Origin: Gammaproteobacteria bacterium
GTDB lineage: Bacteria > Pseudomonadota > Gammaproteobacteria > Pseudomonadales > Azotimanducaceae
Reading direction: 5' to 3'
Length of the DNA: 64,000 nt
NCBI GenBank assembly: GCA_018656865.1
Contig: JABHYO010000142.1
Coordinates: forward strand, 1 to 64,000
Made by a program: the position numbers and the translations under genes. The notes beneath the pieces were generated by a model that worked only from the letters and a program-made list of their open reading frames with translations, was not told where the DNA came from and searched no databases. Below, piece after piece: positions 1 to 64,000 of this stretch; the stretch's first letter is position 1; every line of letters starts with the position of its first letter.

Positions 1-2
1 AG

Positions 3-1922
3 ACGACTCCGGTTGACGGCTTCTATTCTGCCGGTGGCGATGAAGATCTCGGTATTCCCGCCTATAGGATGGTAGATGGACCCCGTGGTGCCCGAGCGGG
101 TAATGCCACTGCGTTTCCCGTTGCCCTGGCGAGGGGGGCCACCTTTGATGCAGACCTTGAACGTCGGGTTGGGCTTGCTGCCGGAGCCGAAGTCGCGGCT
201 AAAGGCGGTAATGTCATTCTGGCGCCTACGATTAATCTACTAAGGCACCCCGGTTGGGGTCGCGCCCAGGAAACTTATTCCGAGGATACCTTCCACATGG
301 GTGTCATGGGCGTTGCCTTTGTCTCCGGCGCGCAAAACCATGTCCTGGCCAGCCCCAAACACTTTGCGCTAAACAACCTGGAAATGACGCGATTCGAGAT
401 GAGCGCCAACATCGATATGCGAACGCTGCATGAAGTCTACCTGCCTCATTTCAAACGGTGCGTTGTTGAAGGTGGTGCCGGTTCGGTGATGAGCGCGTAC
501 AACAAAATGAACGGTGTGTATTGCGGTGAAAACCAGGTTCTACTCCGAGATATTTTGAGAGATGACTGGGGGTTTGTCGGTTTCGTTGAATCCGACTGGT
601 TCCTCGGCACGCGGTCGACCGCAGCTGCTATCAATGCCGGAATGGACATCGAAATGCCGGCTGCCTTTCGGTTCGAGCCCGACAGAATCAATGAGGCACT
701 TGCCGCCGGTGAACTGACTGAAGAGGCGATAACCCGCAATGCAGGTCGTGCCCTTTATCAGAAAATCGCATTTGATTTGGCGAATGTCAGTGTGCTGCCA
801 GTGTCGATTGTGGAATCAGAAGCTCATATCGAACTCGCACGCGAGGTGGCGGAAAAGTCGTTCGTGCTTCTGAAGAACGAAGATGTCCTGCCACTGCAGC
901 CATCGCAGCGAATTGCTGTGATCGGTGATCTTGCCGATGTCATTAACCTCGGTGATCGCGGCAGCAGTTTCGTCTCGTCATCGGAAGTTACGACGCCGCT
1001 GGCGGGAATTCTTGCCTACAGTAATGCCGTTAATGTCACGCACTTCGGTTCCGATGCTGACCTGGCCGTTTTAGGTGAGTTTGATACCTGCATTGTTGTT
1101 GCCGGATTGACCTACCGGGAGGAAGGCGAGTTCATCCCCACGCTGCAGCAGGAAGCGGAAGGTAGTGAGTTGGCACGGGGAGGTGACAGGTCAGACCTGA
1201 GATTGCCCGGCGATCAGGAACAATTGATCCTGTCAGTGGCTTCAACGGCGAAAAAGACCGTTGTTCTACTGGAAGGGGGGAGTGCCATAGAGGTGACGCC
1301 CTGGGTTGATCAGATTGATGCCCTGATGATGATCTGGTATCCCGGTAGGGAAGGTGGTCATGCCGTCGCCCGTGTCCTTTTTGGCGATATCAGCCCTTCC
1401 GGAAAATTGCCGGTGAGTTTTCCGAGGTCCATTGATCAGTTAGTGGATTGGGATATCACTGCCCTTGATGTACCTCACGATCTCTACCATGGTTATCGCT
1501 ACCTTGATCGCAGTGGGGAAGAGGCACTCTTCCCTTTTGGTTTCGGCCTGAGCTACACAATTTTCGAACTGGACGGCCTGCAGGCGGAGCGGGACGGGAA
1601 CAGGTTTTTCTTCAATGTGACGGTCAGCAACATCGGTGACCGACCCGGCGCTGCCGTCGTGCAACTCTATGTTTCACAAAGGGATTCTGATATCGAGCGG
1701 GTTGCCAAGGAGATGAAGGGTTTTGGCCGAGTTGACCTGGAGCCGGGTGAATCTGTTGATCTTGAAATTGCGATTGACGATGAAAGTCTCTGCTATTTTG
1801 ATCCGACATCAGGGTGGACACTTGAGACCTGTGGTTATGACTTCCGTGTCGGCTTTAGCGCTGCAGAACTGATACTTGAATCGAGCTGGGACTTCGACGG
1901 CGAAGACTGGACGCCAGTCTAG
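3..1922 (+). CDS. Beta-glucosidase-like glycoside hydrolase family 3 protein (5'-truncated by window edge)
   Basis: Frame open from base 3 through the ORF-track Met at 69; KHFALNNLE, GFVESDW, C-terminal fibronectin III-like domain; typical GH3 layout. Confidence 0.9.
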   Translation, partial: TTPVDGFYSAGGDEDLGIPAYRMVDGPRGARAGNATAFPVALARGATFDADLERRVGLAAGAEVAAKGGNVILAPTINLLRHPGWGRAQETYSEDTFHMGVMGVAFVSGAQNHVLASPKHFALNNLEMTRFEMSANIDMRTLHEVYLPHFKRCVVEGGAGSVMSAYNKMNGVYCGENQVLLRDILRDDWGFVGFVESDWFLGTRSTAAAINAGMDIEMPAAFRFEPDRINEALAAGELTEEAITRNAGRALYQKIAFDLANVSVLPVSIVESEAHIELAREVAEKSFVLLKNEDVLPLQPSQRIAVIGDLADVINLGDRGSSFVSSSEVTTPLAGILAYSNAVNVTHFGSDADLAVLGEFDTCIVVAGLTYREEGEFIPTLQQEAEGSELARGGDRSDLRLPGDQEQLILSVASTAKKTVVLLEGGSAIEVTPWVDQIDALMMIWYPGREGGHAVARVLFGDISPSGKLPVSFPRSIDQLVDWDITALDVPHDLYHGYRYLDRSGEEALFPFGFGLSYTIFELDGLQAERDGNRFFFNVTVSNIGDRPGAAVVQLYVSQRDSDIERVAKEMKGFGRVDLEPGESVDLEIAIDDESLCYFDPTSGWTLETCGYDFRVGFSAAELILESSWDFDGEDWTPV

Positions 1923-1952
1923 TTAGATCCCCGGGACGGGAGCCAGGTAAAA

Positions 1953-2222
1953 TTATTCTGATTCATCAACGGTATTTATCAGTTCAATTAGCTTCTTTTT
2001 TGTCGCTTCGTGGACGAATTCCCCGCCCAGTTGCCTGAAATTCGGGCCGATCCTGCAATGACCGAGGCAGACGGCTCGATCAATCTGAATGTCGAGCCCT
2101 CGGGCTTCGATTTCCGCCTCTAGCCACTCAATGAGTTCCAGGCTGCCTCGCTGAGCGCAGGACGGCTCAGTTGTGGAAGGTCGGAAATTAGTACAGGCAA
2201 CAATGGTCCTGGATGTTGTCAA
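1953..2222 (-). CDS. Small (2Fe-2S) ferredoxin-like / DUF1636-type metal-binding protein
   Basis: 89 aa with CTNFRPSTTEPSCAQRGS and CLGHCRIGPN cysteine pattern. Confidence 0.6.
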   Translation of the reverse strand: MTTSRTIVACTNFRPSTTEPSCAQRGSLELIEWLEAEIEARGLDIQIDRAVCLGHCRIGPNFRQLGGEFVHEATKKKLIELINTVDESE

Positions 2223-2380
2223 AAAGCACCTCTTGCATGTAAAGCGATACGCCTCTTATCTCTCATTCCGTGAATCCCGGCAGGCTACTCTCCCGGTGCA
2301 GGAAAGACCAGAGAGTTCGACTCTTTGAGTGTTTTTCGGCAATATGCGTCTTTTTTGTTCAGGCAGGTTAGAGGATCACT

Positions 2381-3562
2381 ATGGAAGATGTTGTTATTGT
2401 TGATGCCGCCAGGTCGGCTGTAGGCCGAAAGAACGGTTCACTGGCAGGGGTGCACCCGACGGACGCACTGGGTACGGTCATGATGAAAATGCTGGAGCGC
2501 AGTGGTGTTGCATCGGGCGAGGTCGATCAGGTCGTCGGCGGTTGTATTAACAAGTTGGGCGCCCAGGGGATGAATGTGACCCGAACTGCCTGGCTGTCAC
2601 ACGGGGGTGCTGCGGAAACTCCGTGCATCACAATCGATTCTCAGTGTGGGTCTTCTCAGGAGGCTGTCCATCTGGCGACCAGTATGCTGCGGGCTGGTAT
2701 GGCTGATGTCATGATGGCTTGCGGCGTTGAGAACATGACACGTCTGCCTATTGGTTCTGATGCGGTTGGTTTAAAGCCAGAGCTTGGCAAACCGGTATCA
2801 CGCACCTATTTTGAGCACTTTGAGTTCACCAGTCAGTTCGAGGGCGCGGAACGGGTAGCTGAAAAGTATCAGATTACGCGTCAGGATACGGATGCTTTTG
2901 GACTCGCTTCTCAGGAAAGGGCAAAGCAGGCGATTGAGGGTGGTTACTTTGATTCGCAGATTATTCCGCTCGAAGTGCCTGTTCTCGATGAAGAGGGTAA
3001 GCGTACGGAAGAAACTGTCGTCTTTACCCGGGATGAGGTGCCGAGGGATACCAGTCTTGAAGCGCTCGCTGGACTCAAGCCGGTTGCCCGGGAAGATGGT
3101 ATTCACACTGCAGGGACTTCATCGCAGATTGCTGACGGTGCTGCTGCAGTTCTACTGATGACGGCAAGCAAAGCAGAGGAGCTGGGTGTCAAACCCCTCG
3201 CGAAAGTGGTCGACGCGCAACTTGTCGGTTGTGATCCGGTGCTGATGCTGGAAGGGCCGATACCCGCAACGGAGAAAATGCTGGCAAAAACCGGACTTTC
3301 GATCTCTGACATCGATGTCTTTGAGGTCAATGAGGCATTTGCCTCGGTTGTGCTGTCATGGGCGAAGACGGTCGGTGCCGATATGGACAAGGTGAACCCT
3401 AATGGAGGCGCCATAGCTCTTGGCCATCCGCTGGGTGCCACCGGCTGTTTTCTGACCGCCAAGGCGGTTCACGAACTGCACCGCAATGGCGGTGAATATG
3501 GTCTGATTGCCATGTGCTGTGGCGGCGGGCTGGGTACCGGGACGATTATTCAGAAAATGTGA
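2381..3562 (+). CDS. Acetyl-CoA C-acyltransferase (thiolase)
   Basis: SQCGSSQEAVHLA active-site Cys, NPNGGAIALGHPLGATG, CCGGGLGTG thiolase signatures. Confidence 0.93.
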   Translation: MEDVVIVDAARSAVGRKNGSLAGVHPTDALGTVMMKMLERSGVASGEVDQVVGGCINKLGAQGMNVTRTAWLSHGGAAETPCITIDSQCGSSQEAVHLATSMLRAGMADVMMACGVENMTRLPIGSDAVGLKPELGKPVSRTYFEHFEFTSQFEGAERVAEKYQITRQDTDAFGLASQERAKQAIEGGYFDSQIIPLEVPVLDEEGKRTEETVVFTRDEVPRDTSLEALAGLKPVAREDGIHTAGTSSQIADGAAAVLLMTASKAEELGVKPLAKVVDAQLVGCDPVLMLEGPIPATEKMLAKTGLSISDIDVFEVNEAFASVVLSWAKTVGADMDKVNPNGGAIALGHPLGATGCFLTAKAVHELHRNGGEYGLIAMCCGGGLGTGTIIQKM

Positions 3563-3571
3563 CGCTGAATG

Positions 3572-3842
3572 CGTCATGCTGAGCTGCACCCGCTCGTCAT
3601 GCTGAGCGAAGCGAAGTAACTCCACGAGATCCTTCGCTCACTGATGTTCACTCAGGATGACCTGGGGAATTGTCATGCTGAGTAACACCTGCGTCATGCT
3701 GAGCTATACCCACACGTCATACTGAGCGAAGCGAAGTATCTCGACCAGATCCTTCGGCTTTGCCTCAGGATGACTCCAGGGGTGGGGTTCTTCAGCTTTG
3801 CCTCAGGATGACTCCACGATTCTTCAGCTTCGCCTCAAGACG
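3572..3842. repeat. Cluster of degenerate GTCATGCTGAGCGAAGCGAAG / CTTCGCCTCAGGATGAC dispersed repeat modules
   Basis: Several copies of GTCATGCTGAG and CAGGATGAC with AGCGAAGCGAAGTA and GATCCTTCG arms between the thiolase and P450 3' ends. Confidence 0.85.
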
Positions 3843-5120
3843 TTATTTTGGAACAAGTCTCACGGGGACTTCGGCAACGCCCCTGATAAAATTGTTGGGT
3901 AGTCGGGTCACTTCACCGGCGAGTTCGATTTTATCGAAACGCTTCATGATCTCTTCCCAGAGGATGCGAAGCTGCATCTCCGCGAGACGGTTCCCCATGC
4001 AACGATGAATGCCAAAGCCAAAGGCAACGTGGGCCCTTGCATTCTTCCGGTCGACAATCAGCTTGTCGGCATTGGGGAAGACGCTTTCATCCCGATTGGC
4101 CGACAGATACCACATCACAACCTTGTCTCCCTCGTGAATCTGCTGATCACCCAAAACATAATCCTGAGTGGCAGTTCTGCGCATGTGAATGACCGGTGTC
4201 TGCCATCTCACCATTTCAGGCACCATATTGGGAACAATGCCAGGGTTGTCTCTTAGTTTCTGATATTCGTCCGGGAACTGATTCAAGGCAACCACGCCGC
4301 CGGAGATACTGTTCCTGGTGGTGTCGTTGCCGCCGACAATAAGCAGCAGTATGTTGCCGAGAAACAACATGGGATTGTTGATCATGTCCTTCGTGTTCTC
4401 GCCGTGAGCCAGCATCGAAATCAAGTCAAATTTCGGTGCCGCAGCAGCACGCTCCTGCCAGAGCTGCATAAAAGTAGTTGCGCACTCCATGAGGTCAGCT
4501 TTTCTCTGGTCCATATCGAGGCTGTCATCGCCTGTCAGTTCCGGCACTGAGGTTGTGATATCCGACCAGTGAATAAGTTTTCGCCTGTCTTCGTAGGGGA
4601 AGTCGAAAAGCGTAGCGAGCATCCGCGCGGTCAGTTCCACCGACACCTCGTCGACCCAATTGAAGGTCTCACCGACAGGTAAGTTGTCCAGGATGTCACT
4701 GGCTCTTTCCCTGATCAGGGGTTCGAAATTAGCCAGATTGCTGGGTGCGACCGATGGTGCCACGGTCGCTCGCTGCTCATCGTGGCCGGGAGGGTCCATG
4801 GCGATAAAATTCTCGATGGGAATGTCTGTTTCCTGTAGTTCCTCTTCACTGGGGAAATCCTGAATCGTGATGCCACCCGTTTCCGATGAAAACACCTGAT
4901 GATTTATATCGACCTGTTTGACCAGATCGTGAGTCGTGACTGACCAGTAGGCATCATGGGGTCCTTCGGACTTGTAGTGAACAGGTGCCTCAGCGCGAAG
5001 ACGCGCAAAGTAGGGTTGCCAGCAGTCATTCTCAAAGATAGTAGGATCGCTGACATCGATCTGTTCCAGTGGGATACTGTCGACGTCGATCTTTGTTGCC
5101 TCGCTCATAATATCTCTCAT
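3843..5120 (-). CDS. Cytochrome P450
   Basis: Heme-Cys motif FGFGIHRCMGNRLAEMQ, I-helix GGNDTTRNS. Confidence 0.95.
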   Translation of the reverse strand: MRDIMSEATKIDVDSIPLEQIDVSDPTIFENDCWQPYFARLRAEAPVHYKSEGPHDAYWSVTTHDLVKQVDINHQVFSSETGGITIQDFPSEEELQETDIPIENFIAMDPPGHDEQRATVAPSVAPSNLANFEPLIRERASDILDNLPVGETFNWVDEVSVELTARMLATLFDFPYEDRRKLIHWSDITTSVPELTGDDSLDMDQRKADLMECATTFMQLWQERAAAAPKFDLISMLAHGENTKDMINNPMLFLGNILLLIVGGNDTTRNSISGGVVALNQFPDEYQKLRDNPGIVPNMVPEMVRWQTPVIHMRRTATQDYVLGDQQIHEGDKVVMWYLSANRDESVFPNADKLIVDRKNARAHVAFGFGIHRCMGNRLAEMQLRILWEEIMKRFDKIELAGEVTRLPNNFIRGVAEVPVRLVPK

Positions 5121-5179
5121 ACGATCAAAAGCCTTGATGCTAGTGTGCCAAAAAGACCCTGAATTAAAAAGGTGAATAG

Positions 5180-5533
5180 ATGAAGCAGACTTACCGGGGA
5201 TCCTGCCATTGCGGCAGGGTCAGTTTCGAAATCGATGCAGACATCGACCATGCCCGCGTTTGTGACTGTACCGTCTGCAGGAAAAGAGGTGCACTCAATT
5301 TTCGGATTCACGAGGACGATTTTCGACCCTTGACGCCGCTTAACGAGATGACGCTGTATCAGTGGCATACGAAAACCGCAAAGGACTACTTCTGCCCTCA
5401 CTGCGGCATCCTGCCTTTCCGTCAGCCGAGGACCGGTGACAGCAGCATCTGGACCATTAACCTTCGCTGTCTCGAGGGGGTTGATCTCGACACCTTACCG
5501 ATTGAACACGTCTATGGCAGCAGGCTTAAGTAG
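5180..5533 (+). CDS. GFA / CENP-V family protein
   Basis: GSCHCGRVSFEI, CDCTVCRKRG, FCPHCGILPF Zn-binding cysteine pattern. Confidence 0.88.
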   Translation: MKQTYRGSCHCGRVSFEIDADIDHARVCDCTVCRKRGALNFRIHEDDFRPLTPLNEMTLYQWHTKTAKDYFCPHCGILPFRQPRTGDSSIWTINLRCLEGVDLDTLPIEHVYGSRLK

Positions 5534-5560
5534 GGAGACAGTTTTAGTCTCCCTGTTTGT
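5532..5560 (+). terminator. Rho-independent terminator-like hairpin after the GFA gene
   Basis: AGGGAGAC-AGTTTTA-GTCTCCCT perfect 8-bp stem followed by GTTTGT. Confidence 0.6.
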
Positions 5561-5612
5561 AGATGCGCCGGGCCTGCAGCGGTAAACTCAGACAATCCAC
5601 TGGAGACAGAAT

Positions 5613-6044
5613 TTGCTGTTTGCCACCCTGGTCAATTGCCTGGTTATAGCTGTTGTCGTGCTGGTCCACTATGAGGTGCTGCACAATCTCTTCATTTGGA
5701 TTCCACGACTGCCGATACCTCGTCGCATGGGCGTCGTCGTAGCAGTTTTTGGATCCCTGATTGCGCATGCTGTCGAGGTGTGGGTATTTGGTGCCACTTA
5801 CTATTGGCTCATCAGTGAAGGTACTCACGGTAACCTCGTGAGAGGGTTCAACGGTTCCTTCATGGACTGTGTTTATTACTCGTTTGTCTGTTATACGTCA
5901 CTGGGGTTCGGCGACATCGAACCGACAGGGCACTTGCGTTTCCTGTCTGGGTTGGAATCCCTCGTTGGTCTTGTGCTGATCGGCTGGACAGCGTCCTTTA
6001 TCTACGTCGAGATGACCCGTTTCTGGCGTGAGCCGGAAGGTTAG
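5613..6044 (+). CDS. Two-TM ion-channel (potassium channel-like) protein
   Basis: Hydrophobic helices flanking a pore-like CYTSLGFGDIEP segment. Confidence 0.75.
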   Translation: MLFATLVNCLVIAVVVLVHYEVLHNLFIWIPRLPIPRRMGVVVAVFGSLIAHAVEVWVFGATYYWLISEGTHGNLVRGFNGSFMDCVYYSFVCYTSLGFGDIEPTGHLRFLSGLESLVGLVLIGWTASFIYVEMTRFWREPEG

Positions 6045-6091
6045 CAGCATTTGGGCTGGCAGCGTCCGGAAGGACTGCGCGAAAAACAGTG

Positions 6092-6229
6092 CTAGGCGCT
6101 CGACTTGTAAGTGGTTGTGACGTCGTGTTCGCTGTGCTGATCTAGGATGTGATCGAGAGTCTGGCCAATCTTTGAGCAGATTCGGATCTGTTCCAGTTTG
6201 GTCCAGGTTGCCCGATCACCTTCCTTCAT
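6092..6229 (-). pseudogene. Possible small ORF or gene remnant (45 aa, MKEGDRATWTKLEQIRICSKIGQTLDHILDQHSEHD...)
   Basis: Open frame read by eye on the - strand in an otherwise empty gap; weak resemblance to terminal segments of HD-domain proteins. Confidence 0.25.
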
Positions 6230-6283
6230 TCGTCTATGTTGCAGTGCGGTATAACTTTAGTTCCTGTACACGAAAACGGTTCT

Positions 6284-7528
6284 TTAGAAGTCCCAGCCGA
6301 AGTGGGGCTTTGGCAATCTCAGGATTTGATCCAGGGCGGCGATGAGTTTGGGATCACCTGAAAGGTCATCGGTAATAGCGATATTGCTGGCAGGACGAAC
6401 CCCGAACCAGAGGCGACTGAAGGCGTTGATAGAAGCGTTCAGGGATGGCAAATTCTTATCGGTCCCTTGAGATGCGCTACTTTCTTCTCCCAGCGTGATG
6501 ACATAGTTGCCCGTCAGACCCTGCCAGGTGGATTCACCGGCAAGAATGTCGTTTAGCGGATCAGTCAGCAGCAGATTGAATTTCATGGCTGGACCATTGA
6601 GATGTGTCTTCGCGAGGCAATTCTCCAGGTCAAGAATACGAAACTGCCAGTAGGCAAAGGCAGAAAGGTGCTGATGGTATTCACTGCCGCGAGTGGTTCT
6701 TTCTGTCCTGAAGGGTTGATCCAGAATGTCTTGAAGCTGGAACTCCCCGAACTCCAACATTTTGAAACTGTCGATCTGATCACCCAGAGACTTGATCAAC
6801 GCCAGTAGTTCCATCAATTGCTCGTTGGTGCGGTATGCCCGCATGGTGATACGGTAGGGGCCGCTTTCATCCTTCATTTCACCCCAGATAAAGTGGCTGA
6901 GGCTGCCTTCCGGGCCATCGAAATAGCCAAGTCCGAATGGCTTATCGGTCCATATGAGTTCAGCTTTGGTATTTTCAGGTGAGTCCAACACGACACCGCC
7001 GTGATACATTTTTCTATTGGCCATGGCGTGATGTATTTCTTTGAAATGTGACTGTGTCAGTCGTTGCGGTGGCCTGAAGGGTGCATTGACTTTGAGTCTG
7101 GCCGGGTCGAACTGTACACGGGTCTCGTAAGGGCCGTTACCGTACCCGAGCTGGTTGTAGAACCCCTGATCGAAGATGCCGAGCGCACTGACATGCATAC
7201 CGGCATGTTTCTGAAGAGCGAGTGAGCGGGCGGTCAGCTCCCTGGCGAATCCAAGTTTCCGGGCGATATGGCTGGTGGTAACAGCGGTAACAGCACCTAG
7301 TTTCAGGGTTTCATCCTGGTAGCGAACGGTGCCAGGTGTCCAGTGGGTCGCGCACTCTACCTCGTCATGAATGGTTGCGACCTCTGCTTCCCCGGTTTTA
7401 AAAAAAACGGAAACAGCTTCCCTGTCGTCTTTTTCGTCCTGAATCCAGCCGCACTCAATCCAGATTCTCTGAACGGCTTTTATATCTCGGTCGAAGTCGA
7501 ACGGTCGAAAGGGTCGATTGGTCATCAT
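6284..7528 (-). CDS. GNAT family N-acetyltransferase (Eis-like)
   Basis: LGAVTAVTTSHIARKLGFARELTARSLALQ acetyl-CoA-binding region and sterol carrier-like C-terminus. Confidence 0.75.
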   Translation of the reverse strand: MMTNRPFRPFDFDRDIKAVQRIWIECGWIQDEKDDREAVSVFFKTGEAEVATIHDEVECATHWTPGTVRYQDETLKLGAVTAVTTSHIARKLGFARELTARSLALQKHAGMHVSALGIFDQGFYNQLGYGNGPYETRVQFDPARLKVNAPFRPPQRLTQSHFKEIHHAMANRKMYHGGVVLDSPENTKAELIWTDKPFGLGYFDGPEGSLSHFIWGEMKDESGPYRITMRAYRTNEQLMELLALIKSLGDQIDSFKMLEFGEFQLQDILDQPFRTERTTRGSEYHQHLSAFAYWQFRILDLENCLAKTHLNGPAMKFNLLLTDPLNDILAGESTWQGLTGNYVITLGEESSASQGTDKNLPSLNASINAFSRLWFGVRPASNIAITDDLSGDPKLIAALDQILRLPKPHFGWDF

Positions 7529-7719
7529 ACTTTCCCCACCAATGTCTTCATGTCTGCGACGCAGCTTCCACTCTCATGGCGTCGTTACTTTACTCTGCTG
7601 TGAAAAGTACAAGTGTACACAGAAAGCCGGAAAAGTAGGGTCCGCGGGTGAGAAGCCAATTGAACACTCTTAAGGCGGACATCATCTCTCTTTGAAAGGG
7701 CTAGCGGCGATAATTCTGC

Positions 7720-9507
7720 CTATTCTGGTGCAACTGGCGTTGATGCCGATTCAAGCCTCGGTGCGACAAAGTCATCCATCACGGATTGACGAAGTATTGA
7801 TGGCGGCAGCAACCCTTGAGCAAGAATGAAATCATGGAATTCATGATCGACGAATTTGTCTGCTAATTTGATCTCAGCATCTGCGCGTAAACCCTGCAAC
7901 ATAATATAGCCGTAGTAGTAGGCCGTAGCCTGACCAGGAATACGGAATATGTAGCGATCGAGTTCATTGTTTGCACTGGCTTCACTGGAAACGACCTCTT
8001 CCATCAGTAGGCGTTTGACCTCTTCGCGGGTCGCAAGGCCAAGATTGAGCATGGGATCCATCCAGATTCGCTGAGCTCTAAGCAATCTGGCTTTGAGCGA
8101 CATAAGCTGGCCCTCGAGCGGCATATGAGGCTTCATAATCGATTCTGCATACAGTGCCCAGCCCTCAACGTTTGCACTGTTAAATGCAAACGTCGCTCGT
8201 GCGATTGATACGCCACCCTTGAGCATTGTTGTAAATTGCATTTCATGACCCGGTCGAGCCTCGTGAGCTGCGAGGGTCCACATCTGGGCTCTGCCAGCGT
8301 AGTCGTTGTCCGGCCAGGTCCCGTCTGCATTTTGGGCGATATTCGGGACAATGAATTCGGGGAATTCACCGGTGTTACCGACAAGCCGTGGTATCGAAAG
8401 ATGTGCGGCTGGCGTTTGCGCGGATTCTGCAGGTGTTGCCATGCGTACACGAGCAGGTTCTTCCGGTAGAGAAACAAGGCCTTCACGAGCGGCTATGGCA
8501 TCAAGCTCTTCCATGACCCGCTCATATTCCGTCATCAAATCTTTGCCAAAAACCTGGTCCTCCTTAAGGCGCTTTATCACCGCTCTGTAATCGGTAACCT
8601 CATAGCCTTTCTCCGCAGCAACGAGTGGCGCAAGCGCCATCATCTCGTTTCGGATGTCCATGAAAGCCACCCTGCCGATTTCAATGAGAGCCTCAGGACT
8701 CAGGTCAACACCATAGTTCTTCAACTGCAGTTCATAGAGTTCTCGTGGCAACGCGGCGTCCTCGCGGGATCGTGATAGAAATTCCTGCTCAACCCATTTC
8801 GTGTGTGAGGTTAGCTGGTCCTGAAGCAGCGATAGATCCTCTTCATAGCCTTCGAGTTCAGTTGCTGCAAACAAATCGGCAAGACCATTGATGAACACAA
8901 GAGATCGCTTCAAATCCTGTTCGACTTCGCCTTTGAACGGACGGATAAGCCCCTGATCGAACCGTTCGCTCATTCGCTCGCGGGCAAGTTCTGAAATAGG
9001 CGTGTAGCCGTCTGCCTGCCCCGTGTATTTTTTCAACCTGGCCAGCGCCGCCCGCTGTCGTTCGAAAGGGGTTTGTTTGTCGAGCAGGCCGTTGAAACCG
9101 GCAAAGATAAGTCTGGGTAGATTGAAGTAGGGCAGCACCCGGGCAAGCTCGATCTCGGTGGCTTCAACACTGTTCCTTTGGTCTTTTATGATGATCTGAA
9201 GGTCCTGCCGGACGCGGACGTCACTCTCCTTTACCAGCAGCGATTCAAGGCTGTCGATATTCGCCCGGTATATGGCAATCTGCCTTTCCGACCGATTTGG
9301 TTGTAAATCGAAAATCTCTTCATCGAAGCCTTCAACACCTGTCTGACCGGCAAACTCCGGTGTGAAATGTGCCGTCGATTCGAGCACTTCGTAGGCAATC
9401 ATGTCTGAACGTTCGACCCAGCTCTCTTTCGCCAGCACAGTCTGGCCAAGGACAGCTGGAATCAATAGCAATGTCGTCACCAGGCGCTTTGTTATATTTT
9501 TATCCAC
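7720..9507 (-). CDS. DUF885 family protein (predicted metallopeptidase-like)
   Basis: Signal peptide; AAHEARPGHEMQF motif characteristic of DUF885. Confidence 0.85.
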   Translation of the reverse strand: MDKNITKRLVTTLLLIPAVLGQTVLAKESWVERSDMIAYEVLESTAHFTPEFAGQTGVEGFDEEIFDLQPNRSERQIAIYRANIDSLESLLVKESDVRVRQDLQIIIKDQRNSVEATEIELARVLPYFNLPRLIFAGFNGLLDKQTPFERQRAALARLKKYTGQADGYTPISELARERMSERFDQGLIRPFKGEVEQDLKRSLVFINGLADLFAATELEGYEEDLSLLQDQLTSHTKWVEQEFLSRSREDAALPRELYELQLKNYGVDLSPEALIEIGRVAFMDIRNEMMALAPLVAAEKGYEVTDYRAVIKRLKEDQVFGKDLMTEYERVMEELDAIAAREGLVSLPEEPARVRMATPAESAQTPAAHLSIPRLVGNTGEFPEFIVPNIAQNADGTWPDNDYAGRAQMWTLAAHEARPGHEMQFTTMLKGGVSIARATFAFNSANVEGWALYAESIMKPHMPLEGQLMSLKARLLRAQRIWMDPMLNLGLATREEVKRLLMEEVVSSEASANNELDRYIFRIPGQATAYYYGYIMLQGLRADAEIKLADKFVDHEFHDFILAQGLLPPSILRQSVMDDFVAPRLESASTPVAPE

Positions 9508-9691
9508 GCTTTTAGCTCAATCTCTACAGGTACAAGCGCCAGAAAATATCACAGGCACTGCTAAGACACACCCCGGATAGGATCAGGAGAGCTGAATACG
9601 CGGTCGAAGTTCTAACCGTGCGTTAGATGAGCTGGGTTATACTCGCTGATTCACATGACACAGCAATATGGCAATTTCTTGAGGTAATGAC

Positions 9692-10711
9692 TTGAACATA
9701 AACAGACAATGGTTACTGGCTAAGCGCCCCGACGGAATAGTTGGCGCAGATAATTTTAGCTACAGCGAAACACCCATTCCTGAACCGGGCGAAGGAGAGG
9801 TGCTGGTGCGGAATTTGTATCTTTCTTTTGATCCGACACAGCGTGGCTGGATGCAGGATAAGGAAAGCTATATGCCGCCTGTTGAACTCGGTGAAGTCAT
9901 GCGCGCAGGGTCTATCGGTCAGGTGGTCGAATCGAACAATGATGGGTTTGCAAAGGGAGATCTGGTACAGAGCATTGGTGGCTGGCAGGATTTCTTTATC
10001 GCCCAGCCCGGACGTGGATTGGTAGGACTAAGCAAGTTGCCCGAAGGCGCACCCCCGACTTTGTTCTTGTCCGTGTTAGGTGTCACAGGATTGACCGCCT
10101 ACTGGGGCATGCTCGACCTGGGACATCCCAAAGAAGGTGAAACCTTGCTTGTTTCTGGCGCCGCGGGCGCTACAGGTTCAATTGCCGGTCAGATTGGTCG
10201 AATCAAAGGCTGTCGCGTGGTTGGCATAGCCGGTGGTCCTGAGAAATGTGCCTGGCTGATAAACGAAGCAGGCTTCGACGATGTCATTGATTATAAGAAC
10301 GAAGATGTCGAAGCTCGCATTGGCGAGACCTGTCCGAACAAAGTCGATATCTTCTTCGATAACGTCGGCGGCGATATTCTGGAAGCCGCCCTGAATCATC
10401 TCAATATGCGTGCCCGGGTTCTAATGTGCGGTGGTATTTCTGGCTACAACGCAACAGAAGCGATTCCGGGGCCATCAAATCTGATGAATTTGATTGGCAG
10501 TCGAGCGCATATGGAAGGTTTCCTTGTTGTCGACTATCTGGATCGCTCACATATAGCCGTGCCGGAGTTGCTGAATTGGGTCAATAGCGGCGAATTGAAG
10601 TATGAAGAAGACATACAAGAAGGATTCGAAAATATCCCGGACACCTTCACGCGTCTCTTTACCGGTAAAAACCTCGGCAAACAATTGCTGAAACTGGGAG
10701 ACCCCGCTTAA
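9692..10711 (+). CDS. NADP-dependent medium-chain oxidoreductase (zinc-independent, leukotriene/prostaglandin reductase-like)
   Basis: SGAAGATGSIAGQIGRIKGCRVVGIAGG nucleotide-binding motif; no zinc-site cysteines. Confidence 0.9.
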   Translation: MNINRQWLLAKRPDGIVGADNFSYSETPIPEPGEGEVLVRNLYLSFDPTQRGWMQDKESYMPPVELGEVMRAGSIGQVVESNNDGFAKGDLVQSIGGWQDFFIAQPGRGLVGLSKLPEGAPPTLFLSVLGVTGLTAYWGMLDLGHPKEGETLLVSGAAGATGSIAGQIGRIKGCRVVGIAGGPEKCAWLINEAGFDDVIDYKNEDVEARIGETCPNKVDIFFDNVGGDILEAALNHLNMRARVLMCGGISGYNATEAIPGPSNLMNLIGSRAHMEGFLVVDYLDRSHIAVPELLNWVNSGELKYEEDIQEGFENIPDTFTRLFTGKNLGKQLLKLGDPA

Positions 10712-10745
10712 CCCGTTACCACCACGAGAGTCGCTAGCAATTTTG

Positions 10746-11594
10746 CTACATACCGCCGTTGAGGGTGATTCCGCCATCAACGGCAACAACCTGTCCGGTG
10801 ATCATGCGGGCTTCTTCTGAACTGAAGAAAACAGCCAGGCGTCCGATATCTTCGGGCGTCTGCTCTTCACCAAGCGGTGTCATTTGAGCGACAACACCTT
10901 CAAATACCTGCCTGTTGGTCATGTTCGCCATTTCTTTTTGGGTCATCTTTATTTGCGATGCCAAAAGCTCCCATGCTCGGGTCCAGAGTAGACCGGGGCA
11001 GATACAGTTCACGCGAATTTTTCTTGGGGCAAGTTCCTGCGCAAGCGATTTTGTCAGGTGAATCACTGCAGCCTTTGCCGCACCATAGCCCGGGCTTTGG
11101 GCTGCAGCCCCCAGCGCCGCGATAGATGAAATGTTGATGATCGAACCACCATCGTTCATTCGAGGCATGGCTGCAGTGGATGACGAGAAGGTTGTGCTTA
11201 AATTGTAGCGGATTGCCTGTTCCCACATTTCATCGGTCGTTGATAGAAATGCACTTGTTGGTGCGGGTGCGGAGTCATCGGTTGGTTCCAGGTCCATCTC
11301 CAGAAAACTGTCCAGCTCAGGACCGCCGATCCCGGCATTGTTAACAAGAATGTCCAGCTTGCCGAGCTTTTCTTCAACGGTATCAATAACCTTTCCCATG
11401 GCCTCCTGGCTGGCAGCGTCGGCAACAAGTCCTAATGCTTCGGTCGGCAGAGATGCCGCAGTTTCCTCAACCAGATCCTGTACCAGATCCGTCACCACGA
11501 CTTTGGCGTTGCGGGCGGCATAGCAATGCGCGATGCCTGCACCAATACCGCGGCCAGCGCCTGTAATTAGAACTACCTTGCCTTCTAAACTCAT
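10746..11594 (-). CDS. SDR family oxidoreductase
   Basis: TGAGRGIGAG, NNAG, YGAAKAA motifs. Confidence 0.93.
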   Translation of the reverse strand: MSLEGKVVLITGAGRGIGAGIAHCYAARNAKVVVTDLVQDLVEETAASLPTEALGLVADAASQEAMGKVIDTVEEKLGKLDILVNNAGIGGPELDSFLEMDLEPTDDSAPAPTSAFLSTTDEMWEQAIRYNLSTTFSSSTAAMPRMNDGGSIINISSIAALGAAAQSPGYGAAKAAVIHLTKSLAQELAPRKIRVNCICPGLLWTRAWELLASQIKMTQKEMANMTNRQVFEGVVAQMTPLGEEQTPEDIGRLAVFFSSEEARMITGQVVAVDGGITLNGGM

Positions 11595-11631
11595 TGTTCA
11601 TGCCTCATTAGTTGAAAGATTCCGATCAGGA

Positions 11632-12726
11632 TCAGGGTTTGACGATAATCTTTGCATGTTGCTCCGGATCAGCGAGATCCTTGAATGCCTTCGGAACGCC
11701 ATCAATATCAACGGTGCCGGTAATCATTGGTTCGGCAAGAATCTCGCCTTCCGCAATTTTGAATAGTGTGGCGGTGAACTCCTCCGGTGTGTAACCCAGG
11801 GCAAACTGGATATTGAGTTCACCGGTGATACCGTTCATCGGCGTGAACGTGTCTTCTTCCATGCAAACACCGACAACAACGATCCGACCGCCTTGTTTGG
11901 AACCTGCCATCATCTGATTGATGATCCCGGGTACGCCAACACATTCAAAATAAACGCCGGTCCTCAATCCTGGCATCCCCGTCAAAAAGTCTGGAGGTAA
12001 CGTTTCGCCGTCAACCCCGTGTGTGGCGAGTTCAGACCACTTTTCGTAGGGGGATGATTTCGATGGGTCAACGATGATATCTGCTCCCATTGTTTCAGCC
12101 AGTTGCCGCCGTGCGCTGCTATAGTCGGATGCGACGATAGGGCCGATGCCTTTCAGCTTGAGCGCTGCAATCACTGCCAGTCCAACCGGTCCGCAACCGA
12201 TGACTAACGGGAGTTCATCTCCCTTCAGTCGAGCCATTTCTACAGCGTGGCAGCCGACAGCCATAGGCTCTGTGAGAGCTGCCATTTCAGAAGACAAGCC
12301 GTTGGGGACTTCCAGCAACATGGGTTCGCTCAATACCATTTGTTCAGAATAACCACCGGGTACTTCACTGGAGTAACCGATTGCGGTTACTCCACTTTGG
12401 CGTGGCAGAATAGGCACGGAGCAGACGCGGGTGCCCACCTTGATCTGTCCGGTTGTTCCCGGGCCATGAGCGAGGACCTCGGCACAGAATTCGTGCCCCA
12501 TGATCACGTCTCCCGACATGTCCATCGAGTCAGGCACATTGGTACCTTCTGATGCGTCAGCTCCTTGTGCGGCCTCTGCAATTTTGTGAGCAAAGTCGAG
12601 TGTGTGTAGATCTGAACCACAAATTCCACATGCCAATGTTTTAACCAGTACCTCGCCTTGTTCCGGAATCGGGCTTGGGACATCTTCGACCACTAATTTC
12701 GCGTTTCTCATGACAACTGCACGCAT
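11632..12726 (-). CDS. Zinc-binding alcohol dehydrogenase family protein
   Basis: CGICGSDLH, GHEFCAEV, GCGPVGLAV; the likely start is the internal MRAVVMRNAKL, 108 nt inside the longest ORF. Confidence 0.9.
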   Translation of the reverse strand: MRAVVMRNAKLVVEDVPSPIPEQGEVLVKTLACGICGSDLHTLDFAHKIAEAAQGADASEGTNVPDSMDMSGDVIMGHEFCAEVLAHGPGTTGQIKVGTRVCSVPILPRQSGVTAIGYSSEVPGGYSEQMVLSEPMLLEVPNGLSSEMAALTEPMAVGCHAVEMARLKGDELPLVIGCGPVGLAVIAALKLKGIGPIVASDYSSARRQLAETMGADIIVDPSKSSPYEKWSELATHGVDGETLPPDFLTGMPGLRTGVYFECVGVPGIINQMMAGSKQGGRIVVVGVCMEEDTFTPMNGITGELNIQFALGYTPEEFTATLFKIAEGEILAEPMITGTVDIDGVPKAFKDLADPEQHAKIIVKP

Positions 12727-12838
12727 TAATTTTCTCCAGCCTCTGTTCACTGACAAAGTACTGATGTGTTCTTTGGTTGTAAAGCTGATAGCAAAAGTAG
12801 CTAAGCGCATTGCCTGAGAATTGTGCCGAATCAATTTT

Positions 12839-12868
12839 TTGACAGTTTGTCCACATACAACGTGTTAT
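12839..12868 (+). promoter_or_regulatory. Sigma70-like promoter for the downstream SDR gene
   Basis: TTGACA (12839-12844), 18 nt spacer, TGTTAT (12863-12868). Confidence 0.4.
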
Positions 12869-12907
12869 TGTTTTTCTGTTTAGAAAGCGCAAACAGGAGG
12901 CAATAGA

Positions 12908-13726
12908 GTGACTGATAGAAAGGCGATATTCATTACCGGTGGTAGCGGTGGTATGGGGGTTGCGACGGGCAAGCACTTTGCTGAGCGTGGCTGGTTGGTA
13001 GGTCTCTACGATCTGGATGAAGAAATTCTTCGTGCGGCGGCGGCTGACTTCGATCCTGACAGCATTATTACCGGCCGCCTTGATGTCACTGTGGAATCAG
13101 ATTTCGGTCCTGCAATCGATGCGTTTGCGGAGCGTTCCGGTGGGCGCATGGATGTCATGTTCAACAATGCGGGGATCGCGCCCGGTGGCTGGTTCGATGA
13201 GATGGCTACGGAGACGATTCGTCAGATGGTCGAGGTCAATATTATGGGAGTGATCTATGGCATGAGAGCATCGTTGCCGCTGCTCAAGGCAACAGACAAT
13301 TCGTTGTGCATGAGTACTTCTTCATCAGCGGCGACCTATGGTCAACCCATGCGAGCCGTTTATGCGGCGACAAAGTTCGCAGTAAAAGGGCTGACCGAGG
13401 CGCTTTCTCTCGAATACGAACGGTTTGGCATTAGGACTGCGGATCTTTTACCGGGTTGTATCGACACGCCTATGTTACGGCGGGAATCCGCCAAGGGAGC
13501 CGGTCGACCGTTTGAAGAATCCATGCTGGATAACCTGCCTAAAGAGGGACCCTACAAGCTGATGCCTGCGACAGCCATCGCAGAGGCGGTGTGGGCTGCT
13601 TATGAAAACAGCGATCAGGTTCACTTCTACGTGCCGGAAGAAGTCGGCAACACGGACCGTATGAAGATGCAGGATATAGACCTTGCTAAAAATGAGTCCC
13701 GAGGCTTCTTCCTTCGAGACAGGTAA
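12908..13726 (+). CDS. SDR family oxidoreductase
   Basis: TGGSGGMGVATG, NNAG, YAATKFAVKG motifs. Confidence 0.92.
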   Translation: MTDRKAIFITGGSGGMGVATGKHFAERGWLVGLYDLDEEILRAAAADFDPDSIITGRLDVTVESDFGPAIDAFAERSGGRMDVMFNNAGIAPGGWFDEMATETIRQMVEVNIMGVIYGMRASLPLLKATDNSLCMSTSSSAATYGQPMRAVYAATKFAVKGLTEALSLEYERFGIRTADLLPGCIDTPMLRRESAKGAGRPFEESMLDNLPKEGPYKLMPATAIAEAVWAAYENSDQVHFYVPEEVGNTDRMKMQDIDLAKNESRGFFLRDR

Positions 13727-13758
13727 GTTCCTGCACTACGGACTAATCAATCGGGTTC

Positions 13759-16700
13759 TTAGTGAAAGCGGCCCCTTTCCGCCGCGCTTCGAAAATCGAT
13801 TGTCTTTATGTTGTCGTCCGGATTGCGATCGATCAACTTGTTGAACGGGTCGATACCTACGGCGTAAGGCTTCGTGGCCGTGCTGATCGTTATGGTTGTG
13901 GTGGCGTCGCTGATCATGCGTTTTTCAATCTGTATGACATCGTGCAGTTTCGTTTCGTCGTCTTTTTCCCCTAGCAACGCGATATCAAAAAGACCGCTCG
14001 CATCGACCGGGGTTTCTCTGCCTTCACCGTCGGCTTCAAACTTCTTGATGGCGACAGTCATGGTGACGTCATATTGCCCGTCACTGTTCTCTGCGACGGT
14101 GACCTTATCGACCTTCAGATCGAAGAGTACAATTTTTTCCAGCATGTCGGTGATTAAGGCCGAATACTCAGGGCCTGCAGCAAGACGGATCTCAGCAATC
14201 AAATCCTGGGTGGTCGGGTAGGGTGCTGATTTAAAAGCGTACTTGTGTAAGAACGACCGCAATGCGGCATTGATTTTTTCTTTGCCGATGTAGTCCTGCA
14301 GTGCGTACAAAACGACACTGCCTTTGCGATAGTGGATGTACTGCTGGTTTTCGACCAGGCTGATGGGTAGTTCTTCGATCAGTTCACCACCTCGATCCCG
14401 AAGGTAACGATCCAACTCAAATTCGAGAAACTGTTTCATCTTGTCTTTGCCGTATTCCTCTTCCATAACCATCAGGGCAAAGTACTGGGCCAGGGTTTCT
14501 ACGATCATGGTCTGCCCCTGAACGTCTGCACCCAGGACCTGATGGGCCCACCACTGGTGGGCCAGCTCATGGGCAGTGACATAGAAGACGTAGTCAATGT
14601 GTGATTTGTCGCGAAGATCTGCAGTGAATCCGATTGCTTCCGAAAATGGGATGGTGTTGGGGAAAGATTGCGCGAATGCGCCCTGGTACCTTGGGAACTC
14701 AATGATTTTAAACTGACGATACTGATAAGGGGTGAAATTGGACTCGAAATAGTCGAGTGACTGTTTAACAGCGTAAATCATTCGGTCCACGTTGTAGTCG
14801 TGCTGGTAGGCCACTTCGATGGCGACATCATTGTGGCTGTCTTTCTTTACCTGGTAGTCACCGGAAATAAAGGAAAAGAAATTCCAGATGGGTTCATCCA
14901 TTTTGTAATGGAAGTAGGCGCGATCGTTTTCGGTCCATTGCTTCTGCAGGTAGCCTGGGGCAATGGCAATCTGATCGCTGCTTGTTGAGACCACGGTTTC
15001 AAAATTTGTACGTATGCTGCCACCAAAGTTGGTTACAAGCTTTCCCGCTTCATCCTCGATGGGTCGCATACGCTGGACTGGTTCAAGGTCAAATTTTCGC
15101 CGCTTGTTGTTGTCCTGTAACTCTCCATTTGACTGATAACCAATCAATGGCAGGACATCCTGATTGTTAAAGAAAGTGCCATTATCGGTCAGTTTCATGC
15201 TGGCACCGGAATTTCGGAATCCCGGGGTGAGCCAACTGGTCTCAACTGCAACATTTATTTCTTCCCCTGGAGCTAAGGGTTTATCGAGGTCGTAGATGCG
15301 ATAACCGAACCTGTCGTCGTCGTGTGTCAATGTGGAATCGGGAACGTCAAGCTGATTGATTTCGATCAAGGGGGGGTGAGTGAAATGGATGGAGTCGATG
15401 GCTTGCCCGGTCAGGTTTTTCAGCTGGTAGGTTGCCCTGGTTCGTACTTCCCGTTCTTTCGGGTAGATGTCAACTTCAGTATATAAATCGATCACATCTG
15501 GCTGAGGTAGATGCTGATACTGTTTATATTTCTTCTCGTAGTCTGCTTGGAGCTCCTCAAAATCGAGATTACTGATGTGCTCATTCAAGATATTGGTGTT
15601 GTAGTAGATGTAACCGCCAGTAGTTACCAGGGCGACAACCGTCGCTGCCGCAAGGCTGCGGACTGTTGGTGTGACACGCTGCTTCGCCACGGCAATAGCT
15701 GTCTTGATAGTAAACTCCGCACCCCTCGGCCATAGCAGATGGGTAGCGATAAGCAGCAGTAGTCCCCAGAGAGACCAGTAGAGGGTAAACCAGAGATACG
15801 GTGTTAGCAGGTGGCTGTAGCCCGTGAAATCGGAATATGCCACGCCGGGTTTATCCAGGCGGTACAGGTACTGTTCGAAACCAAGTTGTGGCAGTGCGAT
15901 CAACGAAACCGCATAGAGCACCATCAGAAACATTGTCATGTATCGACTTCGGGTCATGACAAAGAAGAAGACAGACAGCACACACATGAAATAGAGTGGG
16001 AATTGAAAGAAGAACAGCAGCCCAGTGAGATAAGTGAGCACATTGAATTCGTAGTAATTGTGGTAGATTTGCACGCCGAAGGCCGCGCACATCGCGACGA
16101 GCAGCATCATTATGACAACCATGATGAGCGCGGTGAGCTTGGCCGCCATCATCACCCAGTTCGGGTATGGTAGTGAATCTGTAATCTCGCTGAAGTTCAC
16201 ACTCCGTTCTTTTAGCATGATTTCGGCGGAGTAATAGACGAGTACGCCGAGCAGCGAGAACGCTAGAGTGCCATTGATGATGCTGATCAGCGTGGCGCTG
16301 GTTGGGTAAACCGGCGTACCAAACCGATTCTCGATGCTGCCAGCGGCACCACCGATGACATTCAATAATCCGAACAATAACAGCACGATAAAGGGTGCAC
16401 TCCACACAATATTGCGGATCTCAAATCGGCTTTGTGCCAGATACTGACTAAATTGCGCCCTGGTATCGAAGTGTGGGTTTACATTGGGGAGCTCCAGTTG
16501 GTTTGCGAATACCGGTTGTTCCTCTGGTTCCGTGCTTGTTGCCTGGGATTTCTTCTTGCCAAATCGAACCTTTTCGATCGAAAAGGGGAACAAGACATAG
16601 GACAACGCCAGGAAGGCAAGGCCAATGGCTAGCCACAATATCCGATTGAACAACAGGTTGCCTTCGACGACTGGAATAAGCTCATTTTTCTCGAACACCG

Positions 16701-17370
16701 TCCAGTAGCGCATCTGCTCACCCAGAGCAGTGAGACCAAAAGGCTCGATCTTCGACACCAGCTCGATGGTCTCCGGTTCATCGAAACTGCCGATCACAAA
16801 TGTCAGCATCAGCAGTGCGATGGCTGCCACATAGGTATACATCATGTTGCGGGTGACAGTTGCCAGACAGAAGAATATGCATGAAGCGGTGAAAATGTTT
16901 GGCAGGACAATGGCCCAGGAGGCAAACCAGTATGCTTCGAAACTGATGGCGCCTATGCGTTCCTGGTCAAGCCATGGCATCAGCTCGCCGACGAAGACAC
17001 CAAGACCGGCCGAAAAATAGATTCCAAAAGAGAAGAGAAGCGCCCCAAAAAATCGACCGTAGATGTAGTCCGCTTTACGGACCCGGGTCGTAAAGAAGAG
17101 TTCTGCAGTCTTCTGTTCGAAGTCCCGCACCACGCCGCTAGCAACAAAAGCGACTGCACCGAAAAGCGCTAAAATGGACGCTGAGGCAAGTGTGCTGATA
17201 ACCGCTATCGGTGCATTGATGTTGGCGTTATTGAAGTTTGGGCCCATCGAAACGTTGGGTGAAGTGGTCGCTAGAAACGTCAGTAGAAAAAACACACTGC
17301 AGAGTATGTAAAAAAGCCGTTGGCGCAGGTGGTAATTCAGCTCGAATGTAAAAACTGGTGTGAACATCAC
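13759..17370 (-). CDS. Fused ABC transporter permease / M1-family aminopeptidase
   Basis: Many N-terminal TM helices plus C-terminal HELAHQWW zinc-peptidase motif in one 1203-aa ORF. Confidence 0.9.
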   Translation of the reverse strand: MMFTPVFTFELNYHLRQRLFYILCSVFFLLTFLATTSPNVSMGPNFNNANINAPIAVISTLASASILALFGAVAFVASGVVRDFEQKTAELFFTTRVRKADYIYGRFFGALLFSFGIYFSAGLGVFVGELMPWLDQERIGAISFEAYWFASWAIVLPNIFTASCIFFCLATVTRNMMYTYVAAIALLMLTFVIGSFDEPETIELVSKIEPFGLTALGEQMRYWTVFEKNELIPVVEGNLLFNRILWLAIGLAFLALSYVLFPFSIEKVRFGKKKSQATSTEPEEQPVFANQLELPNVNPHFDTRAQFSQYLAQSRFEIRNIVWSAPFIVLLLFGLLNVIGGAAGSIENRFGTPVYPTSATLISIINGTLAFSLLGVLVYYSAEIMLKERSVNFSEITDSLPYPNWVMMAAKLTALIMVVIMMLLVAMCAAFGVQIYHNYYEFNVLTYLTGLLFFFQFPLYFMCVLSVFFFVMTRSRYMTMFLMVLYAVSLIALPQLGFEQYLYRLDKPGVAYSDFTGYSHLLTPYLWFTLYWSLWGLLLLIATHLLWPRGAEFTIKTAIAVAKQRVTPTVRSLAAATVVALVTTGGYIYYNTNILNEHISNLDFEELQADYEKKYKQYQHLPQPDVIDLYTEVDIYPKEREVRTRATYQLKNLTGQAIDSIHFTHPPLIEINQLDVPDSTLTHDDDRFGYRIYDLDKPLAPGEEINVAVETSWLTPGFRNSGASMKLTDNGTFFNNQDVLPLIGYQSNGELQDNNKRRKFDLEPVQRMRPIEDEAGKLVTNFGGSIRTNFETVVSTSSDQIAIAPGYLQKQWTENDRAYFHYKMDEPIWNFFSFISGDYQVKKDSHNDVAIEVAYQHDYNVDRMIYAVKQSLDYFESNFTPYQYRQFKIIEFPRYQGAFAQSFPNTIPFSEAIGFTADLRDKSHIDYVFYVTAHELAHQWWAHQVLGADVQGQTMIVETLAQYFALMVMEEEYGKDKMKQFLEFELDRYLRDRGGELIEELPISLVENQQYIHYRKGSVVLYALQDYIGKEKINAALRSFLHKYAFKSAPYPTTQDLIAEIRLAAGPEYSALITDMLEKIVLFDLKVDKVTVAENSDGQYDVTMTVAIKKFEADGEGRETPVDASGLFDIALLGEKDDETKLHDVIQIEKRMISDATTTITISTATKPYAVGIDPFNKLIDRNPDDNIKTIDFRSAAERGRFH

Positions 17371-17376
17371 AGATTC

Positions 17377-18261
17377 CTAGAAACTGACGGAAATGCCATT
17401 GGCACTTAATGTGGAGAAATAGATATCCTCGAGATTGGCTTCGACTGGCTCGAACAGGTCCCCTGGAGACTGGTCCGCTAGCACATGTATGACAGTTTCT
17501 CCCGCCGACAGGTGCGACAGGATAACCTGGTGCTCGGCGCGATATTGTTCGAGTTCAGAACGCTTGATTCGGGTTCGCCAGAGACGATTTTTTAGTTGTT
17601 TCAGAACCTCAGTGGGCCTTCCTGTCAGGAGGATTTCGCCATTCCCCAGGATGGCCATGTTGGCGCAGAGGTCGCTCACATCTTCGACAATATGTGTCGA
17701 GAGTATGACGACGATATTTTCCCCTATTTCCGCAAGCAGGTTATGAAAGCGATTGCGTTCGCTGGGGTCGAGACCTGCAGTAGGCTCATCGACGATGATC
17801 AGCTTCGGTTCACCGATCATTGCCTGCGCAATGCCGAAGCGCTGTTTCATGCCGCCGGAAAATGTATCGATGGCTTTTTTCCGGACATCGTAGAGATTGG
17901 TCTGGTGAAGCAAAGCTTCGATGAGTTCTTTCCGCTCACCGGAGTGGGTGACACCTTTCAGCGTTGCAAGGTGATCCAGCATTAATAGCGGAGAAACTCG
18001 CGGATATACACCGAACTCCTGGGGCAGGTAGCCCAGCACTCGGCGCAGGCCGTCCTTGTCATTGATGATATCGATATCGCCCAGAGTCGCCTCACCGCTG
18101 TCAGGTTCCTGCAAGGTTGCCAGAGTCCTCATGAGTGTGGATTTTCCCGCGCCGTTCGGACCCAGTAACCCGAACATGCCGGTTGGGATTTCGAGAGAGA
18201 TGTTCTTCAGTGCTTCAACACCGTTGGCGTAGGTTTTCGACAGATTCTTAATCGATAGCAT
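17377..18261 (-). CDS. ABC transporter ATP-binding protein
   Basis: GPNGAGKST, FSGGMKQRFGIAQA, LIIVDEPTAGLDP; adjacent to the permease-peptidase. Confidence 0.95.
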   Translation of the reverse strand: MLSIKNLSKTYANGVEALKNISLEIPTGMFGLLGPNGAGKSTLMRTLATLQEPDSGEATLGDIDIINDKDGLRRVLGYLPQEFGVYPRVSPLLMLDHLATLKGVTHSGERKELIEALLHQTNLYDVRKKAIDTFSGGMKQRFGIAQAMIGEPKLIIVDEPTAGLDPSERNRFHNLLAEIGENIVVILSTHIVEDVSDLCANMAILGNGEILLTGRPTEVLKQLKNRLWRTRIKRSELEQYRAEHQVILSHLSAGETVIHVLADQSPGDLFEPVEANLEDIYFSTLSANGISVSF

Positions 18262-18405
18262 GGGGCCGGCCCGGAAAAGGTTCTTGGTGGGGCTTTTTTA
18301 TCCCATCATCAGATCAGAAGAAAGATGTTTCCGGTGAGTTGCAGTAACAGCACGGCTAGCTGAGGCGCAGGCTGGAATCTGGCGAGGTCCGCGGCAGCCA
18401 GCGTT

Positions 18406-20310
18406 CTAGTCTGGCAGGGCAAAGACCATGACAGCGTCGCCCCTGGGCATATCCATCCCCCAATGGCCGCCAACGGCAATGGCGATGTGTTGCCTGCCCT
18501 CATGCAAATAGCTAATAGGGGTGGCTGCTGCGGCAGTATCGAGCCGATAGCGCCATAGTTCTTCACCACTATCCGTGTCATAGGCACGAAAATAGTAATC
18601 CGATGTTGCACCGATAAACGTCAGTCCTGCAGCGGTGACGAGCGGCCCACCAATGAATGGTGATCCCCAGTCACCGAATAGAGCGCGGGCGATAAAGCCG
18701 GGTATAGGCACAGGCGACAGATCTTGAATGGTGCCGAATGGCCGCCGCCAGACAATGGCGCCGGTTGTAAGGTCAATCGCGGTCATCTCTCCCCACGGCG
18801 GTTTGGTGCAGGGTATGCCGAGCGAAGATACAAACAGTTTTCTTGCCATGCCATAGGGCGTACCCCTCATTGCAGTGAGCTGCCAGCCTGGCATGGAACG
18901 GGATTCCACCGCCGTATTAAAATCAGCACGCGGCAGAAGTTTAATGATACCGGGGAGATTCATGGTATTGACGATAGCGATCTGTCTGCCTTCATCCAGA
19001 GCAACGCCGCCCCAATTCATGCCGCCAGCCCAGCCAGGAGACTCGATCGTGCCTTTGATCGATGGTGGTGTGAATATGCCCTCGGATCGGTGGGATCTGA
19101 TCTTCTCTGCACACTCCTTTTGATCAAACCAGATCAGACCGAATGCATCATCTTCGGTGACAGCATCAGCGCGGGAGATCATGACATCAGAAAACGGCTG
19201 CGTTTCATGTGCCTGTTCGCCTTCAACATCGGATGCCGGCACAGGTTTCTCAGTGATGGTATAGATTGATTCCCCGGTTTCTCTGTTAAAGGCGAACAAC
19301 ATCCCGGTCTTGGTGACAACAACAACGGCCGGAATATTCATCCCATCCTTCGTGATCGTTGTCAGCGACGGTTCTGCCGGTACGTCATAGTCCCAGAGGT
19401 CATGGTGTACGAGTTGTCTGAACCATTTCACTTTGCCGGTATCAGCATCCAGTACAACCAGAGAATTGGCGTAGTGATTTGAACCCAGACGTTCACCGCC
19501 GTAAAAATCCGGACTGGGAGAAGATGTGGGTACAAACACGAGGCGCCGCTCCGGGTCCACCGATATGGGTGCCCAGGCGTTAGCAGCGCCGGTTATGGAC
19601 GCACTGGTTCCTGCCCAGGTTTTTGCAGCGGGATCATTGGCTGATTTTGGAATCGGGTCCCACTGCCAGAGCAGCGTGCCGGTGACGGGATCGAGGGCGC
19701 GCACAATACCCTGTTCCAGATCGACGGCTCCGTTGTCGCCAACCGCCGAACCGACAATGATTCGATCATCGAGCACCGCCACCGGTGAGGTGACGCTGTA
19801 GTCGCCGAGGCGTCGATTGCGGATGCCGATACCCAGGTCGATTCGGCCGTCTGAACCAAAGTCAGTGCACGGTTCACCGGTTTCTGCATTGAGGGCATAG
19901 AGTTCGCCGTTCAGGGTGCCGTGAAATATGCGCAGTGGGCAGTGCTCTGCGTCTCCCTGCCAGATGGCGACGCCACGTGAGGCGCTCTCCGAGTAATCGA
20001 TGTCTCGCTCTAGCTTCGGGTCGAACCGCCAGATTTCCTTGCCGGTTCCCGCATCGACTGCCAGAACAAGGTTGGAACTGGTGCTGACATAAAGTCGCCC
20101 GTCCCGGTAGACCGGGGTGGCCTGAAAAGTGTGTCCCTTGGATTTAAACCCGTGGCTGAAATCGCCGGTATGGTAGGTAAATATGGGTTCGAGGGAAGTG
20201 ACGTTATCTGCATTGATCTCATCCAGAAGCGAATACTGGCTGCCATCTTCAGGCATGGCCCAAATCGTGGAAGAAAAAAGGATCATTGTCGCCAGGAGAG
20301 ATCTAGTCAT
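18406..20310 (-). CDS. Periplasmic PQQ-type beta-propeller dehydrogenase (glucose dehydrogenase-like)
   Basis: LVLAVDAGTGKEIWRFDP, LVHHDLWDYDVPAEP, GGPLVTAAGLTFIGATSDYYFRAYD; likely start MTRSLLATMILFSS (signal peptide). Confidence 0.82.
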   Translation of the reverse strand: MTRSLLATMILFSSTIWAMPEDGSQYSLLDEINADNVTSLEPIFTYHTGDFSHGFKSKGHTFQATPVYRDGRLYVSTSSNLVLAVDAGTGKEIWRFDPKLERDIDYSESASRGVAIWQGDAEHCPLRIFHGTLNGELYALNAETGEPCTDFGSDGRIDLGIGIRNRRLGDYSVTSPVAVLDDRIIVGSAVGDNGAVDLEQGIVRALDPVTGTLLWQWDPIPKSANDPAAKTWAGTSASITGAANAWAPISVDPERRLVFVPTSSPSPDFYGGERLGSNHYANSLVVLDADTGKVKWFRQLVHHDLWDYDVPAEPSLTTITKDGMNIPAVVVVTKTGMLFAFNRETGESIYTITEKPVPASDVEGEQAHETQPFSDVMISRADAVTEDDAFGLIWFDQKECAEKIRSHRSEGIFTPPSIKGTIESPGWAGGMNWGGVALDEGRQIAIVNTMNLPGIIKLLPRADFNTAVESRSMPGWQLTAMRGTPYGMARKLFVSSLGIPCTKPPWGEMTAIDLTTGAIVWRRPFGTIQDLSPVPIPGFIARALFGDWGSPFIGGPLVTAAGLTFIGATSDYYFRAYDTDSGEELWRYRLDTAAAATPISYLHEGRQHIAIAVGGHWGMDMPRGDAVMVFALPD

Positions 20311-20555
20311 GACAGCTTCAACCGTTTGAACTGATACTAGCTTACCGCAACGGGCAGGATTCAAGAAAAGGGAAGCGAGGTCGATAAATACTGTAGCAAC
20401 AACTGAGAAGCAAGACACCGTTGAGGTTAACCATTGCTGCTTTCAGAGCTACAGGTATGTCGGCCGCCACTCTTCACTCTGTTAAAAGGATTGTTCCGGA
20501 AAAGCAGCGGCTAATCACGTCTGGGGTACACTGTGTCATGTTCTAAAGACAAAAG

Positions 20556-21836
20556 GTGGTCGGTTTGTTGAGATTGGCTCTGACACTGACGGGACTCATG
20601 CTGTGTTCAGTGGCAGCCTTGGCTGACATGGCCATGGCGACCAGTGCGGATGACGCTGATCTCTACGCGAGAGTAGACGCGATACTAAAGAATACACCGC
20701 TGATCGACGGTCACAACGATCTGCCGGCGGCCTATAAATCCAGGGTCGCCGGGCACCTTCATCAAATGCCATTTACCAGTGACCTGAGCAAGCTGGAGAA
20801 GCCGACCCATACCGACCTTCCAAGACTGAGGAAAGGCAGAGTCGGTGGTCAGTTCTGGTCGGTCTGGATTCCCATTCGCGCCTACCCGGGAAAGGATGGT
20901 GATACCTCTCGTGTCCTGGACCAGATCGATCTGGTTCATCGTTTGATCGAAGCACACCCTGGCGCCCTTGAACTGGCCCTGACCAGCGGGGATATAAAAC
21001 GTATTCACAGTGATGGCCGGATTGCCTCACTGATTGGGATAGAAGGTGGTCATGCGATCGAGAACTCTCTTGCGACATTGCGAATGCTCTATAAGGTGGG
21101 TGCCCGCTACATGACTCTAACCCATTCACAGGGGTTGTTGTGGGCTGATTCGGCGACCGATGAAGAGCGAGTTGGCGGACTCTCAGAGTTCGGCAAGGAT
21201 GTTGTTCGGGAAATGAACCGTCTGGGCATGCTGGTGGATTTATCCCATGTTTCCGTTGGCACCATGAACGATGCGCTCGATGTCTCGGAGGCTCCTGTCA
21301 TCTTTTCCCATTCCAGCGCCTTCGTTGTCACGGCGCACAAGAGAAATGTCCCCGATGATGTACTGCAACGCCTGAAGGGCAATCGTGGTGTTGCCATGGT
21401 GACCTTCTTTCCCTCCTTTGTTTCTGAAACGGTGAGACAGGCATGGGCAGACTTGAGGGAGGAGGTTCACGCATCGACGACAGATGCCGATGAGCGTCGA
21501 CGGCTGTACAGCGAAAAAAGTATTAACCTTCCGCGACCAACCTTGTCTGATGTTGCCGATCACATTGATCACATTCGAAATTTGATCGGTATTGAACACA
21601 TTGGTGTTGGTGGTGATTATGACGGCATGCCGCCAGGTCCGGTTGGCCTGGAGGACGTCTCAACCTACCCGGCGCTCTTTGTTGAACTGCTGAAGCGAGG
21701 TTATACAGATGTCGATATTGCGAAAATCGCCGGATTGAACCTGCTTCGGGTCATGGCAGAGACCGAGGATGTTGCAGCGAGGCTCCAAAAGATTAGTCCT
21801 CCCATCGACACTCTAATCGAAGAGGTGGATTTCTAG
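20556..21836 (+). CDS. Membrane dipeptidase (peptidase M19)
   Basis: LIDGHNDLP, GIEGGHAIE, LSHVSVGTMNDAL, IGVGGDYDG; GTG start. Confidence 0.93.
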   Translation: MVGLLRLALTLTGLMLCSVAALADMAMATSADDADLYARVDAILKNTPLIDGHNDLPAAYKSRVAGHLHQMPFTSDLSKLEKPTHTDLPRLRKGRVGGQFWSVWIPIRAYPGKDGDTSRVLDQIDLVHRLIEAHPGALELALTSGDIKRIHSDGRIASLIGIEGGHAIENSLATLRMLYKVGARYMTLTHSQGLLWADSATDEERVGGLSEFGKDVVREMNRLGMLVDLSHVSVGTMNDALDVSEAPVIFSHSSAFVVTAHKRNVPDDVLQRLKGNRGVAMVTFFPSFVSETVRQAWADLREEVHASTTDADERRRLYSEKSINLPRPTLSDVADHIDHIRNLIGIEHIGVGGDYDGMPPGPVGLEDVSTYPALFVELLKRGYTDVDIAKIAGLNLLRVMAETEDVAARLQKISPPIDTLIEEVDF

Positions 21837-24800
21837 ACTGGTCGTACCCTGGAACCCAGAGCGATCCGATAGAACACCGGGACCGCAACCAGTGTCAGCA
21901 GCGTTGCAAAAAGCAGCCCTCCCATAATGCAGACTGCCATTTCCTTGAAGAATGCATCTGTTAAGAGCGGTGCCATGCCGAACACTGTAGTCAGAGAAGC
22001 CAACATAACTGGCCGCAGCCGGCTCATGCTGGCAGCCATCATCGTACTTATCGTTGTTTCATCTTCTTCAAGACGCATGTCGATTTCAGCGACGAGGACA
22101 ATGCAGTTCTTGATCAGCATACCGGCGAGACTGAGAACGCCGAGGAACGATGGAAAGGTCAGCGGCAGATCGGTGATGATCAGCCCGAGGGAAACACCAC
22201 AGAGAATCATCGGCACCGTCAGCCAGATGACAATAGCCTGCCGTACCGCGCCGAACATCAGGATGGTGATGAAAAACATCATGCCGAACGCCAGTGGAAT
22301 TCGCTGTGCGAGAGATTCGTTTGCCTCGCTGTTACCTTCGAATTCGCCGCCCCATTCCAGCTGATAACCAGTTGGCAGCTCGATGGCCTCGACGCCCGGT
22401 CTTATTCGTTCGAAGTACTCATTCACATTTTCTCCTAGAGGAGGAGATGCGTTGGCGGATATTGTGCGAATGCGCTCACGTCGGAAGACCATTGTGTTTT
22501 CTGCTTCAATCCTGAACTCGCTGACGATCTGGGATACGGGCACATACTGCCTTTGGGCAGGGCTCCAGATCTGACGATCTTTCAGGCCATCGAGGTCGGC
22601 TCGCTCCACGTCGGGTGCGCGGGCGACAATGGGGATAAGTTTGTCGCCGTCCCGCATCAGGCCGATATCCACTCCGTGAGTGTTGTAGGCAAGGGATCGG
22701 GCAAGATCATTCCGTGAAATGCCTGTCACCCGTGCGTTGTCCTCATTAAAAATCGGAGTAAGTTGAAGTGATTGCGGTCGCCAGTCTGTGCGCCCGTCGA
22801 GAAGGTCGTGTTCGAAGTAAATGCCAAGTGCTTCCTCAGCAAGTGCTCGCAGAACCACTGGGTCCGGCCCGGAAAAGCGTGCTACGATTTTGTCGTTGCC
22901 TACAGGGGAGAATTCGATTCGCGTCGTTTTGACCTCGGCGTCGGGCTTGAATGCCTTCACTTCTTCACTGATCTCGGTCATCAGCCTGTTCATTTTTGTG
23001 ACATCCTCGACCTGGATCACCATCTGCCCATAGGCTGGGTTAGGTTGTTCTGTGCGCAGGGTCGTTGCAAAGCGTGGGGCGCCACGTCCGATAAAACTTG
23101 TGACTGAATTGATACCAGGGGTCGCCAGAATGAATTGCTCGAGTGATTCGATGTCGCTCGAAGTTGTGAGAATATCCGTGCCTTCCTGTAGCCGATAGTC
23201 GATAAAGAACAGGGGAGTGTTGTTGCTTGGGAAGAAGCTCGTCTTAACAAACTTCATCGAGTAGAGCGCAGCTGACGTGATCAGGACGATGATGAATGAG
23301 GTGATCCAGGCTCTGCGAAGACCAAAGCTGATCATCCATTCATAGGGCTTGAAGTACCAGGCAGAGTAGAGCTGTTTTTCGTCGACCGCTTCTGTCGACT
23401 TGAGCAGGTAATTGCCCAGCATAGGTACAACGGTAATCGCAAGAACCCAGCTAAGCAGCAGAGAGATGCCGATGACCTGAAACAGCGAAACCAGAAAGTG
23501 GCCACTGTTGTCGTCAGAAAGGCTGATAGGTGCAAAAGCCAGGATGCCGATGACGGTAGCGCCGAGCAATGCATACTGCGTTCTCGAAACTGATTCAGCT
23601 GCAGCTTCCACAGGTGCCATACCGCGCCTGACGCCGACAATCATACCTTCGGCAATGACAATACCGTTATCCACCAGCATACCCATTGCCAGCATCAGTG
23701 CGCCCAGGGAAATTCTCTGTAGCTCAATGTCCAGGATATACATGATTTCCAGAGAGCCCAATACGGTGAGAAACAGGACCACGCCGACAACGGTACCCGC
23801 ACGCCAGCCCATGAACAGGCAAAGTGCGAGGACCACAGTCGCTATCGAGATGGCGAGATTCTTGAGGAAAGTATTGATGGCTTCGTCAACGACCATGTGT
23901 TGTCTGTAGAGGGGCTCGATACTGACACCGAGCGGCAGGCTCTCCTGGATGGTTGCTACGCTGGCATCGACCTCATGGCCGACGTTGACGACATTCCGGC
24001 CTGGTGCAACGGAAACGGCAACGATAAAGGCGGGCTTGCCATCGACCCGTACAATTTCCGGCGGTACTTCTATCTCCGAGCGTTTGATCTCTGCAATGTC
24101 ACTAAGTCTGATGATTTCCGTGGACCCAGGCGTACCGATCTTCATGTCCTTGAGGGAGGCGACATCTGTCAGGGCGGTAGGCTGCGCGATTCGCAGACGC
24201 CGACCGTCAAACATGGTGGAACCGGCTGGAACCACCTGGTTTTCTGACCAGATCCGTCGGCCCAGGTCTTCAATAGACAGACCGAGCCGTGTCAGTCGTG
24301 TGTGATCCAGTTCGACATAGACTGCTTCATGGGGTACGCCCATGGTCGTCACGTTGGCCACGGCGGGGATATGCTGAATTCGTGTTGATATATCCTTGGC
24401 AATATTGTGAATATCAGATTCGTTATATCCCTCTGCTGAAACAGCATAGAGAATGCCAAAGACATCAGTGAAGTCGTCTTCTACCAGAGTGACACCGACA
24501 CCTGGTGGCAGTCGCATTTGCGCTTCCGAGACCCGGCGTCGGACTTCATCAAAGATCTGCTGTGTTTCGCGGGCACCATATTCCTCGAGTAGTTGGATCT
24601 GGATTTCCGATCGGCCCGGCACTGATTTGGAAATCATTTCCTCAATGTGAGCGAGCTCCTGTAGGGAGTCTTCGATTCGATCCGTGACTTCAAGTTCGAC
24701 TTCTTGAGCTGAGGCGCCGGGATAGGTCGTGATGATGTAGGCTACCTTCATCGGGAACGCGGGGTCCTCTAGTCTGCCGACATTGTTGATGCCATGGATG

Positions 24801-24877
24801 CCACCGAACAGGCAGACCAGAATCAGAATCCAGCCGTAGAGCGGATTGTTGATGGTGATTCGTGCGAGATTAGGCAT
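21833..24877 (-). CDS. RND efflux transporter permease (AcrB-like)
   Basis: 1014 aa, duplicated 6-TM layout, GMLVDNGIVIAE and GMLIKNCIVLVAEID. Confidence 0.95.
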   Translation of the reverse strand: MPNLARITINNPLYGWILILVCLFGGIHGINNVGRLEDPAFPMKVAYIITTYPGASAQEVELEVTDRIEDSLQELAHIEEMISKSVPGRSEIQIQLLEEYGARETQQIFDEVRRRVSEAQMRLPPGVGVTLVEDDFTDVFGILYAVSAEGYNESDIHNIAKDISTRIQHIPAVANVTTMGVPHEAVYVELDHTRLTRLGLSIEDLGRRIWSENQVVPAGSTMFDGRRLRIAQPTALTDVASLKDMKIGTPGSTEIIRLSDIAEIKRSEIEVPPEIVRVDGKPAFIVAVSVAPGRNVVNVGHEVDASVATIQESLPLGVSIEPLYRQHMVVDEAINTFLKNLAISIATVVLALCLFMGWRAGTVVGVVLFLTVLGSLEIMYILDIELQRISLGALMLAMGMLVDNGIVIAEGMIVGVRRGMAPVEAAAESVSRTQYALLGATVIGILAFAPISLSDDNSGHFLVSLFQVIGISLLLSWVLAITVVPMLGNYLLKSTEAVDEKQLYSAWYFKPYEWMISFGLRRAWITSFIIVLITSAALYSMKFVKTSFFPSNNTPLFFIDYRLQEGTDILTTSSDIESLEQFILATPGINSVTSFIGRGAPRFATTLRTEQPNPAYGQMVIQVEDVTKMNRLMTEISEEVKAFKPDAEVKTTRIEFSPVGNDKIVARFSGPDPVVLRALAEEALGIYFEHDLLDGRTDWRPQSLQLTPIFNEDNARVTGISRNDLARSLAYNTHGVDIGLMRDGDKLIPIVARAPDVERADLDGLKDRQIWSPAQRQYVPVSQIVSEFRIEAENTMVFRRERIRTISANASPPLGENVNEYFERIRPGVEAIELPTGYQLEWGGEFEGNSEANESLAQRIPLAFGMMFFITILMFGAVRQAIVIWLTVPMILCGVSLGLIITDLPLTFPSFLGVLSLAGMLIKNCIVLVAEIDMRLEEDETTISTMMAASMSRLRPVMLASLTTVFGMAPLLTDAFFKEMAVCIMGGLLFATLLTLVAVPVFYRIALGSRVRPV

Positions 24878-24885
24878 GGCAGATT

Positions 24886-25923
24886 CTACAGAGGACTGAC
24901 CTGCATACCAGGATGCAGCTGACTGGCACCGGTAACGACGATCTGATCTCCGGACTTCAGTCCCTTTAACACAGGAACGCGGTCTTTTGTCGGTGGACCT
25001 GTTTCGACCTGTCGGCGGGATACGCGGTGTGATTCGGGGTCGTAGACCCAGACGGACAGATTGTTATTGCTGACGGGTACGAGGGATGAAGCGGGGATCA
25101 GTATCTGCCCGTCGCTGCTGCCTCGGAGGTGTACTCTTGCAGTTGCTGTCATGCCCGGCAGGATATTCCAGCGCTCTGGTCTATCCATGGTGAAAGATAC
25201 CTCATAGGTTTGTGCCAGTGCTGCTGCCTCACCCCGATTTTCGTGATAGGTAATGGTGAACTTCTCTCCCTCTGCGAATGGAAATTCCGCCCAGCTGGCT
25301 ATCACCTGATCCTGATTGACGGTGGCGAGGAGGTATTCGGGGATATTGATGACAACCTGCAGACTGGTGAGATCGTGCAGGCGGACGATAGGCTCACCGG
25401 GTCGAACATTGACGTGTCGATCGAAGTAGCGGCGCGAAACATAGGCTTTAAATGGTGCATGGATCTGACTGTCCTCGAGCTGCTCCTTGGCCCTACTCAG
25501 CCTCACCTTCTGCAGTTCATAGTGTGAACGGGCGTCTTCCACATGGGATTTAGCAATGCCATTCTCGGCAAGCACCTTGCGTTTACGATTGAGGTCCTGG
25601 GCAGCAAGACGCAGCTGAACCTCGGCTTCCCGTACCGCGAGTTTGAAGTCAGTGGGGTCCAGGGAAGCGATCAGGGATCCGGTAGAGAGCGTCTCACCCT
25701 CACGAATAGGCTGCTCTGCCAGGGGGCCACCGACCTGAAATGACAGATCGACAGATTGCAGGGCCTCAATACGGGCCGAGAACTCGTGGACCACTTCATC
25801 GCTCTGGCTTGTGACGGTCATGATCTTTGCCGGTCTGATGTTCTGGGTTCGGGGCTCCTGTGATGTTCTCTCGGTACATCCGTACAGACAGAGCGTTATC
25901 AGGACGAGTCTGAGAATGTTCAC
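24886..25923 (-). CDS. RND efflux periplasmic adaptor subunit (lipoprotein)
   Basis: Lipobox LYGC, barrel-sandwich/hairpin pattern, next to the RND pump. Confidence 0.92.
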   Translation of the reverse strand: MNILRLVLITLCLYGCTERTSQEPRTQNIRPAKIMTVTSQSDEVVHEFSARIEALQSVDLSFQVGGPLAEQPIREGETLSTGSLIASLDPTDFKLAVREAEVQLRLAAQDLNRKRKVLAENGIAKSHVEDARSHYELQKVRLSRAKEQLEDSQIHAPFKAYVSRRYFDRHVNVRPGEPIVRLHDLTSLQVVINIPEYLLATVNQDQVIASWAEFPFAEGEKFTITYHENRGEAAALAQTYEVSFTMDRPERWNILPGMTATARVHLRGSSDGQILIPASSLVPVSNNNLSVWVYDPESHRVSRRQVETGPPTKDRVPVLKGLKSGDQIVVTGASQLHPGMQVSPL

Positions 25924-26453
25924 GAGATCTCCCCCGCTTTTTTGCTTAGATAGCGATTGACCTTACTTCGTTCCTTACCCTGGAGTGGATTGAGATTGAA
26001 AAGGTCGAGATAGCGTAGCCCCTCATTGGCCAGGAATAGCAGGGTTGCCTCCATCTCGTTGTCCGAGCCGTCTGTTACACGCATGAACGTTGCTTTGAAC
26101 TGATCACGCGCAGGGTCCAGCAGATCGGTGTCTTCGGCGAAGGCGACCAGCAGAGCCAGGGAAGCCCGTTGTTCTGCCGCGGTCATCTCGTCGCGGGCAT
26201 GGAGTAAGGCAGCAAGGGGATTGTCATTGCCTTGCAGCTGGTGGGCATCCATCCGGCTCCGGCTGATCTCGATGAGGTGATCCAGCATGCCGGTGAGTAG
26301 GGCTTTCTTGGAGGCGAAGTGATACAGCACTCCACCTTTTGAGAAGCCTGCTTCTTTGGCGACTGCATCAATCGTCAGGTGATTGGCACCCTGTTGCTCG
26401 ACGACCTTGAAAGCCGCTTCGAGTATTTCGCTGCGTTTGTTATTCTTTCTCAT
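25920..26453 (-). CDS. TetR/AcrR family transcriptional regulator
   Basis: N-terminal HTH ILEAAFKVVEQQGANHLTIDAVAKEAGFSKGGVLYHF. Confidence 0.93.
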   Translation of the reverse strand: MRKNNKRSEILEAAFKVVEQQGANHLTIDAVAKEAGFSKGGVLYHFASKKALLTGMLDHLIEISRSRMDAHQLQGNDNPLAALLHARDEMTAAEQRASLALLVAFAEDTDLLDPARDQFKATFMRVTDGSDNEMEATLLFLANEGLRYLDLFNLNPLQGKERSKVNRYLSKKAGEIS

Positions 26454-26456
26454 GGG

Positions 26457-26490
26457 AGTTTACTAAACCGTCTGGATGGTACAGTAAACT
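26457..26490. promoter_or_regulatory. Probable TetR operator (long palindrome)
   Basis: AGTTTACTaaACCgtctggatGGTacAGTAAACT between the divergent TetR and PhoD-like genes, 4 bp upstream of the TetR start. Confidence 0.75.
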
Positions 26491-26531
26491 ATTTTGGAAT
26501 TTATTGAAACCTGAATGAGGTTGATACCGTT

Positions 26532-27644
26532 GTGAAGACAAAAGTAGCCGCAGTACTTTCAATGTTGAGCCTGGTGTCGGGTTGCATGAACTCGCCATCT
26601 GAGGAATCGACGGTAGTTTCCCATATAGACCGGATCGCATTCGGTTCCTGTGCCGTCCAGGTTGTGCCACAGACATTCTGGTCCCAGATTGCGAATCATG
26701 AACCTGATCTGTTTATCTTTGGTGGGGACAATGTTTACGGTGATCTGAAGATGGTAGACGGCCAGCCCCGGATAGGGGCCGGATCACCAGAACTTCTGGC
26801 CAGCAACTACGAGATGCTGGCGCGGGATTCCCATTTTTCGTCGTTTCGTGATCGCATTCCGATTCTTCCCGTTTGGGATGACCATGATTACGGTGAAAAC
26901 GATGCTGGTGGTTCTTATGAGTACAAGTTGGACTCTGAACGCCAGTTTCTTGATTTCTGGCAGATTCCAGAATCGGATCTGCGGCGATCATACCCCGGGA
27001 CTTATCATGTGGAGATGTACGGCGCCGCCGGTGAGCAAGTTCAGATCATCTTGTTGGATACAAGGTATTTTAGAAGCGAGTTAAAGGAGATTTCTGATCA
27101 GCGGCGAGCCACTGAAAGCGGTCCGGACGCCTCTGGTGTCGCGGGCAAATATATGCCGGACACCGATCCGAAAAAAACGCTTCTGGGCAGTGATCAATGG
27201 CACTGGCTGGAGGAACAGCTACAACAGCCCGCAGACATCCGGTTGATCGTTTCATCTATTCAGGTGCTGGCAGAAGGTCATGGCTGGGAACGATGGGGAA
27301 ACCTGCCGCAAGAACGATCCCGGCTCTTCAACCTGATTGCACAACATGAGGTAAATGGGGTGATATTTCTTAGTGGTGACAGGCACAGAGCTGCACTTTA
27401 TGAGTTGAAGGATTCGGATATCGGCTATCCTCTGGTCGAGTTAACATCCAGCTCACTCAATTACCCTTTTCCCGGTGGAGATGAGATGGGTCCGTACCAG
27501 CTTGGTGAAATGTATGAAGGACCGAATTATTCAACCATTGAAATTGACTGGCAGACGCGCCGTGTTGAACTTAATATTCGGCACTCATCCGGGGAGCCGG
27601 TTAGAAGCAAGGTGGTAGATATCGATAGGTTGAAGTCTTGGTAA
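26532..27644 (+). CDS. PhoD-like alkaline phosphatase D family protein (lipoprotein)
   Basis: Lipobox VSGC; FGSCAVQ, GDNVYGD, WDDHDYGENDAGG, LSGDRHRA. Confidence 0.9.
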   Translation: MKTKVAAVLSMLSLVSGCMNSPSEESTVVSHIDRIAFGSCAVQVVPQTFWSQIANHEPDLFIFGGDNVYGDLKMVDGQPRIGAGSPELLASNYEMLARDSHFSSFRDRIPILPVWDDHDYGENDAGGSYEYKLDSERQFLDFWQIPESDLRRSYPGTYHVEMYGAAGEQVQIILLDTRYFRSELKEISDQRRATESGPDASGVAGKYMPDTDPKKTLLGSDQWHWLEEQLQQPADIRLIVSSIQVLAEGHGWERWGNLPQERSRLFNLIAQHEVNGVIFLSGDRHRAALYELKDSDIGYPLVELTSSSLNYPFPGGDEMGPYQLGEMYEGPNYSTIEIDWQTRRVELNIRHSSGEPVRSKVVDIDRLKSW

Positions 27645-28060
27645 CTCTGATATCCAGCGAAATACCTTTTTCACCTGACCAGCGTCAGAGGCTCCAGGAA
27701 CTGTCTGACCTGATGATTCCGGCCTCAGAACCGATGCCGGGTGCGGGGGACTCGGAGATCTTCGCCGGGACTCTTGAAACGTTGGCGAGACATCAGGAAC
27801 TGGTTGTGCAGACCCTTGACCGTCTTGAATCCCTGGAAGATATTCAAAGCGTCGCCCCGGATTTCGCGCAGGTCTTTCAGACAGCGGTTGCGACGAGTTA
27901 CTACCGTGACGATCGTGTTCTTGAAGGACTGGGCCTTCCGGTGCGTGCACCTTACCCGGAAGGGCACGAAGTTGACAAGACTGACTGGTCACTGCTCGAC
28001 CCGGTTCGTAAACGAGAACCCTTTTACAGGAATGTCGGTTGGGATACAGGAGATGACTAA
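27638..28060 (+). CDS. Gluconate 2-dehydrogenase subunit 3-like protein
   Basis: Small protein immediately upstream of and overlapping a GMC oxidoreductase; LSDLMIPASEPMPGAGD. Confidence 0.65.
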   Translation: MVTLISSEIPFSPDQRQRLQELSDLMIPASEPMPGAGDSEIFAGTLETLARHQELVVQTLDRLESLEDIQSVAPDFAQVFQTAVATSYYRDDRVLEGLGLPVRAPYPEGHEVDKTDWSLLDPVRKREPFYRNVGWDTGDD

Positions 28061-29654
28061 CGATATCGTTGATGTCTTGATTATCGGCGCCGGTGCTTCC
28101 GGTGCAGCGATGGCCTGGAGTCTAACTGATACACGCATGAAAATTCTCTGCCTGGAGCAGGGAGATTGGGTAAAGCCGACTGACTATCCCACCAACGGCC
28201 GGGACTGGGAATCTCGCCCAGACTTTGCCGGAAGTCCCAACGTTCGATGTCGACCGGAGGACTATCCCATTAATGATGCGAACTCTCCGATCAAGCCCGT
28301 CAATTTCAACGGCGTCGGTGGAGGAACGGTTCTCTATATGGCGCACTTCCCGCGATTTCACCCTTCGGATTTCAGGACGAAAACACTGGATGGCGTCGGT
28401 GAAGACTGGCCACTCAGTTATGGCGATCTTGAGCCTTTTTTTGCAGAAAACGATCGGATGATGGGCGTTGCGGGTATCCCTGGGGACCCAGGTGTCCCCG
28501 CGAAGGAGGGGTTACTGCCGCCGGTACCGTTGGGTGTCTTGGGTGAAACTGTTGCCAACGGGTTCAATCAACTCGATTGGCACTGGTGGCCCTCAGAAAG
28601 TGCAATTGCTACTGAAGCATTCCGCGGTCGTGACAAATGTCTGAACCTGGGACCCTGTGCCACAGGTTGTGCCCAGGGAGCGAAAGCCAGTACCGACATC
28701 ACCTATTGGCCGGAGGCCATCCGTCGTGGTGTGGAACTGAGAACGAGATGCCGTGTACGCGAGATTACCGTCAGAGCTGATGGGTTTGCCGACGGAGTGA
28801 TCTATGTCGATGCTGATGGCATTGCGCAGCGGCAGAAAGCAGAGGTTGTCATCGTCGCTGGTAATGCCATCGGTACGCCGCGATTGCTGCTCAATTCAAC
28901 ATCGAATCTATTTCCTGATGGCCTGGCCAACAGTAGCGGGCTGGTTGGCAGAAATCTGATGCTGCATGCCATGGCATTAACCCAGGGTGTATTCGATAAA
29001 CCACTTAAGGGCTACCAGGGGCCGATCGGCTGTTCGCTGTGGAGCAAGGAATTCTACGAAACAGATCTGCGTCGTGGTTTTGCGCGGGGCTACACCATGG
29101 AGATTCTTCGGGGCAGCGGACCCGTCGCTGCAGCACAAATGGGCATGGCGACCGGTGTACTGCCATGGGGGGAAGGCCATCATGAAGCCTTTCGTCAGAT
29201 GTTCGACAGGACCGCGGCAATCTGTGCGGTCTGCGAAGATCTGCCGGAAGAACACAATCGTGTGACCCTGGATCCTGAACTTACCGATTCAGATGGGATT
29301 CCGGCCGCGCGCATTGATTACCAATTGGGAGACAACAGCCAGAAAATGCTTCGACATGCAGGTGAAAGGTGTACCGAAGTGCTCAACGCAGCCGGAGCCG
29401 TTTTCGTTGCGCCGACGATTACCAGCGGTGTCGTCAGTGGACATGCCATGGGAACGACCCGAATGGGGCGCGATGCCTCGTCTTCCGTTGTCAATGAATG
29501 GGGCCGCAGTCACGATGTCAAAAACCTCTTTATCGCCGACAGTAGTATGTTTGTGACCTCGGGTGGTGTGAACCCCACCAGTACATTGCAGGCGCTTTCA
29601 CTTTACGTTGCAGACAATATCAAGGCACGGCTTGCCAATCTGTTTGATGACTGA
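28053..29654 (+). CDS. GMC family oxidoreductase
   Basis: MTNDIVDVLIIGAGASGAAMAW FAD motif; C-terminal SGHAMGTTRMG and ADSSMFVTSGGVNPTSTLQALSL. Start is an internal ATG overlapping the upstream stop, not ORF-track 27741. Confidence 0.92.
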   Translation: MTNDIVDVLIIGAGASGAAMAWSLTDTRMKILCLEQGDWVKPTDYPTNGRDWESRPDFAGSPNVRCRPEDYPINDANSPIKPVNFNGVGGGTVLYMAHFPRFHPSDFRTKTLDGVGEDWPLSYGDLEPFFAENDRMMGVAGIPGDPGVPAKEGLLPPVPLGVLGETVANGFNQLDWHWWPSESAIATEAFRGRDKCLNLGPCATGCAQGAKASTDITYWPEAIRRGVELRTRCRVREITVRADGFADGVIYVDADGIAQRQKAEVVIVAGNAIGTPRLLLNSTSNLFPDGLANSSGLVGRNLMLHAMALTQGVFDKPLKGYQGPIGCSLWSKEFYETDLRRGFARGYTMEILRGSGPVAAAQMGMATGVLPWGEGHHEAFRQMFDRTAAICAVCEDLPEEHNRVTLDPELTDSDGIPAARIDYQLGDNSQKMLRHAGERCTEVLNAAGAVFVAPTITSGVVSGHAMGTTRMGRDASSSVVNEWGRSHDVKNLFIADSSMFVTSGGVNPTSTLQALSLYVADNIKARLANLFDD

Positions 29655-29726
29655 TGACTCAGGCTGAATCATTAGGTGGGGGTTTTTGGGCTAAACTGAA
29701 AGGCATCATATCAATGACAGTCAAAA

Positions 29727-31532
29727 ATGAGTGAAGCCGCGCAGGAGAATATAGAAAGGGCCAAGGGCAAATCTATCGGGCCTCTCCGAATGCTGATACC
29801 GTTTATCACACCTTACAAAGGTGTCCTCTTCATCGCGATCTTTGCGCTGCTGGCTTCATCAGCAGCATTGCTTGCAATGCCTATTGCCGTTCGCAATGTT
29901 ATCGACCATGGATTCTCGGTCGAGGATGCCGCCAATGTCGATCGGTATTTCCTGATTCTTCTGTTCTTCTCCCTGGCGATCGGTTTTTTCGGTGCCGCCC
30001 GGGCATATTTTGTCTACTGGCTGGGTGAGCGGGTGGTTGCTGATCTGCGTGAGAGTGTATTCAGGCACGTGATTTATATGGATCCCACTTTTTTCGAAAC
30101 GACCAAGCTTGGTGAAGTACTTTCCAGACTCACGGCTGATACGACGCTCATCCAGTCGATCTCCGGTGTCGGGGTATCCATTATTTTGCGTTCGTCCATT
30201 CAATTCGTTGGCGGACTCGCCTTACTCGCCTACACCAATTTTAAGTTGATGGGGATTCTGCTCTTGCTTTTTCCATTGATTGTCATCCCCATTCTTGCCC
30301 TTGGGAACTGGTTACGGCGACTGTCTCGGGCCTCTCAGGATCGAGTTGCGGACGCGAGTGGTCATGCAGCAGAAGCGCTTGGCAGTGCTCAGACGGTGCA
30401 GGCTTTTGTGGCAGAAAAGTTGGAGGTCAAGCGTTTTGCCGAGGCCATAGAGATGAGTTTCAGGACGGCGGTTCGTCGCAACAAGGTACGCGCACTTCTG
30501 ACGACCGTTGCAACCGCGAGCGTTTTTGGTGCGTTGGTTTTTGTACTCTGGATCGGTGCCAAGGCCGTGCTCGAAGGGACAATGACTGGCGGTGAACTCG
30601 GTCAATTTGTTTTATACGCGATGTTCGTAGGCGTCGCGGCCGGGTCCCTGAGTGAGGTCTGGGGTGAAATTCAGCGGGCTGCGGGTGCCATGGAAAGACT
30701 GGGTGAACTGTTATCTATACAGCCCGTGATCAAGCCGCCGGCTGATCCAACTCCTCTGCCACATCCAGCGAAGGGCGATGTCTGTCTGAACAAAGTGAGT
30801 TTCTCTTATCCTTCCAGAAAATATGAATTAGCTCTCAGCGACCTTTCGCTGGACATTCGAAGTGGCGAGCATGTCGCAATTGTTGGCCCATCAGGTGCAG
30901 GTAAGAGCACAATTTTTCAGTTGCTACTCAGATTCTATGACCCCCAGCAGGGATCCATCACGATTGATGGCGTCGATATTCGCCATGCGGATCCACAGGA
31001 TGTGCGTTCAGTGACAGCTATTGTGCCCCAGGACTGTGTCGTCTTTGGTGAAAGCGCAGCCGACAATATTCGGTTTGGTAAACCTGGGGCGAGTGACGAT
31101 GAGGTCATTGCCGCAGCGAAAGCTGCATCAGCGCATAGCTTCCTGAGGGATTTGCCAGACGGATACGCGACCTATCTTGGAGAAAAGGGGGCGCGTCTTT
31201 CCGGAGGTCAGAAGCAACGAATAGCGATTGCGAGAGCCATTCTGGCGGATCCGGCGATACTGCTGCTGGATGAGGCCACCAGTTCGCTCGATGCTGAAAG
31301 TGAACGGTTGGTGCAGGATGCACTGGCAGCATTGCAGCAGAACAGAACCACCATCGTAATTGCGCACCGGCTCGCAACCGTGCTGGAAGCTGACAGGATC
31401 GTGGTGCTGGAAGCAGGCCGTATGGTCGACGTCGGTCGCCATCTCGACCTGGTGCAGAGAAATGACATCTATGCCCGCATGGTACAACTGCAGTTCGGCG
31501 AGATCCCCGAGGGCTCGAAGCGGCTTGCATGA
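29727..31532 (+). CDS. ABC transporter, fused transmembrane and ATP-binding (exporter type)
   Basis: N-terminal 6-TM region; GPSGAGKST, LSGGQKQRIAIARA, ILLLDEATSSLDAESE. Confidence 0.95.
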   Translation: MSEAAQENIERAKGKSIGPLRMLIPFITPYKGVLFIAIFALLASSAALLAMPIAVRNVIDHGFSVEDAANVDRYFLILLFFSLAIGFFGAARAYFVYWLGERVVADLRESVFRHVIYMDPTFFETTKLGEVLSRLTADTTLIQSISGVGVSIILRSSIQFVGGLALLAYTNFKLMGILLLLFPLIVIPILALGNWLRRLSRASQDRVADASGHAAEALGSAQTVQAFVAEKLEVKRFAEAIEMSFRTAVRRNKVRALLTTVATASVFGALVFVLWIGAKAVLEGTMTGGELGQFVLYAMFVGVAAGSLSEVWGEIQRAAGAMERLGELLSIQPVIKPPADPTPLPHPAKGDVCLNKVSFSYPSRKYELALSDLSLDIRSGEHVAIVGPSGAGKSTIFQLLLRFYDPQQGSITIDGVDIRHADPQDVRSVTAIVPQDCVVFGESAADNIRFGKPGASDDEVIAAAKAASAHSFLRDLPDGYATYLGEKGARLSGGQKQRIAIARAILADPAILLLDEATSSLDAESERLVQDALAALQQNRTTIVIAHRLATVLEADRIVVLEAGRMVDVGRHLDLVQRNDIYARMVQLQFGEIPEGSKRLA

Positions 31533-31577
31533 TCGCTGGAAAAAGCCAGAAAGATAAAACGTGAGAGAAAACTGAAT

Positions 31578-32372
31578 ATGACTAGAGGCTTGAGAGGTGG
31601 AAGACTGAGTGGAAAGACCGCCCTGATAACCGGCGCCAGCCGGGGTATCGGCAGATGTATCGCAGAAGCATTTGCCGGGGAAGGAGCGGATTTGATCCTA
31701 ACGGCGACTAGCCTCGAAGGGCTCACTGAAGTTGCTGAAAATGTGCAAGCCCTTGGGGCGAAATGTGACTTGATCGCAGCCGATCTCGGTGACGAGAGTG
31801 AGACGGATCGTCTGTTTCAGAAAGCCGTGAAAGCTTCAGGTGAGGTCGAGATCCTGGTGAACAACGCCGGGATATACCAGGGCAAACCATTTGAGCAGTA
31901 CACGATGGTTGAACTCGACCGATTGATGAAGGTGAACGTCTACGCAGTTTTTAGACTGACTCAGCTCGCTGTAGTACACATGAAGACGTTGGGGCGAGGC
32001 AAGATCATCAACATTGGGTCGACAGCAGGCAAGTGGGAAAGTGCGAATCAGGCGGCCTATAACACAACCAAGCATGCGGTTGTCGGTATGAGTAAATGTG
32101 TTGCACTTGAAACAGCAGCGTACGGCATCAACGTCAACACGATCTGTCCAGGGATGGTAGAGACGGATATGTTTCAGGACTTCGAAGTGCATGCAGACGC
32201 CGCGGGTGTTTCACTGGATCAACTGAAAGAGCAGGTACATGCCAGAATTCCATTGGGTCGTTTTCTGCAGCCAGGAGAGATTGCCCCGCTTGCTGTTTAT
32301 CTTGGCAGTGCCGAATCCGATGGGATGACCGGACAGACCCTAACTATCTCGGGTGGCATGCGAATGGGTTAG
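31578..32372 (+). CDS. SDR family oxidoreductase
   Basis: TGASRGIGR, NNAG, YNTTKHAVVG. Confidence 0.93.
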   Translation: MTRGLRGGRLSGKTALITGASRGIGRCIAEAFAGEGADLILTATSLEGLTEVAENVQALGAKCDLIAADLGDESETDRLFQKAVKASGEVEILVNNAGIYQGKPFEQYTMVELDRLMKVNVYAVFRLTQLAVVHMKTLGRGKIINIGSTAGKWESANQAAYNTTKHAVVGMSKCVALETAAYGINVNTICPGMVETDMFQDFEVHADAAGVSLDQLKEQVHARIPLGRFLQPGEIAPLAVYLGSAESDGMTGQTLTISGGMRMG

Positions 32373-32420
32373 CCCCTGAGTTAGCATTCATGACCTTCGA
32401 GATAGATGCTTCGGCCTGGC

Positions 32421-32816
32421 CTAACAGCCTGCCAGGAACACCGTGAACCCATCAATGTAGCTGTCCCAGCCCGAATCGTGGTTGGTGACACTTTCTTCTT
32501 TGTTAAATCCGGTGTGGATCAGTTCGATGTGCGTTCCGGTGCCAGTGGCTTCGAACCGAACGTCGATCGTTGACACTTCTCCGTCGCCGTTCCATTCCCA
32601 GCTGTAAACCAGCCTTGATTCCGTCTCCACCAGGCTGAATACGCCTTCGTTTCTGCCCGTGAATTCCGGTGTTTCCATAATCAACCGGTAGTGTCCGTCG
32701 ACTTCCGGAAGGATATCCATTCGCGTTGCCGGTGGAATTACCGTATCCGAGGATACCCAGGCGGTAAAGACTGTGGTTAAAGGGAAGGGTAGGTCATAAG
32801 CTTTTTCGATTTTCAT
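32421..32816 (-). CDS. SRPBCC (START/AHSA1-like) domain protein
   Basis: FPLTTVFTAWVSSDTVIPPATRMDI...HTGFNKEESVTNHDSGWDSYI pattern. Confidence 0.8.
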   Translation of the reverse strand: MKIEKAYDLPFPLTTVFTAWVSSDTVIPPATRMDILPEVDGHYRLIMETPEFTGRNEGVFSLVETESRLVYSWEWNGDGEVSTIDVRFEATGTGTHIELIHTGFNKEESVTNHDSGWDSYIDGFTVFLAGC

Positions 32817-32861
32817 TTTTCTGCTGTACCCTATCGTTCTGAACGAGTGTTGGCAGAGTTA

Positions 32862-32910
32862 AGCATCTCACTACGAGATGCTTCTGGCTTCGCCCTCAGC
32901 ATGACCAGTT
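32862..32910. repeat. Further copy of the GTCATGCTGAG...GAAGC dispersed repeat
   Basis: AGCATCTCACTACGAGATGCTTCTGGCTTCGCCCTCAGCATGAC; reverse complement shares GTCATGCTGAGGGCGAAGC with the 3572-3842 cluster. Confidence 0.75.
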
Positions 32911-32961
32911 TTCATGTGAGGTGCTTATAGTTTCATCCCGCATTGCTGCCTGTCTGACGAT

Positions 32962-33366
32962 TTAGCTCTGCTTCGCCATCTGTGGTACGCCTTCGCTTAA
33001 TTCCACCCAGTCCTGCTTAGTCCTGGTCCAGACATGAAATGCAGGACTGAAGCCGCTGGTGTCATCCATGGTGCCAGTTTTTAAATAGATAACATCGGGC
33101 TGGCTCGAAATGGCAGAGAAAATGGGTGAGCCGCAGTCTCCGCAGAAATATCGTTCTACAGTGCTGCCGCTGTCCGTGTCGCTGTCCTGATAGAGCTTCG
33201 GTTCACCGGTCATCTGGAACTCTGCTCTTGGTACGCCCGCAAGGGTCGAAAAGGCCGAACCCGCCTGGCGCTGGCAGTTTTTGCAGTGGCAAACTCCGGC
33301 AACCGCAGGATCGTTGGGGAATTCATACTTGATTGCGCCGCAAAGGCATTGTCCGGTATGTGCCAT
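32962..33366 (-). CDS. GFA / CENP-V family protein
   Basis: GQCLCGAIKYEF, CHCKNCQRQAGS, FCGDCGSPIFS. Confidence 0.9.
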   Translation of the reverse strand: MAHTGQCLCGAIKYEFPNDPAVAGVCHCKNCQRQAGSAFSTLAGVPRAEFQMTGEPKLYQDSDTDSGSTVERYFCGDCGSPIFSAISSQPDVIYLKTGTMDDTSGFSPAFHVWTRTKQDWVELSEGVPQMAKQS

Positions 33367-33482
33367 TTTGTATTCTCTCGCTATTCTGTTGAATGCTGAG
33401 TATATCGATTAGCGGTGCGATCTCAATTGCGGTGGACTCTTGTCAGCAGGCTGACATGTCTTTACATTCTAGGTAGCAAATA

Positions 33483-33854
33483 TTGAGGGGGGTTCAAGTG
33501 ATAAAACTCGTTATGCCGATGAAACGCAGACCCGGAATGAGTATTCCCGAGTTTCGTGAGTATTATGAAACCAAACACAGGGTCATTGGCGAAAAATACC
33601 TTAAGGGCTTCGCGACCCGGTACCTGCGGCGATTTCTGGACCCGCTGCCTGACCGTGAAGGCAATCTTAGTGATCCGGAGTACGACGTCATTCTGGAGAT
33701 CTGGTATCCCGATGAGGAAACCTATCGGGCATGCGGTGTAAAACTGAGTGAACCGGCGGTCGTCAAGGAGATCAAGGAAGACGAAGAGAAGCTCTTTGAC
33801 CTGCGCACCATGCGGTCCTACCTGGTCGACGAGTGTGAGTCGGACCTGAGTTGA
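33483..33854 (+). CDS. EthD-domain protein
   Basis: VIKLVMPMKRRPGMSIPEFREYYETKHRVIGEKYL. Confidence 0.8.
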   Translation: MRGVQVIKLVMPMKRRPGMSIPEFREYYETKHRVIGEKYLKGFATRYLRRFLDPLPDREGNLSDPEYDVILEIWYPDEETYRACGVKLSEPAVVKEIKEDEEKLFDLRTMRSYLVDECESDLS

Positions 33855-33905
33855 GCAGGGATGTGCCGGTAAGTCGCGCCGCCATTTCTTGAACTTGTTA
33901 ACCGG

Positions 33906-35318
33906 TTAGCGGTTTGCCAGTTGCTTGATCAGCCGTTCCCAGTAACCAAGGGATGCATAGAAGGTCTTTACCGGCAGTCTCTCGTTGAGGCCATGTGCAT
34001 ATGCTTCTCGAGGATCCATGAAAGTTCCTGAGGATCCGTAGACCGGAATGCCGACGGATCGAAACTCTTTGCCATCGGTGCCATAGCTCGCCATAAAAGG
34101 TACGAGTTCCACGTCAGCGTATTCCTCTATGGATTCGCTAATTGCTGCCATGATGTCCTCGCGCATTGGTGATGCGGGCGCGATGGTACTCTCCTTCTGA
34201 ATAGGCTGAAGTTCAACTCCTTCGTCATCGATCGCCATAGCCAATGCTGAATAAACACTGGCGGGATCGACACCCGGCATGATGCGACAATTCACGGTGG
34301 CGCTGGCTGATTGCGGCAACGCGTTTTCGGCGTGGCCAGCTTCCAGCATCGTGGCAACACATGTTGTACGGATGACGGTCGCCAGCAGTGGATTGCGCGA
34401 AACGATTTTCTCCGCCGCCACATTGCTGGGATCGTCGATCAGGTCAGCGATTGCATCGGCTGTCTGGGTATCCGATCTGGCGGCAGCGGATCTCATCATT
34501 CCTGCCGATATATCGTTGATCATGACCGGGAACTTATGCTGTTCAACCTTGATGAGTGCTCTGGCCAGTTGATAGATGGCGTTGTCCGGCCGGGGAGCGG
34601 AACTGTGTCCGCCGGGGTTGCGAACAGTGAGCAAAACTGAGCGATAGCTTTTCTCCGCCCCCTGAACGTAGTAGCCAAAGACGGACCCGTTTGGCGCCAG
34701 GATGCCAGACAATGCATCGGCATTGATGCCGTACTCGATGTTGACGTCTTCCTTCAGCACTGTTGCGAAATGTTTGGCCGACACCATGCCGGATTCCTCG
34801 TCAGCGGTCAGGAGCAGGACAAGGTCCCTCGAAGGAATATATCCTTCTTTTTTCAGCTTGATGAATGCTGCAGTCAGGCCGATGACACCGGCCTTATTGT
34901 CAGCCGTCCCTCGGCCTATAAAGAATCCATTGCGTTCGGTCAGGGCAAACGGATCGAGTTCCCAGTCTTTCCTGAGCGCAGTGACGACATCCAAATGGGC
35001 GAGGAAACCGATACCCCTGGCGTTTCGGTCTTGACCTGGATACCGGACCATAAGAGACATGAGATTTGGGCCGGTTGGAACTTCCATGACATCTGCTGCA
35101 TCGAATCCGGCTTGTCGAAATCGTTCTCCCAGGTAGGCTGCCATTTTGGGTGTTTCCAGTCCGATTACCGACGTGTCCATGGCGATAACGTCAGCGAAGA
35201 GTTTTCGAGCCATGGCTTCGTGGTCGGAGCGAATTTGCACGCCTTGATCTGCGGGTAGGTGAACTGAAAGTGATAGACCCAAAGCAAGGAAGGCGTACCT
35301 GGCTGCACTGAAATTCAT
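33906..35318 (-). CDS. M20/M25/M40 family metallo-hydrolase (secreted)
   Basis: Signal peptide; GIGFLAHLDVV, GRGTADNKAGVIG, LTADEESG. Confidence 0.92.
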   Translation of the reverse strand: MNFSAARYAFLALGLSLSVHLPADQGVQIRSDHEAMARKLFADVIAMDTSVIGLETPKMAAYLGERFRQAGFDAADVMEVPTGPNLMSLMVRYPGQDRNARGIGFLAHLDVVTALRKDWELDPFALTERNGFFIGRGTADNKAGVIGLTAAFIKLKKEGYIPSRDLVLLLTADEESGMVSAKHFATVLKEDVNIEYGINADALSGILAPNGSVFGYYVQGAEKSYRSVLLTVRNPGGHSSAPRPDNAIYQLARALIKVEQHKFPVMINDISAGMMRSAAARSDTQTADAIADLIDDPSNVAAEKIVSRNPLLATVIRTTCVATMLEAGHAENALPQSASATVNCRIMPGVDPASVYSALAMAIDDEGVELQPIQKESTIAPASPMREDIMAAISESIEEYADVELVPFMASYGTDGKEFRSVGIPVYGSSGTFMDPREAYAHGLNERLPVKTFYASLGYWERLIKQLANR

Positions 35319-35451
35319 GCTTTCTCCTTGAGACTGCCTGAAATTGATTTGGTTGAATGGAACGCCTGTGCTTGCTGACCCTGTTCTGCAAGGCTAGAGT
35401 ACGAATTGAAAGTAACCTCCAATCCATATCGCAACAGTCTGAGAATCTTGA

Positions 35452-36579
35452 ATGAGTACTAAGAATGTCGTCATTAGCGGATCTGGATTATGGACGCCTG
35501 AGAACATTATTACTAATGAAGAACTGGCGGCGAGCTACAATACCTATGCTGAAAAATTCAACGATGAGAACGCAGCAGCGATTGAAAATGGTGAAGTGGA
35601 AGCCAAGCCGCTCTCATCTGCAGAATTCATCGAAAAAGCTTCGGGGATAAAATCCCGTTACGTCTATGTCAAGGATGGCATTCTTGACCCGGAGCGAATG
35701 ACACCGAATATTCCGCTCAGGACTGAAAACGAGTTATCCGATCAGGCAGAAATATCTGTCATCGCCGCACGAAAGGCGATGGCGGCTGCGAACAAATCAG
35801 CAGCCGATATTGATGCCGTGATAGTGTCCTGTGCCTATACCCAGCGATACTACCCGGCTATCGCAATCGAGGTACAACAGGAACTGGGTATTGAAGGATT
35901 CGGGTTTGACATGCTTGTTGCCTGTTCCGCCGCGACATTCGCTCTGCAGAGAGCCTGTGAAATGATTGCAGCAGGTACTGCCCGAGGCGTGCTGGTGATT
36001 AATCCGGAACTGACCTCTCCCCAAAACAACTTCAGGGATAGGGACAGTCACTTTATCTTCGGTGATGTGGCGACCGCGACCATTGTAGAGTCCGCTGACA
36101 CTTGTACGTCAAATCACAGTTACGAAATTTTGGCGATGAAAGCAGCAACGGTTTTCTCGAATAACATTCGTTCGAATATTGGATACATGGTTAATGCAAA
36201 CAATGAGAATCCCTTCAGTGAATATAATTTCTTCCATCAGGAAGGCAGGAAAGTGTTCAAGGAAGTGTGCCCACTAGCGGCTGAGCATATTGTTGAAAGC
36301 ATTCAACGTGCGGGACTTGATATCGCACAGATCAAGCGATGGTGGTTGCATCAGGCAAATATCAACATGAATCAATTGATTGCAAAAAAAATACTGGGAC
36401 ATTTGCCAGGAGAACGTGAGGCGCCGATTGTATTGGATCGTTATGCCAATACCGCTTCTGCAGGTTCACTGATCGCATTCAATCTGCACCATGAAGACCT
36501 GGTGAGTGGGGACCATGGACTGATCTGTTCGTTCGGGGCAGGCTACTCCATCGGTAGTTTGGTTCTAAGGAAACGATAG
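35452..36579 (+). CDS. Beta-ketoacyl-ACP synthase III-like protein
   Basis: Catalytic Cys ACSAATFALQ, WWLHQANINMNQLI, RYANTASAG. Confidence 0.88.
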   Translation: MSTKNVVISGSGLWTPENIITNEELAASYNTYAEKFNDENAAAIENGEVEAKPLSSAEFIEKASGIKSRYVYVKDGILDPERMTPNIPLRTENELSDQAEISVIAARKAMAAANKSAADIDAVIVSCAYTQRYYPAIAIEVQQELGIEGFGFDMLVACSAATFALQRACEMIAAGTARGVLVINPELTSPQNNFRDRDSHFIFGDVATATIVESADTCTSNHSYEILAMKAATVFSNNIRSNIGYMVNANNENPFSEYNFFHQEGRKVFKEVCPLAAEHIVESIQRAGLDIAQIKRWWLHQANINMNQLIAKKILGHLPGEREAPIVLDRYANTASAGSLIAFNLHHEDLVSGDHGLICSFGAGYSIGSLVLRKR

Positions 36580-36679
36580 CAACTAGTTAAAGATGTTCTG
36601 CGGCGCTCAAGTAGCCGAAGTGAAAAACGCTATGAGCTGATTCAGACGCTGGAGATTCTCTCAGGGAGGACCAATTACA

Positions 36680-37816
36680 ATTCTTCGGATTGATCGCGCA
36701 AATAAGACTCATTGGCTGAATGTTGGGATTTTCCTTCTTTTTTCGCATGTGGATCTATGGGCTGAAGAAACGAGTTTTCAACTGTCGCTGCCTGTGGGAT
36801 TGGATGCCAGTGAACTTATCGTGCCAGCGGAAAATCCAATAACCGCAAGCAAGGTGGAGCTGGGTCGTACATTATTTTTCGATCCAAGACTTTCTTATGA
36901 TGGCACTGTTTCCTGTGCGACCTGTCATTCACCCCAGCTGGCATTTACCGACAATCGACCGGTTTCAATCGGTATCTACTCACAATTGGGAACCAGGAAT
37001 GCGCCAACGATAATCAACAGGGTTTTTTCTTCAGATCAGTTCTGGGATGGTCGTGATGACTCCCTGGAAGATCAGGCGATCGGCCCCCTGGTAAACCCGA
37101 AGGAAATGGGTATGCCAAGTTTTGAATCTGTTACCAGCAAGGTGCAGGGCATTACCGGTTATCGCGAATGGTTCAAGGAGGTCTTCAAAAGGGATGTCAA
37201 CATCAAGGATATCGGGAAAGCGATAGCCAGTTTTGAACGGACCCTGGTCTCTGGCAATTCTCCTTTTGATCAATTCAAGGCGGGTGATACCAATGCTATC
37301 AGCGAATCAGCCAGGCGGGGGTTTGACCTCTTCGAAGGCAAGGCAAGATGCAACCAATGCCATTCAGGTTCTCTGTTTACTGATGAAAAATATCATAACT
37401 TGGGCGTTGACTGGGATACGGATACGGTTGATCTCGGTCGCTACAAAGTAACGGGAAGAGCTGATGAAATAGGAGCCTTCAAGACGCCAACGCTGCGAGA
37501 GATAGCTCTCACCGGGCCCTATATGCACGATGGCTCCCAGGCGACACTTGAGGATACTATTGAGTTCTATGACAATGGTGGCATCGCCAATCCGTTTCTT
37601 GATATTGAAATGAGGCGTCCCGCCAGAACGCTGGAGGAGACGCTGGCCTTTTTTGAAGACAGCAGAAATAGAACTGAGGAACCGCAGACAGGTACGGATC
37701 TGGCCAAATTGGAACTGAGTGAACAGGAACGCGCTGACCTGGTTAGCTTCCTTGAGACATTAAGTGGCGAAGGTTGGCAACATGCTCGGCCACCGACCAG
37801 TTTTCCAGAGCAATGA
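36680..37816 (+). CDS. Di-heme cytochrome c peroxidase / MauG-like protein (start uncertain; ORF track gives GTG 36749)
   Basis: CATCH and CNQCH heme motifs; TPTLREIALTGPYMHDGSQATLEDTIEFYD. The frame is open upstream and encodes a signal peptide-like segment (NKTHWLNVGIFLLFSHVDLWAEE) absent from the GTG-start model. Confidence 0.85.
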   Translation: MLRIDRANKTHWLNVGIFLLFSHVDLWAEETSFQLSLPVGLDASELIVPAENPITASKVELGRTLFFDPRLSYDGTVSCATCHSPQLAFTDNRPVSIGIYSQLGTRNAPTIINRVFSSDQFWDGRDDSLEDQAIGPLVNPKEMGMPSFESVTSKVQGITGYREWFKEVFKRDVNIKDIGKAIASFERTLVSGNSPFDQFKAGDTNAISESARRGFDLFEGKARCNQCHSGSLFTDEKYHNLGVDWDTDTVDLGRYKVTGRADEIGAFKTPTLREIALTGPYMHDGSQATLEDTIEFYDNGGIANPFLDIEMRRPARTLEETLAFFEDSRNRTEEPQTGTDLAKLELSEQERADLVSFLETLSGEGWQHARPPTSFPEQ

Positions 37817-37840
37817 CCGAAAGTCACACGATAGGAGTGG

Positions 37841-38419
37841 GTGAAAATGAGTGATCAAACGAGCTGGCTTTCTTCGACCAGGATGTCGCCAATCGCGTTG
37901 ATAATTTTGTATTTGGTGGTTGGCTACAATACTGCGATCGCCGAAACTAAATTATCCGAGCGGTATTCAATGGAAGTCGACCCGGAGGCGAAGGAGCAAC
38001 TGGGAGAACCTGTCTACAATGAGGTGATGTCTTTTTTTCGCAGTGCTGAAGAAGCTATCGAGACCAAGGATATTGATGCGCTGATGAGCCTCTATTCTGA
38101 TAACTATAGTGATGGCGCCCATGACAAGGATTCTGCCCATCAGATATGGACCAGAATATTTTCAGAATTCGAATTGATGGCAACCCATCACAATATGAAG
38201 CTCGTTAGTGTTACTTCAGAGAAAAATGTTGTCGTTTTTCGCTGTAGCGGGTTACTGCTGGGAGTACCGCTTATTAAAAGCGGTGTCATCACAATCGACA
38301 ACTGGAATCAGCAGGATCATGTTCTCACCCATGAGGGCGGGGACTGGAAGCTTCTTGGTACTTATGGCCGCGAACGTAAGAGACTCTGGTTCGATAAACC
38401 CATGCATCCCCTCTTTTAG
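37841..38419 (+). CDS. NTF2-like/SnoaL-like predicted exported protein
   Basis: Hydrophobic N-terminus, SAEEAIETKDIDALMSLYSDNYSDG pattern. Confidence 0.55.
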   Translation: MKMSDQTSWLSSTRMSPIALIILYLVVGYNTAIAETKLSERYSMEVDPEAKEQLGEPVYNEVMSFFRSAEEAIETKDIDALMSLYSDNYSDGAHDKDSAHQIWTRIFSEFELMATHHNMKLVSVTSEKNVVVFRCSGLLLGVPLIKSGVITIDNWNQQDHVLTHEGGDWKLLGTYGRERKRLWFDKPMHPLF

Positions 38420-38437
38420 CAGCGCCCGGGAAACTAA

Positions 38438-39115
38438 ATGACCAGGTCGAATTCCAAGATTCTGTCTGTTGCGAGTCTTGTCGTTGTTGTACTTGCTCTC
38501 GTGATTCTGGCGAGCCAAAGGATGCAGGAGAGCGAACCGGTTCAGCAAATTCCAGAGTCGCTTGCGGAGAATCTTTTCTGGGATCCCGTGCAGATGACTT
38601 CTTTCACGCTGGTGGATTTTGATAATCAGCAATATGGCGTTGATCAGTTGGAAGATCAGTGGACGTTTGTATTCTTTGGCTACACGTTTTGCCCGGATAT
38701 CTGCCCGGTGACACTCGCCAATCTCGCGGCCATGTTCCGTAAGCTGGAGTCGGCATCTTTTCCCATGGCGGATGTGCGTGTGCTATTCGTCTCGGTGGAC
38801 CCTGAGAGAGATACCCAGGAAGTATTAAAGGGTTATGTCCCCTATTTTGATCCCCGCTTCCTGGGCGTCAGTGGAAGTAAATCACAGCTTGATGGGTTTA
38901 CGCGCCAGTTAGGTGCTCTTTACTATGTTGACGAAGACTCCCCGGAGGCCCACTACACCGTCAGTCACAACTCATCTGTGTTCCTGATCGACCCGCAGGC
39001 AAGGCAATATGCACGATTTGCGGCACCACACGATCCAGATCAAATGAGTGATGCCTTCATCAGAATCGTCGAGTATTACGAATCTCTCCAGGTCGCAAAG
39101 ACATCCTGGTTCTGA
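38438..39115 (+). CDS. SCO1/SenC family copper-binding protein
   Basis: FFGYTFCPDICPVTLANL CxxxC; SVDPERDT; conserved His in YTVSHNSSVFLID. Confidence 0.93.
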   Translation: MTRSNSKILSVASLVVVVLALVILASQRMQESEPVQQIPESLAENLFWDPVQMTSFTLVDFDNQQYGVDQLEDQWTFVFFGYTFCPDICPVTLANLAAMFRKLESASFPMADVRVLFVSVDPERDTQEVLKGYVPYFDPRFLGVSGSKSQLDGFTRQLGALYYVDEDSPEAHYTVSHNSSVFLIDPQARQYARFAAPHDPDQMSDAFIRIVEYYESLQVAKTSWF

Positions 39116-39162
39116 ATTACCTCAAAAAACCCACACTCCCGGCATGGGTAAATACGCTGATT

Positions 39163-39176
39163 ATGATCTAGGTCAA
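39163..39176 (+). promoter_or_regulatory. FNR/DNR-family (anaerobic/NO regulator) binding-site-like palindrome
   Basis: ATGATCTAGGTCAA; 8 of 10 half-site bases match TTGAT-N4-[AG]TCAA allowing only A at the degenerate position (9 of 10 if G is allowed); TATAAG at 39199-39204 places the centre at -41.5. Confidence 0.6.
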
Positions 39177-39306
39177 GGAAGATCAAGACTCGGCAAACTA
39201 TAAGGTTCTAATATCTGAACAACCGCTATCCATGCTGTTATGGTTTGGAGCAGCAGCGCTGAATCACACTAAAATTTATCTTTAGATATCTGGGGGTGGA
39301 AACAAG

Positions 39307-41058
39307 ATGAACGTCAATCACTCAGTCAAGCTTATGCTTGTGTCTCTTTTGGCACTACTCGGCTTGGTATCAACAACTGCGACCGCGGAAGATGCCATTC
39401 CAAATTGGCAATTTGCGGAGCAGGAATCCAAGGACGCACCGTTAATTGATCCCATGTTGCTGTACAACGCGGGAGGCCTCGATGGCAAGGTGGCAGTCAT
39501 TGGTATTCCGAGCATGCGGACCTACCGACATATTGATGTCGGTGTCGATCTCCATGAACCGGTTTTCAGTGGAACTAATGCTGGAAACAAGAATGGTACG
39601 CCGGATGGTAAGCATCTGTATGTAAATGACAAAGGCGCCAATACCATTGGTGTTATTAATTTGCAGACAGGCATGCTTGAACGTCTGATTGCACTGCCAT
39701 TTCCATTCGGTGTTCACCATATCGCTCTGGATGAGAAAGGGGAGTTTCTGTACGGCAGTGGTGAATACTCCGGCAAGATGTCCAAAACTGAAATTTCCAC
39801 CGGTAAAACACAGGTGATTGATTGGGGGCCAGCGCCTAGCGCCCCTGACTATTTGGATGTAGATAAGACCGGCAAGTATGTTTTTTCTGGCAACTACTAC
39901 CATTCTACCGTCGGTGTGTTTTCAACCAACCCATTCAAATACATCAAGGAAATCCCTGTGGGTAAGAACCCCCACGGTACGGACGTAGTTCCTGATAATA
40001 GTATGGTACTGGTCAGTGACAAGTTGTCGGCAACCATGACGGTTATTGATGTCGAAAAGCTGGCTGTTAAGAAGGTGCTACCAACCTGCGCGGGCCCGCT
40101 GCACTCGGTGATGGACGTCTACGACAAGGATGGTGGAACCTATGAGCCTGGTAAGGACAGCCCGGAAGGTTTGACTTCCAAGTATGCCTACGAAAGCTGC
40201 TTTGTCTCCGACTCGAACGTAAAGATCGACTTGAAGACTCTTGAAGTTGTGGATGAAATTCCTACCCATTATCGAACCGGGCATATTGCCATCAGTTCTG
40301 ACAACAGTTATGTCTTTGCGTTGAATAAATTTTCAACCGGATTGTTCAGCCCGACGGGTGTCGTCTATCCAGTGAATTTTGAGATGTGGGATGCGCGGGA
40401 GTCTTCCCCCACCTATGGCAAGACGCTGAAGATAACACCAGTTGATGGTGAGCCGCATAATGCGAAGTCCATTCATGCTTATCAGATAAAACGATGGAAT
40501 ATGGGCCAGGCAGAAAAGGGTGGGCTTGTTTCAGGTCTTACTCCGGTGCTAGATCCTGCTCACAGGGCCAAAGCCAGGCGTTTTCTTCTTCCAAAATCGA
40601 ATGAGAAACCCGGTATCCGTATGGTCGATGGCGTGAAAGAAATTCACGTAAAGGCTTTCAGTTACGGTTATATCCCCAGAAATATCCGCGTTAATAAAGG
40701 TGACAAGGTTAGGTTGTTTGTCACCAATATTGATCGAGCTGCCGGTATTACGAAAAACCCGGATGTGACGATGGGATTGACCATCTATGGGCCTTATGGC
40801 CTTCGAACCAATCTTGCAGCACCAAGAGGAGTTACAGCGGTCACTGAATTTGAAGCTGATATTGCCGGTGAATATGCCATTTTCTGTCAACACTTCTGCG
40901 GTCCGCTTCACCTCGAAATGCGTGGTTCCTTCTTTGTAGATGACCCTGCCGTAGGCGACTCAAATCTTTCTGTCGGTGACTATGATGCCGCACAAAGATT
41001 GCCTGGGCTGGTTGAAGAAGGGGAACTGGAAGTCGCTGAAAGAGTGGATAGCTTTTAG
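39307..41058 (+). CDS. Divergent nitrous-oxide-reductase (NosZ)-like protein: N-terminal beta-propeller plus C-terminal CuA-type cupredoxin, Sec-type signal peptide
   Basis: GKVAVIGIPSMR, DGKHLYVNDKGANTIGVI, IPVGKNPHGTDVVPD, GPLHSVMD, EPHNA align with NosZ propeller motifs recalled from memory; C-terminal CQHFCGPLHLEM is a Cx3Cx3Hx2M CuA motif. Substitutions at other ligand positions (see findings). Confidence 0.8.
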   Translation: MNVNHSVKLMLVSLLALLGLVSTTATAEDAIPNWQFAEQESKDAPLIDPMLLYNAGGLDGKVAVIGIPSMRTYRHIDVGVDLHEPVFSGTNAGNKNGTPDGKHLYVNDKGANTIGVINLQTGMLERLIALPFPFGVHHIALDEKGEFLYGSGEYSGKMSKTEISTGKTQVIDWGPAPSAPDYLDVDKTGKYVFSGNYYHSTVGVFSTNPFKYIKEIPVGKNPHGTDVVPDNSMVLVSDKLSATMTVIDVEKLAVKKVLPTCAGPLHSVMDVYDKDGGTYEPGKDSPEGLTSKYAYESCFVSDSNVKIDLKTLEVVDEIPTHYRTGHIAISSDNSYVFALNKFSTGLFSPTGVVYPVNFEMWDARESSPTYGKTLKITPVDGEPHNAKSIHAYQIKRWNMGQAEKGGLVSGLTPVLDPAHRAKARRFLLPKSNEKPGIRMVDGVKEIHVKAFSYGYIPRNIRVNKGDKVRLFVTNIDRAAGITKNPDVTMGLTIYGPYGLRTNLAAPRGVTAVTEFEADIAGEYAIFCQHFCGPLHLEMRGSFFVDDPAVGDSNLSVGDYDAAQRLPGLVEEGELEVAERVDSF

Positions 41059-41060
41059 TT

Positions 41061-41519
41061 TTGACTGTTCTGAAGTGGTCTCTGCCGTGTGTACTGGCCC
41101 TGCTGGTTGCATGCGGCGGTAATACGCAAAACTTGCCAGAGGAAGGGCCTGATGTCGTCGCTGCTCGCTTCTATGAATACATTTCAGAAGCGAAGCAGAG
41201 AGGAGGCGCTGCCCCGGCTCGTGAAGCGTTTAAGCTGATTAATTCAAGTACTGCGAACATTAACCAACACCAGTTTGTTGAGATCATCAAGGAGTATCCA
41301 CCGGGTTTCCGTGTTGAATTGACTGGGACGGAGATCAACGACAACAAGGCTCTGGTGCAGATAGAGTATGAGATGTCGTCTGATTTTGGTGCGTATAAGG
41401 TCAATAGCGAAGTTGCTCTGGACCTTGATCCATTGACGAACAGTTGGGTGGTTGATTTTACCGGTGAAAATTTTGGTATTGGACGAAGTGATTTGATTGG
41501 TGCTGAAGGTGGAGGGTGA
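41061..41519 (+). CDS. Predicted lipoprotein of unknown function
   Basis: TTG start; lipobox LLVACGG; DUF4878/NTF2-like feel. Confidence 0.6.
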   Translation: MTVLKWSLPCVLALLVACGGNTQNLPEEGPDVVAARFYEYISEAKQRGGAAPAREAFKLINSSTANINQHQFVEIIKEYPPGFRVELTGTEINDNKALVQIEYEMSSDFGAYKVNSEVALDLDPLTNSWVVDFTGENFGIGRSDLIGAEGGG

Positions 41520-42136
41520 TGTTGCAGGGGTTGATTGAATCAATCAGGGAACGAACGGCTGCTCAAATGGAGAAGCCGGTTCCGTCGCATATGAATGTAT
41601 TCAATTGCTTCGGTGGTATCTCCCTGTTGCTTATTCTGCTTCAGCTCGTTACCGGCGTTGTGATGCTGTTCTACTTCATACCAGAACCCGATAAGGCCCT
41701 GTTAAGTATCGAGGCGATGAGTAATGAGGTTCGCGGAGGATGGCTGCTTCGTGACGGGCATCGTTGGGGTTCGACAATACTACTGGCTTTTGTATTTTCT
41801 CACATGGTTGCCGTGTTCTATTTCAAGGCCTATCAAAGTCCGCGTCAGTTAACCTGGACCTCCGGCGTTGTGCAAATGACCATAGTCTTTTTGCTGGTGA
41901 CGACCGGTATTCTTTTGCCATGGGATTGGCGTGCTTATTGGGCTTATGCCCTCTGGATGGATTACATCGCCACCTGGCCGTTGATTGGGGATTATCTCAA
42001 AGAAGCTGCACTCGGTACGTTCACGCTGAACCGGGTCTTCTATACACATGTGCTATTTCTTCCCTTGCTGCTTGGTGGATTCTTACTGTTTCATTTCAGA
42101 ATGGTAAGAAAGTACGGCATCAAGGAACCTTTATAG
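41516..42136 (+). CDS. Cytochrome b N-terminal (b6-like) subunit
   Basis: About 4 TM; two His pairs HRWGSTILLAFVFSH and HVLFLPLLLGGFLLFH for bis-heme b; GILLPWDWRAYWAY. Confidence 0.9.
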   Translation: MMLQGLIESIRERTAAQMEKPVPSHMNVFNCFGGISLLLILLQLVTGVVMLFYFIPEPDKALLSIEAMSNEVRGGWLLRDGHRWGSTILLAFVFSHMVAVFYFKAYQSPRQLTWTSGVVQMTIVFLLVTTGILLPWDWRAYWAYALWMDYIATWPLIGDYLKEAALGTFTLNRVFYTHVLFLPLLLGGFLLFHFRMVRKYGIKEPL

Positions 42137-42144
42137 GGTATCGG

Positions 42145-42825
42145 ATGATGGCAGACAACAAGCGGAGAATAAGAAGGGAGCCTAAGTATGATCCTCCCTA
42201 CCCGCAGGAGTTTTATGCGTTCTGGCCAGGCCATGTGCTCAGAGCGTTCATACTCCTTGTTGTCATTTATGCTGCAGTTTTTGTTCTCGCCGCATTGTAT
42301 CGGGTACCAATGGACCCGAATATGCCGCCTATGCCAGACGAGGGTGTCAATATTCCTGCACCTGAATGGTATCTCTTTCTGTTCTTCCAACCGTTCTGGT
42401 ATCTGACCGGCGAGGACGCCAAGTGGATGTCTTTAGGTACCTTCTGGGCACCTTTTGCCATTCTTATTGCTCTGTTTCTGGTGCCAGTGTTTTTTGGCAA
42501 GAAGAAAGTGCGACAACCGATGGCTGGATGGCAGAAGGCGATTTTTGCCCTGGTTGCGGCAGGAATTTGGGGTGTGTCCGGGTTGGCTGTAGTGGGCAGC
42601 GGTTATCCAGCGAAGACAACCGGTTGTTCATCCTGTCATAACCCCATGATGGGAGTCCGGCAAGCCCTGCCTCCTGTCACCATGGGTGAATACTACAAGG
42701 TTGAGCGTCAGCGGCAGATTGAACTGGGTGGCTACAGGATAGGCGATACCTCAGGTTATGGTGGGTCCTATAAGGACGCTAACTGGCAATTACGCCATTT
42801 CTACGAACCGACGATGACCTGGTGA
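42145..42825 (+). CDS. Cytochrome b C-terminal (subunit IV-like) domain fused to a C-terminal c-type heme motif
   Basis: PAPEWYLFLFFQPFWYL (PEWY), about 3-4 TM, CSSCHNPMMG; start is internal ATG 42145. Confidence 0.85.
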   Translation: MMADNKRRIRREPKYDPPYPQEFYAFWPGHVLRAFILLVVIYAAVFVLAALYRVPMDPNMPPMPDEGVNIPAPEWYLFLFFQPFWYLTGEDAKWMSLGTFWAPFAILIALFLVPVFFGKKKVRQPMAGWQKAIFALVAAGIWGVSGLAVVGSGYPAKTTGCSSCHNPMMGVRQALPPVTMGEYYKVERQRQIELGGYRIGDTSGYGGSYKDANWQLRHFYEPTMTW

Positions 42826-42828
42826 TAT

Positions 42829-44022
42829 ATGGGTACATTTAGGTTCCTCATAGTCCTGATCGCTTTCCAGTCGCTGGTGCCAGCCCTGGTGCGTGCAGCG
42901 GGTGTCGAAGCATTATCGCCGATTACGGAATATCCACTTCCGGAATCCTTGAGTTCCCCTTACGCCATCGAATTGGATGCCAGCAGTAGAGTCTGGTTTA
43001 CGGAAAAGGTCGGTCAACACCTTGCCATGTTCGATCCGAAGGACGAACAGTTCAGGGTACACAAACTTCCTGAATCGTGGGGCAAGGTCGGTCCGGCGCA
43101 ACTTGCCATTACTGATGCAGGTGAAATCTGGTTCACCATTCATCGTTGGGCTGAGGATGCTGCTCAGACCAATGTGTTAGGAAAATTCTCGCCGTCAACG
43201 AATAGCTTCACCCGGTACGAAATTTCACTGGATGCATCACCCCAGGAAATAGTGATCGGTGAGCAGGGCATGTTGTGGCTGGTTGCTGCTGACAGAAATC
43301 AACTGTTGAAAGTGGATGCTGGGACGGGAAAAGTCGTGAGTTATCAAATTCCGACACCGGACAGTAATCCCCAGGGACTAACTATCGATCATAAAGGTGA
43401 CGTTTGGTTCAGTGAACCTAACGTCAACAAAATCGGCAGGTTCTCGCCGAATGATGGCTATTTTAAGGAATTTGATATCCCCACTGCTTTTGCCAATCCC
43501 GGAAGTATGGCCGTGGATGTTGAGGGCAAGGTCTGGTTTGTCGAACGATCCTCGAATCGACTCGGCGTACTGTATCCGGATTTGAATCGCTTCGATGAGG
43601 CGCTTATCCCAACCCTCAATGCCTTACCTCATGCCATAGACGCAGATGGCCAGGGCAGACTGTGGTTCCTGGAGTATCGTGGCAACAAGGTTGGTGTGTT
43701 TGATCCCCAATCAGCGACATTCAATGAATTTGATATCCCAAGATATAACAGCTTTCCCGGCGAGATGGTCATCGATCACGAACAGAACTTGATCTGGTTC
43801 ACCGAAAGCAATGCGGAAAGCAGTCAGTTGGGTGTGCTGTCCATTGGGCTGGCCGGCCTCCCGTCGAAAAGCGGGCAAATGGATGACATCGCCGAGGCGA
43901 CAAAGACGGTAAGCAACGGAGTTGCAAATGATTATCTGGTGCCTGTGGTTGGACTTGTTCTGCTGACAATCCTCCTGGGTACAGGTGTTTGGGCAACGAC
44001 CAGATCCGGGGAGGTTGGCTGA
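42829..44022 (+). CDS. Virginiamycin B lyase (Vgb)-like beta-propeller protein with C-terminal TM anchor
   Basis: Repeated xxVWFTE..xNKIGRFSPxxxxFxEFDIP blades; C-terminal VPVVGLVLLTILLGTGVWATTR. Confidence 0.85.
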   Translation: MGTFRFLIVLIAFQSLVPALVRAAGVEALSPITEYPLPESLSSPYAIELDASSRVWFTEKVGQHLAMFDPKDEQFRVHKLPESWGKVGPAQLAITDAGEIWFTIHRWAEDAAQTNVLGKFSPSTNSFTRYEISLDASPQEIVIGEQGMLWLVAADRNQLLKVDAGTGKVVSYQIPTPDSNPQGLTIDHKGDVWFSEPNVNKIGRFSPNDGYFKEFDIPTAFANPGSMAVDVEGKVWFVERSSNRLGVLYPDLNRFDEALIPTLNALPHAIDADGQGRLWFLEYRGNKVGVFDPQSATFNEFDIPRYNSFPGEMVIDHEQNLIWFTESNAESSQLGVLSIGLAGLPSKSGQMDDIAEATKTVSNGVANDYLVPVVGLVLLTILLGTGVWATTRSGEVG

Positions 44023-44023
44023 C

Positions 44024-45049
44024 ATGAAGGCTCGCCGTCCGGTGACACAAGGTAGGAAGGTCGCATTAAGCCTGCTGAGTATTGCACTGCTATTGATGGG
44101 GTATTCATCCTTTGCGGTCCAGACTACGCAGCTCTATACCATCCCAACGGCCTACTCAGCGACATCGAGGATAGTGTCATCGAAAGACGATATCTGGTTT
44201 GTAGAGTTCAATAGCAACAAGATCGGTTTTTTCAACAAGACCAACCATGAATTCAGTGAATTTGATATTCCCACAAAGAGCAGTTATCCATCTGACATCA
44301 CGGTGGGAGTGGGCGGTTTGCTTTGGTACACGCAACAGGATGCCAATCAACTAGGCAGCTTCAATCCTATTACCAAAACTTTCAAGGAATACGATATTCC
44401 CACAATTGAAAGTTTACCCTTGAGATTGGCGACGGATAGACAGGGTGATCTATGGATCACGGAACACTACGGCAACCGGCTGGCTCATTTTGACGTGCGT
44501 AGTGAGACCTTTACTGAATATGAGATTCCAACACCTTCCAGCAGGCCGACAGGAATTGCGGTAGATGCGCAGGGAAGAGTGTGGTTTCTGGAAACCCAGG
44601 GCAACAAGCTTGGATTTCTTGACCCTGACGAGGGGTCATTTTTTGAGATTTCATTGCCAGAATCATTCGAGGTGCCGATTGATCTTACGATCGATCGCGA
44701 GGGTGTCATCTGGTTTGGCGGGAGACGAAGTGGCAAGTTGATTGCCTACGATCCTGCCCGGAAGGAATTTGATATACACCGTATTCCAGGTGGTGGGGTC
44801 ATTGCCGGATTGGCCGTTGATGAAACGGGCAGGATTGTGTTCGCATTGGAAAATCCAGGAAAGATTGGATTATTTGACCCTAAAACACGGGAATTTCGGG
44901 TAGTGAAGGCGGTTCTGGAAGACAGTGAACCGTACGATATTGATGCAGACGAAGAAGGCAACATCTGGTTTGCGGATATGAAGAGTAATGCACTATGTAG
45001 GTTAGATGGTCAGGTAATGTCTTTAGCCGTTACCTTAAATCAAGAGTAA
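44024..45049 (+). CDS. Second Vgb-like beta-propeller protein (tandem paralogue)
   Basis: Same IWFVEFNSNKIGFFNK..FSEFDIP blade repeat; ATG 44024 abuts the upstream stop. Confidence 0.85.
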   Translation: MKARRPVTQGRKVALSLLSIALLLMGYSSFAVQTTQLYTIPTAYSATSRIVSSKDDIWFVEFNSNKIGFFNKTNHEFSEFDIPTKSSYPSDITVGVGGLLWYTQQDANQLGSFNPITKTFKEYDIPTIESLPLRLATDRQGDLWITEHYGNRLAHFDVRSETFTEYEIPTPSSRPTGIAVDAQGRVWFLETQGNKLGFLDPDEGSFFEISLPESFEVPIDLTIDREGVIWFGGRRSGKLIAYDPARKEFDIHRIPGGGVIAGLAVDETGRIVFALENPGKIGLFDPKTREFRVVKAVLEDSEPYDIDADEEGNIWFADMKSNALCRLDGQVMSLAVTLNQE

Positions 45050-45077
45050 GAAACCCAACAATACTGGGGGTATTGAA

Positions 45078-46025
45078 ATGAAGAGTTATTCGAAAGTGTT
45101 TCTGCAAACCTTAACGATGAGTATTGCCGTGTTATTGGCAAGCTCTCAATTGTTTGCAGCTGAAAAAAGATGCACCGCTCAAGGGAAGAAAGTTGAGTGT
45201 CCGGTCCAGAGTGACAAGGCGTTACTGGCCGCGCAGGAAGCTTATGAAAAGGAAGCCACTGATATGGCTGAAGGCAAGGCCGGTAGCACCTATGGTATTG
45301 CACCCTTTGATTATCTGACCGGTGTCGGAAAGCGAACGGAAGGTACGACGCTCTCTGAAGGTGATAGTGGTTACGGTGATTCGTCTACAGGCCGTACGGA
45401 GCTCTGGGACCGGGTTGCCAACGCTAGCGAAGGAGAAGCTATCTACAATCAGTGGACGAACAACTGGTCACCCAGTTTTGATGAAACACTGGTAGCTGGT
45501 GCGGACCCCAATGAAGGTAAGCAATGGTATTACGTCTACTGCATTACCTGTCATGGTTGGACGCTTCAAGGTGATGGGCCGAGTGCTTTGGCGATAGACC
45601 CAAAACCCAGGATTCTGACAGCTGGCAATAAGTACATGAACCAGAAGACGAATCTTGAGCTGTTTACCGCGATTAAGGGTGGTGGTGAAGCAGTTAGTCT
45701 GTCTTCTTCGATGCCTGCCTGGGGTAATTTCCTCATGGATCAGGATATCTGGAACATCGTTGCCTGGATTCGTGCCATGTCAGATGTTGGCCAGCCAAAA
45801 TCCATTGAAGAATACCTGAATCCAAAATCTTCATATCAGATGTCGGCAAGCGACGTGAATCCTCTCAATGTCAAAGAGAATGAGGATTTTCTTGATGCAC
45901 AGGAGATGATGGAAATTGATCTCGGTGGTAGAGGAGGCGGGGCCCTGGTTGGTGGCGGTTATGTCGAAGGCGGATTGCGTAAAAAGCCTGAAGATGTGGC
46001 AGATAAGGTCGGCAAGAAGTACTAG
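45078..46025 (+). CDS. Monoheme c-type cytochrome (periplasmic)
   Basis: Signal peptide; YCITCHGW; possible axial Met in SSSMPAWGNFLMDQDIWNIVAWIRAM. Confidence 0.88.
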   Translation: MKSYSKVFLQTLTMSIAVLLASSQLFAAEKRCTAQGKKVECPVQSDKALLAAQEAYEKEATDMAEGKAGSTYGIAPFDYLTGVGKRTEGTTLSEGDSGYGDSSTGRTELWDRVANASEGEAIYNQWTNNWSPSFDETLVAGADPNEGKQWYYVYCITCHGWTLQGDGPSALAIDPKPRILTAGNKYMNQKTNLELFTAIKGGGEAVSLSSSMPAWGNFLMDQDIWNIVAWIRAMSDVGQPKSIEEYLNPKSSYQMSASDVNPLNVKENEDFLDAQEMMEIDLGGRGGGALVGGGYVEGGLRKKPEDVADKVGKKY

Positions 46026-46047
46026 CCCTGGTGTTTTATAATGCATA

Positions 46048-46073
46048 AGAGCCGATGAATAATCATCGGCTCT
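46048..46073 (+). terminator. Strong intra-cluster hairpin (attenuator/terminator-like)
   Basis: AGAGCCGATGA-ATAA-TCATCGGCTCT perfect 11-bp stem followed by CGATTGTTTGTCT. Confidence 0.6.
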
Positions 46074-46142
46074 CGATTGTTTGTCTAACATTTGTGATAC
46101 TTGTTAGGAAGAATAGCTCTATCTAATGGTGGCCGCAAAGTT

Positions 46143-46649
46143 ATGAAGAACACTGCAATCGTTATTGGTGTTCTGTTTTTGTTGACTGTCACCGCTTCGG
46201 GCGTAATGGTTTATGCGCCGATTGAGAAGATCAGCCAGAAGGTAAAGTCCGAAGGTTATCTTCCGTACACCACTGACGAGGCTGTGTCACTGGCCTATGA
46301 ACGGTGTGGTACATGCCACGACGTGGACAAGGTTCTGCTTTACTGTTCGCGTTGTGGACCCCCATTTATTGTTACAATCCACTTCATGAAAAAATACATC
46401 GAGCTGGCAAATCTCGATGGCGGTCGCCTCGAACCTCTCACGGACGCCGAAGCTGTTGCCATATCCCAGGTGTGGAACGGGCTGATTGGGAATTGGGAGG
46501 GAGACTGGAGAGTTCAGGATATGAGGAAGTTACTTGGCAGTGATCAAGCGCTCATTGATTTGTTGGAGACACCTGTTGCAGACAGACCGATCGAGCTTTC
46601 GCTGGCGGATAAGGCAGCCCCCGGATCCTATAAAGAACAGACTCAGTAG
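46143..46649 (+). CDS. Membrane-anchored or periplasmic cytochrome c-like protein with an additional CxxC
   Basis: N-terminal TM/signal; CGTCHDVDKVLLYCSRCGPP. Confidence 0.75.
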   Translation: MKNTAIVIGVLFLLTVTASGVMVYAPIEKISQKVKSEGYLPYTTDEAVSLAYERCGTCHDVDKVLLYCSRCGPPFIVTIHFMKKYIELANLDGGRLEPLTDAEAVAISQVWNGLIGNWEGDWRVQDMRKLLGSDQALIDLLETPVADRPIELSLADKAAPGSYKEQTQ

Positions 46650-46661
46650 ACTTCGGTAAAC

Positions 46662-47600
46662 ATGATTACCGTAGAAAAGCTCGTAAAAGATTATGGTAGC
46701 CATCGGGCTATTGATGACATTTCTTTCTCTATGGAAGAGGGTGAAATTCTCGGATTTCTTGGTCCCAACGGGGCCGGGAAGACAACCATGATGCGTATTC
46801 TCACCTGCTGCATGCCTTCGACCAGCGGTCGTGCAACGGTAGCGGGTTTCGATTGTCTGGAAGATCCTCTGGAAGTTCGGAGAAGGATTGGGTATCTGCC
46901 TGAACGGGTACCGCTTTATGACGATATGCGGGTTTCAGACTATCTGGCTTTCGTAGCGGGTATGAAAGGTATGGCTAGCGACCTCATCTCTCAAAGTGTG
47001 AAGCGGACGGCAGAAGATTGCGGTCTTGATGATGTCTATGATCGTCGTATAAGCAACATTTCAAGAGGGTACAGACAAAGGGTGGGGCTTGCTCAGGCGC
47101 TGTTAAATGACCCCGAAGTGTTGATTCTGGATGAACCCACCGTGGGGCTGGACCCGGGTCAGATCAAAGAAATTCGGGGACTGATCAAGAATCTTTCCGA
47201 CAGGCATACGATAATATTGAGTACACACATCCTGCCGGAAGTCAGTCTGCTCTGCAGCAAAGTGGTCATTATCAATCAGGGAAAATTGGTCGCCATGGAT
47301 ACGCCGGAAAACCTGAGTGCTCAGGTGGATGATTCATCCAGGTTGATGTTGAGACTCGGTGGCCCTGTCGATCAGGTGGAAGAAGCCCTGGGTCGGGTTC
47401 CAGGGGTGATCAACGTTCAACGTGAAGAAAGTCCTGACTCGGATTCAAACGCCTTTTCCCTGGATTTTGCAGCAGGGCAGAATGCTCGTAAGGATCTGCA
47501 ATTATTGATTGCTGAAAAAGGCTGGGATTTGATGGAAATGCGAAACCTCTCTGCGAGTCTTGAGGATGTCTTTATCAAACTGGTTACCAGGGAAGACTAG
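46662..47600 (+). CDS. ABC transporter ATP-binding protein (NosF/GldA-like)
   Basis: GPNGAGKTTMMRIL, ISRGYRQRVGLAQAL, VLILDEPTVGLDP. Confidence 0.9.
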   Translation: MITVEKLVKDYGSHRAIDDISFSMEEGEILGFLGPNGAGKTTMMRILTCCMPSTSGRATVAGFDCLEDPLEVRRRIGYLPERVPLYDDMRVSDYLAFVAGMKGMASDLISQSVKRTAEDCGLDDVYDRRISNISRGYRQRVGLAQALLNDPEVLILDEPTVGLDPGQIKEIRGLIKNLSDRHTIILSTHILPEVSLLCSKVVIINQGKLVAMDTPENLSAQVDDSSRLMLRLGGPVDQVEEALGRVPGVINVQREESPDSDSNAFSLDFAAGQNARKDLQLLIAEKGWDLMEMRNLSASLEDVFIKLVTRED

Positions 47601-47611
47601 GGAGACTCTGG

Positions 47612-48391
47612 ATGAATATCAGAAGTATTGGGCTGATCTATCGAAGAGAACTTGGCAGCTACTTCAGCTCTCATATTGCCTACGTCGTTATTGCGGTGTT
47701 TCTGCTGGTTACGGGATATTTTTTTTATAACCTGCTGGCATCCTTTTCAGTCATCAGTTTTCAGGCACAAACTAATGCCATGCTGGCTCGCCAGGCCAAC
47801 CTGCTTAATATCAATGAAACTGTGGTCAGGCCCCTGTTTGGAAATATCAGCATCGTGATGTTGTTGATGACGCCTTTTCTGACAATGCGCTTGATAGCAG
47901 AAGAGCGTAAGTCACGCACACTGGAGTTACTACGAAGTTATCCTGTCAGTGATATTGATGTCATATTGGCCAAGTACTTTGCCTGCATGACGGTTTTGCT
48001 GGCCATGATCCTGCCCACTTTGATTTATCCAATCTTCCTGGTGACCCTGGGAGATCCAGAGGTCATGCCGATTGCGACAGGTTATCTTGGGCTAATTCTC
48101 CTAGGTGGTACATTTATCGCGGTTGGATTGTTTGCTTCGTCCATTACAGAAAATCAGATAGTCGCTGCATCGGTGTCCTTTGGCCTTCTGTTCTGCTTCT
48201 GGTTGCTGAGTTACTCGGTAGCATTCGTATCAGCTGGATTTGGCAGATTCCTGACCTATATCGCCATTAACGAACATCTTGAGAGCCTGGCAAAAGGGGT
48301 GCTTGATTCCGAGGACATCATCTACTACCTGGGTTTGATTGCGTTGTTCCTCTTTCTCTCGCTCCGAAGTATGGAGTCAAAGCAGTGGTAG
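47612..48391 (+). CDS. ABC transporter permease (NosY/GldF-like)
   Basis: About 6 TM; RLIAEERKSRTLELLRSYPVSDIDVILAKY. Confidence 0.88.
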   Translation: MNIRSIGLIYRRELGSYFSSHIAYVVIAVFLLVTGYFFYNLLASFSVISFQAQTNAMLARQANLLNINETVVRPLFGNISIVMLLMTPFLTMRLIAEERKSRTLELLRSYPVSDIDVILAKYFACMTVLLAMILPTLIYPIFLVTLGDPEVMPIATGYLGLILLGGTFIAVGLFASSITENQIVAASVSFGLLFCFWLLSYSVAFVSAGFGRFLTYIAINEHLESLAKGVLDSEDIIYYLGLIALFLFLSLRSMESKQW

Positions 48392-49965
48392 ATTCTGCTG
48401 GCAAGGGTAAGTATCGGATGTTGAGCGGTATCCTGGGCGTTGTACTTGCTGCTGCGGGCGGAATTGTCTTCGCAATCAGTGGTCAGCTTGGCAATCTATC
48501 CCTGGCGCTAATCTGGGCAGGGGTGCTTCTGCTTACGTATTTCGTCTACACACAACTTGATCTGATTCGGGGATTTGTAGGCAAGCGTTCAACTTTCTAT
48601 GGTGCCAATACCCTGGTGATGACCATCGTCTTTCTGGTTCTTCTGGTGTTAGCTGCCTATATGTCGGTTCGTCATAAGGTCAGGATAGACTTAACCGAAA
48701 CTGGTCGATATACCCTGGCCCCGCAGACTGTTAAGACCTTGCGTTCGCTGCCTTCTGATATTGAGGTTATTGCATTTTATCGCAGTGATGAGCGTACCCG
48801 TCAGGCCATGGCGGATTTGCTTAAAGAATATTCATACTACTCGCCAAGCTTCAAGTTTCGTTTCATTGATCCTGATCAGAGTCCGTTGGAAGCAGCAGAA
48901 TATGGTGTCACTTCATACAGGACGACATTGATCAGACATGAAGGCAAGCAGGAAGTGGTCAGCTTCGAATCGGAAAATAAGCTGACTAATGCTCTGCTCA
49001 AGGTGCTGCGAAAAGAGACTAAACGAATCTATTTCGTTAAGGGGCATGGTGAAAACAGCCTTGCCAGTACTGAGAATGTTGGTTATGCCGCAGTGAAGGA
49101 GGCCCTTGAAAAAGAGCATCACGAGGTGCGTGATCTATTGCTGATTGGGTCGGATGGTGTGCCTGAAGATGCAGCTGTTGTCGTTGTTGCGGGTGCGAAA
49201 ACGGCGCTTCTACCCGGAGAGCTGGAGATGCTGACAGACTATTTGCGCCAGGGTGGTAGAGCACTTTTTATGCTGGACCCTGGTGACGCTCCTCAGTTTG
49301 CTCGGTACTTACAGGAATTTGGATTCAGTGTTGGCGAAGATATTGTTATCGATCAACTCAGTAAGGTCTTTGGGGGAAACTACCTGACACCTGTCGTCTC
49401 AGAATACTTCAAGGACCATCCAATTACCGCTGAATTTGATCTGGCGACCTTCTTTCCAATGGCTCAAACAGTATCCATAGAAGAGGATGGTTCCACGGGT
49501 AGCCAGAACCTTGCCAAAACCAGTAATAGCAGCTGGGCGAAAAGGTCCGGTATTCTGGATGAAAACAACCTCGATTTTGATCAAGCCACGGGTGTTGCTG
49601 GTCCGCTTAACATCATTTCTGTGACGTCGATTCCCGTTGATGAAGACCTGCCTGATGGAACTAAACAGACAGATAATCCTGATCTTAAGAAGTGGGGCAA
49701 GGTGGTGGTCATTGGTGATTCCAATTTCGTCAGCAATGCCTATATTCAGATGGCAGGTAATCGCGACCTGTTTCTAAATGTTGTCGATTGGCTGGCGGAA
49801 GAACATCTCCTTATCTCCATTCGTAAAAAGGCACCGGGGCTCTCACCCATTACAATGACAGCAGTCGAGGGTCGGATGGTTTTCTGGGTCTGTGTCATCA
49901 TTTTCCCTTCACTGGCATTGATCCTGGGTTTTGCTGTTATTGCTCGCAATAGGGCTCAGGATTGA
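48385..49965 (+). CDS. GldG-like ABC-associated protein
   Basis: N-terminal TMs, RIDLTETGRYTLAPQTVKTLRSL, VVVAGAKTALLPGELEMLTDYLRQGGRALFMLDP, C-terminal TM. Confidence 0.85.
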   Translation: MVDSAGKGKYRMLSGILGVVLAAAGGIVFAISGQLGNLSLALIWAGVLLLTYFVYTQLDLIRGFVGKRSTFYGANTLVMTIVFLVLLVLAAYMSVRHKVRIDLTETGRYTLAPQTVKTLRSLPSDIEVIAFYRSDERTRQAMADLLKEYSYYSPSFKFRFIDPDQSPLEAAEYGVTSYRTTLIRHEGKQEVVSFESENKLTNALLKVLRKETKRIYFVKGHGENSLASTENVGYAAVKEALEKEHHEVRDLLLIGSDGVPEDAAVVVVAGAKTALLPGELEMLTDYLRQGGRALFMLDPGDAPQFARYLQEFGFSVGEDIVIDQLSKVFGGNYLTPVVSEYFKDHPITAEFDLATFFPMAQTVSIEEDGSTGSQNLAKTSNSSWAKRSGILDENNLDFDQATGVAGPLNIISVTSIPVDEDLPDGTKQTDNPDLKKWGKVVVIGDSNFVSNAYIQMAGNRDLFLNVVDWLAEEHLLISIRKKAPGLSPITMTAVEGRMVFWVCVIIFPSLALILGFAVIARNRAQD

Positions 49966-50996
49966 ACTCCACCAGGAAAACTCTCTTCTGGCTGATTACC
50001 CTTCTGCTGGTGGCTGGCGGATTCTACGTTCTCGATCAGCAGGTTGCAGAACAAGACAGGATTACCGAAGAGAATCTGAGACTGTTTCACTTCACACCGG
50101 ATGATGTCGAAGAGTTCTGGATAGCGGGTAAAGAAGATGGCCTGAGAGTGAAAGTTCATCGTCGCGACGGAGAGTGGTGGTTGAAGTTTCCCATCGTTGC
50201 CAGGGGGGATGATTCGAAGATTGATTCATTGCTGACCAACGTCGTGGTGTCACGCAAAGACCGCACTCTGTTTGAAGAGGCTGATGCCGGCAAGATGCAG
50301 GAATTGGGTCTCGATACCCCCTCTATTGAAATGACATTTATTACCTCAGGAGTTACCGAACATGCCAGCGGTACTCCAACGTCGAATGACGCGGTAAATA
50401 CCGCTGTGGTGGAGCGTAGTCCATCGAAAGTAGAGACGACAATATTCTTTGGGGATTCAGGCCCGACGAACAACGTAGCCTATGCCATGTTGTCTAAAGA
50501 TTCTCGAGTCTTCCGTATCCACTCCGATGTGAGAACCGAAGCCGACAGATCTGTCTACGATCTGCGTGACAAATCGCTGTTGTCCTTTGACCCGCTGAAA
50601 CTACTAACGGTGGATATAACTCGCCGGGACCTGCCGCATCTGGTTATAGAGCATGACAATGGCCGTTGGAACATGCTTGAGCCGTCGGTGGCCAGGGCTT
50701 CCCAGCAGAATGTGCTGGAAGGTCTGTTTATGATTAAGGACGATGAAATTAAGGCATTCCTGGGTGGCGATCTTGAGAATAAGCAGGCCTATGGGTTAGA
50801 TGCCCCAAGAATCCGCATTTCTATAAAAGATCAGCAAAGAGATGAGCCCTACGTGCTGATTATTGGCGATAAGGACAGAAGCAGGCGAGGGTACTTTGCT
50901 CTGACTAATCGAAGCGAAGAAGTGCTGGTAGTAACCGAAGATCTTGTCAATTACTTGCTTTCAATCAAGGACAGTTGGCAGGAAATCCCATCATAA
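49962..50996 (+). CDS. DUF4340-like protein
   Basis: N-terminal TM, repeated FTPDDVEEFWIAGKEDGLRVKVHRRDGEWWL-type units; follows GldG. Confidence 0.75.
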   Translation: MNSTRKTLFWLITLLLVAGGFYVLDQQVAEQDRITEENLRLFHFTPDDVEEFWIAGKEDGLRVKVHRRDGEWWLKFPIVARGDDSKIDSLLTNVVVSRKDRTLFEEADAGKMQELGLDTPSIEMTFITSGVTEHASGTPTSNDAVNTAVVERSPSKVETTIFFGDSGPTNNVAYAMLSKDSRVFRIHSDVRTEADRSVYDLRDKSLLSFDPLKLLTVDITRRDLPHLVIEHDNGRWNMLEPSVARASQQNVLEGLFMIKDDEIKAFLGGDLENKQAYGLDAPRIRISIKDQQRDEPYVLIIGDKDRSRRGYFALTNRSEEVLVVTEDLVNYLLSIKDSWQEIPS

Positions 50997-51002
50997 TTGG
51001 CC

Positions 51003-52232
51003 ATGCTTGTTCAGAGGTTCTTTAAATCGTTCGCCAGACTTTCTGGCGTTGTCTTCGTGTGCATGTCGTTGGCAGGTTGCAGCAGGGAGGATCCTGTAGA
51101 ACCGGCACCTGTTGCTGTTGTGGGTCAGAGTCTCAACGATGTGGGTTCCGAGCAACCCACTGAACCTGAAAGGAAGCTGCTTATTGGCGTCGTTGGGCCA
51201 GAAACCGGGCCTGAGGCCCAATACGGTCAATCCGTTTATCAAGGTGTTCTCCTGGCTGCGCAAGGTCTAAATGATGCAGGGGGTATTGGTGGCGAAAAAC
51301 TAGAGGTCGTCCACTTTGACAACAAGGGAGGCCAGGGGCGCACAAGGGACATCGTGCAACATTTCGTGGATCAAAAGGCCATGGCGATAATCGCGGCACC
51401 CACAGGATGGGCTACGTTTGCCCCGACCTATTTGAGCAATGATAGTAAAACTATATTGATATCAATTGGTTCGAGAAGGAAGGTTGCCCGAAGTGGTGAC
51501 TATATTTTTCAGATGTCTCTTAATGATGAGATTGCGACGGCTTATATGGTTGAGCACGCGATCCGAGAGCAGGGTTTTACCCGATTGGCACTGGTAACGG
51601 CTTCAGACTATGACTACTCATTGGACGTCAGTGCACTGTTCAAAATTGCCTTGAATAGCCACGATGCTGAACTTGTATTTGAAACCGATACTTACGACAC
51701 CTATACGGGGCAGCATGACTTGAGAAGTGCTACGACGAAACTATTGGAAGTTGCAGACTCACTCGATGCCATTATTTTTACAGGCAGTGCTTCTGAAGCG
51801 GCTGAGTTGTTGCAAGGCTTGCTCAAAGAGAATGTCAGATTGCCCTTGCTTGGCGGAGAGGACCTGTTTTCTGATGAATTCCTGGATGCGGCAGGTGAAA
51901 GTGCGATCGGTAGCCTTGTCTATGCAACCTACCCTAATCAAAGTCTTCTCCGGACGAAGGACTTCATCTCGACATACGAAGTGCAGTATCAAACTAAGCC
52001 AGATCGTTTTTCTGCATTGGCATTCGATGCCACGACATTGGTGGCCAACGCTATCGCAGAGTCTGATTCCCGGAAAAGTTCAGTTGTTAGAGAAACCCTG
52101 CTCGCGTCAAAACTTGTGGATGGTGTCACTGGAACCTCAGAATTTGCGGCCCAGGGCACATCCATCAATGTGCCATTGATCTACAAAGTAGTTGCTGGCC
52201 AGAATATTGGACGATTTGCTCTTCAAAACTGA
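51003..52232 (+). CDS. Type 1 periplasmic-binding-fold (LivK-like) substrate-binding lipoprotein
   Basis: Lipobox SLAGCSRE; LLIGVVGPETGPEAQYGQSVYQGVLLAAQGLNDAGGIGGEKLEVVHFDNKGG. Confidence 0.88.
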   Translation: MLVQRFFKSFARLSGVVFVCMSLAGCSREDPVEPAPVAVVGQSLNDVGSEQPTEPERKLLIGVVGPETGPEAQYGQSVYQGVLLAAQGLNDAGGIGGEKLEVVHFDNKGGQGRTRDIVQHFVDQKAMAIIAAPTGWATFAPTYLSNDSKTILISIGSRRKVARSGDYIFQMSLNDEIATAYMVEHAIREQGFTRLALVTASDYDYSLDVSALFKIALNSHDAELVFETDTYDTYTGQHDLRSATTKLLEVADSLDAIIFTGSASEAAELLQGLLKENVRLPLLGGEDLFSDEFLDAAGESAIGSLVYATYPNQSLLRTKDFISTYEVQYQTKPDRFSALAFDATTLVANAIAESDSRKSSVVRETLLASKLVDGVTGTSEFAAQGTSINVPLIYKVVAGQNIGRFALQN

Positions 52233-52274
52233 TTAAAAAAACACCCATTAACTCGCTAACTACATGACGACCCT

Positions 52275-53375
52275 ATGAAACGTTTTCATTTCAGATATTA
52301 CTTCGGTGGCATCGCCCTGATTCTTCTTGTGCTCCAGTTGATAACGGGGATTTTTTTAACCATGTACTATGAGCCGAATCTCAGGGAAGCCTATGCCAGT
52401 GTGCAGGCTCTTTACCAGGATTCCTTTCTTCATAGCTGGATGCGGGATTCTCATCGCTGGCTGGCGTTTTTCATCGTTACGTCGGTGGTTGTGCACTTTT
52501 TCAGGAGTCTGCTCAGAAAGGATTATCTTCGTCCCAGGAAGAGAGTCTCCTGGCTGACTGGGATGCTGTTGATTCTGGTAATTCTCTTCATCTCTGTTAC
52601 CGGATTTATCCTGCCCTGGGAATGGAAGGGCTACTGGTTCATGGAGATGGTCCCTAACCTGGCGGGAGAGTTGCCATTTATTGGTGAGCCGTTAAAGAAC
52701 GGGCTGATCAGTTTCTTCACGCTGAATCGTGTTTTTGTTGCACATATTCTTCTGCTTCCTCTGGTTTCGATCATTCTCATCGACATTCACGTTTTCGGTC
52801 ATCTTAGAAATCGCAAAGGAGGTATCCCTCGCTATTTGATGATGCATGGTTTGATAACCCTGCCGGTAATCGTCGTGGTCGCTGTGTTGGCGGCAACAGT
52901 CCAGATGCCAACTTCGGATCCGGACATTATCCCTCTGCCTCTTGAAGGGCGATTTGTTCCAACCATCGAATGGTATGTGCTGATTTTCTATGTGCCTTTT
53001 ATGTACTTCGAGAACTGGATCGGGCCAACCCTGGGGTTGTATCTGCCTGGCGTCCTGTTTTTGCTATTGGCTGCGGCACCGTTTTTCTTGCGCCGTAAAC
53101 CTCTGGAGGAGCGCAAGAAGTCAAAGCTTTCACCAACCATGAAGAAGGTTGCCGCCTTCGTCGTGGTGACTTCTATTTGCTCGGTCTTCTTTGGTTCGGT
53201 CTATACCGCTGGTTACAGATCACCGACGATGGGGTGCAACTCGTGCCACAATATCTATATGGGTAGACGTATGGGCGTGCCACCCGATGACTTCAGAGAC
53301 AGAGAGAAACTTCCTCTTCTGGATGACAATCAATGGATGGTAGAGCACTGGTTTGCGCCTCAGCAAACCTGGTAG
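52275..53375 (+). CDS. Fused full-length cytochrome b with C-terminal c-type heme motif
   Basis: His pairs HRWLAFFIVTSVVVH and HILLLPLVSIILIDIH, TIEWY in place of PEWY, CNSCHNIYMG. Confidence 0.88.
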   Translation: MKRFHFRYYFGGIALILLVLQLITGIFLTMYYEPNLREAYASVQALYQDSFLHSWMRDSHRWLAFFIVTSVVVHFFRSLLRKDYLRPRKRVSWLTGMLLILVILFISVTGFILPWEWKGYWFMEMVPNLAGELPFIGEPLKNGLISFFTLNRVFVAHILLLPLVSIILIDIHVFGHLRNRKGGIPRYLMMHGLITLPVIVVVAVLAATVQMPTSDPDIIPLPLEGRFVPTIEWYVLIFYVPFMYFENWIGPTLGLYLPGVLFLLLAAAPFFLRRKPLEERKKSKLSPTMKKVAAFVVVTSICSVFFGSVYTAGYRSPTMGCNSCHNIYMGRRMGVPPDDFRDREKLPLLDDNQWMVEHWFAPQQTW

Positions 53376-53401
53376 TTAGTCTAGTCCGAATCTATAAACT
53401 A

Positions 53402-53559
53402 ATGGAGTCCACCGATATTGGCGGGTGTGCACTTGCCGCACCGGCGTGTGCGGAACGCCGCCCGACCCATCCATGGGACTGCTTTCGGCGGGGACGCCGA
53501 GTCCATCCAGGCCTCGAGTCTGCGTCAAGCGCACACCCGACAAGATCGGCTACATCCGT
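53402..53559. repeat. Inverted-repeat (MITE-like or structured RNA-like) element
   Basis: Arms 53412-53437 (CCGATATTGGCGGGTGTGCACTTGCC) and 53524-53549 (GTCAAGCGCACACCCGACAAGATCGG) match 22 of 26 in inverted orientation, with weaker extension outward; internal hairpins CCGCAC/GTGCGG and CGGCG-GGGA-CGCCG. Confidence 0.65.
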
Positions 53560-53567
53560 GACGATCG

Positions 53568-53586
53568 GCATTCTCGGATGAGAATG
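53568..53586. terminator. Short hairpin between convergent operons
   Basis: CATTCTC-GGAT-GAGAATG. Confidence 0.35.
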
Positions 53587-53614
53587 AACTAGGGATTACT
53601 CAGTCTAGATGGCG

Positions 53615-53809
53615 TTATTCTTTCTCGATCTTTTTTCTCTGCCAGGCCCCAAATACTATGGTGGCAGCACCCGCTGCGGTTATCACAAAGTAAAAAGGGT
53701 CGATAGAAGTATTGGCGATTTTTGACATGATGATGTTGAACAGCGCAAGAAGAATCAGGACAGTACCCAGTATGAGCGGTTTAGTCCCTTTTTCCCTTTT
53801 TTGACTCAA
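53615..53809 (-). CDS. Small two-TM membrane protein
   Basis: 64 aa, two hydrophobic helices, last gene of the - strand operon. Confidence 0.55.
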   Translation of the reverse strand: MSQKREKGTKPLILGTVLILLALFNIIMSKIANTSIDPFYFVITAAGAATIVFGAWQRKKIEKE

Positions 53810-53829
53810 GATATTTCCGTTACAGCTCT

Positions 53830-54510
53830 CTAGACCAGGAAGCCGAGGAAAAACGCCTTGTAATAAACCATGACGCCGGTGATGTTCATCAGCGCCAGAA
53901 CACCGAGAAACGCACCGCAGATATTTCTTAAAACTGATCGATATTTTTCGCTCAGGTATCTCAAGCTCAATACCAGCAACATACCGACGAAAGAAAAGGA
54001 TAAAGCCATACCGAGCCCGTAGATCCAGGCAAGGAATGCACCCTGTTTCGCCGTCTGGGGATCGATGCCTATTTGCAGTATTTTCGCGTAGGTCGGTGTC
54101 ACGCAGGGCGAGTAGATGACTGCGAACGACAGGCCCAGCAGCAGGGCACAGCCACCATATACAATTGATCGCAATAGTCTGCCATTGATGGACAAGCTGT
54201 GCCCGAAAATCAGGTGAAGGCTGATGAGTCCTATGACGACACCAGCAGCGATTCTCAGCCCATTGATATGAGATAAAAGGACCCGGCCCGCATCAATCCC
54301 TCTGGAACTGAGAAGCGCATAGATAACACTGAAACCGATTGCGTAGGCAGCGCAGGAGAGTAGTTCCTGCCATTCACCTCTCTTCCGGTCATCAATGAGT
54401 CGAATACCGACAAGGTAGGCCAGAAAGAAGGGGCTGATCTGGAGGATGCAGACCTGCCAGATGGAAAAAAACGATGAAAAACCACCCCAGAGTGCGGTGA
54501 ACCATCCCAC
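53830..54510 (-). CDS. CcdA/DsbD-like cytochrome c biogenesis transmembrane protein
   Basis: 6-TM layout, GLSFAVIYSPCVTPTYAKILQI with conserved Cys-Val-Thr-Pro. Confidence 0.8.
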   Translation of the reverse strand: MGWFTALWGGFSSFFSIWQVCILQISPFFLAYLVGIRLIDDRKRGEWQELLSCAAYAIGFSVIYALLSSRGIDAGRVLLSHINGLRIAAGVVIGLISLHLIFGHSLSINGRLLRSIVYGGCALLLGLSFAVIYSPCVTPTYAKILQIGIDPQTAKQGAFLAWIYGLGMALSFSFVGMLLVLSLRYLSEKYRSVLRNICGAFLGVLALMNITGVMVYYKAFFLGFLV

Positions 54511-55013
54511 TAAAGAATCTCCTCAACCCATGTATAGACGTGTGATTCCATATCTTTGATGTTGCCGTAGAAAATCCTGCGCAGCGTGCCGTTCTTGTCA
54601 ATGAAGACTGTGGTGGGTGGTGAATTAATACCGTAGGTGCGGGCGATCCTGTCCCCATCATCGTATGCGGCGGGGAATGGCAGGTCATGACCGGTAACGA
54701 ACTTTCTGAACTTGCTCTCCGGGTCCTGTATTCCAATCATCAGTACATCAACACCCTGTTGCTCGTACTTTGTATGTATTTGCTTTAAGAGTGGAATGGA
54801 TTCGTTTGAGCAGGGACACCAGGAAGACATAAACGTGATCGCCTTGGCATTACCCGGTTGACCATCGATGGTCATGGAACCGCCATCAAGAAGGGGAAGT
54901 TCAAAGGCAGGGGCCGGTTGGCCTATATTGGCTTGCATTTCAATGTCTTCAGCGCAACCCGTCAGAATTCCCAGGACAAACAGCGCTATCCACGGAAGTC
55001 TGTCAGGTTTCAT
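54510..55013 (-). CDS. TlpA-like redoxin lipoprotein with CPC motif
   Basis: Lipobox ILTGC; FMSSWCPCSNESIPLL; cis-Pro SPPTTVFIDKNG. Confidence 0.85.
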   Translation of the reverse strand: MKPDRLPWIALFVLGILTGCAEDIEMQANIGQPAPAFELPLLDGGSMTIDGQPGNAKAITFMSSWCPCSNESIPLLKQIHTKYEQQGVDVLMIGIQDPESKFRKFVTGHDLPFPAAYDDGDRIARTYGINSPPTTVFIDKNGTLRRIFYGNIKDMESHVYTWVEEIL

Positions 55014-55521
55014 GGTCGGCGCCAGAATCCAGCATCTTGTCAATTTCGTGTTCCATTAACCGTTCCGTAACTCCGCCGGCATGAAGGTAGCTGATCATCC
55101 CATTGCCATCAATAAAATAGGTTGTCGGCATACCATAAACACCGAAGGCGTCTTTGATTTCACCGGTGTCATCAAGGCCAGCAGGAAATGTGATTCCGTA
55201 TCGTTCTATAAACTCCAGTGCTTTGGCCTCGGTATCGTTTACCGCAACGCCGACAAACGCAACGCCGTCGCTCTTGTAGTCCTGATAAACCTGGTCCAGA
55301 ACCGGACTTTCCGCGCCGCAGGGAACACACCATGAGGCAAAGAAATTCACGACAACCGGTTTGCCTCTGTGGTTGCTCAATTTGAAATCACCACCTTCAA
55401 GCAAGGTCAGGTTGAAATCAGGCGCAGGTTCCAATGGTGTATCGGATGCAACACGAGAGGTTTCCTCGCTACACCCTGCTGTGAACAGCGCCAATACAAG
55501 AACCAGCAACAACTTGTTCAT
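55003..55521 (-). CDS. TlpA-like thioredoxin lipoprotein
   Basis: Lipobox FTAGC; FFASWCVPCGAESPVL; GMPTTYFIDGNG. Confidence 0.9.
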   Translation of the reverse strand: MNKLLLVLVLALFTAGCSEETSRVASDTPLEPAPDFNLTLLEGGDFKLSNHRGKPVVVNFFASWCVPCGAESPVLDQVYQDYKSDGVAFVGVAVNDTEAKALEFIERYGITFPAGLDDTGEIKDAFGVYGMPTTYFIDGNGMISYLHAGGVTERLMEHEIDKMLDSGADHET

Positions 55522-55531
55522 ATAACGCACT

Positions 55532-56377
55532 CTAAACATCGGTGTGATCCTCCTCTTGAGGAATGTAGTCGGGGACGGGCAGGTCCCAGAGGAAATAACG
55601 TTTTCTCATATGGGGAAGGCTGATCTCAATCTCTATTGCAGCAATTTTATCTGAATTGAGAGGCGGAAAACTAAGTAATCCCTGTCGATGGTGCTGTTGG
55701 CCATCATCATAGATCACCTGCCAGTTAGTCGCTTGTTGCTCATGGCCGTTCCCATCACGCAATATCGCCAATTCAGCCAGATCCCAGGGAGGAACAATAC
55801 CCTGGTGAGTATTGATATAGAGAACAAAGTGTTCACCAGGTGTCGGCTCAGATCCACCGACCGACCTTCCGGCGACAAGGTAAGGCAGCAATGCGGTATG
55901 CAGGGTGGGGATATAGATGAGATCCAGGTAGATGTCATCCTCACCGAAGTCAGATTTCCACAGGTGGCGTTTCAGAAACCTCATTGTCTGTTCGGGCAGA
56001 AATGTTGGTACGTTACTGAGAAAGTTGCGCTGAAGGTATTCCGTGATGCTCCCGGCTTCTGAAATACTCAAGTCAGCACGATCCTTGGTATTCATTCTGT
56101 CGACGACCCATTCCCACTCGACGGCGGTCCGGGGTTTGTTCTCGATGACGTCCGTGCTGTGGCATTTTCGTGTGCAGGTCGACAGGTAGAGAGTCTGTGT
56201 TTCCTGCGGTGATAGTTCATCAATCACCCCATGTCTGAATAAGAAGAGCTTTGCCGCAGTCGTAACGTATTGAGTCCTGCTGCCATTTCCCGGTTCAACT
56301 AAAATCAGAAACCCGGCAACCGTCAGCATGCCCACTAAGATGAGGAAGATACCGATACTGATGGTCAGAGGTTTCAA
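55532..56377 (-). CDS. Membrane-anchored protein with putative CX3CH heme c motif
   Basis: N-terminal TM; LYLSTCTRKCHSTDVIENKPRTAVEWEWVVDRM resembles monoheme cytochrome context. Confidence 0.65.
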   Translation of the reverse strand: MKPLTISIGIFLILVGMLTVAGFLILVEPGNGSRTQYVTTAAKLFLFRHGVIDELSPQETQTLYLSTCTRKCHSTDVIENKPRTAVEWEWVVDRMNTKDRADLSISEAGSITEYLQRNFLSNVPTFLPEQTMRFLKRHLWKSDFGEDDIYLDLIYIPTLHTALLPYLVAGRSVGGSEPTPGEHFVLYINTHQGIVPPWDLAELAILRDGNGHEQQATNWQVIYDDGQQHHRQGLLSFPPLNSDKIAAIEIEISLPHMRKRYFLWDLPVPDYIPQEEDHTDV

Positions 56378-56808
56378 TTACTCTTCCCGTCGGCAACAAC
56401 GCCTGACTGTGATGAAAACCGGCTTACGATGATATATATCGCCGCAAACAAAATAATCAGCCACGCGGCGATACCTGACCACAACATAGCCCAATCCATG
56501 GTGTCGAAACTTCTGGTGTACTGATAGATCTTTCCTTCTATCTTCTGTCGTGTTGTCAGGCGGGCGTCATCACCATAGGCGGATATAAAGTAATCCATGA
56601 TCTCCTGTTTGGTCATGCCTTTGTTAATCAGTTCGCCTATTTCATTTTTCCAGGTCAGGCCACAGGACATGTTGCAGTCCTGAAGTATCAGTGGGCACTG
56701 GCAGGGGCATGCCAGGTCCTTGGCGACTTCAGCGACAGTTAGTGCTTCGGCGTTGCTGGAAGCGATAAGGCATGCAGTGAGTACGAAGGCGGTCAGGGAT
56801 CGTGTCAT
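56374..56808 (-). CDS. CcmH/NrfF-like cytochrome c biogenesis protein
   Basis: Signal peptide; DLACPCQCPLILQDC; NKGMTKQEIMDYFISAYGD; C-terminal TM. Confidence 0.8.
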   Translation of the reverse strand: MTRSLTAFVLTACLIASSNAEALTVAEVAKDLACPCQCPLILQDCNMSCGLTWKNEIGELINKGMTKQEIMDYFISAYGDDARLTTRQKIEGKIYQYTRSFDTMDWAMLWSGIAAWLIILFAAIYIIVSRFSSQSGVVADGKSN

Positions 56809-57596
56809 ACGGCGGCGGCTCTTTTTCTTGATTTCAGTAACCAGAAGGTAATCACCATCACACCGCCGATACCTGTGCCAAATATCAGATAGAGAATTGT
56901 CCTGATGTTTCGCTGGGTCTCATAGGGTGAACTGAATACCTTTGGACCGCTCATTCGTGAATACTTGATATCCATTGACGGTTTCTGATCCTTCTTTGCG
57001 TATCCGATATCGAATACCTGTTCGCGACCAGTATCGAATTCATCGTAGGTATAGTGGTAGTGGGTTTCTTCACCTTCAACGTTCAATTGGCCATCGCCCG
57101 GGGAGATGTTGAATTCCGTCGATCTCAGTGGCTGTTGGATGTCGATTTCCAGCTTGTCGATCAAGTGGTTTGCCTTGATCCTGTAGCGAAAGGATCTTTT
57201 TTCAACGCTGACATCAAAGGGTGTGAAGTGAAAACTCAGATAGAAATTGGGATAGGGGAGATAGAGCTCTATCTCATCAAATTCGGTTGTTTGTCTGACG
57301 GAATATAGCTGGCAGAAATGCTGGCCTTCATGAGACAAACTGCAGGCGTCATTGATAATTGACCCTTTGGGTAGCAGAAAGGTGGTTTTGATAGGGAATG
57401 AGGTAACGTCCTCAAACCTGCCATCGTAGATTGCCAGCACACTCGGATCATCGTACTCGGGCCAGATGGAGACCTGCATCCTGCCGATGGACAGATTATC
57501 GGCACCGATGGCATAAGCTGACAGAGCTGTACAGACTATCGCAAAGCTCATCAATCTCCTGGTTAGCCCAGGCTTTTTGGGTTCTCTTGCTCTCAT
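56805..57596 (-). CDS. Exported, C-terminally anchored protein of unknown function
   Basis: Signal peptide after MRAREPKKPGLTRRL; C-terminal TM TILYLIFGTGIGGVMVITFWLLKSRKR. Confidence 0.6.
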   Translation of the reverse strand: MRAREPKKPGLTRRLMSFAIVCTALSAYAIGADNLSIGRMQVSIWPEYDDPSVLAIYDGRFEDVTSFPIKTTFLLPKGSIINDACSLSHEGQHFCQLYSVRQTTEFDEIELYLPYPNFYLSFHFTPFDVSVEKRSFRYRIKANHLIDKLEIDIQQPLRSTEFNISPGDGQLNVEGEETHYHYTYDEFDTGREQVFDIGYAKKDQKPSMDIKYSRMSGPKVFSSPYETQRNIRTILYLIFGTGIGGVMVITFWLLKSRKRAAAV

Positions 57597-57682
57597 TCTA
57601 ATACCCTCTGCTGGTTTTAGAGAGTAACAAGAATTCTTACCGGTTGCTGGTACCAGTTCTATGTCGTACGTCAATATTTGTA

Positions 57683-57973
57683 TTAATAGACGACCCTGGC
57701 GACCAGCATGCCGTCTTCTTCCGCAACGGTAAGCCGGGTCATGCAGGGCATGCAGTAGACTCTGTCACCGGGACGTAGCGAACGGGCGGAACGAATCACA
57801 ACCAGGCAGACTGGACACAAAACCTCGTTATCGGCCAGTTCATCACCTTTACCTTTCCATTTGCGATAGAACTTCCGATACTTTTTTGGGACTTCGTTGA
57901 ATCCGGTGTCGGTCAGCTCATATTTCTGCCGGTCAGCAGTAAATCTGTCCGAATCGATCAGTGGATCATTCAT
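57683..57973 (-). CDS. Small zinc-ribbon-like protein
   Basis: CPVC...CMPC cysteine pairs; ATG overlap with the upstream gene. Confidence 0.55.
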   Translation of the reverse strand: MNDPLIDSDRFTADRQKYELTDTGFNEVPKKYRKFYRKWKGKGDELADNEVLCPVCLVVIRSARSLRPGDRVYCMPCMTRLTVAEEDGMLVARVVY

Positions 57974-58740
57974 GTCGAGAATCCAAGCCGCTCGATTGTC
58001 GCCAGATAGTTTGAAGAAATACCGAGATCCTCAGTATCAATCTTGAGTTCCTCGGCGATTTCACTGAATGTGGACAGGACCAGTGGGTTCAGTTCCGCGG
58101 TAATGCGATTGAGGCGTGTCCTGGTGTGCGGCGCCTGCTTCAATTTTCGTCCGAGATCGTTTTCACCAAACCCCATGTGCCGGCGTTCATCTTTGGCAAC
58201 GCCAGTGAGGATGCCGCTGGTAATAGGGTCCGCAGTAGCCGCATGAGCTTGAAAAACAGTGAACTCCATGGCTTCCAGAATGACATTCTGGACAAAGATC
58301 GCGGCCTCCCAGTCACGTTGATCGACAAATTCCAGGAGCCGGTCCTTGAACTTGAGCAGCGATTGATTTGATCGAGCTGTGATTTCCTGCCAGGGGTCTT
58401 CAATGCCCAGCATTTTCAGGCGATGTACGAAGACCTCCAGATGTCGCCCCTCGTCAACGACCTGCGTCGACAGAAAAATGGCAGCATCGGGTGCAGGTGC
58501 AAAGCTGATCATCCCGCTGGATGCCTGAAGTGCCGCCTGCTCGGCCACGCAATAGTTACAGAGCGTGGTCACGAGATAATTCAGCTCAGACTCCGAAAAT
58601 TCTTCATCCGTCAGGTTTGGGTCGAATCCGAAATCCGTACCGCCGAGATATCCTTCCACTGCTTCCAGCCAGAACTGAAAGGAATGCACCTCGGCGTGGA
58701 AGTCCTCTTCACTGAGTGCATGGGGGTCAACTTCAGCCAT
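57970..58740 (-). CDS. Ferritin-like diiron protein
   Basis: VVDEGRHLEVF and KDERRHMGFGE metal-ligand motifs. Confidence 0.75.
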   Translation of the reverse strand: MAEVDPHALSEEDFHAEVHSFQFWLEAVEGYLGGTDFGFDPNLTDEEFSESELNYLVTTLCNYCVAEQAALQASSGMISFAPAPDAAIFLSTQVVDEGRHLEVFVHRLKMLGIEDPWQEITARSNQSLLKFKDRLLEFVDQRDWEAAIFVQNVILEAMEFTVFQAHAATADPITSGILTGVAKDERRHMGFGENDLGRKLKQAPHTRTRLNRITAELNPLVLSTFSEIAEELKIDTEDLGISSNYLATIERLGFST

Positions 58741-58754
58741 GACCTTGAGCCTTC

Positions 58755-59630
58755 CTATGCTGCCGGTGAGAGATACTCAAGGCCGATACGTCCCAGTCTG
58801 GTCTTAAACTCGCCTAAGACCGTATCGGAGAGAACAGCTTCCATCTCGCTGGCATCAGCCTTGTTTAGATCCACCCCGTGGTATACCGCAGCTTTCGCGT
58901 CGGGTGATGACTGCGAGTGGGCTTCTTCTACGACATCGCTATTGGCTTTGAAGGAATCGGCGAAAGTGGCGAGCATGTGGTAGGTCATATCCTGCTGCAT
59001 TTTCTGAATCTCGGCTTTCTTCTCCGGATGTTCCTTGATCAGCGAACCGATCCTGTTTTCCCCGAAGCCGACGTGACGTCTTTCGTCAGCAATCGTACCT
59101 GAAAGCGTGTGCGCGAACTTAGGGTTGGTACCATCGTTAGTCGCGTGCATCATCTCGAATACACTGAATGCCATGCCTTCAAGCACGATATTCTGGCCAA
59201 CGACCCCAGCGATAAAGTCCTTTTTGTCGACTTTCTCCAGCAGTACTTCGGCAAATTTGACGAGGTTGGGGTTAGCGTAACGACTAATGGTTGAATCCAG
59301 GTCATCTTTTCTGACACCCAGATCCAGAAGCCGCTGTGTGAAGATCTCCACATGACGGGCTTCATCGAGCGTCTGTGTTGCGAGAAACATCTTGCTGCTG
59401 TCATCGGGTGCTGCATTGACCAGTCCGGAAGATGCAGCGAGTGCGGCTCTCTCTCCCACAACCAGTTGGACAGTTGTCCGGATTGCATCCTCTCTGAAGG
59501 TATCGTTGCCCAGCATTTCTTCCGGCTCTTTCTCGCCAGCGCCGTGCCCGTAGTCGGTGTCTTCAAGATAGCCCTGCGGACAGGACTCCAGCCAGCTTTG
59601 AATTGAATAACCCGATAGAAAATCAGCCAT
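58755..59630 (-). CDS. Ferritin-like diiron protein (paralogue)
   Basis: TLDEARHVEIF and ADERRHVGFGEN; co-linear similarity to the neighbour. Confidence 0.78.
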   Translation of the reverse strand: MADFLSGYSIQSWLESCPQGYLEDTDYGHGAGEKEPEEMLGNDTFREDAIRTTVQLVVGERAALAASSGLVNAAPDDSSKMFLATQTLDEARHVEIFTQRLLDLGVRKDDLDSTISRYANPNLVKFAEVLLEKVDKKDFIAGVVGQNIVLEGMAFSVFEMMHATNDGTNPKFAHTLSGTIADERRHVGFGENRIGSLIKEHPEKKAEIQKMQQDMTYHMLATFADSFKANSDVVEEAHSQSSPDAKAAVYHGVDLNKADASEMEAVLSDTVLGEFKTRLGRIGLEYLSPAA

Positions 59631-59692
59631 CTTAGATCTCTCACAAGTTTGGAATGTGGACAGTACTTTAGAGAGGTTTTACGTTGATAGAA

Positions 59693-59706
59693 CTGACTTA
59701 TGTCAA
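59693..59706 (-). promoter_or_regulatory. FNR/DNR-like palindrome upstream of the ferritin-like/maturation operon
   Basis: - strand TTGACATAAGTCAG; TAAAGT (59670-59665) gives a predicted +1 at 59658, centre at -41.5. Confidence 0.45.
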
Positions 59707-59763
59707 ATCATCATTCAGAATAAGAATCATATCAGGCCATATCGGAGTCCGATACGGCCGTGG

Positions 59764-60969
59764 TTATCCGCCTTTGACATCCCTGAACGGTACGGCCTTG
59801 TCTATTTCAGGTTCCTTCGGCAGACCCAGCACGCGCTCACCGATAATATTCCGCTGAACCTGGTCGGTCCCGCCGCCGATGGAGGTAAAGTAGGCGTTGA
59901 GTGCCAGAAAGTTAGCGTCTTCCGCCCGCGGATTTTCAGAACCTTCCAGGAGGCTTTCTGCGTCCAATAGATCAGTCCGCAGGCGTGCGGTTTCATGCAG
60001 GATCCTGGACATGGCCAGTTTTCCCAGAGACATGATGGAAGCAGATGTACCCACTTCCAGGTCTGCTTTCGCTCGAGCCGTGTTGAGGTCGTTGAGTTTG
60101 CGCCAGGCGATCACCTGGGCGATACGTTGGCGTATTGAGGTGTCGCTCAGTTTGCCAGCCTCCCGGGCAAGCGCAATCAGTTCGTCTTCTCCTTCAGCCA
60201 TTTTTACTCTATTGCCGCTGCGCGGACCTCTTGCCGCTTCTCCCATATATGAGCGCTCGTAAGCCAGCGCGGTAACCAGAACCTTCCAGCCGTCACCTTC
60301 GTTGCTTAAAAGGTTGGCGGCAGGTGCACGAGCGTCGGTAATAAAAACCTCATTGAAGTGTGACTCGTTAGTTATCTGGCGCAGAGGTCGAATCTCGATA
60401 CCCGGTTGTTTCATGGGTAGGAAAAAGAAAGACAGTCCTCGATGTTTCGGCACGTCCCAGTTGGTTCGCGCAATCAGCATGCCGTAGTCTGCCCTCGTGG
60501 CGCCGGAGGTCCATACCTTCTGGCCATTGACGACCCATTCATCGCCATCGCGTTCCGCTTTCGTACGAACCCCGGCGAGGTCTGAACCAGCTCCGGGTTC
60601 GCTGTACAGGAGGCACATTTCGACTTCGCCGCGCATAAGTCCGGGGATTAATTGCTTTTTCAGATCTTCAGTCGCAAATGCCAGAAGCGTGTTGATCCAC
60701 AGGTTGGTGCGATCCTGTCCCGTACCAAAAGCGTGGACCCTCGCGAATTCTTCCCGGACCACACGGTTTCGGGCATCGTCGAATTCTCTGCCGAACCATT
60801 CCTTAGGCCACTGTGGTGCTGCCCATCCGGCATCGACAACCTGGGTAAGCCAGGCAACACGGTTCGGTCCTTCCTGAGCCTCACCTTTCCAGGCAGGGTT
60901 CCAGTTTTCTTCCAGCCAGGCTCGAACCTCCTGGCGGACCGTTTCAACATCAGGTAGTTGTTCTGTCAT
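59764..60969 (-). CDS. Acyl-CoA dehydrogenase
   Basis: LYSEPGAGSDLAGVRTKAERDGDEWVVNGQKVWTSGA; GGGTDQVQRNIIGERVLGLP. Confidence 0.95.
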   Translation of the reverse strand: MTEQLPDVETVRQEVRAWLEENWNPAWKGEAQEGPNRVAWLTQVVDAGWAAPQWPKEWFGREFDDARNRVVREEFARVHAFGTGQDRTNLWINTLLAFATEDLKKQLIPGLMRGEVEMCLLYSEPGAGSDLAGVRTKAERDGDEWVVNGQKVWTSGATRADYGMLIARTNWDVPKHRGLSFFFLPMKQPGIEIRPLRQITNESHFNEVFITDARAPAANLLSNEGDGWKVLVTALAYERSYMGEAARGPRSGNRVKMAEGEDELIALAREAGKLSDTSIRQRIAQVIAWRKLNDLNTARAKADLEVGTSASIMSLGKLAMSRILHETARLRTDLLDAESLLEGSENPRAEDANFLALNAYFTSIGGGTDQVQRNIIGERVLGLPKEPEIDKAVPFRDVKGG

Positions 60970-60971
60970 GG

Positions 60972-62084
60972 TTAACCCCCCAGAGCACACAGGTATTGTT
61001 CACGAAAATAGTTCGACGAGCCGAGCAGTTGTTGATCAGCCCGGGACCGTCGCAGGTAGAGATGTGCAACATGCTCCCAGGTGAAAGCGATGCCGCCATG
61101 CATCTGTACAGCATCCGCCGCTGACCTGACGAAGGCATCAGCGCAGGAAAAACCTGCAAGGTATCTCCAGGCCGGGGCATCATCGGCTCCGTCATCGGTT
61201 TTTTCTGCTGCCTGACGTGCTGCCGAAATTGCCGATTCTACTTCGACGATTAAATCAGCAGCCATGTGTTTGACAGCCTGAAAGCTGCCAATCGGCCGGC
61301 CGAACTGGTGGCGAATATTGGCGTAGTCCACGGTAATGTCGAGAATCCGCTGTGCGCCACCTGCCTGTTCGCCAGCTAGTGCAACGAGACCCAGGTCGAG
61401 GGCATGTTGTATGGATTGCCAGCCGGAGCCGACATCTCCAATCTGCCGTGCGGGTGTGTCAGTCAGTGTGATCTTGTCCAGTACCAGTGTGTGATCGAAA
61501 CTTGGCAGGGCCAGGCAAGTGGCACCATGCGATGAGGGTTCGATTTCGAATAGCGCCGGACCGCTGTCTGTATTGGCAACCGCAATCCAGCAATCGGCGC
61601 CGCGTCCATGCAGGACAAAACCGGAGGCACCACTCAGAACCCAATCATCACCTCGTCTTTCTGCTGAAATCCCAAGGGTTTTTCCCGTCCAGTCCCCTTC
61701 GGGAGAAGTGATGAGCAGAGTTGCAACCAGTGAGCCGGATGCGAGTTGTGGCAGCAGTCGTGACTGGGCATCTTCATCGCCGCTTGCCTGCAATGCCGCA
61801 ACCGACATCACGGCGCTTGCCAGGAGAGGAGCACCCAGCAATGCGCTGCCAGCCTGCTCCATGACCCTCTCGACTGCGATAATCCCCGCACCTGCGCCGC
61901 CGTGACGCTCTTCGACCAGCAGGCTGGTGAGACCCATCTCCGACATTGCCTTCCAGAGCGTGGGATCATATCCCTTGCGGTCCTCCATCCATGAGCGGAC
62001 CTGTTCTTCGGTGCATTTATCTGCGAGAAGGCGGGTAAAAGCGTCCTGCAGGGTAGAGAGTTCTTCGCCTGACAATCTGGCCAA
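60972..62084 (-). CDS. Acyl-CoA dehydrogenase
   Basis: RRGDDWVLSGASGFVLHG, RHQFGRPIGSFQAVKHMAAD, QMHGGIAFTWEHVAHLYLRR. Confidence 0.93.
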   Translation of the reverse strand: MARLSGEELSTLQDAFTRLLADKCTEEQVRSWMEDRKGYDPTLWKAMSEMGLTSLLVEERHGGAGAGIIAVERVMEQAGSALLGAPLLASAVMSVAALQASGDEDAQSRLLPQLASGSLVATLLITSPEGDWTGKTLGISAERRGDDWVLSGASGFVLHGRGADCWIAVANTDSGPALFEIEPSSHGATCLALPSFDHTLVLDKITLTDTPARQIGDVGSGWQSIQHALDLGLVALAGEQAGGAQRILDITVDYANIRHQFGRPIGSFQAVKHMAADLIVEVESAISAARQAAEKTDDGADDAPAWRYLAGFSCADAFVRSAADAVQMHGGIAFTWEHVAHLYLRRSRADQQLLGSSNYFREQYLCALGG

Positions 62085-62130
62085 TGTTTATCCTTAGTTA
62101 TTAAGTTTCACGCATGACAACAAGGTAACA

Positions 62131-62170
62131 CGAATTCAGGATCATCGAATTCAGGATCATCGAATTCAGG
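62131..62170. repeat. 15-bp tandem repeat CGAATTCAGGATCAT (about 2.7 copies)
   Basis: Direct reading; the final partial copy overlaps the 3' end of the downstream - strand gene. Confidence 0.9.
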
Positions 62171-63161
62171 GGTCAAGCAACATCTGCCACCAGCGTGCGG
62201 TCTGATCTCTTGTTGTTTGCCGCAATGATTGCCAGTCGATGTGTGCGTCCTGGGGCTTGTGGGGATCCAGATCAATCGCCCAAAGCGCATCGATTTCGTT
62301 GGGCACAACGGAGTAGCGGACATCGATGATGCGATTCGGGACATCCGGATCGACTGCCAGGTAATCGTTCGAGAACCAGCGGAACCTTTCGATGTCTTTT
62401 GCTTGCTGGCTGGTCAGGTCCAGCCAGGGGAGGTGTTTCTTCAGATCGAGTTTTTCGGCGTTATCGCCGGGGTACTGGCGACCATTCACCCCCAGTCTTA
62501 CAGCATCGACATAGTATCTGTCCCCGGCCTCGTAGACGATCTTCCAGAGGAGCATGCTGCCAAATCCCGGCTTGGCTTCCAGGCGAACCGGATCGTGGTC
62601 TCTCGAAGCAGCGAGCGCATAACCCAGTTCCTCGGCTCGTTCGCGTTGGAAGACACCAAAGATGAGGTAGGAGACCGCCCAGAGCATCGCTATGCGACCG
62701 AGGGCAGGCTTTTTTCGAATGACCCCGAAGACAATCAGTCCCAGGATTGGCAGGGTGAACAATGGATCGACGATGGAAACGTTGTTCCACGCGAAGCGTT
62801 CAGTTGAGAATGGCCAAAACAGCTGGGTGCCGTAGTTCGTGCAGGCGTCGAGCAGGCCGTGTGTAGCATAGCCCAGCAGGCAGCAAATATAGCTTTCTCT
62901 GAAGGTTAGTCCCTTGCCCAGCCAGCGATACATGACCAGCGTGACGATCAGGGCTCCGATGGGAATAAAGATCAACGAATGCGTGAACTGGCGATGAAAT
63001 TCGAGAAACAGCAGTGGGTCGGTCGGGGAAACAATGAGGATGTCGAGATCGGGTGCCAGGCCACCAAAGCAGCCCAGCAGAGTTGCTGACTTGACCTTCT
63101 CCTTGCTGCTGGCGGACTGGGCGAGCATCGCTCCCAGAGAGCCCTGGCTGATCGGATCCAT
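62166..63161 (-). CDS. Metal-dependent membrane hydrolase (YdjM/DUF457-like)
   Basis: MDPISQGSLGAMLAQ, HRQFTHSLIFIPIGAL, GYATHGLLDACTNYGTQLFWPFS. Confidence 0.88.
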   Translation of the reverse strand: MDPISQGSLGAMLAQSASSKEKVKSATLLGCFGGLAPDLDILIVSPTDPLLFLEFHRQFTHSLIFIPIGALIVTLVMYRWLGKGLTFRESYICCLLGYATHGLLDACTNYGTQLFWPFSTERFAWNNVSIVDPLFTLPILGLIVFGVIRKKPALGRIAMLWAVSYLIFGVFQRERAEELGYALAASRDHDPVRLEAKPGFGSMLLWKIVYEAGDRYYVDAVRLGVNGRQYPGDNAEKLDLKKHLPWLDLTSQQAKDIERFRWFSNDYLAVDPDVPNRIIDVRYSVVPNEIDALWAIDLDPHKPQDAHIDWQSLRQTTRDQTARWWQMLLDP

Positions 63162-63271
63162 TGAGTTGGTTTTCTAATGCTGATAAAGCGCCGGAGTATA
63201 CCGAAAATTGACGCTTCAACCCGATGTGTTTAGTGTGCAGATCGAGCAGAAGAGGGGTGGTAGCGGCGCAC

Positions 63272-63925
63272 ATGAAGGTCTATATCGACTATAAAAGCCC
63301 ATACGCCTATATCGCCAAGGACCCCACCTATCAGTTGGAGCGGGAATTCGGTATCCAGATCGACTGGTACCCGCTGACACTTAATATCGGCAGCTTTCTG
63401 GGAACTGCAAGGAAAATTGACAACGGCGCAGTTGTCGAGAACAACCGTTCCCCCAGGCAGTGGTTGGCCGTCAAGTATGCCTATAGGGATGCAAGGCGAT
63501 ATGCTGAATTACGTGGGCTGACGCTTAAAGGAACACAGAAAATTTGGGACAGCTCCCTGGCTGCCATCGGCCTGCTCTGGGCAAAGCAACAGGGTCATGA
63601 GCCGCTAAAAGCCTATACCGATATGACCTATGAACGTTTCTGGAAGCGTGAACTGGATATCGAAGACCCTGAAGTGATCGTGTCCCTGCTGGAGGATTCC
63701 GGAAGTAAAACGACAGGATTCGATGAGTATCTTGTTGGTGAGGGCCGCGAATATCACGACAGGCTTCAGGATGAGATCCTTGATGCCGGTTATTACGGCG
63801 TACCCACCTACGTTGTCGATGGCGAGTCCTACTTCGGTCGACAAAATCTACCGAGGGTTCGCTGGCATCTCTCAGGGAAACCCGGACCGCTGCCGGACAT
63901 TGCCTACGACACTCTAGGGTCATGA
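63272..63925 (+). CDS. DsbA-family / 2-hydroxychromene-2-carboxylate isomerase-like protein
   Basis: MKVYIDYKSPYAYIAKDP; GVPTYVVDGESYFGRQNLPRV. Confidence 0.85.
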   Translation: MKVYIDYKSPYAYIAKDPTYQLEREFGIQIDWYPLTLNIGSFLGTARKIDNGAVVENNRSPRQWLAVKYAYRDARRYAELRGLTLKGTQKIWDSSLAAIGLLWAKQQGHEPLKAYTDMTYERFWKRELDIEDPEVIVSLLEDSGSKTTGFDEYLVGEGREYHDRLQDEILDAGYYGVPTYVVDGESYFGRQNLPRVRWHLSGKPGPLPDIAYDTLGS

Positions 63926-64000
63926 TTTTCTATCTCACATTCGGCGACCTTGCGACCTGGCTGACACTGGCTCCCCTGAAACGCCTGATGAGGGAAACCG
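63922..64000 (+). CDS. Partial CDS at window edge
   Basis: ATGA overlap with the preceding stop; MIFYLTFGDLATWLTLAPLKRLMRET... open to the window end. Confidence 0.5.
   Translation, partial: MIFYLTFGDLATWLTLAPLKRLMRET

Follow-up and report, generated by a model that had tools for sequence, protein, structure and literature searches.

A probable clade III nitrous oxide reductase and its conserved gene neighbourhood in a gammaproteobacterial genome

Introduction

Does the open reading frame at 39307-41058 (forward strand) of the window, the 64,000-nucleotide stretch of DNA analysed here, encode a nitrous oxide (N2O) reductase (NosZ), and if so, of which kind? A preliminary description, made from the sequence letters, had offered two readings: a lineage of N2O reductases that is distant and has a modified cluster, or a copper enzyme that is related but acts on another substrate. 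Whether the protein belonged to a NosZ lineage outside clades I and II had been left open. Clade III NosZ is a recently reported lactonase-type group (PMC13122619, PMC12569097). The family is credited to He et al. (2025, Nature 646:152-160, cited in PMC13274427), and N2O reduction has been reported for clade III proteins (He et al., 2025, through citations in PMC13274427 and PMC13122619). Judged from its sequence, the protein is very probably a periplasmic N2O reductase of this clade (L-NosZ). It is a genuine member of an already published family and, since that family was published in 2025, of a known kind.

Materials and methods

Family assignment was done with NCBIfam release 20.0, in which NF052460 is the equivalog model 'clade III lactonase-type nitrous-oxide reductase'. 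A scan of 85,462 genomes yielded 25 loci with relatives of L-NosZ. The tree was built from 22 clade III, 7 clade II and 29 clade I proteins; the 21 clade III entries other than the window protein were recovered with the window query or the family model.

Ligand positions were read from an alignment of 22 clade III, 7 clade II and 29 clade I NosZ proteins and are given in P. stutzeri numbering, with the residues of the window protein in one-letter code. Ligand names were taken from PMC11573801 (M. nauticus and P. stutzeri numbering), the titles of mutant entries in the PDB and general background. Residues were mapped directly, because the clade I entry L032 shares P. stutzeri numbering in its C-terminal half. 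AlphaFold2 was run on the full L-NosZ protein and on the propeller alone, using alignments of 20 similar sequences.

Results

The reading frame starts with ATG and encodes 583 residues. NF052460 scored the protein at 804.6 bits (cut-off 700) and was covered over profile positions 1-480 of 480. The clade I model TIGR04244 and the clade II model TIGR04246 gave 122.5 and 173 bits, respectively, each below a cut-off of 625. When PDB chains were searched, N2O reductases were the top matches with phmmer (best E 3e-21, L-NosZ residues 207-545) and also in a profile search; in both, the match spans the propeller into the cupredoxin domain. The architecture, by homology, is a seven-bladed propeller followed by a cupredoxin domain. 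The leader is hydrophobic and resembles a Sec-type signal peptide; a twin-arginine motif was not seen by eye. The motifs PSMR, DGKHLYVNDK, NPHG, GPLH, EPH and, in the cupredoxin domain, CQHFCGPLHLEM were all found in NosZ order, as previously described. Pfam applied to the whole protein returned two families above cut-off, YNCE and Lactonase; the scores of nos_propeller and Cupredoxin_1 fell slightly short of it. The YncE/lactonase label that a generic pipeline had been expected to give was thus obtained.

The clade III members compared with the window protein were 74-89% identical to it. The protein has the architecture of that family in common with them, and no feature setting it apart was found among these members. 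A phylogeny with clade I and clade II NosZ, suggested as a check in the preliminary description, recovered clades I, II and III each as one group, with support of 100/100 for clade III. The window protein was grouped with L002 and L003, from gammaproteobacterial and Halieaceae metagenome-assembled genomes (MAGs), at 99/99. The branches between clades are long, so no order among the three is claimed. The family score and the separate clade in the tree bear out the first of the two readings, an N2O reductase lineage that is distant and has a modified cluster, and identify the lineage outside clades I and II as clade III.

All 25 loci came from MAGs, labelled (by class or lower names) as gamma-, alpha-, beta-, zeta- or 'deltaproteobacteria' or left unclassified. 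The distribution of L-NosZ is patchy: 98 relatives were searched, 60 of which share its genus or family, and none gave another match above the family cut-off; two carriers besides the window were present among 398 sampled genomes of the phylum. Canonical NosZ was encoded in 59 of 399 sampled genomes of the phylum. Viral contigs were scanned for more diverse L-NosZ or NosZ, and none was found.

Structure prediction gave mean pLDDT values of 43.8 (full protein) and 53.2 (propeller alone), a low confidence attributed to too few and too similar sequences. A Foldseek search with the weak propeller model returned N2O reductases first, with a TM-score of only about 0.28, and serves as a consistency check only.

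At the CuZ site, His129, His178, His326, His382, His433 and His494 were aligned with H83, H137, H223, H266, H326 and H384, which are invariant in 22/22 clade III proteins and in clades I and II as well. Six of the seven CuZ histidines are therefore kept in the window protein, and His130 alone is replaced. The preliminary description was right that CuZ histidines are retained and had counted five of them. The pair H83-E84 (39553-39558, forward strand) is the counterpart of His129-His130. The change from the HH of DCHHPH to HE, noted earlier at these positions, is present; Glu is found in all 22 clade III proteins and HH in 36/36 canonical ones. In alignments with clade I only, HE was not placed opposite HH, and it was so placed once clade II was added; the assignment of His130 to Glu is good but alignment-dependent, because clade II had to be included. 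A second proposed ligand change, GHLH to GHIA near 40282, was rejected as a loss, since in GHxH it is the first His that serves as ligand. This His, the counterpart of His433, is retained as H326 (40282-40284, forward strand; alignment). Two residues further along, the aligned canonical enzymes themselves differ (N, S, M, L or H). Three further histidines, H75, H138 and H199, are invariant in clade III on the alignment and might contribute to the metal site.

At the CuA site, Cys618, Cys622, His626 and Met629 correspond to C527, C531, H535 and M538, which are invariant in all three clades and lie in the aligned loop C527-x3-C531-x3-H535-x2-M538 (CQHFCGPLHLEM; 40885-40920, forward strand). The position of Trp620, which supplies a backbone carbonyl at canonical CuA, is occupied by His529 in the window protein and by Glu in clade II. 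The remaining ligand position, His583, was aligned with M489 (40771-40773, forward strand), being Met in 22/22 clade III and His in 36/36 canonical proteins; this change was absent from the ligand list of the preliminary description. His583 of the P. stutzeri enzyme alternates between copper and Ser550, a movement proposed as the gate of electron transfer (PMC11573801). The Ser550 position is Ala in 21 of the 22 clade III proteins and Leu or Val in clade II; loss of this Ser is not in itself special to clade III, since clade II also lacks it. The conduit residues K454, E492 and F621 (PMC11573801) are intact in the aligned window protein.

L-NosZ lies in a forward-strand operon that is conserved across gamma-, alpha- and 'delta'-labelled MAGs. 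A SCO1/SenC copper chaperone is encoded upstream at 38438-39115 (PF02630, 2.3e-38), and SCO1 is also found 5' of L-NosZ in L002, L003, L010 and L023. Downstream follow a predicted lipoprotein of 152 residues (41061-41519; lipobox LVAC by eye, no Pfam match), a cytochrome b resembling the N-terminal part of b6 (41516-42136; PF00033, 3.7e-36), a cytochrome b subunit IV-like protein (by eye) with one CxxCH, CSSCH (42145-42825; no family match in Pfam or NCBIfam), and two Vgb-lyase-like propellers (42829-44022 and 43985-45049; PF24684, 3.7e-47 and 7.9e-48), all conserved in the operon. Next are a 315-residue cytochrome c with one CxxCH (45078-46025; PF13442) and a conserved 182-residue cytochrome c-like protein with one CxxCH, CGTCH (46101-46649). 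The forward-strand series continues with a GldA-like ABC transporter ATPase (46662-47600; TIGR03522, 4.8e-94, below cut-off), a GldF-like ABC permease (47612-48391; TIGR03518, 7.7e-49, below cut-off), a GldG-like ABC accessory protein (48385-49965; PF09822, 1.8e-24) and a DUF4340 protein (49962-50996; PF14238, 1.6e-26). A NosF/NosY label for the ABC genes was dropped, as a GldA/F/G-like module fits better.

The gene order that starts at L-NosZ and reaches at least the first c-type cytochrome was also found in L002, L003, L008, L009, L018, L021 and L026 (in the last, L-NosZ is truncated by the contig end) and was partly kept in L017. The constant pair in other loci is L-NosZ with the 315-residue cytochrome c, its most constant partner, which is near L-NosZ in nearly every locus with enough contig. 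On the reverse strand, 53830-57674 encodes DsbD-, ResA- and thioredoxin-like proteins, an unknown protein, a CcmH-like protein and another unknown protein (assigned with Pfam, which gave no match for the two unknowns). This cluster is probably a second accessory module of the L-NosZ system, because its homologues lie near L-NosZ in seven other loci (L004, L005, L006, L007, L018, L023 and L024).

Other genes of the window were recorded as well. A MauG/di-haem cytochrome c peroxidase-like gene (36749-37816, forward strand) lies directly upstream of SCO1, and no homologues of it were found in other L-NosZ loci. Another cytochrome b-like gene, carrying one CxxCH (52275-53375, forward strand) and 33-36% identical to the operon cytochrome b in homologous loci, is preceded on its 5' side by a periplasmic-binding-protein-like gene at 50997. 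Two adjoining genes at 57970-59630 (reverse strand) have a weak likeness to long-chain fatty aldehyde decarbonylase (PF11266).

An FNR/DNR-like box, ATGAT-CTAG-GTCAA (39163-39176, forward strand), with one mismatch to TTGAY-N4-RTCAA, was found 144 bp upstream of the L-NosZ start codon. Boxes free of mismatches occur 124-165 bp upstream of L-NosZ in L003, L008, L009, L011 and L024; a good box was not found upstream of L-NosZ in L002, L005, L017, L018 and others. One-mismatch boxes are not above chance across the whole window, and the weight of the box therefore rests on its similar position.

Also encoded in the source genome (3.7 Mb, about 94% complete) are NirS, which matches solved cd1 nitrite reductases closely (E 1.1e-256), and NirJ. 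At that completeness, NosD, NosL and canonical NosZ were not found, and no NO reductase was identified. A 475-residue haem-copper oxidase subunit I-like protein with a weak COX1 match (L048, C154:4261-5445) gave no match in the PDB or NCBIfam; it may represent an atypical NO reductase or oxidase.

Discussion

Clade I enzymes (TIGR04244, TAT-dependent) resemble the window protein in fold (by homology), in six of the seven CuZ histidines, in the Cys/Cys/His/Met set at CuA and in K454, E492 and F621. They differ in sequence (about 27-29% identity over aligned columns), in the twin-arginine motif that was not seen by eye in the window protein, in having His130, His583 and Ser550 where the latter has Glu, Met and Ala, and in NosD and NosL, which were not found in the window genome. 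Clade II enzymes (TIGR04246, Sec-dependent) share the same retained CuZ and CuA ligands; unlike the window protein, they keep His130 and His583 (7/7), and their C-terminal extension is longer. Clade II operons encode cytochromes nearby, as does the window. Neither the copper-site substitutions nor the accessory set is specific to the window; both are common to the clade III sequences compared.

If it works as its homologues suggest, the window protein would carry copper and take N2O as its substrate. N2O would be bound on the propeller axis by a copper-sulfur CuZ-type cluster, held by the six histidines and possibly by Glu84. Electrons from the quinone pool would reach a CuA-type site in the cupredoxin domain by way of the b-type cytochrome of the operon and the c-type cytochromes, and would move on from there to the cluster; N2 and water would be the products. 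The reading is favoured by the family score, the tree, the conserved ligand and conduit residues, the cytochromes and SCO1 of the operon, the similar placing of FNR/DNR-like boxes in several loci, and NirS and NirJ in the genome. The replacement of His130 and His583 counts against it, as does the outcome that NosD, NosL and a NO reductase were not found in the about 94% complete assembly.

Three other explanations were weighed. Because two metal-ligand positions are changed, the protein might be a copper enzyme of NosZ fold and ancestry that acts on another substrate, for example a small nitrogen or sulfur compound. The invariant replacements of His130 by Glu and His583 by Met would fit this, as would an accessory set that is without NosD and NosL and includes Vgb-like propellers and a Gld-type ABC module. 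It is nevertheless unlikely: a score well above the equivalog cut-off and the close identity to the clade III members compared imply that the window protein shares the function of its family, for which N2O reduction is reported (cited in PMC13274427), and NirS in the genome provides a denitrification context. Taken at face value, the YNCE and Lactonase matches above the Pfam cut-off would make the protein a propeller of the YncE or lactonase type that lacks a copper cluster and is joined to a COX2-like cupredoxin of unrelated origin. This is highly improbable, since NosZ homology spans both domains: the NosZ profile match crosses from the propeller into the cupredoxin, and the six CuZ histidines, K454 and E492 are kept at NosZ positions. 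That L-NosZ is a non-working, recently acquired relic in this genome is barely credible; the patchy distribution (98 relatives without another match above the family cut-off, two further carriers among 398 genomes of the phylum) would suit a relic, but the frame is open, the family-invariant ligand residues are intact, and the whole operon is intact and conserved.

With the protein read as a clade III N2O reductase, a further idea can be offered tentatively, and is more readily doubted than accepted: that replacement of the His583 gate by a fixed Met, of His130 by Glu, and assembly free of NosD and NosL together represent a rebuilt electron entry and cluster. Perhaps the Glu at CuZ is helped by the invariant H138 or H199. 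If so, assembly would be by the two Vgb-like propellers, the Gld-type ABC module, SCO1 and the ResA-, DsbD- and CcmH-like proteins. Were this true, the His583 gate of canonical NosZ would be dispensable for N2O reduction.

Among the known biological sinks for N2O, a strong greenhouse gas, N2O reductase is the main one. When annotated with Pfam, clade III receives the wrong label, YncE or lactonase; since its members are sparse but spread over several proteobacterial classes, N2O sinks can thereby be overlooked. In clade III the CuA gate and one CuZ ligand are changed consistently, which offers a natural experiment on the copper-site features that are required, and it is in these clade III substitutions and the accessory set that the value of the finding lies.
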